Assembly: GCF_018035235.1 (NCBI RefSeq)
Contig: NZ_WPCV01000003.1
Location: 1-64,000, forward strand
Reading direction: 5' to 3'
DNA: 64,000 bases
Source of the DNA: Citrobacter sp. On2M
GTDB lineage: Bacteria; Pseudomonadota; Gammaproteobacteria; Enterobacterales; Enterobacteriaceae
In this document: positions 1 through 64,000 of the stretch, piece by piece
Numbering within the stretch: position 1 is the stretch's first letter
Layout: the number at the start of each line of letters is the position of its first letter
Program-made: the position numbers and the translations under genes
Notes under the pieces: generated by a model
Database searches by the model: none
Seen by the model: only the letters and a program-made list of their open reading frames with translations
Told to the model about the DNA's origin: nothing

Positions 1-9
1 AACAGAATT

Positions 10-129
10 TGCCTGGCGGCTGTAGCGCGGTGGTCCCACCTGACCCCATGCCGAACTCAGAAGTGAAACGCCGTAGCGCCGATGGTAGTGTGGGGTCTCC
101 CCATGCGAGAGTAGGGAACTGCCAGGCAT
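10..129 (+). rRNA. rrf: 5S ribosomal RNA
   Basis: A complete 120-nt 5S rRNA: the 5' end TGCCTGGCGG pairs with the 3' end CTGCCAGGCA, and the internal sequence is the standard enterobacterial one. The 23S gene would lie just before the window, so the window starts at the tail of an rRNA operon. A tRNA-Asp gene follows 53 bases later, as in the E. coli rrnH operon. Confidence 0.98.
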
Positions 130-182
130 CAAATTGCAGTAAACCGGGATGTATAATCCGGGTAGTGACAAAGAAATTCGGT

Positions 183-259
183 GGAGCGGTAGTTCAGTTG
201 GTTAGAATACCTGCCTGTCACGCAGGGGGTCGCGGGTTCGAGTCCCGTCCGTTCCGCCA
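183..259 (+). tRNA. aspU: tRNA-Asp (anticodon GUC)
   Basis: A 77-nt cloverleaf with encoded CCA end, anticodon loop CTGTCAC (anticodon GTC) and T-loop GTTCGAGTC. It lies directly behind the 5S gene and is probably processed from the rRNA operon transcript. It differs from the second tRNA-Asp in this window (9241-9317) only by a base-pair swap in the acceptor stem (C5-G68 here, T-A there). Confidence 0.98.
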
Positions 260-266
260 CTTATTA

Positions 267-296
267 AAAGCCCTGAGCATTAGCTCAGGGCTTTTT
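267..296 (+). terminator. Rho-independent terminator of the rRNA/tRNA operon
   Basis: Perfect stem AAAGCCCTGAGC / GCTCAGGGCTTT with an ATTA loop, running into a T-rich tract, placed 8 bases behind the tRNA-Asp gene. It ends the rRNA operon transcript. Confidence 0.93.
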
Positions 297-422
297 CTTT
301 TCCTGCAATTTAATTATTGCTACATCTGCAAAAATCTTCTGCATTTATCACTCTTTTCTATAAAGAGCTGAAGGCCATAATCTTTTTAATTAACGAACAT
401 AGTGATTATAAAGAGGAATTCT

Positions 423-863
423 ATGGCTATCCCTGCATTCGGTTTGGGCACTTTCCGCCTGAAAGATGACGTGGTTATCGCTTCTGTTAAAACGGCGCTT
501 GAGCTGGGCTACCGTGCTGTCGACACTGCGCAAATCTATGATAATGAAGCGGCTGTGGGGTAGGCGATTGCCGAAAGCGGCGTACCGCGTAACGAGTTGT
601 ACCTCACCACCAAGATCTGGATTGAAAATCTTAGCAAAGACAAACTAATCCCAAGCCTGAAAGAAAGCCTGAAGAAACTGCGTACAGATTATGTTGATCT
701 GACGCTGATCCACTGGCCATCTCCGGGCGATGCGGTATCCGTTAAGGAGTTCATGCTGGCGCTGGATCTGCATCTGGATGGCGAAGATAAAAAAGCGATC
801 GTAGCACTGGACTGCAACGATCGCCTTGTCAGCCCGGAAGGACTGGCTCCTGCCTGGGATTAA
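423..863 (+). pseudogene. dkgB: Decayed dkgB (2,5-diketo-D-gluconate reductase B, aldo/keto reductase)
   Basis: The reading frame starts at ATG 423 behind an AGAGGAA ribosome site and reads as E. coli DkgB (267 aa) from its first residue. Two lesions are visible. Codon 47, a Gln in DkgB, is the stop TAG at 561-563. Near 760-780 the frame jumps from the EFM..AL segment straight to the C-terminal AEDKKAIAALDCNDR-like segment, an in-frame loss of roughly 120 codons of the middle of the barrel. The catalytic Asp-Tyr region (DTAQIYDN) and the C-terminus (LVSPEGLAP) remain, but no reductase can be made. DkgB normally reduces methylglyoxal and 2,5-diketogluconate. Its position between aspU and yafC is the ancestral one, so this is local decay of a resident gene. 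Confidence 0.93.
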
Positions 864-884
864 TTGCTCGATCCTTTGTACTCT

Positions 885-1799
885 TTAACCCTCTTTCACA
901 GCTCCTTCGGGAGCTGTTTTTATATATTCACTTAAAAAGTCTATAAATGCCCGAATGCGTGTACTGACCGCACGATCGCTGTAATAAACGGCGCTGAAAG
1001 GCATTTTGACCGGCAGACGTTTATCGGCCAGCAGTTCCACCAGTTCTCCCCGCGCAATCTCTTTATCAATCATATAATCTGAAAGACATGCGATGCCGTT
1101 ACCGCTCAGACAAAGCTGTTTTAACGTTTCCCCGCTGTTGGAAGAAATCCCGCACTCAACCTCATGGAGCTGTCCATCGCTACAGGCAATCGGCCAGGTA
1201 TTGAGTGAAACGGGTTCGGAAAACCCCAGACACAGATGCTGTTTTAGCTGTTCGATGGTCTCGGGCTTGCCAAAACGGGCAATATAGTCAGGGGACGCGA
1301 TAATCTTGCGATAGCTGCTAAATAACGGGCGCGCACGCAGGCTCGAGTCAGTCAGGGTACCTGCTCGTATCGCGACATCCACTTTTCTTTCAATAAGATT
1401 GATGAACGTTTCTGAGGAGACAAGAGACAACGTCATCTCAGGATATCGCTCACGGAACGGTTTGATTAGCGGCATCAGGAAATGCAGCATCACCGGCGTT
1501 GCCGCATCGATACGCAGCAGACCGCGCGGAGTATTACGCGACTCCATGATTTCCGTTTCTGCGGCTGCCATCTCTTGCAGTATCTGCTGCACACGTCTGA
1601 AGTAACGTTCTCCTTCTTCAGTGAGACTTAGCTGCCGAGTCGTGCGATTAAGCAAACTTACGCCCAGTTTCATCTCCAGTTTTTTTACTGCCCGACTGAT
1701 CGCAGAATTAGCCTGTCCGAGCTGTTCTGCTGCCCGGCTGAAACTGCCGCTTTCCACAACGGCCACAAAAATCGCAAGTTCATCGGATGTCGCTTTCAT
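885..1799 (-). CDS. yafC: LysR-family transcriptional regulator YafC
   Basis: A 304-aa LysR-type regulator, the same length as E. coli YafC and nearly identical in sequence. Residues 1-60 form the winged HTH ([20 protein letters not shown] recognition region); residues 90-295 form the periplasmic-binding-like effector domain. The gene is divergent from an MFS exporter with about 100 bases between the starts, the usual layout for a LysR protein controlling its neighbour. That it regulates the exporter is inference. Its effector is unknown. Confidence 0.93.
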
Positions 1800-1903
1800 T
1801 TTTGCACCTGAAGCAAAATTATATTGAGATTTTGAATATTTTTGTCATTAAAACATCCCGGCATACTGCGTGTCATCTGATTACTGATGTTATGGAGTTA
1901 TTT

Positions 1904-3079
1904 ATGCCTCTCGCTTTATTTGCACTCACAATTAGTGCCTTCGCTATTGGGACGACTGAGTTTGTGATTGTTGGCCTGGTACCGACTATCGCGCAACAGC
2001 TGGGGATCTCGTTACCTTCCGCCGGACTGCTGGTTTCAATTTACGCGCTGGGTGTGGCGATTGGCGCACCGGTGCTAACCGCTCTCACCGGACGTCTGCC
2101 GCGTAAACAGTTACTTGTAGCGCTGATGGTCCTGTTTACGGCAGGGAATTTGCTGGCATGGCAAGCTCCCGGGTATATGACACTCATTGTCGCCCGTTTG
2201 CTGACGGGACTAGCTCACGGTGTATTTTTCTCGATTGGCTCTACTATCGCGACCAGTCTGGTGCCAAAAGAGAAAGCGGCTTCCTCCATTGCCATTATGT
2301 TTGGCGGCTTAACGGTGGCGCTGGTAACGGGTGTGCCGCTGGGTACGTTTATCGGTCAGCACTTTGGCTGGCGTGAGACTTTCCTTGCAGTATCAATGTT
2401 AGGCGTGATTGCGCTGATCAGCAGTCAACTGCTGATCCCCGCCAACATTCCCGGTCGTGCAGCCGCCAGCATTCGCGACCAGTTGAAAGTGCTGACTCAT
2501 CCCCGTCTGTTGCTGATTTACGCTGTTACGGCACTGGGCTACGGCGGCGTGTTCACAGCATTTACCTTCATGGCACCGATGATGCAGGATCTGGCGGGAT
2601 TCTCTCCGGCAGCAGTAAGCTGGATCTTACTGGGTTACGGCGTATCAGTGGCTATCGGCAATATCTGGGGCGGTAAGCTGGCGGATAAGCATGGTGCGGT
2701 TCCTGCGTTGAAATTCATTTTCGCCGCGCTGTTTGTTCTGCTGATGGTTTTCCAACTGACGGCTTCCACGCAATACGCCGCGCTGGTTACCATTCTGGTG
2801 ATGGGGATCTTTGCCTTTGGCAACGTACCAGGGTTGCAGGTCTACGTGGTACAGAAAGCGGAACAATTTACGCCTAATGCTGTTGATGTGGCGTCAGGGT
2901 TGAATATTGCGGCGTTTAACATTGGCATTGCACTGGGTTCAGTGATTGGTGGACAAACGGTCGAGCATTATGGTCTGGCGCAGACGCCGTGGATTGGCGC
3001 ACTTATTGTCCTGGTTGCTTTCCTGCTAATTGGGTTCAGCGGTCGTCTTGATAAGCCCGCGCGTGTTGTTTTGGGGTAA
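1904..3079 (+). CDS. MFS drug/metabolite exporter (DHA1 family, YdhP/AraJ-like)
   Basis: A 391-aa inner-membrane protein with the 12 hydrophobic segments of the major facilitator superfamily. The start MPLALFAL at ATG 1904 sits 7 bases behind a GGAG site and gives the first helix the family opening (AIGTTEFVIVGL). The loop motif between helices 2 and 3 (TGRLPRK) and its repeat in the second half (GKLADKHGA) are visible. DHA1 members export drugs or sugars by proton antiport. The divergent LysR gene yafC is the likely regulator. E. coli K-12 has no such gene between yafC and yafD. The substrate cannot be read from sequence. Confidence 0.85.
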   Translation: MPLALFALTISAFAIGTTEFVIVGLVPTIAQQLGISLPSAGLLVSIYALGVAIGAPVLTALTGRLPRKQLLVALMVLFTAGNLLAWQAPGYMTLIVARLLTGLAHGVFFSIGSTIATSLVPKEKAASSIAIMFGGLTVALVTGVPLGTFIGQHFGWRETFLAVSMLGVIALISSQLLIPANIPGRAAASIRDQLKVLTHPRLLLIYAVTALGYGGVFTAFTFMAPMMQDLAGFSPAAVSWILLGYGVSVAIGNIWGGKLADKHGAVPALKFIFAALFVLLMVFQLTASTQYAALVTILVMGIFAFGNVPGLQVYVVQKAEQFTPNAVDVASGLNIAAFNIGIALGSVIGGQTVEHYGLAQTPWIGALIVLVAFLLIGFSGRLDKPARVVLG

Positions 3080-3201
3080 ATCATTGATGTAAGCGCCCAC
3101 TTACAAAACAAACTGCAATTGTTCGTTGAAAGTGACTGCTAAAATCCCTATAACAGAAGAACCAGTCCGGCTGCGGACTGGTTGACGTTACAGAGGTTTG
3201 A

Positions 3202-4011
<810 letters not shown>

Positions 4012-4087
4012 CGGTGTGTCAGGTCTGCCGTAGGGCAGGCCTGTGATGGTTGCCCTTCATTTTTCACAACAACCGAAGGACAACACA

Positions 4088-4858
4088 ATGACAACACGCT
4101 CTCATCATGACAACGTCGAAAAGCAGTTTGGCTCTCAGGCAAATGCCTATTTAACCAGTGCGGTGCATGCCTCTGGTCGTGACTTGCAACGTCTGGCAGA
4201 AAGGCTGTCGGCATTTCCGCTGGCCCGCGTACTGGATATGGGATGCGGAGCGGGGCACGCCAGCTTTGTGGCTGCGCAACACGTAAAGCAGGTCGTGGCT
4301 TATGATTTATCGTCACAGATGCTTGAAGTGGTCTCTGAAGCGGCAAAAGACAGAGGTCTGGAAAATATCGTCACACAGCAGGGGTATGCTGAAAGCCTGC
4401 CATTTGAAGATGACGTATTTGATGTAGTGATTAGCCGCTATTCCGCGCATCACTGGCATGATGTCGGGAGTGCGCTGCGGGAAGTGAATCGCGTTCTGAA
4501 GTCCGGCGGTGTGCTGATTGTGATGGATGTGATGTCGCCAGGCCATCCTGTACGTGATATCTGGTTGCAAACCGTGGAGGCGTTACGTGATACCTCGCAC
4601 GTCCGCAACTATTCCAGCGGAGAGTGGCTGTCATTAATCAATAACGCCAATCTGATTGCCGATACCTTGTTAACCGATCGTCTGCCGCTGGAGTTCAGTT
4701 CGTGGGTGGCGCGGATGCGCACGCCTGCAGCGTTGAGTGACGCGATTCGTGTTTACCAACAGAGTGCTTCTGCCGAAGTGAAAACCTACTTTGCGTTGCA
4801 GGAAGATGGCTCGTTTACCAGCGACACGATCATGGTTGAGGCGCATAAAGCGGGATAA
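4088..4858 (+). CDS. yafE: SAM-dependent methyltransferase YafE
   Basis: A 256-aa class I methyltransferase. The start at ATG 4088 follows an AAGGA site; an upstream in-frame ATG has none. The SAM-binding motif LDMGCGAGHAS (about residues 48-58) is intact, followed by VVAYDLSSQML and the post-II VISRYSAHHW region. The N-terminal half resembles the ubiquinone/menaquinone UbiE group, but the substrate is unknown. A bidirectional terminator separates it from convergent mltD. Confidence 0.9.
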   Translation: MTTRSHHDNVEKQFGSQANAYLTSAVHASGRDLQRLAERLSAFPLARVLDMGCGAGHASFVAAQHVKQVVAYDLSSQMLEVVSEAAKDRGLENIVTQQGYAESLPFEDDVFDVVISRYSAHHWHDVGSALREVNRVLKSGGVLIVMDVMSPGHPVRDIWLQTVEALRDTSHVRNYSSGEWLSLINNANLIADTLLTDRLPLEFSSWVARMRTPAALSDAIRVYQQSASAEVKTYFALQEDGSFTSDTIMVEAHKAG

Positions 4859-4862
4859 ATAA

Positions 4863-4892
4863 AAAAGGCACTGGGGGGAAGCCAGTGCCTTT
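4863..4892. terminator. Bidirectional terminator between yafE and mltD
   Basis: Stem AAAGGCACTGG / CCAGTGCCTTT with a short G-rich loop, flanked by A-runs and T-runs, so it can end transcripts from both sides. It fills the gap between two convergent genes. Confidence 0.88.
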
Positions 4893-4907
4893 ATTTCTAC
4901 AATACTA

Positions 4908-6266
4908 TCAGGAGTCCGGCATGCCGTTGTTTTTCACAAACAACGTTAGCTGATCGCCAGGCTGCAGATTGTCCGTATCGTTGTTCCAGCGCATCACATC
5001 CTTGATGTTAACCCCGTGACGCTTGGCAATGCTCGACAGTGAGTCGCCTTTACGCACACGATAGGTGATGCTATCGCTGTTATTAGCTAACCGTTGTGCG
5101 CTGGTACCCGCACCTACCGTCAGACTTTGGCCCACTTTCAGCGACGACCCACGCAGATTATTCCACTGCTGCAGATCCTTCGTGCTCACGCCAAGACGTG
5201 CAGCGACGCCGGAAAGCGTATCGCCAGAGCGAACTTTGTAGCTACGGCTGTTCAGCGGCGTGTTATCCGCAACCAGCGTTGACTGTACGGCCGCAATCTC
5301 GCCTGAAGCCAGAGACTCACGCAGCTTCTCTGCATGCTTCTTTGGCACCATCACATATTGCGGGCCGCTTGCACCCAACGTGGAGCCTTTCACGCCAGCA
5401 TTGAAGGTCTTCAACTTGCTGACGGAGATACCCGCCATATCGGCAACCTGAGCCATTTCAACCGGGCTACTCAAGCGAACACGTGCCAACGCGCGGCTTT
5501 CGTCTGTTGTTGGCAGACGCACGCCATAGCGTTTGCTGTTTTTGAGTATATCGCTCAATGCCAGCATTTTAGGCACATACAGCTTTGTTTCCTGAGGCAA
5601 TGGCAACGACCAAAAGTCAGTGGGTTTACCACGGGCTTTGTTCGTTTTAATCGCCTTCATGACACGTCCTTCACCGCTATTATAAGCAGCTACGGTCAGC
5701 AGCCAGTCGCCATCAAACATCTTGTTCAGACGCTGCATCATGTCCAGTGCGGCGGTGGTGGAAGCCACAACGTCGCGACGTGCATCATAATTGCGGGTCT
5801 GTTTTAAACCATAATTGCGCCCCGTGCTCGGAATGATCTGCCAAATACCTGCGGCATTGGCGCCAGACGTTGCGTGAGGATCAAAAGCGCTCTCCACTAT
5901 GGGTAGTAGTACCAGTTCCATTGGCATGTTACGTTTCTTAACCTGCCCGGCTATCCAGTACATATACGGCTCTGCCCGTAAAGTTACATCGTGGAGATAG
6001 CTCTTATTGCGTAAATACTTCTGTTTCTGTTCGCGAATCCGGCTGTTTTCCGGAATTCCCATCTTTAGCTCGTCACCAATGAAAGCCCACAAATCTTGAT
6101 CAGCAGCGATAGACGTTCCGTCGTCCATCCATCGCGCCTGACTTGTAAACTTTCCTGCTTCCCCTTGACCAGCTGCAGAAAGGCTCTGTGCGTGTTGTTG
6201 GACGTTACCAGTATTCTGGCACCCAACAAGCAGGACAGAGGCGAGTAATATCGCTTTTGCCTTCAT
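4908..6266 (-). CDS. mltD: Membrane-bound lytic murein transglycosylase D
   Basis: A 452-aa outer-membrane lipoprotein: lipobox LLVGC with the acylated Cys at residue 16, then an SLT lysozyme-like domain (about residues 110-230) with the catalytic Glu in VESAFDPHATSGANAAGIWQ, and two LysM peptidoglycan-binding repeats near 345-388 and 402-445 (YKVRSGDTLSGVA and YRVRKGDSLSSIA). It cleaves the MurNAc-GlcNAc bond to 1,6-anhydro ends during wall turnover. Length and domain order match E. coli MltD. It is followed head to tail by gloB upstream, as in E. coli. Confidence 0.97.
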   Translation of the reverse strand: MKAKAILLASVLLVGCQNTGNVQQHAQSLSAAGQGEAGKFTSQARWMDDGTSIAADQDLWAFIGDELKMGIPENSRIREQKQKYLRNKSYLHDVTLRAEPYMYWIAGQVKKRNMPMELVLLPIVESAFDPHATSGANAAGIWQIIPSTGRNYGLKQTRNYDARRDVVASTTAALDMMQRLNKMFDGDWLLTVAAYNSGEGRVMKAIKTNKARGKPTDFWSLPLPQETKLYVPKMLALSDILKNSKRYGVRLPTTDESRALARVRLSSPVEMAQVADMAGISVSKLKTFNAGVKGSTLGASGPQYVMVPKKHAEKLRESLASGEIAAVQSTLVADNTPLNSRSYKVRSGDTLSGVAARLGVSTKDLQQWNNLRGSSLKVGQSLTVGAGTSAQRLANNSDSITYRVRKGDSLSSIAKRHGVNIKDVMRWNNDTDNLQPGDQLTLFVKNNGMPDS

Positions 6267-6337
6267 GTGTGTGTCAATAGTTGCTTAAAAGACGACCGAT
6301 CATAACGGCGAAGTTTTCAAAAGGCAACCCGGAATTG

Positions 6338-7093
6338 TCAGAACGTATCTTTCTTTGACCTTAACCAGGCAAAACGCTCTTCAGGTTGTTGCAATATTGT
6401 TTCTTTGTTTATTTCATTAATTAAATCAATATCTTCCGTTCTTAAGAAAAGATTATTTCGTCGCTCATTTTTCAGAATTACGGGTAGTGTCATTTGTTTT
6501 TTTACCCGTAACTCATTAACTTTACGATAATATTCATTAATAAACGAATCGTGAGGCAGAATGCTTAAGGCAAACTTCATGTTTGCTAATGTGTATTCAT
6601 GTGCGCAACAAATTAACGTATCGTCAGGAAGTGAGTTTATTTTTTTAAGTGATTGATACATTTGAGATGCCGTTCCTTCGAACAGACGTCCGCAGCCGCC
6701 GGAAAAGAGCGTGTCGCCGCAAAATAAATAAGGGTGACTAAAATAACAGATATGTCCTAAAGTGTGACCCGGCGTAGCAATTACCGTAAATTCATGCCCC
6801 AAAACCAGTGCAATATCGCCATCTTCAACTACGTGCGTCGTTCCCTTATCTTGCGTTTCAGCCGGTCCATACACCACTATTTGTGGGAAGTGTTGTAAAA
6901 GTTCTTTCACGCCGCCCACGTGATCCTGATGATGGTGGGTCAGCAGAATGGCATCAGGAACCCAGTTATGTTCTGCAATAGCTTTCAAAACGGGAGCTGC
7001 TTCGCCCGGGTCCACAATCAGACAATGCTTGTCATTATTCGACAGGACCCAGATGTAATTGTCCTGAAATGCAGGAATACTGTTAAGATTCAT
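6338..7093 (-). CDS. gloB: Hydroxyacylglutathione hydrolase (glyoxalase II)
   Basis: A 251-aa metallo-beta-lactamase-fold enzyme. The binuclear metal motif [10 protein letters not shown] lies near residue 53, with further ligands in PGHTLGH (about 110) and [10 protein letters not shown] (about 127). It hydrolyses S-lactoylglutathione to lactate and glutathione, the second step of methylglyoxal detoxification. It is AT-richer than its neighbours through most of its C-terminal half. It is divergent from yafS with only 33 bases between the starts, so promoters must overlap. Confidence 0.96.
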
Positions 7094-7126
7094 AGATTAC
7101 CTCTCAATGCGTAACGGAAGGTTGTG

Positions 7127-7849
7127 ATGAAACCGGCAAGGATCCCTCAAACTGTCGTAGCGCCCGTTAGCTGGAATGATTTGCCATGGGGCGAATACTA
7201 TCGTGAGGCGCTGGAGTATCAGCTTAACCCGTGGTTCGCAAAAATGTACGGTTTTCATCTGCTTAAGATTGGTAATTTAAGCGCAGAAATCGATTCCGAA
7301 GCGTGCGCGGTTTCTCATCAGGTTAATGTTTCTTTGCAAGGGTCTCCCATGCAGGTGACGGCCGATCCTTTGCATCTACCTTTTGCCGATAAGTCTGTGG
7401 ATGTCTGTTTATTGGCCCATACGCTACCGTGGTGTTCCGATCCCCATCGCTTATTGCGTGAGGCCGATCGCGTGCTTATTGATGACGGCTGGTTGATTCT
7501 GAGCGGTTTTAACCCGGTAAGCCTGATGGGATTGCGTAAACTGGTGCCCGTATTGCGTAAAACATCACCCTACAACAGCCGGATGTTTACGCTCATGCGG
7601 CAATTGGACTGGCTTTCATTGCTGAATTTTGAAGTGCTGCACTACAGCCGTTTTCACGTCCTGCCCTGGAATAAGAAGGGCGGAAAAATGTTAAGCGCCC
7701 ATATTCCCGCGCTGGGATGTTTGCAACTGGTGGTTGCGCGTAAGCGAACCATTCCGCTCACGCTCAACCCGATGAAACAAAATAAAAGCAAAACGCCTAT
7801 CCGCCAGGCCGTCGGCGCGACCCGGCAATACCGCAAACCCGACGCTTAA
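7127..7849 (+). CDS. yafS: Methyltransferase-like protein YafS
   Basis: A 240-aa protein almost identical to E. coli YafS. I take ATG 7127 as start (a GTG lies one codon earlier; the AGGAAGG-like site at 7117-7122 serves both poorly but matches the known protein start MKPAR). It has a class I methyltransferase fold in its middle ([15 protein letters not shown]... and [12 protein letters not shown]), but glycine-rich motif I is weak, so SAM binding is uncertain. Its last four bases overlap the end of convergent rnhA. Confidence 0.9.
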
Positions 7850-8313
7850 GCCTCAGCCTGATACCCAATATCATCCTGAGTTGGACGCATGGCTGCGGCG
7901 CGCGCAAGCTCATCGCAGCGTTCGTTTTCCGGATGACCCGCATGGCCTTTCACCCACTCCCATTTGATTTGATGCGGCCCCAGCGCGGTATCCAGACGTT
8001 TCCATAGATCGACGTTCTTCACCGGCTTTTTATCTGCGGTTTTCCAGCCGCGCTTCTTCCAGTTGTGGATCCACTGCGTAATGCCCTGACGCACATACTG
8101 GCTGTCTGTGCTGAGTATCACTTCACACTGTTCTTTCAGGGCTTCCAGCGCAACGATTGCCGCCATTAGCTCCATGCGATTATTGGTGGTGAGGTTGTAG
8201 CCTTCGCTAAAGGTTTTTTCGCGCCCGCGATAGCGTAAAATCGCTCCGTAACCACCTGGCCCCGGATTTCCCAGGCAAGAACCGTCGGTGAAAATTTCTA
8301 CCTGTTTAAGCAT
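7846..8313 (-). CDS. rnhA: Ribonuclease HI
   Basis: A 155-aa RNase H. All catalytic carboxylates are present: Asp10 in [11 protein letters not shown], Glu48 in MELMAA, Asp70 in STDSQYV and Asp134 in the ERCDELA helix, with the His124-type loop (GHAGHPEN). It degrades RNA in RNA-DNA hybrids, removing Okazaki primers and R-loops. It is divergent from dnaQ with 64 bases between, the conserved E. coli layout with overlapping promoters. Confidence 0.98.
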
Positions 8314-8377
8314 CTCTGGTAGACTTCCTGTTTTAGCAAATCGAAATCAAACGATAAGTCTGACATAAATGACCGTT

Positions 8378-9106
8378 ATGAGCACTGGAATTACACGACA
8401 GGTAGTCCTCGATACCGAAACCACCGGTATGAACCAGATTGGTGCCCACTACGAAGGCCACAAGATCATTGAGATCGGTGCGGTTGAAGTGGTGAACCGC
8501 CGCCTGACCGGGAATAACTTCCACGTTTACCTGAAGCCGGATCGGCTGGTGGACCCGGAAGCATTTGGCGTGCATGGCATCGCTGACGAGTTCCTGCTCG
8601 ATAAACCTACGTTTGCCGATGTGGCCGATGAGTTTCTCGACTACATTCGCGGCGCGGAGCTGGTCATCCATAACGCATCGTTTGATATTGGCTTTATGGA
8701 TTACGAATTCGCTAAGCTCAAGCGGGATATTCCGAAGACCAACGAATTCTGCAAAATAACCGATAGCCTGGCGCTGGCGAGGAAAATGTTTCCTGGCAAG
8801 CGCAACAGCCTTGATGCATTGTGCTCACGCTATGAAATAGACAACAGTAAACGTACCTTGCACGGCGCATTGCTCGATGCTCAGATTCTGGCCGACGTTT
8901 ATCTGATGATGACCGGTGGGCAGACAACGATGGCGTTCTCAATGGAAGGTGACAGCCAGCAGCAGAATGACACGGGGATCCAGCGCATTGTGCGACAGTC
9001 CAGCAAACTACGCGTTGTTTTCGCCACTGATGAAGAGTTAGCGGCCCATGAGTCGCGCCTTGACCTGGTGCAGAAGAAAGGCGGAAGTTGCCTCTGGCGG
9101 GCATAG
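8378..9106 (+). CDS. dnaQ: DNA polymerase III epsilon subunit (3'-5' proofreading exonuclease)
   Basis: A 242-aa DEDDh exonuclease. Motifs: LDTETTGM (Asp12, Glu14), HNASFDIGF (Asp103) and HGALLDAQ (His162, Asp167). The C-terminal tail LVQKKGGSCLWRA is the alpha-subunit (DnaE) binding end. The start at ATG 8378 gives MSTGITRQ, matching E. coli; an earlier in-frame ATG at 8369 is not favoured. It proofreads for the replicative polymerase. Confidence 0.98.
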   Translation: MSTGITRQVVLDTETTGMNQIGAHYEGHKIIEIGAVEVVNRRLTGNNFHVYLKPDRLVDPEAFGVHGIADEFLLDKPTFADVADEFLDYIRGAELVIHNASFDIGFMDYEFAKLKRDIPKTNEFCKITDSLALARKMFPGKRNSLDALCSRYEIDNSKRTLHGALLDAQILADVYLMMTGGQTTMAFSMEGDSQQQNDTGIQRIVRQSSKLRVVFATDEELAAHESRLDLVQKKGGSCLWRA

Positions 9107-9240
9107 TTTGTACGTTTTTCGTATGGAAATGACCATTCGGGTGATTTTTGCAGCAAACGATTAAAAATCGTGAGAAAAAGCGTTGACGAGGCGCGAGGCA
9201 ATCCGTAATATTCGCTTCGTTCCCAAGCGGAACACAACGC

Positions 9241-9317
9241 GGAGTGGTAGTTCAGTTGGTTAGAATACCTGCCTGTCACGCAGGGGGTCGCGGGTTCGAG
9301 TCCCGTCCATTCCGCCA
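9241..9317 (+). tRNA. aspV: tRNA-Asp (anticodon GUC), second copy
   Basis: A 77-nt tRNA with encoded CCA, anticodon GTC, at the aspV position behind dnaQ. The acceptor stem has T5-A68 where the other copy has C5-G68: both bases changed together, so the stem stays paired. In Salmonella this tRNA is the insertion point of SPI-6; here only a small chromosomal gene follows, so the site is empty. Confidence 0.97.
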
Positions 9318-9379
9318 ATATTCAGAAAGCCTGAGTCAGAAATGATTCAGGATTTCGTCGTTTTAACCCAGAAAAATAA

Positions 9380-9409
9380 AAGCCTGCAACCATGTGTTAT
9401 TGCAGGCTT
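9380..9409. terminator. Terminator behind the Spy-like gene
   Basis: Inverted repeat AGCCTGCAA / TTGCAGGCT with an A-run on one side, 6 bases past the stop codon of the minus-strand gene. On the minus strand it is followed by TTTTATTTTT, as expected for a Rho-independent terminator. Confidence 0.85.
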
Positions 9410-9414
9410 CGTTG

Positions 9415-9825
9415 TTACTCGCTCAGCGTCTGCGCGATATCTTTTTGTACCTGCTGGCGCTGTGCTGGAGTCAGCACTTTGTTCAGATCAAAATAGTATT
9501 TCACGCGGTAATAACGCGCTTGCTGTTCGATATTGCTGAACGCGGAAAGCTGTTTTTTGACGGCCGCTTCATCCCATTTCCCGGACTTGATGACGTCAAT
9601 CAACGCGCCGTCTTTCACATCCTTCACCGAAATCTGCCCGACATTGGTTTCAAGCTGCTGGTGCAGTTTTTTAATCTGCGCAACCTGGTCAGTGCTCAGC
9701 TTAAGATGCTGTACTATCGGATCCTGGGCAGGAGCCGGAACATTAGATGTGGTTGCTGCAAACGTGCTAAAAGACGCGCCAGCCACGGTAACTGCCAGCA
9801 AAGTCATGCGTACGGAGTTCTTCAT
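9415..9825 (-). CDS. Small periplasmic Spy/CpxP-like protein
   Basis: A 136-aa protein starting at ATG 9825 behind an AGGAT site. Residues 1-24 are a signal peptide ending near FAATT, so the mature protein is periplasmic. The mature part is helical and charged with a C-terminal LTPAQRQQVQKDI, the LTxxQ motif of the Spy/CpxP chaperone group, and an earlier LSTDQVAQIKKL variant. Spy and CpxP are envelope-stress chaperones or regulators; whether this protein chaperones anything is inference. It is not at this place in E. coli K-12. Confidence 0.75.
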   Translation of the reverse strand: MKNSVRMTLLAVTVAGASFSTFAATTSNVPAPAQDPIVQHLKLSTDQVAQIKKLHQQLETNVGQISVKDVKDGALIDVIKSGKWDEAAVKKQLSAFSNIEQQARYYRVKYYFDLNKVLTPAQRQQVQKDIAQTLSE

Positions 9826-10004
9826 TATTGCAATCCTGAGAAGGGAATTATCGACAATATTTGCCACTTGTCGGTTACGAGTAATTATCCCTGGCAGGAT
9901 ACGTTGCCAGAAGCGTGTCGCCACGCGAATTTGTTTTGCGGTTGGTTACGGAGTGAAACAATCCCGCCACGGAAAATGTTCCGCAGCGGGAGGGGTGGCG
10001 ATAT

Positions 10005-10772
10005 TTATAGTGTGAACGGGTCGGCATCCTGCCAGGCGGGAAACTTTTCGCGATACTCACGCAGCGCCGAGAGAGACAGTTCAGCGTCAATACGCGCGGC
10101 CTGATGCGGTTCGGCGGTGGCAATAATCTCACCCTGCGGATTAATCACCCGGCTGTCGCCGCGATAATGATGTCCGTTACCGTCAGTGCCCACGCGGTTA
10201 CATCCTGCTACATAAGCCTGGTTCTCAATCGCCCGGGCGGTGAGCAAAACCTGCCAGTGCAGCGAACGCGGCGCCGGCCAGTTGGCAACATACAATGCCA
10301 GGTCGTAGTCGCCGCGGTTGCGTGACCACACCGGAAAACGCAGGTCATAACAGACCAACGGCAGAATACGCCAGCCGCGCCATTCAATAATCACCCGCGC
10401 GTCACCGGCCTGATAATACTGATGCTCATCCGCCATACGGAACAGATGACGTTTGTCATAAAAATGGACATCACCTTCGGGGTCGACCAATAAAAAGCGG
10501 TTAACCGGGCCGCGTTCAGACTGGAGAGCCGCGCTACCCGCTATCAGGGCATTCGTCTGTTGCGCCTTAGCGCGCATCCAGCTTACGACCTCTTCCTGTG
10601 CCAGCGATTTGCCTGCCGCTTCCATGGCAAATCCGCTGGTAAACATCTCGGGCAACACAATGACATCACGTCCGTTGACGGTTTCCAGTTGGCGGTCGAA
10701 ATGGCGCAGGTTGGCTGGGCCATCCATCCAGCTCAGTGGTTGTTGCAGCAGCGTAATTTTCAAACCAGGCAC
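10005..10772 (-). CDS. yafV: Omega-amidase (nitrilase superfamily) YafV
   Basis: A 255-aa carbon-nitrogen hydrolase. The catalytic triad is visible: Glu in LPEMFTSGF (about residue 41), Lys in YDKRHLF (about 106) and Cys in LVCYDLRFP (about 142). The start is GTG 10772 behind CGAGGAG, matching E. coli YafV from its second residue; an upstream ATG extension has no homology. YafV hydrolyses 2-oxoglutaramate and related omega-amides. In E. coli ivy (lysozyme inhibitor) lies between yafV and fadE; here only a short gap and the fadE terminator are present. Confidence 0.94.
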   Translation of the reverse strand: MPGLKITLLQQPLSWMDGPANLRHFDRQLETVNGRDVIVLPEMFTSGFAMEAAGKSLAQEEVVSWMRAKAQQTNALIAGSAALQSERGPVNRFLLVDPEGDVHFYDKRHLFRMADEHQYYQAGDARVIIEWRGWRILPLVCYDLRFPVWSRNRGDYDLALYVANWPAPRSLHWQVLLTARAIENQAYVAGCNRVGTDGNGHHYRGDSRVINPQGEIIATAEPHQAARIDAELSLSALREYREKFPAWQDADPFTL

Positions 10773-10838
10773 GATCGAGGCTCCTCGTTGAATAACATTT
10801 TGACACTGTAGCATGAGCTCTTACGAAAATGTGGCAAT

Positions 10839-10864
10839 AAAAAGCCCCGCATTAAGCGGGGCTA
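10839..10864 (-). terminator. Terminator of fadE
   Basis: Stem AGCCCCGC / GCGGGGCT around ATTAA. On the minus strand it is followed by TTTTTATT, placing a strong Rho-independent terminator right behind the fadE stop codon. Confidence 0.92.
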
Positions 10865-10882
10865 AACGTTGTGCGTGTGTCG

Positions 10883-13327
10883 TTATGCGGCTTCGACTTT
10901 ACGCACCTTCTCTGGCAGCTTTACCGGCTGAGTCGCCAGCTCCTCGGGTTCAAAGTCATCCACGTTGATGCTGCGCAGACGACTCGCCTCGGCTTTCACC
11001 AGAATTGCAGCTTCGTCTTTATCAATCAGTCCTTTAGCCAACGCATTGTGCGCCAGTTCATCCAGACGGGTAAACGGCAGGTTTTTACCCAATTCTTTGC
11101 AGATCCGCTGGTGGATAGGGTCGGCTGCAATCACATCCAGCAGAGCCTCTTCCAGCAAACCAACCGGGTTATGCTCGCTCGGCGTCAGGTATTGACCGCG
11201 ACCAAGGCGAGAACGGGTGGCGCTCGGAACCTGCAAAATCTTCGCAACCTTATGATCCAGCTTGTCAGACGGTGCATGGTAGTGGCGACCGGTAGGGAAG
11301 ATAACCACACTCAGCAGGCCTGCGACCAGACGGTTCGGGAAGTTTTTCAGCAGATCGTCCATCGCCTGTTCCGCTTTGTACAACGCATCCTGAACGCCCC
11401 AGTGAACCAACGGCAGGTCGGCTTCATTACGGCCTTCATCGTCATAACGCTTCAGCACCGCAGAGGCCAGATACAGCTGACTTAACACATCACCCAGACG
11501 CGCGGAGATGCGTTCGCGGCGCTTCAGGCTGCCACCCAGTACGGCCATGGACACATCTGAAAGCAGTGCCAGGTTGGCGCTAAGACGGTTCAGATGCTGA
11601 TAGTAACGTTTGGTTGCATCGCCAGTTGGCGTGCTGCTGGTTAAACCACGCGTCAGGCCAAGCCAGAAGCTACGCACTTTGTTACTGCCGACGTGACCAA
11701 TGTGTTTGAACAGCAGTTTGTCGAAGGCATTCACATCGTTACTCTGTGCCGCCGCCATTTCTTCCAAAACGTACGGATGGCAGCGAATCGCACCCTGACC
11801 GAAGATCATCATGCTACGGGTCAGAATGTTGGCGCCCTCAACGGTAATGGCGATCGGCGCGCCCTGATAAGCACGAGCGAGGAAGTTGCTTTCCCCAAGC
11901 ATAATGCCTTTACCGCCAGTAATATCCATTGCATCGATGATTGATTGCTGCCCACGGTGGGTACAGTGATACTTCACGATGGCCGACAGCACAGCCGGTT
12001 TTTCACCCAGCATAATGCCGTAGGTAATCAGCGATGCCGCAGCATCCATCACGTAGGCGTTACCCGCAATACGTGCCAACGGTTCTTCAATACCTTCCAT
12101 CTTACCGATAGAGATTTTGAACTGGCGACGAATGTGCGCATACGCACCGGTTGCCATCGCGACCGACTTCACGCCGCCCGTCGAGTTAGACGGCAGGGTA
12201 ATACCGCGTCCTACGGACAGACATTCCACCAGCATACGCCAGCCCTGACCGGCCATTTTTGGGCCACCGATGATGTAATCAATCGGTACGAAGACATCTT
12301 TACCCAGCGTTGGGCCGTTCTGGAAAGGTACGTTCAGTGGGAAGTGACGACGTCCAATTTGTACACCCGGCGTTGAGGTTGGGATCAGCGCACAGGTAAT
12401 GCCAAGATCTTCTTCGCCACCCAGCAGTTTTTCCGGGTCGGAGAGTTTAAATGCCAGACCCAGCACGGTAGCGATAGGCGCTAGCGTGATATACCGTTTG
12501 TTCCAGGTCAGGCGCATACCCAGCACCTGCTGCCCCTGCCAGTCACCCATACAAACCACGCCGGTATCCGGGATCGCGCCTGCGTCGGAACCCGCTTCCG
12601 GGCTGGTAAGGGCGAAGCATGGGATTTCCTGACCACGTGCCAGACGCGGCAGGTAATGATTCTTCTGCTCTTCGGTGCCGTAATGCTGCAGCAGTTCGCC
12701 AGGGCCTAATGAGTTAGGTACGCCAACGGTGATCGCCAGGATCCCGGAAACGCCGGAGAGTTTTTGCAGAACGCGAGCCTGAGCGTAGGCGGAGAATTCC
12801 AGCCCGCCGTACTCTTTCTTAATGATCATTGCGAAGAAGCGGTGTTCTTTTAGATATGCCCACAGCTCCGGCGGTAGATCCGCGAGTTCGTGGGTGATCT
12901 GGAAGTCGTTCGCCATGCGGCAGGCCTCTTCCACCGGGCCATCAAGAAACGCTTGTTCTTCAGCAGTCAGATGTGGCTGAGGATAGTTATGCAGTTTTTT
13001 CCAGTCTGGCTTGCCCTGGAAAAGGTCGCCTTCCCACCAGGTCGTACCGGCATCAATCGCTTCTTTCTCAGTGCGCGACATCGGTGGCATGACTTTGCGG
13101 AAACCGCGGAACACCGGCGCAGAGATCATGGATTTGCGCATAGGCGTAAAGTTAAACGGTACGAGGATAATGGCCAGAGGAACCAGCAGCCAGACTGACC
13201 ACAGGCCAGCTACGCCAAGCGCAGCCGTCCAGGCGAGCAAAATTAAGCTGCTGAGGAATAAGCTCACGCGGTGATAAAACAGAACGCTGAGCAGGACAAC
13301 CGTAGCGATAATACTCAAAATCATCAT
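10883..13327 (-). CDS. fadE: Acyl-CoA dehydrogenase FadE
   Basis: An 814-aa membrane-associated acyl-CoA dehydrogenase of the enterobacterial type, with two hydrophobic segments in residues 1-60, then the acyl-CoA dehydrogenase N, middle and C domains ([13 protein letters not shown] in the middle domain; [13 protein letters not shown] and GGKGIMLGE in the C domain), and a FadE-specific C-terminal extension. It performs the first, FAD-dependent step of fatty-acid beta-oxidation. A FadR-like operator lies just upstream. Length matches E. coli FadE. Confidence 0.97.
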
Positions 13328-13349
13328 AACGAAAAGCTCCCTTGCTTGT

Positions 13350-13366
13350 AGGAGGTCTGACCACTT
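13350..13366 (-). promoter_or_regulatory. Candidate FadR operator of fadE
   Basis: The stretch AGGAGGTCTGACCACTT contains the palindromic core GGTCTGACC, close to the FadR consensus (TGGTCnGACCA). It lies 23-39 bases upstream of the fadE start. FadR repression of fadE, relieved by acyl-CoA, is established in E. coli; binding here is inferred from the motif. Confidence 0.65.
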
Positions 13367-13566
13367 GTGATGATATGGTTGTAGTGGATGTGAATTCTTT
13401 TAGCAATATGTTTACAAAATAATTACAACAAAGCTCACATTGTTGTCGTTTTAACCGGCACAAAAAATCAAAAGCCGCCGCCATTCCTGTGGCTTGGACT
13501 TCTCGCTGGTAGCGCTATCCGGTACACTGCATCTTGTCATTTACATTCATGCTGAAGGATATCCTC

Positions 13567-14145
13567 ATGTACCAGGATCTTATTCGTAACGAACTGAGCG
13601 AAGCGGCGGAAACGCTGGCTAATTTTCTTAAAGATGACGCCAATATTCACGCCATTCAGCGCGCGGCGGTCCTGTTGGCAGACAGCTTCAAAGCGGGCGG
13701 TAAGGTACTTTCTTGCGGTAACGGCGGCTCCCATTGTGACGCGATGCACTTCGCCGAAGAGCTGACCGGACGCTATCGCGAAAACCGCCCTGGCTACCCG
13801 GCGATCGCTATCTCTGACGTTAGCCATATCTCCTGCGTCAGCAACGATTTCGGTTACGATTATGTGTTCTCCCGTTATGTGGAAGCTGTGGGTCGCGAGG
13901 GCGATGTCCTGTTAGGCATCTCCACTTCGGGTAACTCCGGTAACGTGATTAAAGCGATTGCTGCGGCGCGTGAGAAGGGAATGAAAGTCATCACCCTGAC
14001 CGGCAAAGATGGCGGTAAAATGGCAGGCAGCGCGGATATCGAAATTCGCGTGCCGCACTTTGGCTACGCTGACCGCATTCAGGAAATTCATATCAAAGTT
14101 ATTCATATCCTGATCCAGTTGATCGAAAAAGAGATGGTTAAATAA
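13567..14145 (+). CDS. gmhA: Sedoheptulose 7-phosphate isomerase
   Basis: A 192-aa SIS-fold isomerase, start [10 protein letters not shown] at ATG 13567. The [18 protein letters not shown] region and the STSGNS phosphate loop are conserved, with the active-site Glu of AEELTGR and His of the C-terminal EIHIKVIH helix. It converts sedoheptulose 7-phosphate to D-glycero-D-manno-heptose 7-phosphate, the first step of lipopolysaccharide inner-core heptose synthesis. It is divergent from fadE and followed 45 bases later by yafJ. Confidence 0.97.
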
Positions 14146-14190
14146 GACTTCGCTGGGGGCTCGTCGCCCCCGCTGTTGTGGAGGTGATAT

Positions 14191-14958
14191 ATGTGCGAAC
14201 TGCTCGGGATGAGCGCCAATGTGCCAACCGATATCTGCTTTAGCTTCACCGGGTTGGTTCAGCGCGGCGGAGGTACCGGTCCGCACAAAGACGGCTGGGG
14301 GATTACTTTTTATGAAGGTAAGGGCTGCCGTACGTTTAAAGATCCGCAACCCAGCTTTAATTCGCCTATCGCCAAACTGGTACAAGACTATCCCATCAAA
14401 TCCTGTTCTGTGATTGCCCATATTCGTCAGGCGAACCGTGGCGAAGTGGCACTGGAAAATACCCATCCATTTACGCGAGAGCTGTGGGGACGTAACTGGA
14501 CGTACGCTCATAACGGCCAGCTCAGCGGCTATAAATCGTTGGAAACCGGTAATTTCCGTCCGGTCGGGGAAACCGACAGCGAAAAAGCATTTTGCTGGCT
14601 ACTGCATAAGCTGACTGAGCGCTATCCACGCACGCCTGGCAATATGACGGCAGTATTTAAGTATATCGCGGTGCTGGCAGGAGAACTGCGAGAGAAGGGG
14701 GTCTTCAACATGCTGCTGTCTGACGGGCGTTATGTGATGGCCTTCTGTTCGACCAACCTGTTTTGGATCACCCGGCGTGCGCCATTTGGTGTAGCGACGT
14801 TGCTGGATCAGGATGTGGAAATCGATTTTAGCTCAGAGACCACACCCAATGATGTGGTCACCGTGATTGCCACGCAGCCGTTAACCGGCAATGAAACCTG
14901 GCAAAAGATTATGCCAGGCGAGTGGGCATTATTTTGTCTCGGGGAGCGCGTAGTTTGA
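14191..14958 (+). CDS. yafJ: Class II glutamine amidotransferase-like protein YafJ
   Basis: A 255-aa protein beginning [10 protein letters not shown]: Cys2 is the N-terminal nucleophile of class II (Ntn) glutamine amidotransferases after Met removal. The substrate loop AHIRQAN and the THPF and HNGQLSGYK segments are conserved. It consists of the glutaminase domain only, so any acceptor partner is unknown. A GGAGG site precedes the start. It overlaps convergent yafK by 30 bases. Confidence 0.93.
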
Positions 14959-15669
14959 TGCCAGCTGCGGCTGGACCACTTCGTGACTCAACGGCTTGCT
15001 GATAACGTAACGGCCATCTACGACGGAAACTGTTGGTGGCTTACGCGTTTGTTCGAAGTAATCGTATCCCGGTTTTAGCTGTGACCAGAACTCTTTGTAA
15101 TACGAGAATTTATGGCGCTGCATGTTGGCGTCGGTCATACGGAACGGATAAATGCTGACCTGCACGCTGGACTGCCCAAACACCAGCGCACCGGTGACAA
15201 ACTGGAAAATCTCATCAATGCCGTTATCGGTCATCGCGTAGCAGCCGACGGAAACGCAGGCACCGTGAATCATCAGGTATTTACCTTCATAACCGTGTGC
15301 GCGGTCGTAGGCGTTAGGGAAACCAATGTTAATCGCTTTGTAAAAGCGGCTATCCGGTTTCAGCTGTCCGCGCTGTACGCTGTAAAATCCTTCCGGACTT
15401 TTGAAATCACCCTGACGCTGTTTCGGCCCTAAGCCGCCGGAATAATTGCAGATCTTATAACTGTCGAGCAATTGATACTGTTCGCCCATCTTGACGTACA
15501 GATCCAACGTTCGCTCTTCTTTGAAGATCTGGATATAGACAGGGGAGCCCATTAATTGCTGCTTATATTCTTTGCTGACAGGCGTAGTCGGGCTGCTGCT
15601 GCTCAGCAAACCGGCAAACGAAACGCACGGCAATAAAAGCATCGCAAGAAAAAATGCGATTTTACGCAT
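14929..15669 (-). CDS. yafK: YkuD-family murein enzyme YafK (DpaA)
   Basis: A 246-aa periplasmic protein with a signal peptide (residues 1-19, ending VSFAG) and an L,D-transpeptidase YkuD fold. The catalytic motif [14 protein letters not shown] has the His and the nucleophilic Cys. In E. coli the YafK protein, renamed DpaA/LdtF, detaches Braun lipoprotein from peptidoglycan rather than making crosslinks. Length matches. Its last 30 bases overlap the end of yafJ. Confidence 0.93.
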
Positions 15670-16032
15670 ACTACATATTCCTTGATAAAACGATTACACA
15701 CGCCAGGACGGCAAAAAGAGTCCCCAAATCGGATAAATCTGGATCTGGAGCGCTCACATTATCACCCAGAGAGTTTTTCGCAAGTCTCTCGTGCTGCGTT
15801 TACACTTTAGATTTTCTTTATACGGAAAATTGTGCTTAAAGTCTGTCAGGCGTGGCGTATTTTGTGGGTTAGCGAACTTTATGGTACACCGAACCTCATG
15901 AGTTAAATGAGACGCTGCGCGAGCGTGTGTACGCGACGGACAATTTGTGCGTTATCTGTGTGATGCGCGCTTTGTGATGAATGGACACGCACTGACGTTG
16001 CAGAGGAGCTGACTTCTCATGTCGCAAAAATA
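15670..16032. other. Intergenic region between yafK and dinB
   Basis: About 360 bases with no convincing gene. In E. coli K-12 the dinJ-yafQ toxin-antitoxin pair, yafL and yafM occupy this interval; nothing resembling them is visible. The left part must hold the yafK promoter, the right end the dinB promoter. Confidence 0.6.
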
Positions 16033-16048
16033 CTGTATACTTAAACAG
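16033..16048 (+). promoter_or_regulatory. LexA box of dinB
   Basis: CTGTATACTTAAACAG fits the SOS box form CTG-N10-CAG, with TA on the left flank. It ends 18 bases before the dinB ATG, the position where LexA blocks dinB transcription in E. coli. Confidence 0.9.
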
Positions 16049-16066
16049 TGTTGTGAGAGGTGAGTC

Positions 16067-17122
16067 ATGCGCAAAATCATACATGTCGATATGGACTGCT
16101 TTTTCGCGGCGGTGGAAATGCGTGATAATCCCGCCCTGCGTGACATTCCCATTGCCATTGGCGGCAGTCGTGAACGCCGCGGGGTTATCAGCACAGCCAA
16201 TTATCCGGCGCGTAAATTTGGCGTGCGCAGCGCAATGCCAACCGGAATGGCGTTAAAGCTGTGCCCGCATCTTACCCTGTTACCCGGTCGTTATGAGGCA
16301 TACAAAGAAGCGTCATGCCAGATTCAGGCGATCTTCTCCCGCTATACCTCGCTGATTGAACCGCTTTCGCTGGATGAAGCCTACCTGGATGTCACCGACA
16401 GCGTATACTGCCACGGCTCCGCGACGCTGATCGCCCAGGAGATCCGCCAGACGATCTTCAATGAACTACAGCTAACCGCCTCTGCGGGGATTGCGCCGGT
16501 TAAATTCCTGGCAAAAATCGCCTCCGATCTCAATAAACCCAACGGGCAATATGTGATAACCCCTGCTGATGTCCCTGAATTTCTCAAAACGTTACCGCTG
16601 GGGAAAATTCCCGGCGTCGGTAAAGTCTCCGCCGCTAAGCTGGAGTCGATGGGATTGCGTACCTGCGAAGATATTCAAAAATACGATCTGGCTACGCTGC
16701 TCAAACGTTTTGGTAAGTTTGGCCGCGTGTTGTGGGAGCGCAGTCAGGGAATTGACGAGCGGGACGTCAACAGCGACAGGCTGCGCAAATCCGTCGGCGT
16801 CGAGCGGACACTGGCGGAAGATATTCATCAGTGGTCAGAGTGTGAAGCGATTATTGAGCGGCTCTATCCCGAACTGGAACGGCGTCTGGCAAAGGTTAAG
16901 CCGGATCTCCTGATCGCCCGCCAGGGAATAAAACTCAAGTTTAATGATTTTCAGCAGACCACTCAGGAGCATGTCTGGCCGCGCTTAAATAAAGACGACT
17001 TAATTGCGACGGCACACAAAACCTGGGAAGCACGTCGGGGAGGGCGAGGTGTGAGGCTGGTGGGGTTACACGTCACGCTGCTGGATCCACAAATAGAAAG
17101 GCAGCTGTTATTGGGGTTGTGA
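16067..17122 (+). CDS. dinB: DNA polymerase IV
   Basis: A 351-aa Y-family translesion polymerase. The metal ligands are in [15 protein letters not shown] (Asp8) and [12 protein letters not shown] (Asp103, Glu104). The C-terminus ends QLLLGL, the beta-clamp binding motif. It bypasses lesions and is SOS-induced, in line with the LexA box upstream. In E. coli yafN-yafO-yafP follow in the same operon; here dinB is followed only by a REP element and convergent pepD. Confidence 0.97.
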
Positions 17123-17133
17123 CATACATGTAT

Positions 17134-17161
17134 TGCCGGATAAGCACAGCGCCATCCGGCA
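17134..17161. repeat. REP element between dinB and pepD
   Basis: TGCCGGATAAGC ... GCCATCCGGCA is a standard enterobacterial repetitive extragenic palindrome with mismatched stem centre. It sits between two convergent genes, where such elements commonly stabilise 3' ends. Confidence 0.88.
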
Positions 17162-17173
17162 TTTAACGCAGAC

Positions 17174-18631
17174 TTACTTCGCCGGAATAGACTTCAGCAG
17201 TTCAGTCAGCAGCGTCCAGTAGTGGCCGACGCTTTCGATATGAACCTGCTCATCCGGGGAGTGCGGACCGGTGATGGTTGGCCCGATGGAAACCATGTCC
17301 ATTTCCGGATACGGTTTTTTGAACAGGCCACATTCCAGACCAGCATGGATGATCTGAATGTTCGGCGTTTTATTGAACAGACGCTGATAGGTTTCACGAA
17401 CCAGGTGCATAACCGGAGAGTTTGCATCCGGCTGCCAGCCTGGATACGCGCCTTTGGCTTCAGTTTTGGCGCCAGCCAGTTTACCCAGTGAATCCAGCAT
17501 GCTCACCACGTAGTCTTTACCGCTGTCGATCAGCGAACGTACCAGGCAGTGGATCTGGACATTATCGTCAGTCATGGTTACCACACCGACGTTCAGGGAG
17601 GTTTCTACCACGCCTTTGGCGACGTCGGAGTTGCGGATCACACCGTTAGGGGTGGCGTTCAGCAGACGTACAAAGCTGTCGCGAGACTGCGCGGTTAGCG
17701 CGGCTTTGTCGTTAGTAACGGCATCCAGCAGCAGAGCCAGATTTTTCTCTTTAGCTTCCAGCTCGTTTTTCAGGATTTCCTGGTAGGTGCTGACCAGCGC
17801 TTTTAACGCATCAACTTTATCTGCAGCCACGGCGAGGGTAGCGAAGGCTTCACGCGGAATCGCATTGCGCAGCGTACCGCCGTTGAAATCAACCAGACGC
17901 AGATCCAACTCTTCAGCGTGACCCGCCAGGAAGCGTACCAGCAGCTTGTTCGCGTTGCCGAGACCCACGTGGATTTCACCGCCGGAGTGGCCACCTTTCA
18001 GACCTTTTAACGTCAGCTTAAAGCTCTGGAAGCCAGCCGGGATTGCTTCACGGGACAGCGGCAGGTTAGAGGTAAAGTCGATCCCACCTGCGCAACCCAT
18101 ATAGATCTCACCTTCTTCTTCTGAGTCGGTGTTGATCAGGATATCCGCCTGCAGCCAGTTAGCCTGCAGACCAAATGCGCCATCCATACCTGCTTCTTCG
18201 GTCATGGTCAGCAGGACTTCCAGCGGACCGTGTACCACATTGTCATCAGCCAGAACGGCCAGCGCGGACGCCATACCGATACCGTTATCCGCACCCAGCG
18301 TGGTGCCACGGGCTTTTACCCATTCGCCATCAATATAAGGCTGGATAGGATCTTTGGTGAAGTCGTGCACGGTGTCGTTGTTTTTCTGCGGGACCATATC
18401 CAGGTGCGCCTGCAGAACGACCGGCTTGCGGTTTTCCATTCCTGCGGTAGCGGGTTTGCGAATCAGGATATTACCGACTTGATCGCGCTCGACGTGGAAA
18501 CCTTTCTCTTGGGCCCAGCTCAGAATGTGTTCAGCGAGCTGCTCTTCATGGTAGGACGGATGAGGAATAGAACAGATTTTGGCAAAAATATCCCACAGCG
18601 GTTGCGGGGATAACTGAGACAGTTCAGACAC
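17174..18631 (-). CDS. pepD: Aminoacyl-histidine dipeptidase (peptidase D)
   Basis: A 485-aa M20-family zinc peptidase. The start is GTG 18631 behind AGGAGACT, giving the E. coli N-terminus (V/M)SELSQLSPQ. Metal ligands: His in LQAHLDMVPQ, Asp in TLGADNGIGMA, Glu pair in MTEEAGMDG, Asp in NTDSEEEG and the C-terminal His in GPHSPDEQVHIES. It cleaves carnosine and other X-His dipeptides in the cytoplasm. It is divergent from gpt, 261 bases apart. Confidence 0.97.
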   Translation of the reverse strand: MSELSQLSPQPLWDIFAKICSIPHPSYHEEQLAEHILSWAQEKGFHVERDQVGNILIRKPATAGMENRKPVVLQAHLDMVPQKNNDTVHDFTKDPIQPYIDGEWVKARGTTLGADNGIGMASALAVLADDNVVHGPLEVLLTMTEEAGMDGAFGLQANWLQADILINTDSEEEGEIYMGCAGGIDFTSNLPLSREAIPAGFQSFKLTLKGLKGGHSGGEIHVGLGNANKLLVRFLAGHAEELDLRLVDFNGGTLRNAIPREAFATLAVAADKVDALKALVSTYQEILKNELEAKEKNLALLLDAVTNDKAALTAQSRDSFVRLLNATPNGVIRNSDVAKGVVETSLNVGVVTMTDDNVQIHCLVRSLIDSGKDYVVSMLDSLGKLAGAKTEAKGAYPGWQPDANSPVMHLVRETYQRLFNKTPNIQIIHAGLECGLFKKPYPEMDMVSIGPTITGPHSPDEQVHIESVGHYWTLLTELLKSIPAK

Positions 18632-18892
18632 GTTGAGTCTCCTTGGCGATGTCCTGCAAAACTTGCTTGCAGGCCACAGGGTTAGCAGAATTAAAAACAC
18701 CACAAGTCAGGCTTGCGCGATGCGATTGAGAATACCACTTTCTCCGCCGACGGCTAGCATAAAGCATGCAAAAAGAGGCGCGGATTCCGCGAAACACTGG
18801 TTTTTAGTGCGTCAGATCTCTATAATCTCGCGCAACCTATTTCCCCCTCGAACACTTTTTAAGCCGTAGATAAACAGGCTGGGACACTTCAC

Positions 18893-19351
18893 ATGAGCGA
18901 AAAATACGTCGTCACCTGGGACATGTTGCAGATCCATGCACGTAAACTGGCAAGCCGCCTGATGCCTTCTGAACAATGGAAAGGCATTATTGCCGTTAGC
19001 CGTGGTGGTCTGGTGCCGGGCGCATTGCTGGCGCGTGAATTGGGTATTCGTCATGTCGATACCGTATGCATCTCCAGCTACGATCACGACAACCAGCGCG
19101 AACTGAAAGTGCTGAAGCGTGCCGAAGGCGACGGTGAAGGTTTTATCGTAATTGATGACCTGGTTGATACCGGTGGTACCGCCGTTGCGATCCGCGAAAT
19201 GTATCCTAAAGCGCATTTCGTCACGATCTTCGCTAAGCCGGCCGGTCGTCCGCTGGTGAATGGTTATGTTGTTGATATCCCTCAGGATACCTGGATTGAG
19301 CAGCCGTGGGATATGGGCGTTGTGTTTGTCCCGCCGATCTCTGGTCGCTAA
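18893..19351 (+). CDS. gpt: Xanthine-guanine phosphoribosyltransferase
   Basis: A 152-aa purine salvage enzyme with the PRPP-binding motif [12 protein letters not shown] (about residues 84-95) and the [15 protein letters not shown] loop. It converts xanthine, guanine and hypoxanthine to their nucleotides at the inner membrane. Size and order (pepD, gpt, frsA) are as in E. coli. Confidence 0.98.
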
Positions 19352-19450
19352 TCAATAACGTTTTCGACGCCTGGCAATGCCGGGCGTTGTTCTTTTTTTG
19401 CGGTGTCAGGTTACACTATGCCTTAGTGAGTATTCATGGAGGCTGCAATC

Positions 19451-20695
19451 ATGTCACAGGCTAACCTCAGCGAAGTCCTGTTTAAACCCCGCTTCAAACA
19501 CCCTGAAACGTCAACGCTGGTTCGTCGTTTTAATCGCGGCGCGCAGCCGTCCGTACAATCGGCTCTTGATGGCAAAACAGTTCCGCACTGGTATCGCATG
19601 GTGAATCGCCTGATGTGGATCTGGCGTGGCGTCGATCCGCGTGAAATTCTCGAAGTGCAGGCCCGCATCGTCATGAGTGAAGCCGAACGTACGGATAAAG
19701 AACTCTACGACACGGTCATCGGGTATCGCGGCGGGAACTGGATCTACGAGTGGGCGAAGCAGGCGATGGACTGGCAACAGAAAGCGTCTATGGAAGCGGA
19801 TCCGCAGGTGAGCGGACGCCACTGGCTACATGCCTCCACGTTGTACAACATTGCCGCTTATCCCCACTTAAAAGGTGATGAGCTGGCAGAGCAGGCGCAG
19901 GCTCTGGCCAACCGTGCCTATGAAGAGGCCGCACAGCGTCTGCCGGGTACGCTGCGTGAGATGGAATTTGCCGTTACCGGCGGCGCGCCAATCACTGGCT
20001 TCCTGCATATGCCAAAAGGCGACGGTCCGTTCCCGACGGTGCTGATGTGCGGTGGCCTCGACTCTATGCAAACGGATTACTACAGTCTGTATGAGCGCTA
20101 CTTTGCCCCGCGCGGTATCGCCATGCTGACGCTGGATATGCCGTCGGTCGGGTTCTCGTCAAAATGGAAACTGACCCAGGATTCCAGCCTGCTGCACCAG
20201 CACGTATTAAAAGCGTTGCCAAACGTTCCCTGGGTGGATCACACCCGCGTGGCGGCCTTCGGTTTTCGCTTTGGCGCTAACGTGGCGGTACGCCTGGCGT
20301 ATCTGGAATCATCGCGTCTGAAAGCGGTGGCCTGTTTGGGGCCAGTGGTTCACGCGCTGCTTAGCGACCCGCAGCGCCAGGCAAGCGTTCCGGAAATGTA
20401 TCTTGACGTTCTGGCAAGTCGTCTGGGGATGCATGACGCCTCCGATGAAGCGCTGCGTGTAGAGCTTAATCGCTATTCATTAAAAGTGCAGGGTCTGCTG
20501 GGCAGACGTTGTCCGACGCCAATGTTGTCGGGGTTCTGGAAAAACGATCCATTTAGCCCGGAAGAGGAGTCGCGTTTAATCACATCTTCATCTTCTGACG
20601 GTAAGTTGCTGGAGATTCCATTCAACCCGGTGTATCGCAATTTTGACAAAGGGCTGCAGGAAATAACCGGTTGGATCAATCAGAGATTGTGTTAA
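19451..20695 (+). CDS. frsA: Fermentation-respiration switch protein FrsA (alpha/beta hydrolase fold)
   Basis: A 414-aa protein starting [10 protein letters not shown] at ATG 19451. The C-terminal half has an alpha/beta hydrolase fold. The nucleophile elbow reads GFRFGAN, without the Ser of GxSxG, as in E. coli FrsA, so classical esterase chemistry is doubtful. E. coli FrsA binds dephosphorylated EIIA-Glc and shifts carbon flow toward fermentation; the biochemical activity has been debated. Terminates shortly before crl. Confidence 0.94.
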
Positions 20696-20752
20696 AAGTT
20701 TGCTAAATTTTATCGATTTGGTAAAACAGGTGCTTCACCTAAGGAGATCGTA

Positions 20753-21154
20753 ATGACGTTACCGAGTGGGCATCCGAAAAGTAGATTGATCAAGAAATTC
20801 ACCGCGCTGGGTCCGTATATCCGCGAAGGACAGTGCGAAGATAATCGATTTTTCTTCGATTGTCTGGCTGTTTGCGTCAACGTGAAACCCGCCCCCGAGA
20901 AACGCGAATTCTGGGGCTGGTGGATGGAACTGGAAGCGCAGGAAAAACGCTTTACCTACAGCTATCATTTTGGTTTGTTTGATAAAGATGGTAACTGGAC
21001 TGCGGTGCCAGTGAAAGAGACCGAAGTGGTCGAGCGACTGGAATACACCTTGCGTGAGTTTCATGAAAAATTACATGGATTGTTAACGTCGCTGAATCTG
21101 GCGCTGGAGCCTGCTGATGATTTTAAGGATGAACCGGTTAAATTAACGGCATAA
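20753..21154 (+). CDS. crl: Sigma-S assembly factor Crl
   Basis: A 133-aa protein with the Crl signature residues ([30 protein letters not shown]). It binds RpoS and helps it assemble with core RNA polymerase, raising expression of curli and other stationary-phase genes. A GGAG site precedes ATG 20753. The gene is intact, unlike in E. coli K-12 MG1655, where an insertion disrupts crl. Confidence 0.96.
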
Positions 21155-21162
21155 CGAACAGC

Positions 21163-21200
21163 AAAATGCCGGATGGCGGCGCAACTCCATCCGGCATTTT
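21163..21200. repeat. REP-like palindrome acting as crl/phoE 3' hairpin
   Basis: AAAATGCCGGATGG / CCATCCGGCATTTT is a perfect 14-bp inverted repeat of REP type, 8 bases past the crl stop and followed by TT. It may both terminate crl and belong to the REP family. Confidence 0.85.
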
Positions 21201-21273
21201 TTATGCTAGACCCTAAATAATTCGCGTTGCAGGAAGGCCAACGCACATGCAGCTTGAAGTATGAAGGGTATAA

Positions 21274-22329
21274 TCAAAACTGGTAGGTCATACCGACGGC
21301 AACGATATTATCGTCATTGATACCCAGCTTATTATCGCTATCAAGCTGGTTGATTTTATAATCAACAAACGCAGACATATTTTTGTTGAAATAGTACGTT
21401 GCACCCACGTCGATATAATTCACCAGGTCCTCATTCCCAACGCCTTCAATATCTTTACCTTTCGACAGCACATAACCCAGTGACGGACGCAGACCAAAGT
21501 CAAATTGGTACTGAACAACCGCCTCGAAGTTTTGTGTTTTATTGGCAAAGCCGCCGGAAATTGGCGTCATATTGCGTGTTTCGGAGTACATGGTCGCAAT
21601 ATAGATATCGTTAGCATCATATTTTAAACCGGTCGCCCAGGCTTCTGCCTTATCGCCCGTACCGCGCGTTTGCAGATTCTGCTGGTTGGTACGATCGGAG
21701 TTGGTATACGCGCCGCTTACCGCGAAATCGCTTCCGCCAAAGTCATAGGTCACGGAAGTACCAAAACCGTCTCCGTTCTGTTTTTTCACATCGCGGTCCT
21801 GGTTTTTACCCTGATACTGCAGGGTGAGATCCAGGCCATCCACAACACCGAAGAAGTCAGTGTTGCGGTAGGTCGCCAGGCCGCTGGCGCGTTTGGTCAT
21901 AAAGTTATCGGTTTGCGCAGAGGAGTCGCCGCCGAATTCCGGGAACATATCGGTCCATGCTTCCACGTCGTACAACGCGCCCAGGTTACGACCATAATCA
22001 AATGAGCCAAGATTTTTTAATTTCAGACCAGCAAAAGCCAAACGCGTTTTTTGCTGGTTGGAGTCACTTTCGGCTTTATTACCGGCAAACTCCGCTTCCC
22101 AACGGCCATATCCCGTCAGTTCATCGTTAATTTGCGTTTCACCTTTAAAACCTAAACGGACATAGCTCTGGTCGCCGTCTTTGCTGTCATAATCCGTCAT
22201 GTAATGCATGGCTTTTACTTTGCCATAGAGATCCAGTTTATTGCCGTTCTTGTTATACACTTCCGCTGCCTGTACGGATGCCGACGCAACAATTCCCATC
22301 ACCACTAATGCCAGAGTGCTCTTTTTCAT
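21274..22329 (-). CDS. phoE: Outer membrane phosphoporin PhoE
   Basis: A 351-aa trimeric porin precursor. The signal peptide is residues 1-21 (ending SVQAA), followed by the 16-strand barrel with the PhoE-type constriction loop [14 protein letters not shown] and the C-terminal Phe of GMTYQF. The start ATG 22329 has AGGA 7 bases upstream; the ATG two codons earlier sits too close to it. PhoE admits anions such as phosphate under phosphate starvation. A Pho box lies upstream. Confidence 0.97.
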
Positions 22330-22412
22330 TTTCATTCCTGATTAAAAAGTACGCGCTAATATTTACTGGGTGTGATCCCCGCTAAAAGACAGGAAGGTTT
22401 TTAACGTCTGGC

Positions 22413-22432
22413 AATGAACGTTTTATGACAAA
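22413..22432 (-). promoter_or_regulatory. Pho box of phoE
   Basis: On the minus strand the stretch TTTGTCATAAAACGTTCATT resembles the PhoB box (CTGTCATAAA-ACTGTCA half-sites 11 bases apart). It lies 83-103 bases upstream of the phoE start, suitable for a PhoB-activated promoter. Confidence 0.7.
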
Positions 22433-22619
22433 GTAAGAATAATTTTAAAAAAGGATGTTTTTTTGTTTCTGTAATAAAGGCGTCAAAATCAGCCGCTACG
22501 CTTGCTGATCCTGCGCAATAAAATTTCATGCTTTGTACGCTGGTTGTTGGCAACCGGGGCCAGTCCTGCTAAAACGTTCGTTTGATATCATTTTCCCCAA
22601 TTTTGAATGGCAGAGAATC

Positions 22620-23723
22620 ATGAGTGACAGCCAGACGCTGGTGGTAAAACTAGGCACCAGTGTGTTAACGGGCGGATCGCGCCGCCTGAACCGCGCCCAT
22701 ATCGTAGAACTGGTTCGCCAGTGCGCGCAGCTCCATGCCGCAGGGCATCGTATTGTTATCGTTACTTCGGGCGCGATTGCTGCCGGACGTGAGCATCTTG
22801 GTTACCCTGAGCTCCCGGCAACGATAGCTTCGAAACAGCTGTTGGCGGCGGTAGGGCAGAGCCGATTGATTCAACTGTGGGAACAGCTGTTCTCGATATA
22901 CGGTATTCATATCGGGCAGATGCTGCTAACGCGTGCGGATATGGAAGACAGAGAGCGCTTCCTCAATGCCCGCGATACGCTGCGCGCGCTGCTCGATAAC
23001 AACATTGTTCCGGTCATTAATGAGAACGATGCGGTGGCTACCGCCGAAATTAAAGTGGGTGACAACGACAACCTTTCGGCGCTGGCAGCGATTCTGGCCG
23101 GGGCCGATAAGCTGCTGTTGCTGACCGATCAGCAGGGACTGTTCACCGCCGATCCGCGTACTAATCCGCAGGCGGAGCTGATCAAAGACGTGCACGGTAT
23201 TGATGATGCGCTGCGCGCTATTGCCGGGGACAGCGTCTCTGGCCTGGGAACCGGCGGCATGGGGACTAAACTACAGGCCGCCGATGTCGCGTGCCGCGCC
23301 GGGATCGACACCATTATTGCCGCAGGCAGCAAGCCAGGCGTGATTGGCGACGTGATGGAAGGCGTTTCCGTTGGGACGCGTTTTCATGCTCAGGCTTCTC
23401 CGTTGGAAAATCGTAAACGCTGGATTTTCGGCGCGCCACCTGCCGGTGAAATTACCGTCGATGAAGGCGCAACAGGAGCTATTCTGGAGCGCGGCAGCTC
23501 GTTGCTGCCAAAAGGTATTAAAAGCGTGACAGGTAACTTCTCTCGTGGTGAAGTGATCCGCATCTGCAATCTGGAAGGGCGCGATATTGCCCACGGCGTA
23601 ACCCGCTATAACAGCGACGCGCTGCGCCGTATTGCCGGACACCACTCACAACAGATTGATACCATCCTGGGCTATGAATACGGCCCGGTTGCTGTCCATC
23701 GCGATGACATGATTACCCGTTAA
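22620..23723 (+). CDS. proB: Glutamate 5-kinase
   Basis: A 367-aa enzyme. Residues 1-255 are the amino-acid kinase domain ([37 protein letters not shown]), and residues 275-360 are the PUA domain. It phosphorylates glutamate in the first step of proline synthesis and is feedback-inhibited by proline. The start ATG 22620 gives [10 protein letters not shown] as in E. coli. proA follows after 11 bases, so the two are one operon. Confidence 0.98.
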
Positions 23724-23734
23724 GGAACAGGCAT

Positions 23735-24988
23735 ATGCTGGAAAAAATGGGCATTGCTGCCAAAGCCGCGTCATACAAGTTGGCGCTGCTCTCCAGTCGC
23801 GAAAAAAATCGCGTACTGGAAACAATCGCTGATGAGCTGGAAGCACAAACCGAAAGCATCCTCAGCGCAAATGTACAAGATGTTGAGCAGGCGCGAGCCA
23901 ACGGCCTGAGCGATGCGATGCTCGACCGCCTGACCCTGACGCCGGCGCGTCTGAAAGCGATTGCTGACGATGTGCGCCAGGTGTGTCATCTCGCCGATCC
24001 GGTCGGGCAGGTGATTGACGGCGGTCTGCTGGACAGCGGCCTGCGTCTGGAGCGTCGTCGTGTCCCGCTGGGTGTGATTGGCGTGATTTATGAAGCGCGT
24101 CCAAACGTCACCGTCGACGTGGCTTCCCTGTGCCTGAAAACCGGCAATGCGGCGATCCTGCGCGGAGGAAAAGAGACGTACCGGACGAATGCCGCAACCG
24201 TGGCGGTGATCCAAAAGGCGCTGGAAGCCTGCGGTTTACCCGCCGCAGCCGTGCAGTCGATAGACAACCCGGACCGCGCACTGGTCGCTGAAATGCTGCG
24301 TATGGATAAGTACATCGACATGCTGATCCCTCGCGGTGGCGCGGGTCTGCACAAGTTATGTCGTGAGCAGTCGACCATTCCGGTGATCACCGGTGGTATT
24401 GGCGTATGTCATATCTATGTAGATGACACGGCAGAGATCGCCCCTGCGCTGAAGATTATCGTCAACGCCAAAACCCAGCGTCCGAGCACCTGTAACACTG
24501 TAGAAACTCTGTTAGTGCATCAGGACATCGCGCCACGTTTTCTGCCTGCACTGAGCGAGCAGATGGCGCAAAGTGGCGTCACGCTGCATGCCGATGAGAT
24601 GGCGCTGGCTACATTGCAGTCAGGGCCCGCTAACGTGGTCGCGGTGAAAGCCGAAGAGTATGACGACGAGTTTCTGTCGCTGGATTTGAATGTGAAAGTC
24701 GTTACTGACCTGGACGATGCCATCGCCCACATTCGCGAGCATGGGACCCAACATTCCGATGCGATCCTGACGCGCACGCTGCGTAACGCCGATCGTTTCG
24801 TGAATGAAGTAGACTCTTCTGCCGTGTACGTTAACGCTTCTACGCGTTTCACCGATGGCGGCCAGTTCGGATTGGGTGCGGAAGTAGCGGTAAGTACGCA
24901 AAAACTGCACGCGCGTGGTCCAATGGGGCTGGAAGCACTGACCACATATAAGTGGGTTGGCTTCGGCGACGACACGATCCGAGCGTAA
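23735..24988 (+). CDS. proA: Gamma-glutamyl phosphate reductase
   Basis: A 417-aa aldehyde-dehydrogenase-fold enzyme, exactly the E. coli length. The catalytic Cys lies in [13 protein letters not shown] (about residue 255). It reduces gamma-glutamyl phosphate to glutamate semialdehyde with NADPH. In E. coli thrW follows immediately on the same strand; here the next tRNA-Thr is 1 kb away and reversed. Confidence 0.98.
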
Positions 24989-25269
24989 TTGAAACCGGGT
25001 GATGCACAAGCAGGCGTTGATGCGCAAGGTTAATGCATCTCCCGGTTAGTTTTATCTGTTGCTTCTGGTACGTGGTTGTTTTCCGTTCTGCAATTTATTA
25101 ATCATCTTTGCTCTCCTTCGTCGCGTCAGAAGTCTGCATATCGCAGAATTTTCCGTGCCCACATGAATTTTCCTGGACCGCAATTCACGTCTTGTTCCTG
25201 ATGGTAGTACACCGGTCACAGATTACTCCGCGTCTGCCAGACGGCTACTGGACTGGGGATGTAAAAATA

Positions 25270-25670
25270 CAGTTCAATGCAACCCTTATTCTTTCTGGTC
25301 AGGCCAAGGACGTTTTTCGCTTCTTTTATAAAAGTCCAGCAGATGATGTCGAGCGTTATTATCGTTTGCAATGGATAGATGAGCCGGTCACCGAAAGGGC
25401 GGAGACTCGGGCTAATAAAGTGGCTGTTGTGACAGCGTCAGCAGGGAATTGGCGCGATTTTGGTAGTCGCGCCGCGTAAAGAGCGCTTTGAATACAGCCG
25501 TAATGGCGACGTTATCAGCAATACCGGCAATGTTTCATTTCGTGTGATCGACTATGGCGCTTGCAAAGATAAAGCCCACGAGCAGGGACGGGGCTGTCGT
25601 GAACGTTATTACATTATGCCGGGTACGCGAATAAAACTGCCGTTCACGCATCGGAATCTGGCACGGTAAG
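25270..25670 (+). pseudogene. Relic of a CS1/Tcf-type fimbrial chaperone
   Basis: In one frame up to about 25450 the translation has VFRFFYKSPADDVERYYRLQW followed by VAVVTASA; the match then continues in another frame from 25460 as VVAPRKERFEYSRNGDVISN, then CRERYYIMPGTR. These are the conserved blocks of the alternate (CS1, EcpB, TcfA) chaperones, in which TASARIG..LVVAPR is contiguous. One frameshift near 25450 and loss of the N-terminal part make it non-functional. A fragment of the usher follows. Confidence 0.75.
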
Positions 25671-25742
25671 CGGTCATAACAGTGAAATGATGGTTAATAG
25701 CAGCCATCTGTACGGGGTAAATAAAAATACCGGGTTGTAAGG

Positions 25743-25895
25743 ATGCACAAGACAACAAAAAATATTGTCGGCGGTAGAATTTGTTTCTTTCTTGCACTGA
25801 TATCAGGAACTTCACATGCTGGTCCCGTAAAAGTGGGTAATTACGTTATTCCCAGCGCTTTTGCTCGTTCACTGGAGCAGAAAATGACAGTGTAA
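25743..25895 (+). pseudogene. N-terminal fragment of a CS1/Tcf-type fimbrial usher
   Basis: A 50-codon frame from ATG 25743 with a signal-peptide-like stretch (RICFFLALISGTSHAG) and then VKVGNYVIPSAFARSLEQ, which looks like the mature N-terminus of CS1-family ushers, ending at a stop. A normal usher has about 850 residues, so more than 90 percent is missing. Together with the chaperone relic this marks a deleted alternate chaperone-usher operon; no pilin gene remains between them. Confidence 0.6.
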
Positions 25896-26020
25896 ATAGA
25901 CCCATTTTAGTTCCATGCGTTTTTTGAGAACCCGGTCAAATTGACTCATTTCTGGGAGGAAATGGCAAAAATATGGCACAAGGCACTTTTGCTGAACATC
26001 GCGTGAAGTCGCGTAGATAA

Positions 26021-26096
26021 TGGTGCCGATAATAGGAGTCGAACCTACGACCTTCGCATTACGAATGCGCTGCTCTACCAACTGAGCTATATCGGC
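26021..26096 (-). tRNA. thrW: tRNA-Thr (anticodon CGU)
   Basis: A 76-nt tRNA with encoded CCA: acceptor GCCGATA / TATCGGC, anticodon loop TTCGTAA (anticodon CGT) and T-loop GTTCGACTC. The sequence is that of E. coli thrW, a common integration target. It is on the minus strand, opposite to proBA, whereas in E. coli both share the strand. Its 3' end points toward the fimbrial relics at 25270-25895. Confidence 0.97.
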
Positions 26097-26261
26097 CCTG
26101 AAAAGGACATGTCCACGAATGTGAGCACGGGGTAGAAGGTTAAAACTAACCGGGCGACGCGTCAATGGCCTTGCGAATCAAACGCCTATTTTTGCATCAT
26201 CCGGTATCAATTAGGCACGAATCGTGTCGTCACAGGAATGCTTGTACGCGGTCGGGTAATT

Positions 26262-27511
26262 CTATAACCGGCGACAAACACGCAGCTCATAGTGTTCCCA
26301 TTCCAGCCCAAAATGTATCCGCAGTTGCTCCTCTTCAAAATCAATATGCAATCTGGCAACCGCCAGCATAAACAGCGGTACAACCCGTATCCCAACCAGA
26401 CTGACGTTCTTTGGGCGTGACATGGAATTTTGTTTTTTCACCGCGAAGAACCGTAACCAATGCACGAAGATTCATGGCGAACAGTGAAAGATAGGACGAT
26501 TTGCCATCCCATGCGGATATCCCCCACATACCGAACATAAATGCTAGCTCGGAGAATAGAAAGAAGGGTAAAAAGTGGAGATAAAATGGCGTGGAGTAGG
26601 CCGAAACAGGAAGGATCCCGGTAAAAAGATACACCAGCGGCGAGATTAAAAAGACGGTATTCCACAAGCAAGCAAGGTACGACCAGAAGGTAGTACCGTA
26701 CATTAACGTCTGCGCAATGCTCAGTTTAATCTTACTATTCCTGAATATCGTGTCGTGAAGGAGGATATCGAGGGAACCTGCCGCATATTTAAAACGCTGG
26801 ATCATCCAGGTCAACAGATCCTGCGGCGATAACATTTTTGATTCAATCTCAGGATGCATGACCGAGCGCCAGCGATGTTCGCGATCCCCGTGCAGCAGAA
26901 TAGAGGTATAGATATCTTCAGAGACATGGAATTTATAGGGGGTTAGCTCAGTGTCATAAGCCACATGCATTTTCATGGCCTGGCGTTGCTATTCCCGCAG
27001 CGCACTGTCCGGCACCTCCCGGGTGTAACGCGCGATTTCCGATTCCACTGTATGAGCATAATGACGTAACGCACTTTGCATGATGGCTTCCCGGCGATGA
27101 ATGGACGCAGCTCCACAGCAAAATGCGGTATTAGCCCAGTTTCTGCGCCGCAGTATGACGTCGTAAAATATCTGCGGATCGTTAAAAAAGGGGGTCACGA
27201 CCAATGGTGTGCAGACCCACCAATTTTTCCACAAACCTGCCAAATGCGTGGCCCGGTCGGCCTAACTTTTCTCGCAGTACTTTGGGCAGACGCCTCCCGG
27301 CAGGGAGATCATAAAACCACTGGGGAGTCTGAACCCAGGCGACGGCCGGGGCGCGAAAATAACCCAAGGTATTGGTTAGGATGGTGGAGAAAACGCGAGT
27401 GTCTGCATCGCATATGACGATAAAATCGCCGTAGGTGTGCTCCATACCGTTGCGTAGGTTATCGGCCTTAAAACCAACATTATATATTGTTGATATTGTC
27501 ATTATTCTCAC
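26262..27511 (-). pseudogene. Broken cellulose-synthase-like family 2 glycosyltransferase
   Basis: Fragments of one protein lie in order on the minus strand. From 27511: GNLRNGM-like start (NLRNGMEHTYGDFIVICDADT, with the DAD metal motif). A frameshift falls near 27200-27240, then NDPQIFYDVILRRRN and the GAASIHRREA acceptor motif. TAG at 26989-26991 stops the same frame, which continues as QRQAMKMHVAYDTE with the SED base motif (HVSEDIYTS), the QxxRW position (MIQRFKYAAG) and several membrane helices. A last frameshift near 26400-26440 precedes the tail. The N-terminal part is also missing. BcsA-type enzymes polymerise beta-glycans at the inner membrane; this copy cannot. Confidence 0.82.
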
Positions 27512-27900
27512 TATTCTTATTTTACGGCATTTTAGCTTTGTTGATACATTCGAGTTGACACATTTTACTGATCGCTATTCTGGCGTGGCTTACGCTATGT
27601 ACCCGGTCAGTGAACAGGTAAAAGAAGCTTGGTATAATGAAATTAATTTTTTACAAATAGGCCCACATCAGTCACAGATCCTGGGGTTATATTTTTATCT
27701 ACTCATTCTTAGGGTGAAAGCAGCATTCCGTGCCTGAGAATAGGGGTTCGCTAATAATTTCTGTGGGCTTTTTCTAAATGTGTTTCATTTTCACCTTTTA
27801 GAATGAATTAACCAAGTCTGGTTGATTCCCTGTTTAACATTTTTTAGTCTGGATTATATTATCCTCACTATCTTGAACTATTGGGGTACTAATGAGGATT
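27512..27900. other. AT-rich gap upstream of the cation transporter
   Basis: No credible gene. It holds the lost 5' side of the glycosyltransferase pseudogene and, near 27840-27895, the likely promoter and GAGG ribosome site of the cation transporter. Confidence 0.5.
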
Positions 27901-27901
27901 T

Positions 27902-28825
27902 ATGGGGCTCAATGAAAATAAATGCAATGATAACGAATATCATAATCGTTCTTTGATGGCGAAAAAAAGTACGATGGTGAGTGTGGTTGTTAATATATTC
28001 TTATCCTGCGCTCAGATTTTGCTGGGAATATTTTCTGGATCACAGGGGCTAATCGCTGACGGTATACATTCGTTTTCTGATTTGGTTTCGGATTTTGTCG
28101 TTTTGATTGCCAATAAAAAAAGTCGCAAACCTTCTGACGAAGATCACCATTATGGTCATGGACGCTATGAAAATGGGGCTTCGTTGATTATTGGCGCAAT
28201 CCTGTTCCTTGTCGGATCCATTATGATTTGGTCCGCAAGCGGCAAGCTGTGGCACCCTGAAGCCATTTCAGAGGTGCATATTATTGCGTTGTGGGTAGCA
28301 CTGTTCGCGCTGGTAACTAAGGAACTGCTATTCCGCTATATGCTGGCTGTCGCGACACGCATTCAGTCGTCTCTGCTCATTGCTAACGCCTGGCATGCAC
28401 GATCTGATGCCGCATCATCAGTAGTCGTGTCTGTCGGGATTGTCGGCAATTTACTTGGTTTTCCATGGGTTGATCCGGTAGCAGCAATGGTGGTTGGTGT
28501 TCTGATTGCCCGTATGGGCTACACTTTTGCCGCCAGTGCACTTCATGACCTGATGGATCGTTCAGCAAGCACGGAGATGGAAACCGCAATTAAAGCAACT
28601 ATTCTCGCTGTCTCTGACGTCCTCGGAGTACACGATCTGAAAACACGAAAAACGGGCGATCTCATACTGGTAGATGCACATATTGAAGTTGATGGAGGGC
28701 TTTCTGTCAGTGAAGGGCACAATATTGCCAGAGCAGTACGCAAGGCAGTGCTGGAAAATAAAAATGTGCTGGATGTCATGATCCACACAGACCCTTATCA
28801 GGGAAATGGATTGCCCGTTTGTTAA
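27902..28825 (+). CDS. Cation diffusion facilitator family metal transporter
   Basis: A 307-aa inner-membrane protein with six hydrophobic segments in residues 20-215 and a cytoplasmic domain (about 220-300) ending in a ferredoxin-like fold. Metal-site motifs are present: ADGIHSFSDLVSD in helix 2, HHYGHGRYENGA in the loop, and AWHARSDAASS (HxxxD) in helix 5. CDF proteins export Zn, Fe, Mn, Co or Cd by proton antiport; the HSFSD / HxxxD pattern is of the MamB/Mn-Fe-like branch, so the metal is not settled. ATG 27902 follows GAGGATTT. It stands alone in the island between a pseudogene and a transposase remnant. Confidence 0.88.
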   Translation: MGLNENKCNDNEYHNRSLMAKKSTMVSVVVNIFLSCAQILLGIFSGSQGLIADGIHSFSDLVSDFVVLIANKKSRKPSDEDHHYGHGRYENGASLIIGAILFLVGSIMIWSASGKLWHPEAISEVHIIALWVALFALVTKELLFRYMLAVATRIQSSLLIANAWHARSDAASSVVVSVGIVGNLLGFPWVDPVAAMVVGVLIARMGYTFAASALHDLMDRSASTEMETAIKATILAVSDVLGVHDLKTRKTGDLILVDAHIEVDGGLSVSEGHNIARAVRKAVLENKNVLDVMIHTDPYQGNGLPVC

Positions 28826-29207
28826 TTATTCCAGGCTTATTGTTTCCTCCATAAACACGTAGTCAAGATGACATCTTGAAATATAGAGTGATCTGACTAC
28901 GCTATTTTTCATGACCGCGCCGGATGTCCGTCAGCAACAGGTTGGCGGACGCCATACTCAGAGAAAGTCTGTCCTGCACTACAAGTACATCTGAATTGCG
29001 CTCTTTCCTGAACCGGAAATTATTCATACGACCTGTGCCATGACATAACGGCGAGTAGTTTTGCCATCCCGCACCAGCCTATCATTTCGGCAAGCATCAG
29101 ACCCGTTCCCACAAATCTGGGATAACATACAGCACAGGGGGGGGCAGGAATAGTCCTGCCCAGTTGAGATGTTCATCTCGAGGATGCGGATGTTTTCATG
29201 GACGGTT
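28826..29207. other. Intergenic accessory DNA
   Basis: No intact gene. Around 29030-29110 the minus strand can be read as AEMIGWCGMAKLLAV with further stops, possibly a decayed gene, but I cannot assign it. Confidence 0.4.
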
Positions 29208-29304
29208 TTATTGCGCGATGCTGAGTTGTCGTTGGTACATTTCCTGGCTGAGTGCTCCCAGCGATAACTTGATACGATGTTCGTTATACCATAGTATAAT
29301 CATC
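29208..29304 (-). mobile_element. 3' end of an IS3-family transposase gene
   Basis: On the minus strand 32 codons read WYNEHRIKLSLGALSQEMY and a short tail before TAA. The YNEHRIKLSLG..SP.EY pattern is the C-terminus of IS3-family OrfB transposases, just after the last catalytic Glu. Everything upstream is gone, replaced by the end of the fimbrial adhesin gene, so this is a deletion scar. Confidence 0.75.
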
Positions 29305-29331
29305 TGAATTTAAAATTCCTATTAAATAGCA

Positions 29332-30369
29332 TCATGGAATCATTGAGGTAACTCTTAAATATCCACTATACGGTCCTGCCGTAGTGTTTTTATTCGTAAT
29401 TGATATATTTCGCATCAGTGTCACCGGTGAGTTTTTGACTCCTGGCGAAGTTATCGTGTCGGATAAGCCATCAATGCCAGTTGCATTTATTTTTAAATTC
29501 GCCTCCCCCACGTCATCAGTAAACTCATACTCAAGGTTTATTTTTGTATTGAGCACATTACTTTTTGTCGTTATGGTAACAGGAAGGGACTTAACCTCAT
29601 CAAACAATACTTGACCAAAAGCAAGACTTGCAGGAGATATTTCAACAGAAACATCAGCTATTTCAGTGTAATTTACTGTACCAACGGCAATGCCAGCAGA
29701 ATATGTACCCCACGGAGCGGTCCATAATATATTTCCGTCAGCATCCCGTATCTGAGGCGGCGGATGTCCGCCCTGGTTTCTGTCACTCAGATACACTTGA
29801 AAGGTATACGAAGTCCCGACAGGGACTGAGGGATGGCACATTCCATCCTCAATCCCGAAGTAACGCCCTGCGGTCATAGTTGTATCTACGATATAACCAT
29901 ATCCGATCTTTTTTCCTGAGAATCTTGAGTCTATCGGCACCTTAATTTCCGGTACGTTATTTCCCAGGCCCACACTCTCATATCCATACTCAGTCATCTT
30001 AACTATTGGTTCTAACCTGGCGGACTCATGACTATAGTTATTTATCTCATCCCAGGCAGTTTGCTTAACCGACATGGTAAATGGACCATCATGGCTGAGA
30101 ATATTTTTCCAACCAGTTAAATAATAAGGGAGTTGATTATTATTGACGCTCGAAAACACCGGTCCGACAGCTCCCGCATTTAATACATAGACTAAACCCG
30201 GCACGGATAAATCAATATCTGGTGGGATAGTCCACCAGGAATCGGTAACTTCTTGTCTAGTGTTTGCCGGAAGTCCTGCTGTGACAACGACACCACACAC
30301 AGCCTCGATATAGAAGGGGATAATTCCAGTAGCTATGAAAATAATAAAAGATAATTTGTTTTTGCTCAT
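29332..30369 (-). CDS. Putative fimbrial tip adhesin (two-domain)
   Basis: A 345-aa secreted protein: signal peptide in residues 1-23 (ending IEAVC or nearby), a large N-terminal domain of about 220 residues without similarity I can name, and a C-terminal half from about 235 beginning ISPASLAFGQVLFDEV with alternating beta-strands. The gene is last in the fimbrial operon, where tip adhesins usually lie, and the two-domain size fits FimH/PapG-type adhesins. The C-terminal domain lacks the usual cysteine pair. It is AT-richer than the usher and chaperone genes. Receptor unknown. Confidence 0.7.
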   Translation of the reverse strand: MSKNKLSFIIFIATGIIPFYIEAVCGVVVTAGLPANTRQEVTDSWWTIPPDIDLSVPGLVYVLNAGAVGPVFSSVNNNQLPYYLTGWKNILSHDGPFTMSVKQTAWDEINNYSHESARLEPIVKMTEYGYESVGLGNNVPEIKVPIDSRFSGKKIGYGYIVDTTMTAGRYFGIEDGMCHPSVPVGTSYTFQVYLSDRNQGGHPPPQIRDADGNILWTAPWGTYSAGIAVGTVNYTEIADVSVEISPASLAFGQVLFDEVKSLPVTITTKSNVLNTKINLEYEFTDDVGEANLKINATGIDGLSDTITSPGVKNSPVTLMRNISITNKNTTAGPYSGYLRVTSMIP

Positions 30370-30383
30370 TCTGACATATCCAA

Positions 30384-30926
30384 TCAGGGATTATTTATTG
30401 TAAATATGATAGCGGCTGTGAGTTTAGTGCCGGCCACAATTCCCGCTCCTGACCTCACCGTTGTTACCGGTGTGATAATACAGGTTCTGGTTGAATCACC
30501 GGGGCAAAATGGTTTACCCGTATCAGCTCCGGATATTGTGTTAAACTCAATAGCAGATGACTGACTATCCTTAAGAGAAAGATACACTGGGGTAACGTTA
30601 CCTGTCATTTCATCCTGCATCTGAATTAATCTTTTGTCATCCACTGACAAGCTACCAGTGACCACCCCAGCATTTATCGAGGATCCCCTGCTGTATTTGC
30701 ATTCAATTTTTAAGGAAAATGGCGCGTGTATTTTCTCCCCCAAAGTAATATCACCAAGGTTAACTTCCTGCGTGTTACTGCCATCAGAGAAACTTACATT
30801 GCAGGGTGGAGCAACAAAAGTAGCGGTGATGGGTATTAATTTTGTGGCTGATGAAGTAGCTGCACTGGAGCATAAAGGCATCACAGTAAAAAAAAGGGAA
30901 AGGAGGTTATAGTAATTTATTTTCAT
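30384..30926 (-). CDS. Minor fimbrial subunit (four-cysteine)
   Basis: A 180-aa pilin-like protein from ATG 30926 (signal peptide MKINYYNLLSLFF to CSSAAT; an alternative ATG lies five codons upstream). The mature protein has a Cys pair typical of pilins (VAPPCNVSF ... KIECKYS) and a second pair in PFCPGDSTRTCIITP. It ends IIFTINNP with alternating hydrophobics for donor-strand exchange. It is a paralogue of the 175-aa subunit at 32130. Likely a tip or adaptor subunit. AT-rich like the adhesin gene after it. Confidence 0.78.
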   Translation of the reverse strand: MKINYYNLLSLFFTVMPLCSSAATSSATKLIPITATFVAPPCNVSFSDGSNTQEVNLGDITLGEKIHAPFSLKIECKYSRGSSINAGVVTGSLSVDDKRLIQMQDEMTGNVTPVYLSLKDSQSSAIEFNTISGADTGKPFCPGDSTRTCIITPVTTVRSGAGIVAGTKLTAAIIFTINNP

Positions 30927-31032
30927 GACCACTTTACTCATTTTAATTTCAGAAATAGACACCCAGAACACTAGCCATTTACATAGAACACTGTGTTTAT
31001 TTATTTCTTTTCATTATAAAAATATTCTTCTG

Positions 31033-32097
31033 TCAGTTCAGGGTCAGCGTGACCAGCACATTTGCTGCAGCCTGTCCGGCACGCGCTGTGGATGCGTCAA
31101 GAAACACAGTGAAATCCATATTCTTTCCCGTCAGTGCAAGGGGTTCGTTGAGTCTGGCAGACATCCCGTCACTGACCCGCTGAAAACTGACTCTCCCCCC
31201 ATTCAGAACCAGTTTTCCATCATCTGAGTCCGCATGGCTGAAAGTCAGCGTGGCGGAGGGTAGAATGGCCGGTGCAGTCACAATACTGAAGCTGAGGGGG
31301 CGGGTAAGTATCTGGCTACTGCCTGTCGGCACATCGCCAAAATCAATGGTATCCGGCGTCAGTATAAATTTCACTGGCGTAGCCTTTCGCGTGCAGGTGA
31401 CAGAGGGCCATGGCTGAGCTGACTCGGTTGTCAGGTCCCCCTGCAGGGAAAAACTTCCAGTATAACCCTGGATATAAGTCACCGGTCCGAGCGTCCAGGT
31501 GATAGTGTGGTCCTGAAATTCATCCGGAGGTGCTACCGGAAAATCCAGAGGCGTCGCCTTATTACTGGTCACTCCATTCAGTGCCAGCGTGCTGTAAACC
31601 AGGGTATTGAGTATCTGTGAATTACCTGTAGTCTCGGTAACTATCACATCATTGGTATAATTCACAGGACACTTGCTGCCAAAGCTGAGGGTTCCGGGTG
31701 TGCTGTAAACGCAGGCTGTAAGCACAGTCTGCCCTGTTCCTGTTGACATCCTGTCCGCATCAAACCAAATGCCAATGTAAGACACTCCTCCTTCCTGATT
31801 AACAAAAGCCCTCACAAAAGAATATCTGGTGTTATTTCTTATCACTTCATCATTAGCGTAAGCCGGAAGTCCGGGTGACTGTGAATCATTTGTCCGGATG
31901 ATGCGGTTTTTATTGAGAGTGACTGTACCCATCCACAACGTCCCAGTGGCAGATGGCGGCAAAGTAAACGTTCTCCCCCTTATACTGATGTCTCCATTTT
32001 TGAGGGTACAGTCATATGTCCATGCCGCCCGGGCAAACGGAGAAGATAAAATCAGCAACGTCAGTACTGCGCAGCGTATCTGTTTATTCCTTTTCAT
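31033..32097 (-). CDS. Second two-domain fimbrial adhesin-like subunit
   Basis: A 354-aa secreted protein. I take ATG 32097 (MKRNKQIRC) as start because GACAGGAAGG precedes it and the signal peptide (residues 1-24, ending PFARA) follows at once; an ATG overlapping the previous stop (ATGA at 32130) is the alternative. The N-terminal domain has cysteines (YDCTLKNG; TACVYS; SKCPVNY). The C-terminal domain starts LTPDTIDFGDVPTGSSQ and is beta-rich, recalling the C-terminal domain of the last gene in the operon. It could be the adhesin or a long adaptor. Confidence 0.72.
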   Translation of the reverse strand: MKRNKQIRCAVLTLLILSSPFARAAWTYDCTLKNGDISIRGRTFTLPPSATGTLWMGTVTLNKNRIIRTNDSQSPGLPAYANDEVIRNNTRYSFVRAFVNQEGGVSYIGIWFDADRMSTGTGQTVLTACVYSTPGTLSFGSKCPVNYTNDVIVTETTGNSQILNTLVYSTLALNGVTSNKATPLDFPVAPPDEFQDHTITWTLGPVTYIQGYTGSFSLQGDLTTESAQPWPSVTCTRKATPVKFILTPDTIDFGDVPTGSSQILTRPLSFSIVTAPAILPSATLTFSHADSDDGKLVLNGGRVSFQRVSDGMSARLNEPLALTGKNMDFTVFLDASTARAGQAAANVLVTLTLN

Positions 32098-32129
32098 TAC
32101 CTTCCTGTCCAAAGCCTTTTGAAACACCA

Positions 32130-32657
32130 TCATGGATACATCACGCTGAACCGTACGGTGGCCGTGGTCTGCCCCCGGGGCGTGTCTGGCATCACCCGTG
32201 TCGATGGCGTCACCGTGCAGCTGCGGTTGTCCGTCCCGGCACAAAATCCCAGTGTTCCATCGGTCGCCCCGCCACCTGTCAGGTCGATGTCCTTATTCCC
32301 CGCGCTCAGCCAGAACGCAGCCGGCGTGCCACTGCCTCCTGCCGGACCGGTCATCGCCATTTGTGTACTGCTCCCTGCGACCAGCACACTCCCCACCTGC
32401 TCACCGTAAATCACCGTGGAGACCGGGGCCGGGCAGCTGATATCGATCTTCACCGGATAATGGGTCTGTGTCCCGTTTAGCAGACTGCCAAGAAATACCG
32501 TGTCCGGCACCGTCAGCGTGCAGGGAGGTACCGTGAAGGTCGCCTTTATTGTCACTGTCGCCGAGGCCGTCGTCGCCGCCCGCACTGGATGCAGACCGGC
32601 TATCAGAAGCGCCAGCGAGGAGGACAGCGCCAGAAGTACGGCCTTACTTAACGTCAT
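32130..32657 (-). CDS. Minor fimbrial subunit (four-cysteine)
   Basis: A 175-aa pilin-like protein with signal peptide (residues 1-27, ending HPVRA). Cysteines: FTVPPCTLTV and ISCPAP for the pilin disulfide, plus GFCAGTDNRSCTVTP for a second one, then a C-terminal beta strand (ATVRFSVMYP). It overlaps the chaperone gene by 14 bases, so it is translationally coupled. Probably the adaptor or terminating subunit. Confidence 0.8.
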   Translation of the reverse strand: MTLSKAVLLALSSSLALLIAGLHPVRAATTASATVTIKATFTVPPCTLTVPDTVFLGSLLNGTQTHYPVKIDISCPAPVSTVIYGEQVGSVLVAGSSTQMAMTGPAGGSGTPAAFWLSAGNKDIDLTGGGATDGTLGFCAGTDNRSCTVTPSTRVMPDTPRGQTTATVRFSVMYP

Positions 32658-33345
32658 AACTCACCGCCCCGCCCCAGTCGTTGAGTGCATCCACGCTGAC
32701 CCCGCTCAGGCCGCTGTGTCCCGTACTGGCTTCTGAATACGGTGCCAGCTGCGCCAGCGCCCGCTGGGCAACGCCGCTCAGCACCACCTCTTTCCCCTGG
32801 CTTTTCACCTTCGTCACCGCAAAGTAATAGGGTGTCGGATTCTTTATCCATACGCTGCCGTCCCGGTTCACCAGCGTCAGCTGTTTCTCCGCATCCTTTC
32901 TGCCCTCCACCAGAGCCTTTGGCCGGTAGAGCAGCTTCACCTGGGTGTTCATGGCTATCGCTATCACACTCCCGTCCGTCTCCTTCGGCTTCGGCGGGAT
33001 TTCCTGCACGTTGAGGCGGAACAGGGATTCCCGGTCAGACGGCAGGGTGGGATTCACATTCATCAGGCGGACTATCTGCCTGCCTTTCGGACCCACTCTG
33101 AAAAAAGGCGGGGACGGCACCATGAACACATCCGCTTTATTCTGAGAGACATTATCAATCCACACCTGGCCCCCATAGGTCTCCTGCGAACTGCTGCTCA
33201 CCTCAAAGGAGATGCTCTTCTTCCCCTCGTCATAGATAAAGCGCGTCCCGTTCAGGGTGAACGCCGCCATTGCGGAGCTGATCAGGGTCGTACCCAGTAC
33301 GACTGCCAGCGCTGCCTGCAGTACCATTTTTTTTCTGTTATTCAC
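32644..33345 (-). CDS. Periplasmic fimbrial chaperone
   Basis: A 233-aa PapD/FaeE-type chaperone: signal peptide to about residue 27 (AMAAF), the N-terminal immunoglobulin domain with the conserved YGGQVWIDN strand, FFRVGPKGRQIVRLMNVN and the SDRESLFRLNVQEIPPKP loop, then a second domain. Start GTG 33345 overlaps the usher stop by 8 bases. It stabilises pilins in the periplasm by donor-strand complementation and hands them to the usher. Confidence 0.93.
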   Translation of the reverse strand: MNNRKKMVLQAALAVVLGTTLISSAMAAFTLNGTRFIYDEGKKSISFEVSSSSQETYGGQVWIDNVSQNKADVFMVPSPPFFRVGPKGRQIVRLMNVNPTLPSDRESLFRLNVQEIPPKPKETDGSVIAIAMNTQVKLLYRPKALVEGRKDAEKQLTLVNRDGSVWIKNPTPYYFAVTKVKSQGKEVVLSGVAQRALAQLAPYSEASTGHSGLSGVSVDALNDWGGAVSYDVK

Positions 33346-35824
33346 AACGAATCTCCTGAACGGTTCCGGTATTTTCTTTTAAGCCTGCCGCGCTGAAGCG
33401 GCACTGTTTCCCGCTGCTCTGGCTGACGGTAATGGTTTTCGGGATGGACAGCAGGTTCATCAGCAGCACACCGTTGCGGGTGATAAAACCGGCATCCAGA
33501 CCCTGCTCCGTGGTGGCACTTCCTCCGGTGAGCGTGTTGCCCTGCGCATCCCGTACGCGCACGATGTAACGCAGTACGTTCTGGAAGCCAAACTCCCGGT
33601 AAATAATTGCTTTCTCTGTCGGCACCACGTCATACGAGGTGTTAAGCAGCTCGGCGCTGTCCGGAACGTTTTCCGGATTGATGCTGATGGTTGTCGGGTT
33701 ATACCCGGTCAGGTACAGTACCGTGCTGCCGCTGCTGTTGGTCGGCAGGGAGCCGTTAAAGGTCACCCCCGGGGTGTCCTTAATCCGCACCACCGCCACG
33801 GTATCGGATGCCTCTTTGGTCAGCAGCAGCCCGGTCTGTGCCGTGGCAATCGCCGACCCGGAAAGGTTGCCGGACAACGTGGTGGTCTCGCGGCTTTTTG
33901 ACACCGCCAGGTTGGTCTGTACCCGGTCAAAGGCATAGCTGACCGACGCCCCGGCTGTATTGTTGCTGCGTTCATCCGTCCCGGCATTGACGCTGTAGTT
34001 CAGACGCTCGTTCAGGGTCGCTGATGTGCTGGTATTGAATGACGTGCCGCTGTAGCGGTTGTAGCCTACCGAGTTACTGCTGTAATGGCGCACCCCGCCC
34101 AGGGTGAACGGAATACTGACCCCCAGCGAACCGGAATATTCATCCGACGTGGACCAGGCGCTGCGGGAATAGTTGCCGCTGAGGTACAGCGAGATGCCGT
34201 CCAGAACCGTGGTGCTGGCGGACAAAGACGCCCCGATGGCATCCCTGTCCCGGTTCCAGTAGGACTGCTGCCAGAACGACCCGCTGAGATACACACTGTC
34301 CAGCCGGTGGGACAGACGGGCTTCATAGCGGGCCTTCTCCCGGCCATCAAACCAGATGTAGTGGTCATTGAGCCCCAGGCCGTCCGGGTCATATATCTTG
34401 CGCCCGTACCCGTACTTCGGGTTCCAGTTCGCAAACTCGGTATACCCGGGACTCTGGTAACGGTAGGTCAGCAGCTGGATGTCGGTTTTACTGGTGAAAC
34501 TTTTGGCATACTTCACCGTGGCGCTCACCCCCTGGCGACGCGGGCCGTCATCATATTCTGCCCGGGAGCCATTCACACTGAACGCCAGCGCGCCCCACAT
34601 GCCCATGGACTGCGTCACCCCGATGCCGGCAGCCTGATACCCGCTGTGCAGCAGGGTGGCCATATTCAGCGTGGTGGATGACAGCCCCCAGTCCAGACTG
34701 GCCAGCCCGAAAGTACCGTTCCCGGAACTGAACGCATCGCTCAGCCGGTTCGTGTCGTTACGCTGTCCCACGGCCAGGTTATAGTTATAGTCACCCGGTC
34801 GCAGCAGGGAAGGCAGGGTGGCTACCGGGTATTCGGTCACCGTTTTACGGCCACCATCGTCTTCCACCGTCACCACCAGATTCCCGTTACTGGTGGAGTT
34901 CAGGTCATCCAGACGATACGGCCCGGACGGCACCACCCGGGAATAGATGGTATAGCCTCCCTGGGCCACCGTGATGCGGGAGGTGGTGGAAGCCACCCCG
35001 GTAATCACCGGGGCGTAACCCCGGGTCTGCCAGGTGCGCATATTGTTGTTGGAGCGCAGGGCAGCACCGTAGAAGCCGAAATCGCTGAACAGTTCAGTCC
35101 GCGTCTGCGAACGGCCAATCAGCAGGTCGCCCTTCACCTGACTGATGGCCGTGGACAGGGTCAGGTTGTTGGTGGTGAATTCATTGCCCCACGCATTGCG
35201 GGTGGCATTCATGTCACTGGATAAAATCCAGCGCCCCACATTCAGGCTGGTATTGAAACTGCCATAAGCATTGAGGGTATCGTCCCCGTATCCATTATTA
35301 TTCCGGGTCTGCACGTTCTGGTTAAAGTTGCCGTTATATTTCAGACGCAGACCGTTAATGCCGTAGTCCCAGCGGGCGGCATCGTTTTTTTCCGCCAGCC
35401 AGGCCTGGGGAATACCAAAATCCAGCGTCTGGCTGCCGGCGTCGTAACTGACTTTTGTGCTGTCCTTTTTCCCCGGCTGATAGCAGCCCCGGATGCTGTC
35501 AAAGGTGTCCTGGTAGGCCTGCGGCTTAAAGAAAATACCTGCATTCTGCAGCCACTCCGGGCTCAGGCAGAGCTGACCTGCCTGCTCATCCTCCAGGCTG
35601 ATAACCAGCGTCGAACGCCCGGTCCGGGTGCCGTTGAGCGAGACATCGACATAGTACTGACCCGCAGGGTATTTCACACCGTCCTTCAGGACTGAGGGGA
35701 CATCCGTGGTTCCCTGCAGGAATGCCGTGTTGAGTTCCGTGGCAGACGCAAAGGAAGAACAAATGCTCAGTGCCAGAAGTGACAGCGCAGGTTGTTTTAT
35801 TATTGTGGAGGTTTTTGTATTCAC
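33338..35824 (-). CDS. Outer membrane fimbrial usher
   Basis: An 828-aa usher starting at GTG 35824 behind AGGTCGG. After the signal peptide (to about residue 28, SFASA) comes the N-terminal chaperone-binding domain (FLQGTTDVPSVLKDG...), the 24-strand barrel with plug domain (from about 140 to 640) and C-terminal domains ending in CRFSAAGLKENTGTVQEIRC with the usher Cys pair. It secretes and assembles the pilus. Its nearest class (pi or kappa) cannot be fixed by eye. Confidence 0.95.
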   Translation of the reverse strand: MNTKTSTIIKQPALSLLALSICSSFASATELNTAFLQGTTDVPSVLKDGVKYPAGQYYVDVSLNGTRTGRSTLVISLEDEQAGQLCLSPEWLQNAGIFFKPQAYQDTFDSIRGCYQPGKKDSTKVSYDAGSQTLDFGIPQAWLAEKNDAARWDYGINGLRLKYNGNFNQNVQTRNNNGYGDDTLNAYGSFNTSLNVGRWILSSDMNATRNAWGNEFTTNNLTLSTAISQVKGDLLIGRSQTRTELFSDFGFYGAALRSNNNMRTWQTRGYAPVITGVASTTSRITVAQGGYTIYSRVVPSGPYRLDDLNSTSNGNLVVTVEDDGGRKTVTEYPVATLPSLLRPGDYNYNLAVGQRNDTNRLSDAFSSGNGTFGLASLDWGLSSTTLNMATLLHSGYQAAGIGVTQSMGMWGALAFSVNGSRAEYDDGPRRQGVSATVKYAKSFTSKTDIQLLTYRYQSPGYTEFANWNPKYGYGRKIYDPDGLGLNDHYIWFDGREKARYEARLSHRLDSVYLSGSFWQQSYWNRDRDAIGASLSASTTVLDGISLYLSGNYSRSAWSTSDEYSGSLGVSIPFTLGGVRHYSSNSVGYNRYSGTSFNTSTSATLNERLNYSVNAGTDERSNNTAGASVSYAFDRVQTNLAVSKSRETTTLSGNLSGSAIATAQTGLLLTKEASDTVAVVRIKDTPGVTFNGSLPTNSSGSTVLYLTGYNPTTISINPENVPDSAELLNTSYDVVPTEKAIIYREFGFQNVLRYIVRVRDAQGNTLTGGSATTEQGLDAGFITRNGVLLMNLLSIPKTITVSQSSGKQCRFSAAGLKENTGTVQEIRCE

Positions 35825-35890
35825 ACCGACCTGCCTTCAGAGCAAACAAGAAAGAACAAGACAAAAAAACAGCGAAAACCGGTAAAAGGC

Positions 35891-35925
35891 CCTGCCGGGC
35901 GCGCACGGAGTTGTGCGCGGGCAGG
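35891..35925 (-). terminator. Intercistronic hairpin between major pilin and usher
   Basis: CCTGCC-(GGG bulge)-CGCGCAC pairs with GTGCGCG-GGCAGG around a 6-base loop, 24 bases behind the pilin stop codon. It is followed by GCCTTTTACC on the minus strand, a weak terminator tail. Such hairpins let pilin be made in excess over usher and chaperone. Confidence 0.7.
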
Positions 35926-35948
35926 ACCTGATTTATATCCGGTGGGGA

Positions 35949-36500
35949 TTAGTTGTAAGCCACTACATAAGCCACAGCAGAGTTGTAATCACCCGCCTGA
36001 GCACCACCAATCAGCTGGGCGCTGAACTGGGCACCTTTGGCTGCGTCATTCAGGTCGGTCAGGGTTACCTGAGACACGCTCTGGGTCTTGTTAATGTCGT
36101 GAGCACCGCCCGTGGCGTTTACCGCGCTCAGTTTCACCATAGCGTCAGTGGCAGCACCACTCTGCGGCGCCAGGCCGGTTACTTCCAGCGGGCCGGCAAA
36201 CGCAAAGGATGCGTTGGTCATACCCGCAGGGTTACAGGTGGTTCCCGCTTTCGGTTTCAGGGCAAAGTTCACGACAGCCCCCTGGTTGGATGTGTCACCT
36301 GCCGCTGCTGCAGCAGTGGAGGTGGCCACGTTGCCCAGCTGAACCACGTTGCTTACCGCCCCGTTGGCTTCAGGCACGATGTCACAGGTGGTGTCAGTAA
36401 CAGTACCAATAAACTGAACATCTCCACCGTTTGCAGCCAGTGCAGAGCCAGACATCACAGCCAGAGCCAGGGCAGAAACAGTCAGTAAATGCTTTTTCAT
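35949..36500 (-). CDS. Major fimbrial subunit (FimA/PapA-like pilin)
   Basis: A 183-aa pilin precursor. The start ATG 36500 follows AAGGAAT and gives signal peptide MKKHLLTVSALALAVMSGSA, cleaved near ALAANG. The mature protein is small-residue rich with a Cys pair (TTCDIVPE and GTTCNPAG) and ends NSAVAYVVAYN, the alternating motif with penultimate Tyr used for chaperone recognition. It is the first structural gene of the operon, in the major-subunit position. Confidence 0.92.
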   Translation of the reverse strand: MKKHLLTVSALALAVMSGSALAANGGDVQFIGTVTDTTCDIVPEANGAVSNVVQLGNVATSTAAAAAGDTSNQGAVVNFALKPKAGTTCNPAGMTNASFAFAGPLEVTGLAPQSGAATDAMVKLSAVNATGGAHDINKTQSVSQVTLTDLNDAAKGAQFSAQLIGGAQAGDYNSAVAYVVAYN

Positions 36501-36983
36501 TTTATATTCCTTGTTTTGCGCCAAAATAAGCGCATTTGTTATCACTGATAATATTTTTCCGTTGATGGCAGAAACCATCATTAACACCGCCCGGACGGAC
36601 AGCGTTAATGATGAATGCTGCGTTTTAATTAAGCCCGGCAGCAATTTTGATGACCTTATACAGCCTGTCATGTTTATATGCTGCTCATGTTTATATACTG
36701 CACTTATATGGCTTATTCAGCGCAGATTGCTTTTATATTCAGCTCGTTATTTTACTGTTCATTTCACGGAACTGTTCAGAACAGAGATAACAGACATAAA
36801 ATTAATATCAGTCTCATGCCGGACCATGGCTACCGCACGAAAATAACAAGTGGTTAATTCCGTCATTACGAAAGATAAATATATAGAGGCGCCGCCCGAA
36901 CAACAAAAAAATAGATTTAATCAGTCATTAAAATATAAGAAAAGCAGAGGCCGTATTCTCTCCCGGAAGTAAAGAGAAACCTA
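36501..36983 (-). promoter_or_regulatory. Leader region between the PapB-type regulator and the major pilin
   Basis: About 480 AT-rich bases with no gene. It most likely holds the pilin promoter or a processed leader, as the papB-papA gap does in pap operons. I see no inverted repeats of the invertible fimS type. Confidence 0.45.
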
Positions 36984-37304
36984 TTACTCTGTCATTCGGA
37001 TATCGCTCTCTATATACGGGTACATTCTCACCACGGTCTGATTCACCATCTGCAGTCGCCGGTATTTTACCGAGAAATGGCTCTGCGACACACCGTGACG
37101 CTCACAGGCCTCCCGCCGTGTCAGCCCCCTCACCAGCACCTCCTCCAGGGCGTCCTGCATGTTCTTTTTTCCTGTTATGCCCATGGCAATCAGGAGCCGG
37201 AAATGGCAGATATTCACCCGGCCAGGCTCCAGCGTTCCGGGGATAAAGTGCCTCCCGGACCGGGAGGCAGAATATTTTGATTGCTGTGGTCGCTGTATAC
37301 ACAT
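36984..37304 (-). CDS. PapB-family fimbrial transcriptional regulator
   Basis: A 106-aa protein starting at ATG 37304 behind GGGAGGTA; longer upstream starts lack a ribosome site. It has the PapB/FaeB/SfaB pattern: a central HFIPGTLEP..VNICHFRLLI segment, then a helix-turn-helix (LTRREACERHGVSQSHFSVKYRRL) and a Tyr-rich acidic tail. PapB proteins bind AT-rich repeats and control phase-variable pilus promoters and cross-talk between fimbriae. It lies 24 bases behind a LuxR-type regulator gene. Confidence 0.87.
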   Translation of the reverse strand: MCIQRPQQSKYSASRSGRHFIPGTLEPGRVNICHFRLLIAMGITGKKNMQDALEEVLVRGLTRREACERHGVSQSHFSVKYRRLQMVNQTVVRMYPYIESDIRMTE

Positions 37305-37327
37305 CTTTGTACCTCCCGTTTGATAAT

Positions 37328-38077
37328 TCAGTTTCCCGCGCACGCCCGCATCAAACACTCGGATGAACACCCCTCAGGCACCGGCCCCGCATTAACAGTG
37401 ATGGAAGGGATAAATTCCAGCGCGGTGTTTCTTATCCCCAGTTCCCGCATAATCTGCCACCGGTAGTGATAAATCAGTTTGTCCGTTCGGGCGATGCTGG
37501 CCCCCATTTCACGGGCACTCCCGCCCATCTCCAGCCACTCCAGGGCCACACTAACCGCTTTACGTGAAGACACCCGGCCTCGCAATCGGTGAGCCAGCCA
37601 GAGCCGCAGGGGGTGAAGAATCTGCGACCCGTCTGTCCGGCCTGTGCAACACTGTCCGCAGGCTCCTGTACTTTCAGGACCGGACAGGCTGATATTACTG
37701 ACACAGTCTGTGGGTGCCATGTCCTGTCGCTCTTCCATCAGGGCATCATAGTCCCTGAGCCAGATATTCCCGAACCATGCCGCCGTGATGTAATCCGAAA
37801 ATAAATGACGCTTACGGGTAATTATCAGCGGCAGTGCCGGAAACTGCCGGCGAATGGCACATAATAAATAGGCATGGTTATGTGCGCTAATATCAAGAAT
37901 AACGCTCTGTGTTTTCTTTTCTGTCACAAAAGAAAACAACTCCCCGATATTTTCAGCCATACAGGTTTCTTTTTCTTTTGTCTTTCTCTGGAGCCCCTCA
38001 AGAGCCCCCCTCATAATAAAATCGGGAGAATAAACTATTACCACTCCAGCCTCACCCTGAAGATTCTGATACTGCAT
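37328..38077 (-). CDS. LuxR-type regulator heading the fimbrial operon
   Basis: A 249-aa protein starting at ATG 38077 with GGAG 7 bases upstream. Residues 10-115 look like a degenerate receiver or effector domain (VVIVYSPDFIMRGALEGL; SVILDISAH; LPLIITRKRH) without the phosphorylated Asp pattern I would need to call a true receiver. Residues 165-230 carry a LuxR-type HTH (MGASIARTDKLIYHYRWQIMR) like EcpR/MatA or CsgD. It probably sets expression of the operon behind it. Not assignable to a named regulator. Confidence 0.72.
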   Translation of the reverse strand: MQYQNLQGEAGVVIVYSPDFIMRGALEGLQRKTKEKETCMAENIGELFSFVTEKKTQSVILDISAHNHAYLLCAIRRQFPALPLIITRKRHLFSDYITAAWFGNIWLRDYDALMEERQDMAPTDCVSNISLSGPESTGACGQCCTGRTDGSQILHPLRLWLAHRLRGRVSSRKAVSVALEWLEMGGSAREMGASIARTDKLIYHYRWQIMRELGIRNTALEFIPSITVNAGPVPEGCSSECLMRACAGN

Positions 38078-38620
38078 TAATAAACTCCATCAGAGACAAC
38101 GCTAATAATACTAATTTAAGTGCGGCTTTATGGGGTTAATCCTAAGACGTTAATAGTTATTACAACAACCAATAAAATCGATCGATAAGATCTTGAAAAC
38201 TAATCAATATATTTCATTGATTGACTTCCTTTACAGATAACATCTCAATTTTCAGGATAATAATAAATTTATATAAAAATTATAAAACCACACAAAAACA
38301 ATATGATTAATCGTGTAATTAAATATATTCTGTAATTTCACTCATGGAGTAAAAATCAAATTTTACATGTAGTTACCGGGGGATTGGGTAAAACATGCGC
38401 AATCCAACCGTTACAGGTGACACCAACATATTGATGAATTTTATGAATCAGTCATGAAGACAATTGCTTAAAGGAGAACAAAAATATAGGACTTAGTAAA
38501 TTTCGTTAATTGTCGGTATTATCACAAAGCAGTGACTTATTGTGATCCCGATCGGTTCCGGATAGCATTTTAAAGAGAAATCTGTATTCACTGACACCTA
38601 CAGAAAGAATGCCGGACATC
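38078..38620. promoter_or_regulatory. AT-rich upstream region of the fimbrial regulator
   Basis: About 540 very AT-rich bases with no gene; H-NS silencing would be expected. Two close pairs of Dam sites stand out: GATC at 38180 and 38189, and at 38544 and 38550. Confidence 0.4.
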
Positions 38621-38621
38621 C

Positions 38622-38850
38622 GCAGCCCGTCAGCATCATCAGGCCGTTTCTGAAATGGGCCGACTCTAAAACCCGCAGCATGAAGATACTGTTATCCGCG
38701 CTTCCCTCACCTAAGGAGGTGGACTGTCTGATTGAACCGTTCGCCGGCAGTGCATCTGTGTTTCTCAACACGCGCTACCGGCAGTAAGTGCTGGCTGACA
38801 GTAATGCCGACCTGGTTGATGCATAGCGCCATGTCACTTTTTTCCATGCC
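38622..38850 (+). pseudogene. Relic of a DNA adenine methylase (prophage type)
   Basis: One frame reads IIRPFLKWADSKTRSMKILL, then CLIEPFAGSASVFLNTRYRQ, stop, VLADSNADLVDA, stop. This is the N-terminal SAM-binding region of Dam-type methylases (FLKWAGGK and PFAGSGAV motifs, then DxNxDLV). The GG of the first motif is now DS, and two in-frame stops plus loss of the rest make it dead. Such genes belong to prophages and integrated elements. Confidence 0.8.
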
Positions 38851-39084
38851 GGATTTGTGGTAACGCTGCGGACTGCAACTGAAGGGATGTTTTTGGGGTC
38901 CACTTGGAAAACGGAAAATATCCTACGCTAAACCTGTTTGTTGAGCTGGCATGACGGGCAGCTGTGAGTGAGGAGATGAAGTTGCCGCTAAAAAGCTGAC
39001 TACCGATACTGTGTCGATTCACCGCCATCAACATCGATAACCTCAATAGGCTCAAGGAGTTCACTGACGATTTTATTCATCGGA

Positions 39085-39252
39085 CTACGATTTCCCATCC
39101 TTGCCATCTTTGCGGTGTCTGATTGGGATAATCCTTCTTTCCCTGATTTCCTCATCGATATCGAATAAGCACTCGTCGCAAAATTCTTTATCGAGAGAGA
39201 GCCACCGCTCAAGAACGCTTCTTTTTTTGTTGCAACGTGCACATCTCTTCAT
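39085..39252 (-). CDS. Possible small zinc-ribbon protein
   Basis: 55 codons from ATG 39252, with two CxxC pairs spaced 24 residues apart (MKRCARCNKK ... EFCDECLFDIDEE), the arrangement of a small treble-clef or ribbon. A weak AAGG site lies 9 bases upstream. A second frame overlapping its 3' end reads MGNRSPMNKIVSELLEPIEV, which could be the true C-terminus after a frameshift. Function unknown; it may be a relic. Confidence 0.3.
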   Translation of the reverse strand: MKRCARCNKKRSVLERWLSLDKEFCDECLFDIDEEIRERRIIPIRHRKDGKDGKS

Positions 39253-39830
39253 CTTTCTGCGCCTTGGTGACTTCATTATGTGAGTTACATGGAAAATGGA
39301 CGCAGCAAGCCTCGGCCAGATAACTAACCGTTATGAAAGGCTTTTCTGCGAGCAATATAAGACAAGGATAACCAGGCCTGACGCATGAAAGATAATCGTT
39401 TTGATAGATCAGTTTCTCGATATTGATCGTTAGTGCCGATCGATAAGAAGTGCGGGAACGTTAGACTCACCTCTGTTGCTTCATCATGATGATGGGACTG
39501 ATGGCCCTCGAATCTATATGTCTATTAGCATCGGCATGACAAATACCAAGCATTAACAAAACAAAAGGCAATCAAAAAAATACATGTGTATAAAAATAAG
39601 TGCAATTTATTCTGTTAATTCAATACTTCCTTTCGCCTAAGATTGCCTGCAATACCCCCATTTTAATACTATTTATTACTACATAACTAAATGAATTATA
39701 TAGAATAAATTGGCGATTGTCTCTACTGTTCCTTGTAAAAGTCATGGCTCCATACAACATTATTTTTAATTTTCTCCAGTTCAAAAAATCTACATACGTC
39801 ACAAATGATTTTACATTTGATAATGTATAG

Positions 39831-39844
39831 TTGTCATATGACAA
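39831..39844. promoter_or_regulatory. Perfect palindrome upstream of the mtnK-like gene (candidate operator)
   Basis: TTGTCATATGACAA is a perfect 14-bp inverted repeat, 36 bases upstream of the start codon at 39881, in promoter territory. I infer it to be the binding site of the SorC-type regulator at 44082-45068. I do not see it repeated elsewhere in the cluster. Confidence 0.5.
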
Positions 39845-39880
39845 GTTGATTATCATTCTGTGTAGACAAGGAGAACTGTT

Positions 39881-41140
39881 ATGACGGATTCGATTCCATC
39901 AGGTTACAAGCCGCTGACATGTGACACGCTGCCGGGTTATCTCTCATCCAGACTGACCCCTTCATGCGAACCGGGAGGTTTACCTGAAGAGTGGAAAGTT
40001 TCAGAAGTGGGGGACGGAAACCTGAACATGGTGTTTATCGTTGAAGGGACGCATAAAACCATCATTGTAAAACAAGCTTTGCCCTGGCTTCGTGCAGGAG
40101 GCGAAGGGTGGCCCTTATCTCTTAGCCGAGCAGGCTTTGAGTACAACGTCTTATGCCAGGAAGCAAAGTACGCAGGTCACAAACTGACACCGCAGGTCTA
40201 TTTTTATGACCCGGAGATGGCACTGTTTGCCATGGAGTATCTGACACCTCACGTAATATTGCGTAAGGAGCTGATTAACGGCAAAAAATTCCCTAATCTT
40301 GCTGAGGATATCGGGACGTTTTTAGCCCAAACTCTCTTCAGTACCTCTGACATTGGCATGCCGGCCGATCAGAAAAAAGCACTTACCGCCGAGTTCGCGT
40401 TGAATCATGAGCTGTGCAAAATCACGGAAGACTTGATTTTCACTGAGCCCTATTACAACGCTGAACGGAATAACTGGACTTCTCCTGAGCTGGACGATGC
40501 CATCCATAAGGCCTGGGCTGATGTAGAGATGCTCCAGGTTGCCATGCGTTATAAGTACAAATTTATGACAGAGGCACAGGCATTGTTACATGGTGACCTT
40601 CATTCAGGGTCTATCATGGTTACCGATACGGATACAAAAGTGATTGATCCAGAATTTGGTTTCATGGGGCCAATGGCATTTGATATCGGCAACTATATCG
40701 GCAACCTTCTGATGGCTTTCTTCTCACGCCCTGGGTGGGATGTGAATGAACAACGTCGCATTGCCTATCAGGAATGGCTGCTTCAACAGATTGTTGAGAC
40801 CTGGTCCGTTTTCACCCGGAAGTTCCGCCAGCTGTGGGACAACAAAACACAGGGGGACGCATGGCCGACAGAAATGTATCAACAGAACAGGGCCGCACTG
40901 AAGGACGCACAGGATCAGTTTTTTGCCACGCTGCTTGAAGATTCCCTGGTGAACGCCGGCATGGAGATAAATCGCCGAATTATTGGTTTTGCTGGCGTTG
41001 CTGAGCTGAAACTGATTGAAAATAAAGAGCTTCGCGCAGAATGTGAACGACGCGCTTTGACCATGGCACGCGATCTTATCGTCAATGCCCGCCAGTTTAA
41101 AAATATGGATTCCGTCATCCAGTCTGCAAAGGTTAAATAA
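39881..41140 (+). CDS. mtnK: 5-methylthioribose kinase-like sugar kinase
   Basis: A 419-aa MtnK-family kinase, the usual length. The N-terminal lobe has VGDGNLNMVFIV (nucleotide-binding loop) and the Lys of IIVKQALPW; the C-lobe has the Brenner motif LLHGDLHSGSIMV (about residue 235) and the metal motif VIDPEFGFMGP (about 250). The family phosphorylates C1 of 5-methylthioribose, and homologues also act on 5-deoxyribose. AAGGAG precedes ATG 39881. It is the first gene of a four-gene run with an isomerase, aldolase and transporter, with 9 bases to the next gene. Confidence 0.9.
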   Translation: MTDSIPSGYKPLTCDTLPGYLSSRLTPSCEPGGLPEEWKVSEVGDGNLNMVFIVEGTHKTIIVKQALPWLRAGGEGWPLSLSRAGFEYNVLCQEAKYAGHKLTPQVYFYDPEMALFAMEYLTPHVILRKELINGKKFPNLAEDIGTFLAQTLFSTSDIGMPADQKKALTAEFALNHELCKITEDLIFTEPYYNAERNNWTSPELDDAIHKAWADVEMLQVAMRYKYKFMTEAQALLHGDLHSGSIMVTDTDTKVIDPEFGFMGPMAFDIGNYIGNLLMAFFSRPGWDVNEQRRIAYQEWLLQQIVETWSVFTRKFRQLWDNKTQGDAWPTEMYQQNRAALKDAQDQFFATLLEDSLVNAGMEINRRIIGFAGVAELKLIENKELRAECERRALTMARDLIVNARQFKNMDSVIQSAKVK

Positions 41141-41149
41141 GAGGTCATT

Positions 41150-42259
41150 ATGAATATTAAAGGTAAACACTACCGTACGGTCTGGGTTTCCGGGGATGGA
41201 AAGGCGGTTGAAATCATCGATCAGACTAAGTTGCCTTTTAAGTTTGAGGTGGTGGCGCTTACCTCTGCAGAGATGGCCGCAGCGGCTATTCAGGAAATGT
41301 GGGTTCGGGGCGCTCCACTTATTGGTGTTGTTGCGGCATATGGTATTGCACTGGGAATGAACCACGACGCCAGTGACGTGGGTCTGCAGCGTTACTATGA
41401 CCTTCTTATCAAAACCCGACCAACTGCAATTAACCTCAAATGGGCTCTCGACAGGATGATAGCTACATTGAAGGTTCTCTGTGTATCTGAGCGCAAGAAT
41501 GCGGCCTGGGCGCTGGCGGCAGAAATTGCCGAAGAAGATGTCGCGTTATGTGAACAAATTGGATTACATGGCGCAGAACTCATTCGCGATATAGCCCAGA
41601 AAAAACCGGCCGGGAGAGTGGTAAATATCCTGACGCACTGCAACGCAGGATGGCTGGCGACTGTAGACTGGGGAACAGCGCTTTCTCCCATCTATAAAGC
41701 GCATGAAAACGGAATCCCTGTTCACGTCTGGGTGGATGAAACGCGGCCACGTAATCAGGGCGGACTCACGGCATTTGAACTGGGCTCACACGGTATTCCT
41801 CACACCCTGATCTCCGACAACGCGGGTGGCCACCTGATGCAACACGGTGACGTTGATCTCTGCATTGTGGGGACCGATCGCACCACGGCCAGAGGGGATG
41901 TCTGTAATAAAATAGGCACCTATCTTAAAGCGCTGGCGGCCCATGATAACCATGTTCCCTTCTACGTCGCGTTACCTTCTCCCACTATTGACTGGACTAT
42001 CGAGGACGGAAAAACCATTCCGATTGAACAACGTGACGGAAAGGAACAGTCCCATGTCTACGGGATAAATCCTCATGGAGAGTTGAGCTGGGTGAATACC
42101 GCTCCTGAAGGAACACGTTGTGGAAACTATGCTTTCGACGTCACGCCTGCCAGGTATATCACCGGCCTCATTACTGAACGGGGAGTCTGTGCCGCCAGTG
42201 AGTCTGCGCTGGCGGGGATGTTTGCTGACCTGAAGAGTAAAGCACTCCAGGACGAGTAG
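41150..42259 (+). CDS. mtnA: 5-methylthioribose-1-phosphate isomerase-like protein
   Basis: A 369-aa aldose-ketose isomerase of the MtnA/eIF2B-alpha family. Substrate loop VRGAPLIGV (about residue 54), catalytic Cys in LTHCNAGW (about 163), catalytic Asp in [19 protein letters not shown] (about 243). The segment reads [15 protein letters not shown] where salvage-type MtnA has RTRPLLQGARLTAWEL, hinting at the branch that works on deoxypentose phosphates; that is inference. It turns the 1-phosphate into a ribulose 1-phosphate analogue, the substrate of the aldolase encoded next. Confidence 0.9.
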
Positions 42260-42295
42260 CATTAAAACGACGACCACTGCTGTTAAGGAGCAGGA

Positions 42296-42937
42296 ATGGA
42301 AAGGATTAAGTTAGCAGAAAATATCATTTCCACTTGTCGGGAAATGAATGCGTCAGGTCTTAATCAAGGAACATCAGGTAATGTGAGTGCCAGATATACC
42401 GGTGGCATGTTGATTACACCGAGTGGGATCGCTTATTCAAAGATGACGCCGGACATGATTGTCTTTGTAGACGATAAGGGAATACCAGAAGCGGGTAAAA
42501 TACCATCAAGTGAATGGTTATTCCATCTGGCGTGTTATAAAGCCAGACCAGAATTGAATGCTGTCATACATACGCATGCGGTGAATTCCACGGCGGTGGC
42601 AATACATAATCATTCGATTCCGGCCATTCATTATATGGTGGCGGTGACGGGGACGGATCATATTCCCTGTATTCCTTACAATACCTTTGGCAGCCCTGAA
42701 CTGGCCGACGGTGTATCTAAAGGGATCAAAGAAAGTAAGTCCTTGCTGATGCAGCATCACGGTATGCTGGCCATGGACGTCACGCTGGAAAAGACGTTGT
42801 GGCTGGCGGGTGAAACCGAGACGCTGGCTGATTTATACATCAAATGTGGCGGATTACATCACGATGTTCCCGTGCTGTCTGAAGCCGAAATGACTATCGT
42901 TTTTGAAAAATTCAAAACGTATGGTTTGAAAGCGTAA
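42296..42937 (+). CDS. Class II (fuculose-phosphate type) aldolase
   Basis: A 213-aa class II aldolase/adducin-family enzyme. The N-terminal phosphate loop QGTSGNVSAR and SSEW (Glu near 73) are present; Zn ligands are the two His of VIHTHAVNS and the His of QHHGMLA. Related enzymes split L-fuculose 1-phosphate; in the DHAP shunt the homologue (Ald2, DrdA) splits 5-deoxyribulose 1-phosphate or methylthioribulose 1-phosphate to DHAP and acetaldehyde or methylthioacetaldehyde. Its place behind mtnK and mtnA points to this role. No mtnB-E genes are present, so this is not the universal methionine salvage route. Confidence 0.88.
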   Translation: MERIKLAENIISTCREMNASGLNQGTSGNVSARYTGGMLITPSGIAYSKMTPDMIVFVDDKGIPEAGKIPSSEWLFHLACYKARPELNAVIHTHAVNSTAVAIHNHSIPAIHYMVAVTGTDHIPCIPYNTFGSPELADGVSKGIKESKSLLMQHHGMLAMDVTLEKTLWLAGETETLADLYIKCGGLHHDVPVLSEAEMTIVFEKFKTYGLKA

Positions 42938-42968
42938 TTACAGCTGTATTTTAATTAATAACATATAA

Positions 42969-42989
42969 CAGCCATTCGCGGAATGGCTG
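42969..42989 (+). terminator. Hairpin between aldolase and transporter genes
   Basis: A perfect 9-bp stem CAGCCATTC / GAATGGCTG with a GCG loop, 32 bases past the aldolase stop. There is no T-run, so it may act as an RNA-stability or processing element rather than a full terminator, lowering or separating transporter expression. Confidence 0.5.
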
Positions 42990-43040
42990 CTATCCCCTCT
43001 GCCCACAACGATTGATTATAACTACCACAAGGAGTTATTT

Positions 43041-44045
43041 ATGTTTATCGTGGAATCGTATGCTGTTGCTATAATAATGTGTTTTATTACCATGATTTGC
43101 TGGGGGTCATGGGCGAATACAACCAAACTTGTAAGTAATAAAAAATGGGAGTTTCCTCTATTTTATTGGGATTACTCAGTTGGATTATTGCTGTGCTCTT
43201 TGTTATTTGCCTTCACTTTGGGGTCTACGGGGGAAGCCGGTCGTAGCTTTATACCTGATATTCAGCAGGCGAGCAGTGGTAGTCTGATGTCGGCAATACT
43301 TGCAGGGATTATTTTTAATATTTCCAATATCCTTCTGGTCGCTTCTATTAATCTTGCCGGTATGGCGGTAGCTTTTCCTGTGGGTGTGGGGCTGGCACTG
43401 GCTCTGGGTGTGATCACCACTTATATCGGCAATCCGAAGGGCGATCCGCTCATTCTGTTCCTCGGTGTCGCCTGCGTTGTGATCGCCATTATTTTTACCG
43501 CGATAGCCTATGGTCGTGTCACTCAGGAGGCGGATAAATCCCGTCGTAACAAAGGTCTCATCACTGCTATTCTGGCGGGTATCATCATGGGATGGTTTTT
43601 CCGCTTCCTGGCTGACTCCATGTCAGACAATTTCAGTCAGCCTGCCAGCGGTCTGATGACGCCGTACTCAGCACTTGTCCTGTTTGCCATAGGGCTGTTT
43701 TTGTCGAACTTTATCCTTAACACGCTGGTTATGAAAAAGCCTATTTCAGGAGAACCTGTCAACGGGAAAATGTATTTTTCCGGAAGTTTACGGGATCATG
43801 TTTGTGGCTGGTTGGGCGGTATGATTTGGTGTGTCGGTCTGGCATTTAGTCTGATTGCGTCTGGTCAGGCGGGTTATGCTATTTCCTACGGTCTGGGACA
43901 GGGGGCAACAATGATTGCCGTGATCTGGGGGGTATTCATCTGGAGAGAATTTGCCAGTGCGCCAGCCGGAACCAATAAACTGCTGCTGACCATGTTTATT
44001 TCATACATTGTGGGTATTATTTTAATTATCGCCGCTAATCAATAA
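43041..44045 (+). CDS. GRP/ureide-permease-like sugar transporter
   Basis: A 334-aa inner-membrane protein with about ten hydrophobic segments, related to the glucose/ribose porter (GRP) and ureide permease families of the drug/metabolite transporter superfamily (MICWGSWANTTKL in helix 1, FYWDYSVG in helix 2, conserved GVGLALALGV and GYAISYGLGQGA). AAGGAG precedes ATG 43041. It follows the kinase, isomerase and aldolase genes, so it is the likely importer of 5-deoxyribose or 5-methylthioribose or a similar pentose. The substrate is inferred from context only. Confidence 0.82.
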   Translation: MFIVESYAVAIIMCFITMICWGSWANTTKLVSNKKWEFPLFYWDYSVGLLLCSLLFAFTLGSTGEAGRSFIPDIQQASSGSLMSAILAGIIFNISNILLVASINLAGMAVAFPVGVGLALALGVITTYIGNPKGDPLILFLGVACVVIAIIFTAIAYGRVTQEADKSRRNKGLITAILAGIIMGWFFRFLADSMSDNFSQPASGLMTPYSALVLFAIGLFLSNFILNTLVMKKPISGEPVNGKMYFSGSLRDHVCGWLGGMIWCVGLAFSLIASGQAGYAISYGLGQGATMIAVIWGVFIWREFASAPAGTNKLLLTMFISYIVGIILIIAANQ

Positions 44046-44048
44046 AAT

Positions 44049-44070
44049 ACTGCCCCAACTATGGGGCAGT
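44049..44070. terminator. Bidirectional terminator between transporter and regulator
   Basis: Stem ACTGCCCC / GGGGCAGT with an AACTAT loop, flanked by A-rich and T-rich sequence, between two convergent genes. Confidence 0.8.
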
Positions 44071-44081
44071 TATTCATTCTT

Positions 44082-45068
44082 TTACTGCGGTAATTCACAC
44101 GCCAGCAAAAACTCAGCCGTTCCTTCATCAACAATCAGGTCTGTGACATATCCCCCCAGCAGGGCACCCAGCGTCGCGTCATAGCCTCTTTCCCCACCAG
44201 CAAGAAAGATCTTCCGTTCAATCTGCCTTAACTGAGCCAGACTTATGCCAAGAATACGCTGGTCAACATCAGCCACGACGGGTACTCCTTCCTTGTCATA
44301 GAAGCGACCACAAATGACACCTACCGCACCTAAATCCCGATAGGTCTGCATTTCCTTCTTATTCAGCACACCCACTCGAATAAGGGGATTTTCATCAAGA
44401 GCATTACCTACGACGAAAAAGGCTTTCGTACAACGAGTCAGAACGTCAAAATTCGAGCGAATAATAGGTTCGGCCTGTAACTCCATTGCCAGTCTGGCAC
44501 TTGATACCACGGCAGGAACATGAAGCGAAGCGACACGTCCTGAAAGCTTGTAAGCGATTTGTGATGAGGATTCAATAATCGTCAGGTCTGGTTGAGAGGG
44601 CATGGAACCGAGCATCTGAATAACGGTGACATTTTTACATGACTTCGGCGTCATGGTTTTGCTCATCTGATGGATTGTTCTTCCCCAGGCAACTCCCAGC
44701 ACATCACCATTCTCAATTACCTGATTCAGATACATGCCACCGGCACGTGAAAGACGAGTACGCATCAGCTTTGTATCATCACGCTTTCCGGCATGTTCGC
44801 CATCAGGCACGATGATCACTCTCTGGAGATTGAATTTATCGCGAATTTGCAAAGCAGCGTCGATAGATCCAAAGACATTCACGTCCAGGTTGATATGAAC
44901 CAGTCCATTTTCCCGGGCTGTTTGCAGGTATTTGACGACCGTGACGCGGGACACCCCCATGATAGCTGCAACTTCAGTCTGGCTTTTGCCTTCCTGATAG
45001 TACAGCCATGTTGCATGAAGTACGGGATCATCATTGAACAGGCTGCTGTTTGTTTGATCTCTATCCAC
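44082..45068 (-). CDS. SorC/DeoR-type sugar-binding transcriptional regulator
   Basis: A 328-aa SorC-family regulator. The N-terminal HTH is in residues 15-60 (YYQEGKSQTEVAAIMGVSRV), the sugar-phosphate-binding domain in 65-325 with the family end LAGGERGYDATLGALLGGYV and TDLIVDEGTA. Relatives (LsrR, SorC, DeoR of Bacillus) bind phosphorylated pentoses or polyols and lift repression. It is convergent to the mtnK-mtnA-aldolase-transporter run and is the only regulator beside it. LsrR, a paralogue, is encoded at the window end. Confidence 0.88.
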   Translation of the reverse strand: MDRDQTNSSLFNDDPVLHATWLYYQEGKSQTEVAAIMGVSRVTVVKYLQTARENGLVHINLDVNVFGSIDAALQIRDKFNLQRVIIVPDGEHAGKRDDTKLMRTRLSRAGGMYLNQVIENGDVLGVAWGRTIHQMSKTMTPKSCKNVTVIQMLGSMPSQPDLTIIESSSQIAYKLSGRVASLHVPAVVSSARLAMELQAEPIIRSNFDVLTRCTKAFFVVGNALDENPLIRVGVLNKKEMQTYRDLGAVGVICGRFYDKEGVPVVADVDQRILGISLAQLRQIERKIFLAGGERGYDATLGALLGGYVTDLIVDEGTAEFLLACELPQ

Positions 45069-45416
45069 TTTGTATACCTGTATTAAACCGGGGAAATGCT
45101 TATCTTAACCCTGTTTACCCGGAGAGTTGATGCAGATTGCCAGTGGCATGATTTTATACAGATATTTTATTCTTTTACATGAAATAAACCAGCATACCAT
45201 TTGAGCGGTCGCCTTCTGTTCCTCTATGCTAAAAAGCCGGAGGCATGCTCCGGCTTTATCAGTATTACTGAGGGTAAACTCCTTCAGCACAATAAAACGG
45301 TTCAATATCACCCCTTTTTGATCGTCAGCGATTCGTCACCGCGCAGACAGTTACCGCCACTCACTAAATGATGAGGGCCAGTGAACCGACAGGTTGGCTC
45401 ACTGGCGAGAACCTGA
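45069..45416. other. Intergenic region between the SorC-type gene and yjhF
   Basis: About 350 bases. It holds the regulator's promoter and a strong palindromic hairpin at 45233-45257; no gene is supported. Confidence 0.5.
45233..45257. terminator. Palindromic terminator-like hairpin
   Basis: AAAGCCGGAGGCATGCTCCGGCTTT, apart from an unpaired G near the centre, folds into a stem with A- and T-tracts, between the SorC-type gene and yjhF. It may end the yjhIHGF transcript. Confidence 0.7.
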
Positions 45417-46766
45417 TTATAAAACTAAGCTGGCGAACAGAATAAAAATCAGCCCACTGATGGATAAGAGTGTGGACATCAGCGTCCAGGATAACAGCGT
45501 TTCTTTGGTGGTAAGGCCAAAAAAGTCTTTAATCATCCAGAAACTGGCATCGTTAACGTGAGAACAAATACAGGATCCGGCACCGGTAGCCAGCGTAATC
45601 AAGGCCAGGTTGGTATTGGGATGTACTGCCAACAGCGGGATGACCAGACCGGCGGTAGAGATCGCCGCGACGGTGGCTGAACCCAGACAAATACGCAGGA
45701 ATGCGGCCACGCCCCAGGCCATCAGGATCGGGTTAATATCCATACCCGAAACCAGGGTGGAAATATACTGACCGACGCCAGAATCGATGAGAACTTGCTT
45801 GAATGCACCACCACCACCGATAATCAGCAGCAGACCAGCAATACCCGCGATAGCTTTTCCGCAAGAATCCATCAGGTCAGGGATTGTTTTCCCGCGCCCC
45901 AGGCCCATGGTATAGATCGCGAACAGCAGTGAAATCAGCATGGCGATCGTCGAGTTACCTAAGAACAGTATCACGTTGTAGAATAAGCCTGAATCCGCAG
46001 CACTTTTGGCATGAGTCATCTGGATGATGGTGACAACCGCCATCAGGATCACCGGCAGCATTGCCGTGAGAAAACTTATCCCAAAGCCAGGCATTTCGCT
46101 TTCGCTGAATCGGCGGGTCGAGCCGAGAGAGGCAATATTCCCCTCTTTTTTAAAGGCGTCTGGAATAATGCGCTGGCAAAATTTATTCAATATCGGGCCG
46201 CAAAGAATAAAGGTTGGAATGCCGACAATGATACCGTATATCAGTACCAATCCTACATCAGCGCCATATTCTCTGGCGATAACTGTCGGGCCGGGGTGCG
46301 GCGGCAAAAAACCGTGCGCGACCAGCAAACCGGAAAGCATCGGCACACACATAAACATCGGTGATATTTTTGCTTCACGGGCAATAGCGAATAAAATAGG
46401 TACCAGAAGAATTAAACCGACTTCGAAAAAAAGTGCAATACCGACAATAAACGCCGAACAGACCACTGCCCAGTCAAGTTTATTTTTCCCGAAATAATTC
46501 AGCATGGTCAGCGCTATTCGCTGTGCACCACCCGCATCGGCCAGCAAGCGACCGAGCATAACACCGAAACCAAATATCAAGCCAATATGTCCCAACGTAC
46601 CGCCAAGTCCGGATTCGACTGAGGTGACGACTTTACTCAAATCCATACCACTGGCGATGGCGACAGCAATCGATACAATAATTAACGAAACAAACGTATT
46701 AAGCTTAATTTTTATGGTTAAAAGCAGGAGTAAAGCAATCCCTGCCACAACGATAATTAGTGGCAT
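45417..46766 (-). CDS. yjhF: GntP-family aldonate permease YjhF
   Basis: A 449-aa inner-membrane transporter of the gluconate:H+ symporter family with about twelve membrane segments and the family motif [17 protein letters not shown] (residues 65-80) and [10 protein letters not shown] (about 152). Same length as E. coli YjhF. It is the last gene of the yjhIHGF set, so its substrate is likely the aldonic acid processed by YjhG and YjhH. The experimental substrate is not established to my knowledge. Confidence 0.93.
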
Positions 46767-46872
46767 AACGTCCTCTCATAACAGGGTAGCGACCCGTCAT
46801 TATCCGACTGAGTAAATAACGAATGATGTGTAGCCGGATAATTCAGGTGTCTGGATGTTTTTATTTATGCTT

Positions 46873-48840
46873 TCAGTTTTTATTCATAAAATCGCGCAAA
46901 GCCGCGCCAATTTTGTTTACATCATAAATACAACCCGTCCATGTCCCGCCACTCACGGCCTGAAGCATTGCCCATAGCCGGGTATCATCTGGCAATTCAG
47001 GATCGGGAAGTAAATCCTGATGGCTGGGTCTGGCATTTAATATTGCAGTTGCCTCCTCCTGTGAAGGTAATTGTTCATCGCGACGGGTGCCGAGGAAATT
47101 GACTTCGCCGTGAAGCTCGCGACAATCAATTTTAATTTCAATGATATCCCCGGTGCGTAATTTACCGATGGGCCCTCCGGCCAGTGCTTCTGGCCCCACA
47201 TGGCCGATGCATGCGCCAGTAGAAACGCCCGAGAAACGTGCATCGGTGATTAACGAAACATGCTTACCGTATGACAGATGCTTCAGGGCACTGGTAACCT
47301 GGTAGGTTTCTTCCATCCCGGTACCGGAAGGTCCAACGCCGATAATGACCAGAATATCGCCCGCCTTGATCTTGTCATGCTTGATATCGTAAATCGCACT
47401 TTTCTCGGACAGATAAACCTTCGCCACACCTTTATGGTAATAGATACCTCGTTCATCAATCACCGAGGGATCAATGGCGGTGGATTTGATCACCGATCCT
47501 TCTGGCGCAATATTGCCCACCGGGAACGTGATAGTTGAGGTCAACCCGCGCGCTTGTGCTTGCTGTGGCGACATGATCACGTCGTCAGCGTTGATTTGTT
47601 CCTGCTCGAGAAGGAGTTGCTTGAAGTGCTGACGCCGTTCGGAGTGCTCCCACCAGTCGAGGTTTTCCTTCAGCGTGCTGCCGGTAACCGTCATAACATC
47701 TTCATGCAGCAACCCGTGGCTTCGCAGATGCAACATGACTTCCGGCACACCGCCTGCCATGAAGGCATTGACCGTTGGATGATAAACCGGGCCATTAGGC
47801 AGTACGCTCACCAGTCGGGGCACGCGCTTGTTGATGCGGATCCAGTCGTCAACGGTCGGGATACGGCAACCTGCCTGGTGAGCGATTGCCGGGATGTGTA
47901 ACAACAGGTTTGTTGAACCACCGAACGCGGCATGGACCGTCATCGCATTCTCTATTGCTTTATCGGTGAGAATTTCCCGGGTGGTGATGCCTTTTTGACA
48001 CAGGTTCAGTGCCGCTCGTGCAGAAGCTCTGGCGATCTCCTGCCACACAGGCTCGCCGGAAGGAGCCAGTGCTGAGTGTGGGATTGCCAGCCCTAATCCT
48101 TCGGCCACCACCTGAGATGTTCCGGCGGTGCCTAAAAATTGACAACCGCCACCTGAAGAGGCACAGGCTTTACAGCCCGCACGGCGTGCGTCCTGTAGAG
48201 ATAATTCGCCATTGGCGAAGCGTGCGCCAATAGTCTGCACCTTGCCGTTGTCTTCTCCGTCCTTTGCGGGTAGCGTCGCGCCACCGGGCACCAGCACCGT
48301 CGCTATGTTGTGCTGTGCGGCGAGCGCCATCATAGTGGCTGGCAGCCCCTTGTCACAACTCGCCACGCCAATGACAGCTTTCGCGCCGGGCAGAGAGCGA
48401 ATAAGACGGCGCATCACCATTGAGGCGTCATTACGGTATGGTAGCGAATCAAACATCCCCGTTGTGCCCTGAGTGCGTCCGTCACAAGGGTCGGAGACGT
48501 ACACGGCATAGGGCAGGGCATGGTTGGCTTTAATGACTTCGGCCGCCGCTTTCATCTGGATATCCAGCTCGTAGTGCCCCTGGTGTAGCGCCAGCGCCAC
48601 GGGCTTACCCTCTGCGTCGCGTAATCCACCGAGTGTACTGAGCAGTAAAATACCGTCCCGATCCAGCTCGTCCGGAGACCAGCCCATTCCGGCATTCATG
48701 GTCATACCGAACAGATCCCCGCTCGGGCGATTGATAAGCATCTCTGCGGTTAATGGCAGTTCGCCGTCCGGGCCATCGGCGTGCGTTCTGACGGTGTAGA
48801 TATCGTGACTCTCGTCAGCAAAAATATTGCGAACAGACAT
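46873..48840 (-). CDS. yjhG: D-xylonate dehydratase YjhG (IlvD/Edd family)
   Basis: A 655-aa dehydratase, start MSVRNIFADES at ATG 48840 behind GGAGAAA; a longer frame from 48921 is not needed. Iron-sulfur cluster cysteines are seen in SDPCDGRTQG, GVASCDKGLP and CKACASSGGGCQF. It dehydrates D-xylonate to 2-keto-3-deoxy-D-xylonate in E. coli. It lies 10 bases behind yjhH. Nearly identical to the E. coli protein. Confidence 0.95.
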   Translation of the reverse strand: MSVRNIFADESHDIYTVRTHADGPDGELPLTAEMLINRPSGDLFGMTMNAGMGWSPDELDRDGILLLSTLGGLRDAEGKPVALALHQGHYELDIQMKAAAEVIKANHALPYAVYVSDPCDGRTQGTTGMFDSLPYRNDASMVMRRLIRSLPGAKAVIGVASCDKGLPATMMALAAQHNIATVLVPGGATLPAKDGEDNGKVQTIGARFANGELSLQDARRAGCKACASSGGGCQFLGTAGTSQVVAEGLGLAIPHSALAPSGEPVWQEIARASARAALNLCQKGITTREILTDKAIENAMTVHAAFGGSTNLLLHIPAIAHQAGCRIPTVDDWIRINKRVPRLVSVLPNGPVYHPTVNAFMAGGVPEVMLHLRSHGLLHEDVMTVTGSTLKENLDWWEHSERRQHFKQLLLEQEQINADDVIMSPQQAQARGLTSTITFPVGNIAPEGSVIKSTAIDPSVIDERGIYYHKGVAKVYLSEKSAIYDIKHDKIKAGDILVIIGVGPSGTGMEETYQVTSALKHLSYGKHVSLITDARFSGVSTGACIGHVGPEALAGGPIGKLRTGDIIEIKIDCRELHGEVNFLGTRRDEQLPSQEEATAILNARPSHQDLLPDPELPDDTRLWAMLQAVSGGTWTGCIYDVNKIGAALRDFMNKN

Positions 48841-48850
48841 GAGTTTCTCC

Positions 48851-49756
48851 TCAGACTGGTAAAATGCCCTGCGCGGTAAGTAGCGCGCGGACTTTATCTT
48901 TTGCTTCTTCTGATGCTTCAAGAATCGGTGGCAAGCAATACGTCTCTACAGGCAACCCGACACACTGCATGCTGTATTTGATCAGTGAGACAAACGGTGT
49001 TTCCAGGGCGTAAATAGCGGGCAGTTGTAGTAGTTTTTTATTCAGCGTCGCGGCGGTAGCCAGATCGCCTTCACGCCAGGCGCGGTAGATGCCGACGGAG
49101 AGTTCCGGAGCAAAGTTAGCGCTGGCGGTTATCGCACCGTCGCCGCCCAGCAGCATCGTATTCAGCAAATGGTCGTCATAACCGCAGAATACAGAAAACG
49201 ACGGGCGTATCGACTTAACTGTGTTGATCATCGTACGCAAGTGACCAACGCTGTCGATGGTGTCTTTGATGCCAACGATATTCTCGTTTTGCAGAGCCAG
49301 CCGTGTCACGGTCTCCGGGGTTAAGTCCTGACCCGTCAGATCCGGAAAGTTGTACAGGATCACCGGCAGAGTGACACTACGGGCGATCTGCTGGTAATAG
49401 TCGTCAAGATTGCGTGGTGCGACTTTCCAGTAGTAGGGGTTGATAGCGACGATACCATCAGCGCCGCAGGCTTGTGCATGCTGCGCAAGTTTCACCGCTT
49501 CGTCAGTGGAGGGCGAACCGACGCCAATCAATACCGGCACTCGCCCACCCACAACGGCCACGGCTTCTTCGGCGAGCGCCATGCGCTGGGCTGTATTCAT
49601 CTGGCTAAATTCACCACCGGTACCCAGGTAAAACAGTCCGTCGACCCCTTTATTAATCAGGAAGTCGGCAACTTCGCGCATTGCCGTTTTATCAAGGGTT
49701 CCGTCACGATGAAACGTGCTGGATACCGGTGGAATAATGCCGCGGAATTTTTTCAT
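48851..49756 (-). CDS. yjhH: 2-keto-3-deoxy-pentonate aldolase YjhH (DapA family)
   Basis: A 301-aa DHDPS/NAL-family aldolase starting MKKFRGIIPP at ATG 49756. The Schiff-base Lys lies in IVGIKDTID (about residue 164), with the Tyr of ILYNFPDLTG (about 136) and the GGEF phosphate/pyruvate loop. It splits 2-keto-3-deoxy-D-pentonate to pyruvate and glycolaldehyde. It is placed 4 bases behind yjhI and 10 before yjhG, one operon. Confidence 0.94.
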   Translation of the reverse strand: MKKFRGIIPPVSSTFHRDGTLDKTAMREVADFLINKGVDGLFYLGTGGEFSQMNTAQRMALAEEAVAVVGGRVPVLIGVGSPSTDEAVKLAQHAQACGADGIVAINPYYWKVAPRNLDDYYQQIARSVTLPVILYNFPDLTGQDLTPETVTRLALQNENIVGIKDTIDSVGHLRTMINTVKSIRPSFSVFCGYDDHLLNTMLLGGDGAITASANFAPELSVGIYRAWREGDLATAATLNKKLLQLPAIYALETPFVSLIKYSMQCVGLPVETYCLPPILEASEEAKDKVRALLTAQGILPV

Positions 49757-49760
49757 TACC

Positions 49761-50549
49761 TCAGTTTCCTTTTCGTAAATGCTCATTTTCGTTTCTGTAT
49801 CCCAGCCCATATGATATTTGCCCGGCGCATTTCCGGAGCAATTCCAGATAGCTGTCTATCTTATTTCCTGAATAAACCACTGGATCGCCAGAAAGAGAGA
49901 TTGCATAGTTAACCCTGTTATACATATTGAATACCGGCATACTTAAACATACCGCTCCATAGGTTGATTCTTCGTTGTCTATGGCCCATCCCCGAAGTCG
50001 TGTTTTTTGTAATTCTTCCAGAAACAACTTTTTATCGGTAAATGTGTTGTGCGTATGCGGGGTTAACGTGAGTGCCTCTAAAAAATAATCCAGTTCTTCT
50101 CGTGTCTTCCAGGCTAATAACGCCTTACCTAACGCAGTAATATGCAATTCAAGTTTTTTACCAATCCAGCTTTTGCTCGTCGGTACCGAGTCCGGACTTT
50201 CGACCTTGTCGAGATAGATAGCTGAAATGCTCTCCATCGCCCCAAGATGACAAACCAGTCCACTTTTCAGCGACAACTCCTGCATTGGCCGCTTAGTCAC
50301 CTCAAATATATTTTGACGGTGTAACGCCTGACAACCCAACTCGTAGTTTTTTATTCCCAGTGAATAGTAGCCGTTTTTGTTTTTAATTAAGAAACCGCAT
50401 TCCACCATTACATTTAATAAATTAAGCAGGCTGCTTTTTGGATACTGGAATTTATTTAATAACTCCATATAACTGGCCATGCCAACCCATGCAATGTGGG
50501 TTAATATTTTTTCGGCACGGACTAATGAATTACATCCTTTGCGAACCAT
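49761..50549 (-). CDS. yjhI: IclR-family transcriptional regulator YjhI
   Basis: A 262-aa IclR-type regulator: N-terminal winged HTH ([10 protein letters not shown] ... [15 protein letters not shown], residues 12-65) and a C-terminal ligand domain (about 85-250). It is the first gene of the set and probably autoregulates it in response to an aldonate or keto-acid. The sequence and length match E. coli YjhI. Confidence 0.92.
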
Positions 50550-50851
50550 AATGGCTCCTCCTTGCTCATGGAATAAATGGTATCGACATTACATAATGGA
50601 AAATATGCTTTGTTCAGCATGCTGAACCGTAATGGAGTGATTAAATGTGATCTTGTACGCAGTTTGAATAATGAATCCAGTACAGTCACATTTAGTAAAT
50701 GAGAATAAAAAGTAGATGGAGTGTTCTTGCAACATAGTTGAGTGTGGATCGCGTATAGGACTTCTTTATTCTTTCGAGTGCATCGTCAATATTTTTCAAC
50801 GGGTGCCATTGAGCATTTTTGCTTGAAATCCCTCTCGAACGAACCTGCTTA
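50550..50851. promoter_or_regulatory. Promoter region of yjhIHGF
   Basis: About 300 AT-rich bases between sgcR and yjhI, both on the minus strand. It should contain the yjhI promoter and the end of the sgc transcript. TTCAGCATGCTGAA near 50613 is a perfect 14-bp palindrome and a possible YjhI operator. Confidence 0.45.
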
Positions 50852-51634
50852 TCATTTTATTGAATGAGGCAAAAACAACTGACATCCGGCTCGCTGATAA
50901 CGCCGTGCAATAGTCTCAGGTAACCCGCTGTCACTGATGATCGTTTTAATACATGAGAGTGTTGCTACAGCATGCGGCTCAACGGCATCAAATTTAGAGT
51001 GATCGGCCAGGAGAATAACTTCACGCGAGCGTTGAATAATCCGTGTTTTCACCCCGACTTCAAACATGGTGGCATTGGTGATACCCGTCTCCAGCGACAG
51101 CGCATCGCAGGAGATATACGCACGTTCTACGGAAAAGGCATTGATCATCTCCAGCGCCAGACTCTCTCCTACCGAAAAATAACCCGGGCGAATCAGTCCA
51201 CCGATAATGTAGCTTTCCACATGGGGAAAACAGCCCAGCTCATTGGCGATTTTAATGTCGTTGCAGATGACCTTTACCCGCGCATCGGCCAGGCATTTCG
51301 CCAGTTCGAGGCAGGTTGAGCCGGAGTCGAGAAAAAAGCAGTCGCCATCTTTGATCATTGTTCGGGCAAGGGCGGCTATTTCTCTCTTCGCCACAGATTG
51401 CAATGTGCGTTTCACATCGAAGACGTACTCTTTGTCGTCGGTACTGTCGTCGAAGTCGAGACAACCGTGACCGCGGATCATGCCCGGGTACTGGTTGGCA
51501 ATATACTGAAAATCACGGCGAACAGTCGCTTCCGCATAGCCAAAAAGTTCCATGGCCTGCTGTGTGGAGAGGTGACGATGTTGCCACAGGTAATGCAGCA
51601 TCTGTTTGATACGGTCAGGTCTCTGTTGGCTCAT
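50852..51634 (-). CDS. sgcR: DeoR-family transcriptional regulator SgcR
   Basis: A 260-aa DeoR-type repressor, start MSQQRPDRIKQ at ATG 51634. The HTH (STQQAMELFGYAEATVRRDF, residues 23-42) and the sugar-phosphate domain with DGDCFFLDSGSTCLELAKCL are clear. It is the last gene of the sgc operon and presumably represses it. Nearly identical to E. coli SgcR. Confidence 0.93.
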   Translation of the reverse strand: MSQQRPDRIKQMLHYLWQHRHLSTQQAMELFGYAEATVRRDFQYIANQYPGMIRGHGCLDFDDSTDDKEYVFDVKRTLQSVAKREIAALARTMIKDGDCFFLDSGSTCLELAKCLADARVKVICNDIKIANELGCFPHVESYIIGGLIRPGYFSVGESLALEMINAFSVERAYISCDALSLETGITNATMFEVGVKTRIIQRSREVILLADHSKFDAVEPHAVATLSCIKTIISDSGLPETIARRYQRAGCQLFLPHSIK

Positions 51635-51650
51635 CAGAAACAATCTCCTC

Positions 51651-52283
51651 TTACAGGGGGGCGAATTGGGCTAAGGTCGCGCGATAGTCAGATGAAGAGA
51701 ACAGGGCGCGCCCAATCACCATATGTTGCGCCCCAACTGCTGCCAGTTGCTGTGCCGCCGCCAGCGTAATTCCACCGTCGGCCCAGCACTCGGTTTCAGG
51801 AAAAGCCGTGCGTACTTTTTGGATTTTCTCGCACATGGAGGGAATAAACCGCTGTCCCTGCCCATCGGGCTCACTGGTCATCACCATCACCCCGTCCAGT
51901 TCAGACGCCAGATATCGCCAGGCGTCGATCGGGGTTGCCGGATTAAATGCCAGCCCGGCTCGTGCGCCGGTATGGCGGATCTCTGCTAATGTTTCCGAGG
52001 GATAGTCCAGCGTTTCCGCATGAACGAAGATCCACGCGGGTCTGATTTCAGCCAGCGCGTTAAACCAGAACTGTGGCCGGGCAACCATAAAATGAAAGGA
52101 AAGTGGATGAGGCGTCTGTCTGGCAACGGCCTGCACCGTTTTCATCCCAAACGTAATGTTGTTAATGAAGCTGCTGTCCTCAATATCCAGATGCAGGGAC
52201 CCAAAATCCAGGTTGTCTAATGCCGTTAACTCGCGACCATAGTGCAGAGGATTTGCGCTGGCGAGAGAAGGGTGCAGGATCAT
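51651..52283 (-). CDS. sgcE: Ribulose-phosphate 3-epimerase-like protein SgcE
   Basis: A 210-aa TIM-barrel protein starting MILHPSLASA at ATG 52283. It has the epimerase His/Asp pair in LHLDIEDSSF, but the family MDGHFVPN reads EDSSFINN, so its substrate differs from ribulose 5-phosphate; a C-terminal Asp is in CWADGGIT. A second member of this family, lsrE, lies 4.5 kb away. Function in the sgc pathway unproven. Confidence 0.9.
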   Translation of the reverse strand: MILHPSLASANPLHYGRELTALDNLDFGSLHLDIEDSSFINNITFGMKTVQAVARQTPHPLSFHFMVARPQFWFNALAEIRPAWIFVHAETLDYPSETLAEIRHTGARAGLAFNPATPIDAWRYLASELDGVMVMTSEPDGQGQRFIPSMCEKIQKVRTAFPETECWADGGITLAAAQQLAAVGAQHMVIGRALFSSSDYRATLAQFAPL

Positions 52284-52294
52284 AAGCGCCTCCG

Positions 52295-52726
52295 TTAACC
52301 TGATACCAGCGCAAAAAGTGCATCGTCGGTGCTGGCATTTCGCACTGCCGCTAACCATTGTGGCGAATCAATAAACTGGCTGATGCGCTGAATGGTCAAA
52401 ATATGTGCGTTGGCATCCGTGGCACTGACGCAGAGAAGCAACCAGACGGGGTCGCACTCTTCGTTACCAAAGGCGACCGGAGTGCGTAGCGTGGTGATGC
52501 TGACCTGATTATAGTTTGCGCCTTGCTCTGGTCGGGCGTGAGGCAACGCAACGCCCGGGGCTATCAAATAATAAGGCCCCCAGTTAAGGGTATTTTCGAT
52601 GATCCCATCAACGTAGCATGGCTGCGCGGCACCATAGGCTACCAGCGGGCGGGCGGCGATTTCTACGGCCTGACGCCAGTCTGTGGCTTCAAGTTGTGAC
52701 TGTACCCATTTAATATCGTTAATCAT
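52295..52726 (-). CDS. sgcA: PTS EIIA component SgcA (fructose/galactitol type)
   Basis: A 143-aa EIIA protein with the phosphorylated His in GVALPHARPEQGA (about residue 63). It passes phosphate from HPr to SgcB. Part of the sgc operon between sgcE and sgcQ. Confidence 0.92.
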   Translation of the reverse strand: MINDIKWVQSQLEATDWRQAVEIAARPLVAYGAAQPCYVDGIIENTLNWGPYYLIAPGVALPHARPEQGANYNQVSITTLRTPVAFGNEECDPVWLLLCVSATDANAHILTIQRISQFIDSPQWLAAVRNASTDDALFALVSG

Positions 52727-52856
52727 CCGTCGTTGACTCCATGCCGATTCGGGTTACTCTGGTAGCGATCCCCGTCGATACTTTTGACGAAGGCGGCAGG
52801 GATCGCAGAAGGGTTATTGCTCTCTGCCGGGGATAAGCGCTCTGCTTATCCCCATC

Positions 52857-53663
52857 TTATCGGCGTATATGATGCACTTTCTCCATAAACTGACTGACTC
52901 GCGCCTGGTCAACGAAATTGGCAAAAACGCCGTCCTTTTTAAAGGTGGTTGCGGTCACACAGCCATCGGCGATACTGAGTTGTTCCTCCACGTTTTCCAG
53001 GCAGACGCCCGTGTTGGCCAACACGACGGTGTCAGGCACCGTTTCTTTGACCCGTTTTAACAGCGCGCTGTCGGTACGTGCCCCGGCGGTCAGGCCTGAA
53101 ACGCAGAGCGCATCGGGATGGTTGTTAAATACCGTCGATTTAGCAATGGAACAGATATCGCGATTGCCCAGATAGACGGCAGCTTCAGGGACGATATTGA
53201 ATAACGTTTTCACTCCGCCTGCGCCAATGCGGTGCTGATGGCGAATGGTTTCACCGACGTTAGTGTCCCAAACGCCAAAGTCGCTGGCATAGGCTCCGGT
53301 AAAGATCTCGCGGATAAACTTAGCGCCGGTAGCCATCGCCAGGTCGAATGAGGCGACCGGATCCCACAGTACATTCACGCCAAATGGGATGCGGATATCG
53401 TTCATCAATTGCCCGATGATTCGTGCCATTGCCGCAGTCGTTTCCGGACGCACCTTCGTGAGATAGGGAAGACTAAATTCGTTGGAGAACATGACTGCAT
53501 CTACCCCACCATTTTGCAGCGCCATCAGATCGTCCCAGGCTCTGTCGATAACCCAATTCATCCCCAGTTGCGCATCAAAACTCGGGTCGCCGGGCAATGC
53601 ACGTAGATGGCACATGGCGATGACCGCTTTTTCCGTCCCAATAACCTCTTTCAGCCAACTCAT
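52857..53663 (-). CDS. sgcQ: BtpA-family TIM-barrel protein SgcQ
   Basis: A 268-aa protein of the BtpA/SgcQ family (GTEKAVIAMCHLRALPGDPS near the start; GVNVLWDPVASF; VCLENVEEQL). The family is a phosphosugar-type TIM barrel of uncertain activity; the cyanobacterial BtpA relative affects photosystem I. Placed between PTS genes, it probably acts on the phosphorylated sugar. 130 bases separate it from sgcA. Confidence 0.9.
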   Translation of the reverse strand: MSWLKEVIGTEKAVIAMCHLRALPGDPSFDAQLGMNWVIDRAWDDLMALQNGGVDAVMFSNEFSLPYLTKVRPETTAAMARIIGQLMNDIRIPFGVNVLWDPVASFDLAMATGAKFIREIFTGAYASDFGVWDTNVGETIRHQHRIGAGGVKTLFNIVPEAAVYLGNRDICSIAKSTVFNNHPDALCVSGLTAGARTDSALLKRVKETVPDTVVLANTGVCLENVEEQLSIADGCVTATTFKKDGVFANFVDQARVSQFMEKVHHIRR

Positions 53664-53675
53664 TGAAAGTACTCC

Positions 53676-54989
53676 TTATTCCGATAATTCACGTTTACGT
53701 AAGAACAGAACGACGCTGGCGACAATACCGACCGCCACGACAACGCCAATAATGCCAAGCGACATCAGTTCAGAAATCGACCAACCGAACATATTGCCCA
53801 CGGACAACGCTGAGATTTGCGCACTTTCACCGGCAAAACTGAAACCGCCTTTGAGCGCCATTTCGGTGAAGTAAGGCGCGAACTGGGTGGCGATCAGCAG
53901 GACGGTAATCATCACGATGATCCCGCTTATCAACGTCCTGATCAGGTCTCCGCGGTGGATAACCGTAGCCATACAGATAAAGAACGGCGCTACCGGCAGG
54001 TCTGCGAGGGGTAATACTTTGTTGCCCGGTAAAATGCTGGCCAGAATTAACATAATGGGAATCAGTAGTAGGCCAACGGCAATGGTGGTTGGATGGCCCA
54101 GCGTCACCGCGGTATCCAGACCGATATACACTTCACGTCCTTTGAAATACTTCTGGAAGAATTTTCTTGCGCCGTCGGAGATGGGCATTAAGCCCTCAAC
54201 AATCAGGCGGATCATGCGTGGGAACAGCACCATGATTGCCGCAACGGTAATCATCAGACTGGCGCAACCTTTAAAGCCTTCGCCAGCTGCCAGGCCAAAA
54301 ATCAGACCGAGCACTACGCCGATGATCACCGGATCGCCGACCATGCCGTAGCGTTTCTGGATCTCCTGAGCATCGATATTGCGTCCCTTCATGAAAGGGA
54401 TTTTTTCATAGATAGCATCAAGTAGAACGAAAAGCGGTACTGAACTGGAACCGTAGCCTTGCGGTATCGAAATACCTTCCAGCCCGACGATGTTCTGTAC
54501 CCGTTTTGCCGTCCAGTCGGCCATTTTTAACGATAGCGCCGCATGGCAGATTGCCCCCAACACACCATAAATCAGGCTACCGGTCATAAGCTGGACCACC
54601 GTACCCGTAATGGCGTAGTGCCAGTAATTGTAAATATCGACGTTCATCGTTTTGGTCAGACGGGTGACCAGCATGGCGACATTGAGAAGAAAAATAACCG
54701 GGATAATCATGGCGCCAATGGCAGTCGCATAACCAACGCCGGAGGCGGGGCCTGCACCAACGTCAAAGACATGCAGGGTCAGGCCGAAGCGTTCAATCAT
54801 CACTTTAATAGGGGGACTGAGGCTGTCGATCGCCATGACGATCACCAGTCCCATACCGACAAAACCGATCCCGACCGTTACCCCTGCCTTAATCGCTTGC
54901 AGCCAGGGGATGCGGAAGATAAGGCCAATCACGATCATGATGATAGGGACGAAAACGGTACCGCCGAGAGACAGGATGTAATCAAACAT
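53676..54989 (-). CDS. sgcC: PTS EIIC component SgcC (galactitol family)
   Basis: A 437-aa membrane permease subunit of the galactitol-type PTS with about ten hydrophobic segments. The sequence follows GatC and SgcC (GVTVGIGFVGMGLVI; GVGYATAIGAMIIPV). It carries the sugar through the membrane while SgcB phosphorylates it. Substrate unknown, though galactitol-family EIICs mostly take polyols and pentitols. Confidence 0.93.
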   Translation of the reverse strand: MFDYILSLGGTVFVPIIMIVIGLIFRIPWLQAIKAGVTVGIGFVGMGLVIVMAIDSLSPPIKVMIERFGLTLHVFDVGAGPASGVGYATAIGAMIIPVIFLLNVAMLVTRLTKTMNVDIYNYWHYAITGTVVQLMTGSLIYGVLGAICHAALSLKMADWTAKRVQNIVGLEGISIPQGYGSSSVPLFVLLDAIYEKIPFMKGRNIDAQEIQKRYGMVGDPVIIGVVLGLIFGLAAGEGFKGCASLMITVAAIMVLFPRMIRLIVEGLMPISDGARKFFQKYFKGREVYIGLDTAVTLGHPTTIAVGLLLIPIMLILASILPGNKVLPLADLPVAPFFICMATVIHRGDLIRTLISGIIVMITVLLIATQFAPYFTEMALKGGFSFAGESAQISALSVGNMFGWSISELMSLGIIGVVVAVGIVASVVLFLRKRELSE

Positions 54990-55000
54990 AATGCCTCCTT

Positions 55001-55279
55001 TTATTGGGTTAACAGAGCCTTGATTTGTTGTTTTAACGCGTCGTCGTTGATCCCTGTGAGCAGGGCGGCGCCATTAAGCGTAGGGATGCCGTAATCACTG
55101 TTGGTTCGCATGGAGGTAACAATAAGGTCCATACCGTTACAGTTAAGAGGGATCTCATTCAGACAGCATTGGGCGGTAGTGGCTGCAATGCCCTGTTCAG
55201 TCAGGAACTCTTGCAGCTTGTGTGCAATCATGGTTGAAGTCGACATGCCGGTACCGCATGCCACAAGGATCTTTTTCAT
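55001..55279 (-). CDS. sgcB: PTS EIIB component SgcB (galactitol family)
   Basis: A 92-aa EIIB with the phosphorylated Cys in ILVACGTGMSTSTM (residue 9). It receives phosphate from SgcA and gives it to the sugar bound in SgcC. It overlaps sgcX by four bases (ATGA-type junction). Confidence 0.93.
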   Translation of the reverse strand: MKKILVACGTGMSTSTMIAHKLQEFLTEQGIAATTAQCCLNEIPLNCNGMDLIVTSMRTNSDYGIPTLNGAALLTGINDDALKQQIKALLTQ

Positions 55280-56397
55280 AATGGATGTGCCTCTTGTGTA
55301 GCGCCTGAATCAGGCTCAATGGGGAAATGTGCTGCTGGCATACCTGCCAGAGCAGTCAATAAGCGGATGCAGTCAGTCAAATCACGCAGGCTGGCAACCT
55401 CCGCCGGAGAATGGGTATAGCGACAAGGAATAGAGAGACTGGCGCAGGGAATACCATCCTGCTCAACCTGGATATAACCGGTTTCTGTTATCACGCCGGG
55501 AGCCACTTCTCGCTGCACCGGAATGTTGTGTTCAAGAGCCGTCTGTTCCAACATCCGTATCAGGCGAGGAGGCGTGATTAATCCTGCCAGCGTTCCCCGA
55601 CCATGGTAGTTCAGGCAGGTGATCCCAACGCCCTGATTAATCCTGACTTCGGAATAATCGTGTAAATCAGGGGTATCACACGATGGCGTGATATCAATAC
55701 CAATCGCCAGATCTGGTTTTACACGGCGTAATACGGGAACAATGCCACGGATATTAAATTCTTCCTGTACCGAAGCCACCAGATAAACAGCGATATCAAG
55801 CTCCGTAGTACTGATAGCATCCGCTACACCGAGCAGCGCAGTACAGCCCAGACGATCGTCAAGCGCTTTACTGCACACCAGATCGTTTGCCAGGAGTTGG
55901 GGCGGGTTATACAGAGTGACAGGCGTACCGACCTGAATGCCCATCCGTAAGGCGTCGTCTTTGTCTTTGGCGCCAATATCAATCCACAATTTATCGACGG
56001 AAGGTGACTGCGTGCGCTCGTCGCCTTTGGCAAAGTGGTATGACTTAATCCCGATACATCCCATCACCGGCCCATTGTCCCCGGCGAGGGTGACGACGGA
56101 ACCAGCCATAGTGACTTGCGCAGGACCGCCTACGCGTTCAAAACGTAAAAATCCAGACGACTCTATTTTGCGCACCATAAAACCGACTTCATCCATATGC
56201 GCAAAAATCATCAGTCTCAGTGCATCAGGTTTATCACTACCGTAGCGTGCGACGACATTCCCAAGCCTGTCTCCCCAGACCTCTTTTGCATGACGCCTGA
56301 ATTCGCGCAGCATGACATCAGCGACTGCGTTTTCGTGTCCTGAGATCGCATTATGCTGCAAAAGCGAGAACAGGGTTTCCTGAACAGAAAATGACAT
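55276..56397 (-). CDS. sgcX: M42-family aminopeptidase-like protein SgcX
   Basis: A 373-aa protein of the M42 peptidase/FrvX family, start MSFSVQETLF at ATG 56397. Metal ligands are visible: FAHMDEVGFMV (His/Asp), KALDDRLG (Asp), SVQEEFNIRG (Glu pair), IDITPSCD (Asp), PCRYTHSPAE (His). Called an endoglucanase in old annotations, but the motifs are those of tetrahedral aminopeptidases. It is the first gene of the sgc operon. Its role in sugar use is not clear. Confidence 0.9.
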   Translation of the reverse strand: MSFSVQETLFSLLQHNAISGHENAVADVMLREFRRHAKEVWGDRLGNVVARYGSDKPDALRLMIFAHMDEVGFMVRKIESSGFLRFERVGGPAQVTMAGSVVTLAGDNGPVMGCIGIKSYHFAKGDERTQSPSVDKLWIDIGAKDKDDALRMGIQVGTPVTLYNPPQLLANDLVCSKALDDRLGCTALLGVADAISTTELDIAVYLVASVQEEFNIRGIVPVLRRVKPDLAIGIDITPSCDTPDLHDYSEVRINQGVGITCLNYHGRGTLAGLITPPRLIRMLEQTALEHNIPVQREVAPGVITETGYIQVEQDGIPCASLSIPCRYTHSPAEVASLRDLTDCIRLLTALAGMPAAHFPIEPDSGATQEAHPL

Positions 56398-56755
56398 AGC
56401 TATCTCCGTAGAACGTAAAACAATCACTCGTTGAGCGTTTTATAGGCGCTCACTGGTCGAATAATTGTGAGAACGCTCACGTGAAAACGCGCAAAGCTGC
56501 ACAAATAAAAAATAATGTGAACCGGGTGGAATAAAAACGCTCAACGTTTGTGAAAGTTACGGGCTGGAGAGACCAGTATTTATGCTTGAAATAATGAGGA
56601 TGAATAAAACGCGGTAACTGTTATCGCCCACTTTGTTGCAGGACGCTCCCTCTTTATGCCTGTGTATATCCAGGTTTTCTACCAAGGGAGCGTAGAACTT
56701 AATGGCATGTGGTAAATCGTTAGTATCCTGGTGATAAAAGAAAATATAGCAGTAC
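56398..56755 (-). promoter_or_regulatory. Control region upstream of the sgc operon
   Basis: Contains a CRP-like site and three copies of the octamer AACGCTCA (one inverted, at 56432-56439; then 56472-56479 and 56536-56543). No gene is visible. Transcription of sgcX starts here, and the end of lsrE lies at 56756. Confidence 0.6.
56466..56481 (-). promoter_or_regulatory. CRP-like site of the sgc operon
   Basis: TGTGAGAACGCTCACG matches TGTGA-N6-TCACA except for the last base. It lies about 70-85 bases upstream of sgcX, suitable for a class I CRP promoter, and overlaps one AACGCTCA copy. Confidence 0.7.
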
Positions 56756-57499
56756 TTATTGCGCTGAATGAATTGTAGCGAGCCAGTGAGAGATATTGTC
56801 CGTCAGAGCATCGTTCCTGAAGAGTGCGCTGCCGGATACTACACGATCCACTCCGCTGGCGATGATCTCTGGAAGTTCTTCCAGGTTTAGCGAACCATCA
56901 ACTGCCAGCAGAATGGCGTCTCGCTTGCCGGCTGCATTGAGTAATGCGACAACCTGCGCGATGCGTCTCAGTAACGCTGACTTGCTGAGTTTGCTACCGT
57001 AGCCGGGATTTACCGCCAGAATTTGTATTATTTCAACGTCTTCAATGACCGGTAGAATATATTCCAGTGGTGTTGCAGGGCACAGGCTAATCCCTCGCAA
57101 AAGCGGCATAGTGCCACCGGAAACTTCAGCATTTTGCTCACCAAGCCAATGAAGCATATGGTGTAGATGCGGCGTGTTTTCCACCTGCAACGTGACGCAG
57201 TGTGCTCCTGCCTTTACGCTTGCCTGCACAACGGGCCAGGGATTATCCACCATAAGGTGGACATCCTTAATCATCTGCTGTGGCAACTGTGCGATAGCCC
57301 AGGGGCCAACGGTGAACTGAGGGCAAAAATGTCCGTCCATCAGATCCAGGTGAATAACGGGTTGTTCAAGCGCGCGAAGATTTTGCTGATACTCCCCGAG
57401 TTTGAGCCACTGACCGGCAAGAATGCCGATGCTTAACGGGTAGTGCTTCATTAACGATACGCACTCTGTGCGATTCAAACCGGAAAAGGAACGGTTCAT
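56756..57499 (-). CDS. lsrE: Ribulose-phosphate 3-epimerase-like protein LsrE
   Basis: A 247-aa RPE-family TIM barrel, last gene of the lsr operon. Active-site residues are kept: VIHLDLMDGHFCPQ (His, Asp), KDVHLMVDNP (His) and LAVDGSLN (Asp). Start MNRSFSGLNR at ATG 57499, matching the Salmonella protein in length class. LsrE exists in Salmonella but not in E. coli, which is a phylogenetic hint. Its role in AI-2 breakdown is unproven. Confidence 0.9.
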   Translation of the reverse strand: MNRSFSGLNRTECVSLMKHYPLSIGILAGQWLKLGEYQQNLRALEQPVIHLDLMDGHFCPQFTVGPWAIAQLPQQMIKDVHLMVDNPWPVVQASVKAGAHCVTLQVENTPHLHHMLHWLGEQNAEVSGGTMPLLRGISLCPATPLEYILPVIEDVEIIQILAVNPGYGSKLSKSALLRRIAQVVALLNAAGKRDAILLAVDGSLNLEELPEIIASGVDRVVSGSALFRNDALTDNISHWLATIHSAQ

Positions 57500-57509
57500 T
57501 TTTAGATCC

Positions 57510-57800
57510 TTATGGCATCAATCCATTGAAGACGCGTTTTTTTCGTGGGCAGCTCATCAGTGATTCCAGTTTTTCCACACAGGCAAGGTAGTGGGGTGTA
57601 GTTTTATGGAACGCAACGGCGGCTTCATCCTTATAGGCTTCATAAATATAAAAGCGGCTCTCAACTTCCGGATCCTGCAACACATCGAAGCGGAGATTCC
57701 CCTCTTCACGCACCGACCCCAAATGATTGAGGCGAAATACCTCGATAAACTCGTCGACTTTATCTTCGTGGACGTTAATTTCCACCAGAGTGACATGCAT
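57510..57800 (-). CDS. lsrG: (4S)-4-hydroxy-5-phosphonooxypentane-2,3-dione isomerase LsrG
   Basis: A 96-aa ABM-fold enzyme, start [13 protein letters not shown] at ATG 57800 behind AAGGAGAAAAG. It isomerises phospho-AI-2 to 3-hydroxy-2,4-pentanedione 5-phosphate, which LsrF then cleaves. The length matches E. coli LsrG (96 aa). It follows lsrF by 50 bases. Confidence 0.94.
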
Positions 57801-57850
57801 ACTTTTCTCCTTAAAACGCATGGGCCCACCAGGGCAGGCCCATACCCTTT

Positions 57851-58726
57851 TTAGTTTTTTTCGCTCAGATAGAGTTCGTACGCGCGTTCAGCGGTTTCAT
57901 TACGATGCACCACCGCGTGGACGGCCTTCATCATGGCGACTGGGTGCTCGGACTGGAAGATGTTACGCCCCATATCGACGCCGGATGCGCCCTGATCGAT
58001 GGCCTGCCAGCACATCTCAAGCGCTTCACGTTCAGGTAATTTTTTACCACCCGCGATAACAATCGGAACCGGACAACCCGCGGCGATGCGCTCAAAACCT
58101 TTATCGACATAGTAGGTCTTGATGATCTGCGCCCCCATCTCTGCGGCGATACGGGTAGCGAGTGAGAAGTAGCGCTGATCGCGAACCATGTCTTTCCCCA
58201 CGCCGGTCACCGCCATTGTTGGCATGCCGACTTTAATGCCGGCATCGATCAACTGAATGATATTTTTGATCGACTGATGTTCATACTCACTGCCGATATA
58301 CACCTGTGCCGCTACGGCGCAACTGTTGAGACGAACGGCATCATCCATGGAGAGCGCGACCGCCTCGTTGCTTAACTCGGTGAGAATTGAGTTAGCGCCT
58401 GAGGCGCGCAGGACTACCGGTTTGTTGGTGGCGGGGGGGACCACACTGCGCAGGATGCCGCGTGTGCACATCAGTACATCAGCGAGAGAGAACAGGGGAG
58501 CGATATTGATATCAATACGCTCCAGTCCTGTTGTTGGTCCCTGAAAATAGCCATGGTCAAACGCGAGCATAACCGTTCTTCCGGTCTCAGGATTAAAAAT
58601 GCGCGACAGTCGGGACTGCATCCCCCAGTCAAGTGCGCCGCATCCCTTAAGTGTGAACGGGGTATTGCGTTGCGGCGTATCGGTATGGAAATCCTTACCA
58701 TCTTTGATGTCATCTAAATCAGCCAT
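57851..58726 (-). CDS. lsrF: 3-hydroxy-2,4-pentanedione 5-phosphate thiolase LsrF
   Basis: A 291-aa class I aldolase-fold enzyme (DeoC/FbaB group). The catalytic Lys lies in [15 protein letters not shown] (about residue 203), and the [10 protein letters not shown] and GGKKLPE regions are typical. It transfers the acetyl group of the phospho-AI-2 product to CoA, giving DHAP and acetyl-CoA. Strongly similar to E. coli LsrF. Confidence 0.95.
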
Positions 58727-58754
58727 TTTTTACTCCACGGTTACGGAATGAAAA

Positions 58755-59777
58755 TCAGAAATCGTATTTATCGATGTTATCTTTAGTGAACACCACGCGT
58801 TCAGGCAGAAGCACAATGCCATTTCCCTTCGCCTCGTAGCTGTAGCCCTGCACGCTGTTCGGCGAGACTTCAACTTGCCCAACACCCGGAATCTCCAGCT
58901 TGTCCCCAATGTTCATGTCGCCTTTTTTCAGCAAGGCATCAGCCACGTATATGGAAATCTTGCCCTGCTGGACCACGTCCCAGAGGCCAAATTCTTTTAC
59001 CGTGCCGCGTTCAACATAAGGACGCATTACGTTTGGTGTGCTGAAACCGACAATCGCCACGCTGGTATTCTTCAGGTTCTCAGCGGCCTGAGCTGCAGCA
59101 GGAAGGGCGTTGGCATCCGGCGCAATGATGGCGTCGAGATCGGCATAAGCTTTAATAATGCCTTCTGCGGTTTGCAGCGATTTGGTGGCGTCGTTATAGC
59201 CAAACTGAGTGGTGACAACTTCCCAGCCCGGATGATCTTTGGAGATCTTATCTTTGGCCTCTTTCACCCACTGATTCTGATCGGTTACGGTCGGGCTGGA
59301 GTAGAAGAAGGCCACTTTGGCTTTCTCTTTTTTGACCTGGTTTGCGGCCATATCAACCAGCATGCCGCCTAACTGCGCTGGTGTACCCTGGTTGATGTAG
59401 TACGAGCGACATTCCGGTTTGGTGTCAGAATCCCATGTCAGGACTTTCACACCGCGTTGCATGGCGCGCTTTAACGCCGGGCATAACCCATCAGGTGAAA
59501 CAGCGGAAACCACAATGGCGTTATACCCCTGGTTAACAAAGTTATTGATGAGTTGAACCTGACCAGAGACGCTGGGCTCTGTCGGACCGTCATAGGTAAC
59601 ATCGACACCAAGCTCTTTACCGGCCTCCAGGGCACCGTTACCACCACTGGTAAAGAACCCCACCCCAACCAGTTTCGGGATAAATGCGATTCGCTCTGCG
59701 GCATAAGCGTTGAGGGTGAACGCCGCTAGGCTAAGGGTACTGATTACGGCAATTTTTTTAATGCTCTGAATAGTCAT
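58755..59777 (-). CDS. lsrB: Autoinducer-2 periplasmic binding protein LsrB
   Basis: A 340-aa sugar-type binding protein with signal peptide (residues 1-26, ending LNAYA). AI-2 ligand positions of LsrB are seen: [11 protein letters not shown] (Lys), WDSDTKPEC (Asp pair), and [14 protein letters not shown]. It captures (2R,4S)-THMF, the borate-free AI-2, for the LsrACD importer. Confidence 0.96.
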
Positions 59778-59803
59778 GTACTTTTCCTTTAGGGCAATGG
59801 GTT

Positions 59804-60802
59804 TCAGGCCTGCCGAACAGCGCGACGACGTGCCATCCAGTCTTTAATTTGCTGACGATGCAGGCTGACGGAACGACCTACGACAACGACAATAAGTAAT
59901 GCACCAGAGAGGGCGCTGGATATCTGGTTAGGCACGCCAGCCATCTGCAACCCCTGCTGCAGATAGCCCACTAACAGCGCGGCGATGGCTGTGCCGAGAA
60001 TTGACCCGGAACCGCCATAGATGTTGGCACCGCCCAGGACGACCGCCGTAATGGCCGGCATCAGGAAGGAGGCCCCCAGATCGGAGCGAGCAGAGCCAAA
60101 GTAAGAAACCAGCAGCACCGCTGCGACTGCCGATGCAAAGCCGGTCATCGCGTACAATGCGTATAGCGTCTGATTCACCGGGATAGCGCTATACAGCGCC
60201 ACGCGGGGGCTTTGCCCAATCAGGAAGACATTTCGTCCGGCGTGGGTTCGGTGCATCAACAGCCAGAAAAAGAGCACGCTGACGAGAAAGAAGATCAGTG
60301 GCACGGGTAGGCCCAGCACATCAAGGTTGGCAAAATCGGTGAAGCCCTGTGGGAAGCCGCCAATACCTTCATAACCGGTCGCCCCTGCCATCCCCGACAG
60401 CAACAATGCGCTGCCGCCAAACAGGTACAACGTTCCCAGCGTGATAACCAGAGGATTCACGCCCGTGTAGATAATCAGCCCGGCGTTGATCAATCCGCAC
60501 AGCGCGCCCAGCGCGAGCGTCAGGATAATGGCCAGCGGCAACGGTACGCCCCCCTGGAACATCACGCCCAGCGCGATAGCGCACAGCCCCATCGTGGAGC
60601 CAAAAGAGATATCGATCCCGCCGCTGACGATCACCATGGTTAAGGGGAGGGCAACAATACCAATGCAGATAAAGTCGCTGGTGCTGAACAGCAGTACGTT
60701 CAGATCCAGCAGTCGAGGGTTCAGAGCGCCAAATCCCAGAATTTCAATCACCAGTAGCGCGGCGAGCGCCAGTTCCCAGCCGTAACGATGTAAACGAGTC
60801 AT
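59804..60802 (-). CDS. lsrD: AI-2 ABC importer permease LsrD
   Basis: A 332-aa inner-membrane permease of the ribose RbsC type with about ten hydrophobic segments ([33 protein letters not shown]). It pairs with LsrC to form the channel for AI-2. It overlaps lsrC by one base (TGATG-type junction). Confidence 0.95.
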
Positions 60803-61851
60803 CAGGCAACCTCACGTTTTTTAGCGGTGCGCACAGTATCCGCGGCGCTTTTTGTCGACGGACACGGCTGAGGCTGCGGAGTGAAGCGGGCATATTTTTG
60901 TCGGCGGATATTACGTTCCAGCGCGCAGCGCAGTCGGCCGTCAAATACCAGCACCGCCAGCAGGACCAGACCGGCAATAAAGTCATTCCACCAGGCCGGA
61001 ATGCGCAGCAGGACCAGTACGCTATCGATTTGAGTCAGGAAATAGGCACCAAGCACGGCGCCAATGATTGTCCCGGAACCGCCCAGCAGACTGATTCCAC
61101 CCAGTACGCAGGCAGCAATGGCTTTCATTTCCAGCCCGGTTCCGGTCTGATTAGGGATGAAGCCAATCTGAGAAGCAAAGACGATCCCAGCCAGCGCCGC
61201 CATGCAACCGTTGAGCGAGAAGGCCAGAATACGGATGGCTTCGGTACGTACTCCCAGTTGCCGTGCGCCCTGCAAATTATCCCCGGTGGCATAAAAACAG
61301 CGACCAAAGGCGGTTTTTGCCAGTAGCCAGGCCATCAGCAGCATCAGGAGTAGGGTCAGCCAGCCGATGGCGGAGATCCCGAGGAAAACCGGGGCGGAGA
61401 GTTGCTTAAGCTGTGCAGGCAGTCCTTCAATCCATTTACCGCCCGTCCAGAGCAGCATGACGCCGCGATACAGACCCAGCGTTCCTAACGTGGCAACAAT
61501 TGCCGGGATTTTCAGCCAGGCGACCAGCACGCCATTAATAACCCCCGCCAGCAATCCCAGTAGCAGCGTCGCTACGCAGGCCACGGGCAAGGGATATCCC
61601 GCGTTCAGCAGCAGCCCCAGCAGCACGGCGCACATCCCGGTTATCGAGCCGACCGATACGTCGATGTTGCGGGTCAGCATCACCAGCGTCGCCCCCATCG
61701 CCAGCAGCATGAGAATTTGGGCGCTGCTGAAGATCATCGTCAGCGTCTGAACACTGAGGTACTGGCTGTCAAGCATCCCCGGCAGAACGAACAGCAACAG
61801 CACTGCCAACAGTGCGGTTGCCTCGCGATTATTCTGAATAAATTTCAGCAT
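60802..61851 (-). CDS. lsrC: AI-2 ABC importer permease LsrC
   Basis: A 349-aa permease similar to LsrD ([36 protein letters not shown]). The C-terminal 20-30 residues are a charged tail ([18 protein letters not shown]). It overlaps lsrA by 7 bases, so translation is coupled. Confidence 0.95.
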
Positions 61852-63392
61852 GGCGCCTCCCCGGTATGTGGCGTAGTCCCTGACGGGCGGTCGCCAAACG
61901 CAACGTGCATGATGGTGTCGACATTAATCTCGTCGCCCTGCAGGGCATCGTTGCCTGTTTCCCCCTGGTGCATGACGTAAACGCGATCGGCCATCTGTTC
62001 GATCTCCTCCAGATCGGACGAGATGAACAGCACCGCGACATTCTGAGCCGCAATACTGCGGAGCAACTGGTAGATGTCGTTACGGGCAGAGACGTCCACT
62101 CCGCGCGTCGGCTCATCCACGATCAGCACTTGCGGCGAGGCTTCGAGGCATTTGGCGATCAAAATTTTTTGCTGATTACCACCGGAGAGCGTGCGGGCAG
62201 GTTGTTCGGGATCGTTCAGCTTGATATTGAGCGCGCGGCGATAACGTTCGAGCGTGGCGCTGTCTTTTGCCGGATTTGCCCAGAAACCGCTGTGGTTATG
62301 GGTTAATGCGCAAACATTCCACGCCAGCGAGGCATCCAGATTCAGTCCTGATGATTGCCGATCCTCCGGTAGATATACCAGACCATGCTGCAGACGCTCG
62401 CGTGTGGAAAGCGTGGAGATATCCTTGCCGCCGAGTACGACGCGTCCGGCCCGCAGAGGTCGTAGCCCGTAAAGCGTTTCTGCAAGTTCGGTGCGCCCGG
62501 CGCCGACCAGGCCAGCCAGACCTAAAATTTCCCCGGCACGAACCTCGAAACTGACGTTCATGAATCCTTCACCGGTGACATTTTCGAGGCTCAATACTGG
62601 TGTGCCTGCATCGTGCTGCGGACGGTTGCCAGGCAATTCCAGCCACAGTTTCTGGGTCGCGCTCAGCGTGTTAGTACGTGACGCTGGCGTAATGGCCTGG
62701 ATAATTTCGTCTGTGCTCAGGTCCGCCGTTTTACCGGAGAGCGCAATGGTTCCGTCCCGCATCACGCTAATGTAATCCGCAATCTGGCGTATCTCAGGCA
62801 GCTTGTGGGAGATGAAAACGATCCCTACGCCGGCACTCAGCAACTCACGCAGACGACTGAACAACCGATCTGTTTCTGCTGGTGTGAGTGAGGCTGTGGG
62901 TTCATCAAGGATCAAAATTCGCGAATCGCGCATCAGCCCGCGCAGGATTTCGACCATTTGCCGGTCGGCGACATCCAGTGAACCGGCCTGGCTGTTGATA
63001 TCAAACTGGCAGCCCAGCGCGGCGAGCATCGCGCTCATTTTTTGCGCCGAGCTTTGGTGTTTGGGCAGACCAAACAGGACATTCTCTTTTACCGTCAGGC
63101 TGGGGAAGAGCAGTGGCTCCTGTGGTACAAGGTAGATCCCCAACTGATGCGCCAGGATCGGCGTCAGTTTTGTACAGCGGGATCCTTCAATCTCAATGCT
63201 TCCGCTGTCCGCCGGAGTAATACCGGCGATAATTTTCATCAGCGTGGATTTCCCGGCACCATTCCCTCCCAGCAGCGCATGGACTTCGCCTTTACGCAAG
63301 GTAAAGTTAATACCTTTCAGTACCTTAACGCCGGAGTACTGCTTACAGACAGACTGTGCGCTGAGTAGCGGAGCGATTTTTTCGTGACTCAT
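61845..63392 (-). CDS. lsrA: AI-2 ABC importer ATPase LsrA
   Basis: A 515-aa double ATPase like RbsA. First half: Walker [13 protein letters not shown] (about residue 43) and [10 protein letters not shown]; the signature position is degenerate ([13 protein letters not shown]). Second half: the Walker A position reads [12 protein letters not shown] without Lys, as in RbsA-type proteins, with signature LSGGNQQK and [11 protein letters not shown]. It powers AI-2 import. First gene of the operon, divergent from lsrR. Confidence 0.96.
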
Positions 63393-63430
63393 TTACGTGC
63401 CACCTCCGTTCGGCCTGGGTAGAATCAGGT

Positions 63431-63463
63431 TGAACAAATGTATTGAGCGATTCGAATTGTTCA
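63431..63463. promoter_or_regulatory. Candidate LsrR operator upstream of lsrA
   Basis: TGAACAA and TTGTTCA form an inverted repeat 19 bases apart, 39-71 bases upstream of the lsrA start. LsrR binds this intergenic region in E. coli; the exact site is inferred. Confidence 0.5.
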
Positions 63464-63563
63464 TAACCTTATGACCTAACTGCTCATAAAACCGACGAAT
63501 AGATCACGTTTTATGCTAAAATGATCGGAGTAATTAAATTTGTTCAATAAAAAGCCACCGAAA

Positions 63564-63579
63564 TGTGGGTTTAATCACA
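63564..63579. promoter_or_regulatory. CRP-like site in the lsrA-lsrR region
   Basis: TGTGGGTTTAATCACA differs from TGTGA-N6-TCACA by one base. cAMP-CRP activates lsr in E. coli, so a site here is expected. Confidence 0.65.
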
Positions 63580-63598
63580 GTTATTAACTACCAATGAA

Positions 63599-63614
63599 TG
63601 AACAATTGCGTTCA
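63599..63614. promoter_or_regulatory. Second candidate LsrR operator near lsrR
   Basis: TGAACAATTGCGTTCA has the TGAAC / GTTCA arms around a 6-base centre, with the same half-site as the site at 63431. It lies 34-49 bases upstream of the lsrR start, fitting autoregulation. Confidence 0.5.
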
Positions 63615-63647
63615 GAAATTCGATATGTTCAAAGTGAAGACAGAATG

Positions 63648-64000
63648 ATGACTATTAACGACCCGATGATTTCCGGGCAAGGGATGTGTGAAGAAGAGCT
63701 GGTGGCACGCATTGCGTGGTTCTATTACCACGACGGTATGACGCAGAGCGACATCAGCAACAGGCTGGGGCTGACGCGGCTTAAAGTGTCGCGCCTGCTG
63801 GAGAAGGGGCATCAGTCCGGGATTATTCGTGTACAGATTAATTCTCGCTTTGAAGGCTGTCTGGAATATGAAACTGAATTACGTCGTCGCTTTGAGCTGA
63901 ACAATGTACGGGTCATCCCGGGACTTCCCGGAGCAGATGCCTGCGTTCGCCTGGGGATTGGCGCCGCGCATATGCTGATGGAGTCACTCCAGCCACAGCA
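63648..64000 (+). CDS. lsrR: AI-2-responsive repressor LsrR (5' part)
   Basis: The first 117 codons of LsrR; the window ends inside the gene. ATG 63648 gives [10 protein letters not shown], the E. coli N-terminus; ATG 63645 is next to it and a longer frame starts at 63594. The HTH ([20 protein letters not shown]) is intact. LsrR is a SorC-family repressor of lsrACDBFGE and its own gene, released by phospho-AI-2. lsrK would follow outside the window. Confidence 0.95.

Follow-up and report, generated by a model that had tools for sequence, protein, structure and literature searches.

The five genes at positions 39881–45068 of the window (the whole stretch of DNA analysed, 64,000 nucleotides) very probably form the DHAP shunt operon described in E. 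coli ATCC 25922, which would here serve another enterobacterium. We put the probability of this reading at roughly 0.86, a joint figure that takes in the operon identity together with the predicted permease, MtnR operator and CRP roles. The DHAP shunt assignment is settled by how closely the proteins match the E. coli enzymes already tested, and growth and regulation data for the operon are already published (PMC10986504, PMC12632272), so this core is not new. New relative to published work are proposals for an operator, a substrate class for the permease and a relic origin for the yjhU gene of E. coli K-12. In PMC12632272 the MtnR recognition sequence is described as unknown and the permease as having no known function, and the presence of yjhU in shunt-less strains is put down to other targets such as efeUOB. 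Taken together, our results make it reasonably probable that the genes are a mobile five-gene cassette; that MtnR uses a twin-palindrome operator (TTTACATATGTAAA, 20–21 bp spacing, flanking the -10 element) across the Enterobacterales; that the permease is a ribose-family protein taken over for 5-deoxypentoses, and that it and a ribose-type ABC importer can stand in for each other; and that the K-12 "orphan" YjhU is a relic of IS1-linked cassette loss rather than a regulator kept for other genes.

The five-gene cluster

The features of the cluster are as follows:

39881..41140, + strand: mtnK, 5-methylthioribose/5-deoxyribose kinase (TIGR01767 and E. coli identity)
41150..42259, + strand: mtnA, 5-methylthioribose-1-P/5-deoxyribose-1-P isomerase (TIGR00512 and E. 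coli identity)
42296..42937, + strand: ald2, class II aldolase (FucA-like) giving DHAP and an aldehyde (PF00596 and FucA alignment)
43041..44045, + strand: GRP-family permease, predicted 5-deoxypentose importer (PF07168, PF06800 and neighbourhoods)
44050..44071, no strand: inverted repeat between the convergent stop codons, ACTGCCCC-N6-GGGGCAGT, read from the sequence as a likely terminator common to both convergent units
44082..45068, - strand: mtnR (yjhU), SorC-family repressor (PF04198 and E. coli identity)

All five open reading frames are intact, and the frames and family scores bear out the kinase, isomerase, class II aldolase, transporter gene and convergent SorC-type regulator of the original prediction. 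In profile searches MtnK scores 514 bits with TIGR01767 (MTRK; cut-off 275) and MtnA 410 bits with TIGR00512 (salvage_mtnA; cut-off 279), and each is 95% identical in amino acid sequence to its ATCC 25922 counterpart. Solved relatives of MtnK are 2olc, a methylthioribose kinase, and 2pyw, deposited as an uncharacterized protein. MtnA has Cys164 and Asp243 in THCNAG and GTDR motifs. Ald2 (Aldolase_II, PF00596, 171 bits) is 98% identical to that of ATCC 25922; its top NCBIfam model is the FucA subfamily NF005984 (361 bits, cut-off 264), and it aligns without gaps to E. coli FucA (1fua/1dzy), retaining E73, H92, H94, Y113, H155 and Y209, whose catalytic roles we assume to be those of FucA.

The annotation of E. 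coli ATCC 25922 shows all five genes, likewise ordered and oriented, and this gene set, its order and the 95–99% protein identity uphold the predicted DHAP shunt. At least 80% of a 6-kb stretch is present in one place in 1075 of 5426 complete E. coli genomes, at about 93% identity among the 20 matches listed. A chance arrangement of the five genes is excluded.

The putative importer

The cluster had also been said to have its own transporter; a permease gene does lie in the operon, and its role in transport stays a prediction. The protein, 98% identical to that of ATCC 25922, contains a GRP/RbsU sugar permease domain (PF06800, 30.7 bits, cut-off 26.3), its top Pfam match being PF07168 (Ureide_permease, 67.9 bits, above the gathering score). 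It likely imports 5-deoxypentoses, because a ribokinase gene adjoins seven of nine non-shunt homologues and because nine related shunt operons have an RbsACB-type (ribose-type) ABC importer in the permease's place. The window permease groups with one of the ribokinase-flanked permeases. Like the window, the nine ABC-importer operons (G178, G274, G941, G963, G931, G761, G1280, G1339 and G1406, in the host's order) include an MtnR homologue and mtnK-mtnA-ald2; four of five, in one family, have an intact RbsD/FucU-type mutarotase frame (five of the nine operons examined; Pfam on one).

The permease would thus bring free 5-deoxypentose into the cell. It is not strictly needed, since K-12 carrying mtnK, mtnA and ald2 alone on a plasmid grew on 5-deoxyribose, according to the part of PMC10986504 used here. 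That dispensability, the Ureide_permease match and public names that include "multidrug DMT transporter permease" would suit a protein that exports 5-deoxypentoses, or one that carries an unrelated compound (a ureide or drug) and is merely co-located. We consider such a role unlikely in view of the ribokinase neighbours, the replacement by a sugar ABC importer, and the co-transcription and induction of the permease gene along with the enzyme genes (PMC12632272).

Regulator and candidate operator

YjhU, renamed MtnR, represses the operon in ATCC 25922, where its deletion causes derepression (PMC12632272). The window protein is 99% identical to it and has the HTH and PF04198 sugar-binding domain (266 bits) of the SorC family; solved relatives are a B. 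subtilis-type DeoR (8r7y), SorC (2w48) and LsrR (4go1). PMC12632272 assigns MtnR to the GlpR/FucR-type DeoR family; none of the seven Pfam families that match the regulator at E ≤ 0.001 is a GlpR/FucR-type DeoR domain. An mtnK-mtnA-ald2 set lies beside an MtnR homologue in 16 of 21 genomes, and no shunt is beside MtnR in the other five. Induction through a covalent lysine, as in B. subtilis DeoR, was rejected for MtnR: the window protein has Leu at the corresponding position, and none of 15 aligned homologues has Lys there. A literature search for that lysine found no paper.

The elements proposed upstream of mtnK are these:

39799..39803, + strand: TCACA, perhaps the right half of a CRP-type site whose left half is weak in the window
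39810..39823, + strand: predicted MtnR operator, palindrome 1 (TTTACATTTGATAA)
39826..39831, + strand: predicted -10 element TATAGT, between both palindromes, read by eye from printed promoters
39831..39844, + strand: predicted MtnR operator, palindrome 2 (TTGTCATATGACAA)

We predict from these sequences that the MtnR operator consists of two TTTACATATGTAAA-like palindromes 20–21 bp apart. Word sharing had given no consistent word common to the promoters, and a first scan at 22 bp spacing gave nothing clear; a spacing scan then led to 20–21 bp. Nine upstream regions outside the consensus reading have a mean operator pair score of 20.22, a figure to be read with the spacing having been chosen after a scan that included these test promoters, several of which are related. 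Dinucleotide shuffles score 16.24 (sd 0.33; 0 of 500 reach 20.22), and neighbouring spacing pairs without 20 and 21 bp score at most 17.89. The perfect twin, TTnnCAnnTGnnAA-N7-TTnnCAnnTGnnAA, occurs solely before mtnK, in five records (two of which, L007 and L061, are taken as the same Citrobacter place) among 27 stretches totalling 577,168 bases. The bare twin pattern, with two or fewer mismatches, is found in 7 of 17 distinct shunt promoters only.

The predicted twin-palindrome operator is seen across several lineages and loses strength in the most remote ones; scores are low in G963 (18), G274 (19) and G1406 (18), and the pair does not follow TCAC in G274 or G1406. A second pair that overlaps TCACA ties the claimed pair in the window (both 21) and scores 21 vs 20 for the claimed pair in E. 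coli. As scored by script, 13 of 18 upstream regions have a TCAC that starts 10–11 bp ahead of the first palindrome; the distance is 11 bp in the window and E. coli. In the window, as in E. coli, Citrobacter and Providencia, the CRP-type site has a poor left half. The -10 element as read here implies a start about 43 bp upstream of mtnK, in disagreement with the published P1 start at 72 bp upstream.

PMC12632272 proposed, by visual inspection, a CAAAT-N-ATTTG semi-palindrome. The promoters of the window, E. coli and Citrobacter contain this motif (3 of the 18 upstream regions). It is absent from the 160 bp upstream in the other 15, including that of Providencia, whose MtnR is 90% identical; one of the 18 (G1112) is severed from its likely promoter. 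It is therefore improbable that MtnR binds it rather than the twin palindromes. With the twin palindromes as operator, MtnR as a SorC-type oligomer would sit on two sites 21 bp apart that flank the -10 element, a pathway sugar phosphate would release it upon binding, and CRP would likely activate from just upstream.

Pathway, possible transfer and known relatives

The host genome encodes the Pfs nucleosidase for MTA and 5'-deoxyadenosine (TIGR01704, 435.6 bits, over the cut-off). If the steps follow the E. coli work, Pfs would release 5-deoxyribose or methylthioribose from 5'-deoxyadenosine or MTA, MtnK would phosphorylate C1, MtnA would yield the 1-phospho-ketose, and Ald2 would split the latter to DHAP and acetaldehyde or 2-methylthioacetaldehyde. 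The host is accordingly predicted to draw carbon from 5-deoxyribose and 5-methylthioribose; activity toward both is reported for ATCC 25922 (PMC10986504, PMC12632272), whose operon supports growth on 5-deoxyribose, 5'-deoxyadenosine and MTA (PMC10986504).

A mainly detoxifying role toward 5-deoxyribose would draw on the identical reaction sequence of DrdK-DrdI-DrdA, which has a disposal role in B. thuringiensis in the cited part of PMC6079011. It is quite improbable here: deletion of the ATCC 25922 operon left sensitivity to MTA, 5dAdo and 5dR unchanged, as the part of PMC10986504 used here has it, substrate induction and glucose repression match catabolism (PMC12632272), and permease or ABC importer genes within the operons match uptake. 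Genome-wide profile searches, which among the later steps covered the mtnB and mtnD families, gave no match to mtnD (ARD, PF03079) and six to mtnB, all below the 137-bit cut-off (best 74.6), and so found no complete methionine salvage pathway, as the original prediction had held. That the cluster is the entry to such a pathway (MtnK-MtnA-MtnB and onward, from methylthioribose to methionine) is thus scarcely credible, even though MtnK and MtnA fall in methionine salvage families and Ald2 reaches 69 bits on the mtnB model, since Ald2 is far nearer FucA and sulphur is not significantly recycled in E. coli (PMC10986504).

The host is an enterobacterium other than E. coli, with a backbone about 84% identical to it. 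Its PhoE is 97% identical to a cluster that carries no species name, 92% to a cluster named Salmonella and 90% to one named E. coli. Two blocks surround the operon:

39085..56724, no strand: block common to the window and the E. coli ATCC 25922 island (94.5%, 17.7 kb), including yjhFGHI and sgc genes
39599..45327, no strand: five-gene shunt module, also in Citrobacter amalonaticus S646 without the neighbouring yjhF (92.3%, 5.75 kb)

The 94.5% block and the stand-alone Citrobacter module fit horizontal exchange of the operon. Its DNA is much nearer to E. coli than the backbone is, and the use of SAM leftovers as food, with the operon now seen outside E. coli, therefore seems to have been handed from one enterobacterium to another. 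A plasmid collection search with the operon returned 93 records, 89 at just 60–80% identity, those listed being short mtnA matches in alpha-proteobacteria; the three with at least 80% of the query are all E. coli, one of them chromosome-sized. In K-12, yjhU lies beside an IS1 and the final 58 bp of the permease gene, an arrangement that is probably the relic of a lost operon.

In the window, about 13.8 kb separate the operon from a tRNA-Thr(CGU) gene, and lsr-like genes come after it. In E. coli, by contrast, its site is described as invariably the leuX end of the island; leuX was not located in the host genome. Compared by neighbourhood, relatives of the window permease have a ribokinase neighbour, as does RbsU, the sugar permease that shares the rbsUDK operon of Lactobacillus sakei with the ribokinase RbsK (PMC3146418, in the part cited), while the window permease has a 5-deoxyribose kinase as its partner. 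The DrdK-DrdI-DrdA system of Bacillus thuringiensis, likened by description rather than sequence, also acts on 5-deoxyribose with a kinase, an isomerase and a class II aldolase, and serves disposal there (PMC6079011, in the part cited) as opposed to carbon use in E. coli.

The known operon in Citrobacter sp. On2M

The putative 5-deoxyribose/methylthioribose (DHAP shunt) cluster of the window is the already known operon of E. coli ATCC 25922. The five reading frames of the original prediction are all present and open, and NCBIfam and Pfam searches assign them as follows:

39881–41140, + strand, mtnK, S-methyl-5-thioribose kinase
41150–42259, + strand, mtnA, S-methyl-5-thioribose-1-phosphate isomerase
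42296–42937, + strand, ald2, FucA-like class II aldolase
43041–44045, + strand, permease matching Ureide_permease and Sugar_transport
44082–45068, − strand, mtnR (yjhU), regulator with a PF04198 sugar-binding domain

The proteins are 95 (MtnK), 95 (MtnA), 98 (Ald2), 98 (permease) and 99% (MtnR) identical to those of ATCC 25922. Ald2 aligns without gaps with E. coli FucA and retains E73, H92, H94, Y113, H155 and Y209, which we take to be the FucA catalytic residues. MtnR falls in one family with SorC, LsrR and B. subtilis-type DeoR, apart from GlpR/FucR. A genome-wide profile search of the host found a Pfs nucleosidase (435.6 bits), no match to the ARD/mtnD family, and six matches to the mtnB family, all under the cut-off and Ald2 among them, so that, judged by mtnB and mtnD, the search turned up no complete methionine salvage pathway.

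The ATCC 25922 operon permits growth on 5-deoxyribose, 5'-deoxyadenosine and MTA, and plasmid-borne mtnK, mtnA and ald2 allow K-12 to grow on 5-deoxyribose (PMC10986504). According to PMC12632272, the four shunt genes form a single operon in E. coli that requires CRP and is repressed by YjhU (hence renamed MtnR), its permease is termed "of unknown function" and the MtnR recognition sequence is stated to be unknown. We found neither an MtnR operator nor a transport assay of the shunt permease in the open-licence literature; a supplement to other work is pointed to for methylthioribose transporter experiments (PMC6302742).

mtnR neighbourhoods and predicted sugar uptake

A search of 394 genomes of the order gave 4 with an MtnR homologue (E 1e-60 or better). 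At E 1e-70 or better, the family to which genome G178 belongs gave 5 of 296, the host family 14 of 392 and the G274 family 2 of 140; with overlaps removed these make 21 genomes. In sixteen of these, the window included, mtnK, mtnA and ald2 lie beside mtnR. A GRP permease like that of the window is present at two of the sixteen loci, the window and G1069 (taken to be Citrobacter amalonaticus S646), and a ribose-type ABC importer at nine (Pfam domains ABC_tran, BPD_transp_2 and Peripla_BP_4 in G178); tblastn with the same queries found neither in the fetched stretches of four, and the remaining locus (G1112) is cut short by the edge of its contig. No shunt was found beside mtnR in the fetched stretches of the other five genomes, G351 and four of one genus whose MtnR homologues (L065, L066, L067 and L072) are at 58–61%. 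By eye, molybdate-type ABC genes follow the mtnR homologue at L065.

An intact 143-aa frame, RbsD_FucU by Pfam in the one scanned, lies between mtnR and the importer at four of the five loci in the family of G178. In G761 the mutarotase-like frame at the corresponding position (L060 9871–10571) seems interrupted. The presence of a mutarotase and that of a sugar importer would each be consistent with uptake of a free reducing sugar. That some 5-deoxyribose clusters carry a mutarotase homologue and genes for sugar transporters has been noted before (PMC6079011).

The permease belongs to a very large family, in which each of 8000 scored candidates lies below 1e-40, and the nine non-shunt homologues whose neighbourhoods were examined (four loci and five places) are a small sample of it. 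A ribokinase gene adjoins seven of the nine, identified as Pfam PfkB at L004 and L006, by eye at L008 and by tblastn at L032, L033, L034 and L035; none was seen beside the Commensalibacter (L005) and a more distant (L036) homologue. In Dysgonomonas nucleoside hydrolase genes come after the permease homologue. In a FastTree phylogeny of 13 sequences the shunt permeases cluster with a ribokinase-flanked Photobacterium protein (support 0.86). From these neighbours and this grouping we infer that the shunt permease is probably a ribose-type permease recruited for 5-deoxypentoses.

A predicted MtnR operator

Pairs of TTTACATATGTAAA-like palindromes 20–21 bp apart were sought in 18 upstream regions, and in 13 of them the best pair begins 10–11 bp past TCAC. 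With a consensus derived from the G1280 and G1099 groups, nine other regions have a mean pair score of 20.22 against 16.24 (sd 0.33) for shuffled sequence, and none of 500 shuffles reaches 20.22. Because the spacing was chosen from a scan that took in these nine regions, and five of the nine share one family, this is support and not proof that the twin palindromes are the MtnR operator. Scores are weak in G963 (18), G274 (19) and G1406 (18), and the contig end cuts off G1112 (15).

The claimed pair in the window, which like that of E. coli begins 11 bp past TCAC, is:

39810–39823 and 39831–39844, predicted palindromes 21 bp apart, upstream of mtnK

It scores 21, tied with another pair overlapping TCACA, and its E. 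coli counterpart scores 20 against 21 for an alternative. The claimed pair is preferred because it aligns with those of Citrobacter (21) and Providencia (23) and matches the bare palindrome pattern perfectly. Across 27 stretches totalling 577,168 bases, in which the Citrobacter place figures two times, bare-pattern pairs with at most 2 mismatches occur eight times at 21 bp and once at 20 bp, each time in a shunt promoter, versus six times at the other 25 spacings (14 to 40 bp) together; but the bare pattern finds only 7 of 17 distinct shunt promoters. At mutarotase-bearing loci the pair sits between the mutarotase gene and the importer. Of the 18 regions, 3 contain the published CAAAT...ATTTG in the 160 bp upstream.

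Regulators of this SorC-type family bind paired sites as oligomers, and by analogy an oligomeric MtnR would suit a pair of palindromes separated by about two helical turns. A −10-like TATAGT lies between the palindromes in the window. The best CRP-type match in 10 of the 18 regions is TGnT(A/G) or TGATA, 6 bp, then TCAC(A/T); a good left half was not seen in the window, E. coli, Citrobacter or Providencia. The published P1 start at −72 does not agree with the predicted −10 element, and for P2 the same paper gives two distances, 188 bp (text) and 218 bp (legend) (PMC12632272).

Probable exchange and loss of the operon

Window positions 1–20000 match E. coli at 83.7–83.8% over 74% (four matches listed), with the best place in the 80–90% band for 5389 of 5427 matching records, whereas 39085–56724 is 94.5% identical to ATCC 25922 across 17,657 bp and 43988–56724 is 95.3% identical to K-12. 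The five genes with both flanks (39599–45327) are 92.3% identical to C. amalonaticus S646, without the adjoining yjhF, where a phage-type integrase frame, identified by eye, is found some 3 kb away, and Providencia rettgeri carries the same five genes at 78–90% protein identity. Together these fit horizontal exchange of the operon, in either direction.

We note several genes, recognized by eye, around these loci. A chaperone-usher fimbrial cluster (29332–36671) separates the shunt from the tRNA-Thr gene, and the P. rettgeri shunt is likewise flanked by fimbrial-type genes (L003 25–4203). An lsr-like (AI-2 uptake) set follows the sgc genes (57851–63392); just past the window (L037 32–2305) come genes for an lsrK-like kinase and, incomplete, an lsrR-like regulator, with hydrogenase-1-like and puu-like genes beyond them. 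The gene order here is seemingly unlike that of E. coli. Immediately upstream of the S646 module (L007 767–3664) are FucO-like iron alcohol dehydrogenase, MaoC-like and DapA-like genes, the first of which could reduce the aldehyde product of the shunt.

By megablast yjhU (80% or more) is present in 1591 of 5426 E. coli genomes. Some piece of the operon, including a 58-bp permease-gene tail, occurs in 1586; 1231 hold sequence from outside the last 65 bp, and 1071 at least 80% of the operon. If the sets are nested, subtraction leaves about 355 genomes with the tail alone. In K-12 the final 58 bp of the permease gene (GACCATG...) directly abut an annotated IS1F on one side and lead into yjhU on the other; we take the abutting sequence to be the IS1 end. 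In G351, a congener of the host, mtnR is cut after about residue 237, and tblastn found no shunt genes in an 18-kb stretch of its 53-kb contig. The tail-only genomes, the K-12 junction and the truncated G351 gene make mtnR without the operon look like a remnant. This is at odds with the suggestion in PMC12632272, where an effect on efeU is reported, that yjhU without the shunt is retained for other targets. The operon's position seems to differ between the two hosts. In the window a tRNA-Thr(CGU) gene is some 13.8 kb away and sgc and lsr-like genes come after the operon, whereas PMC12632272 places the E. coli operon at the leuX island end.
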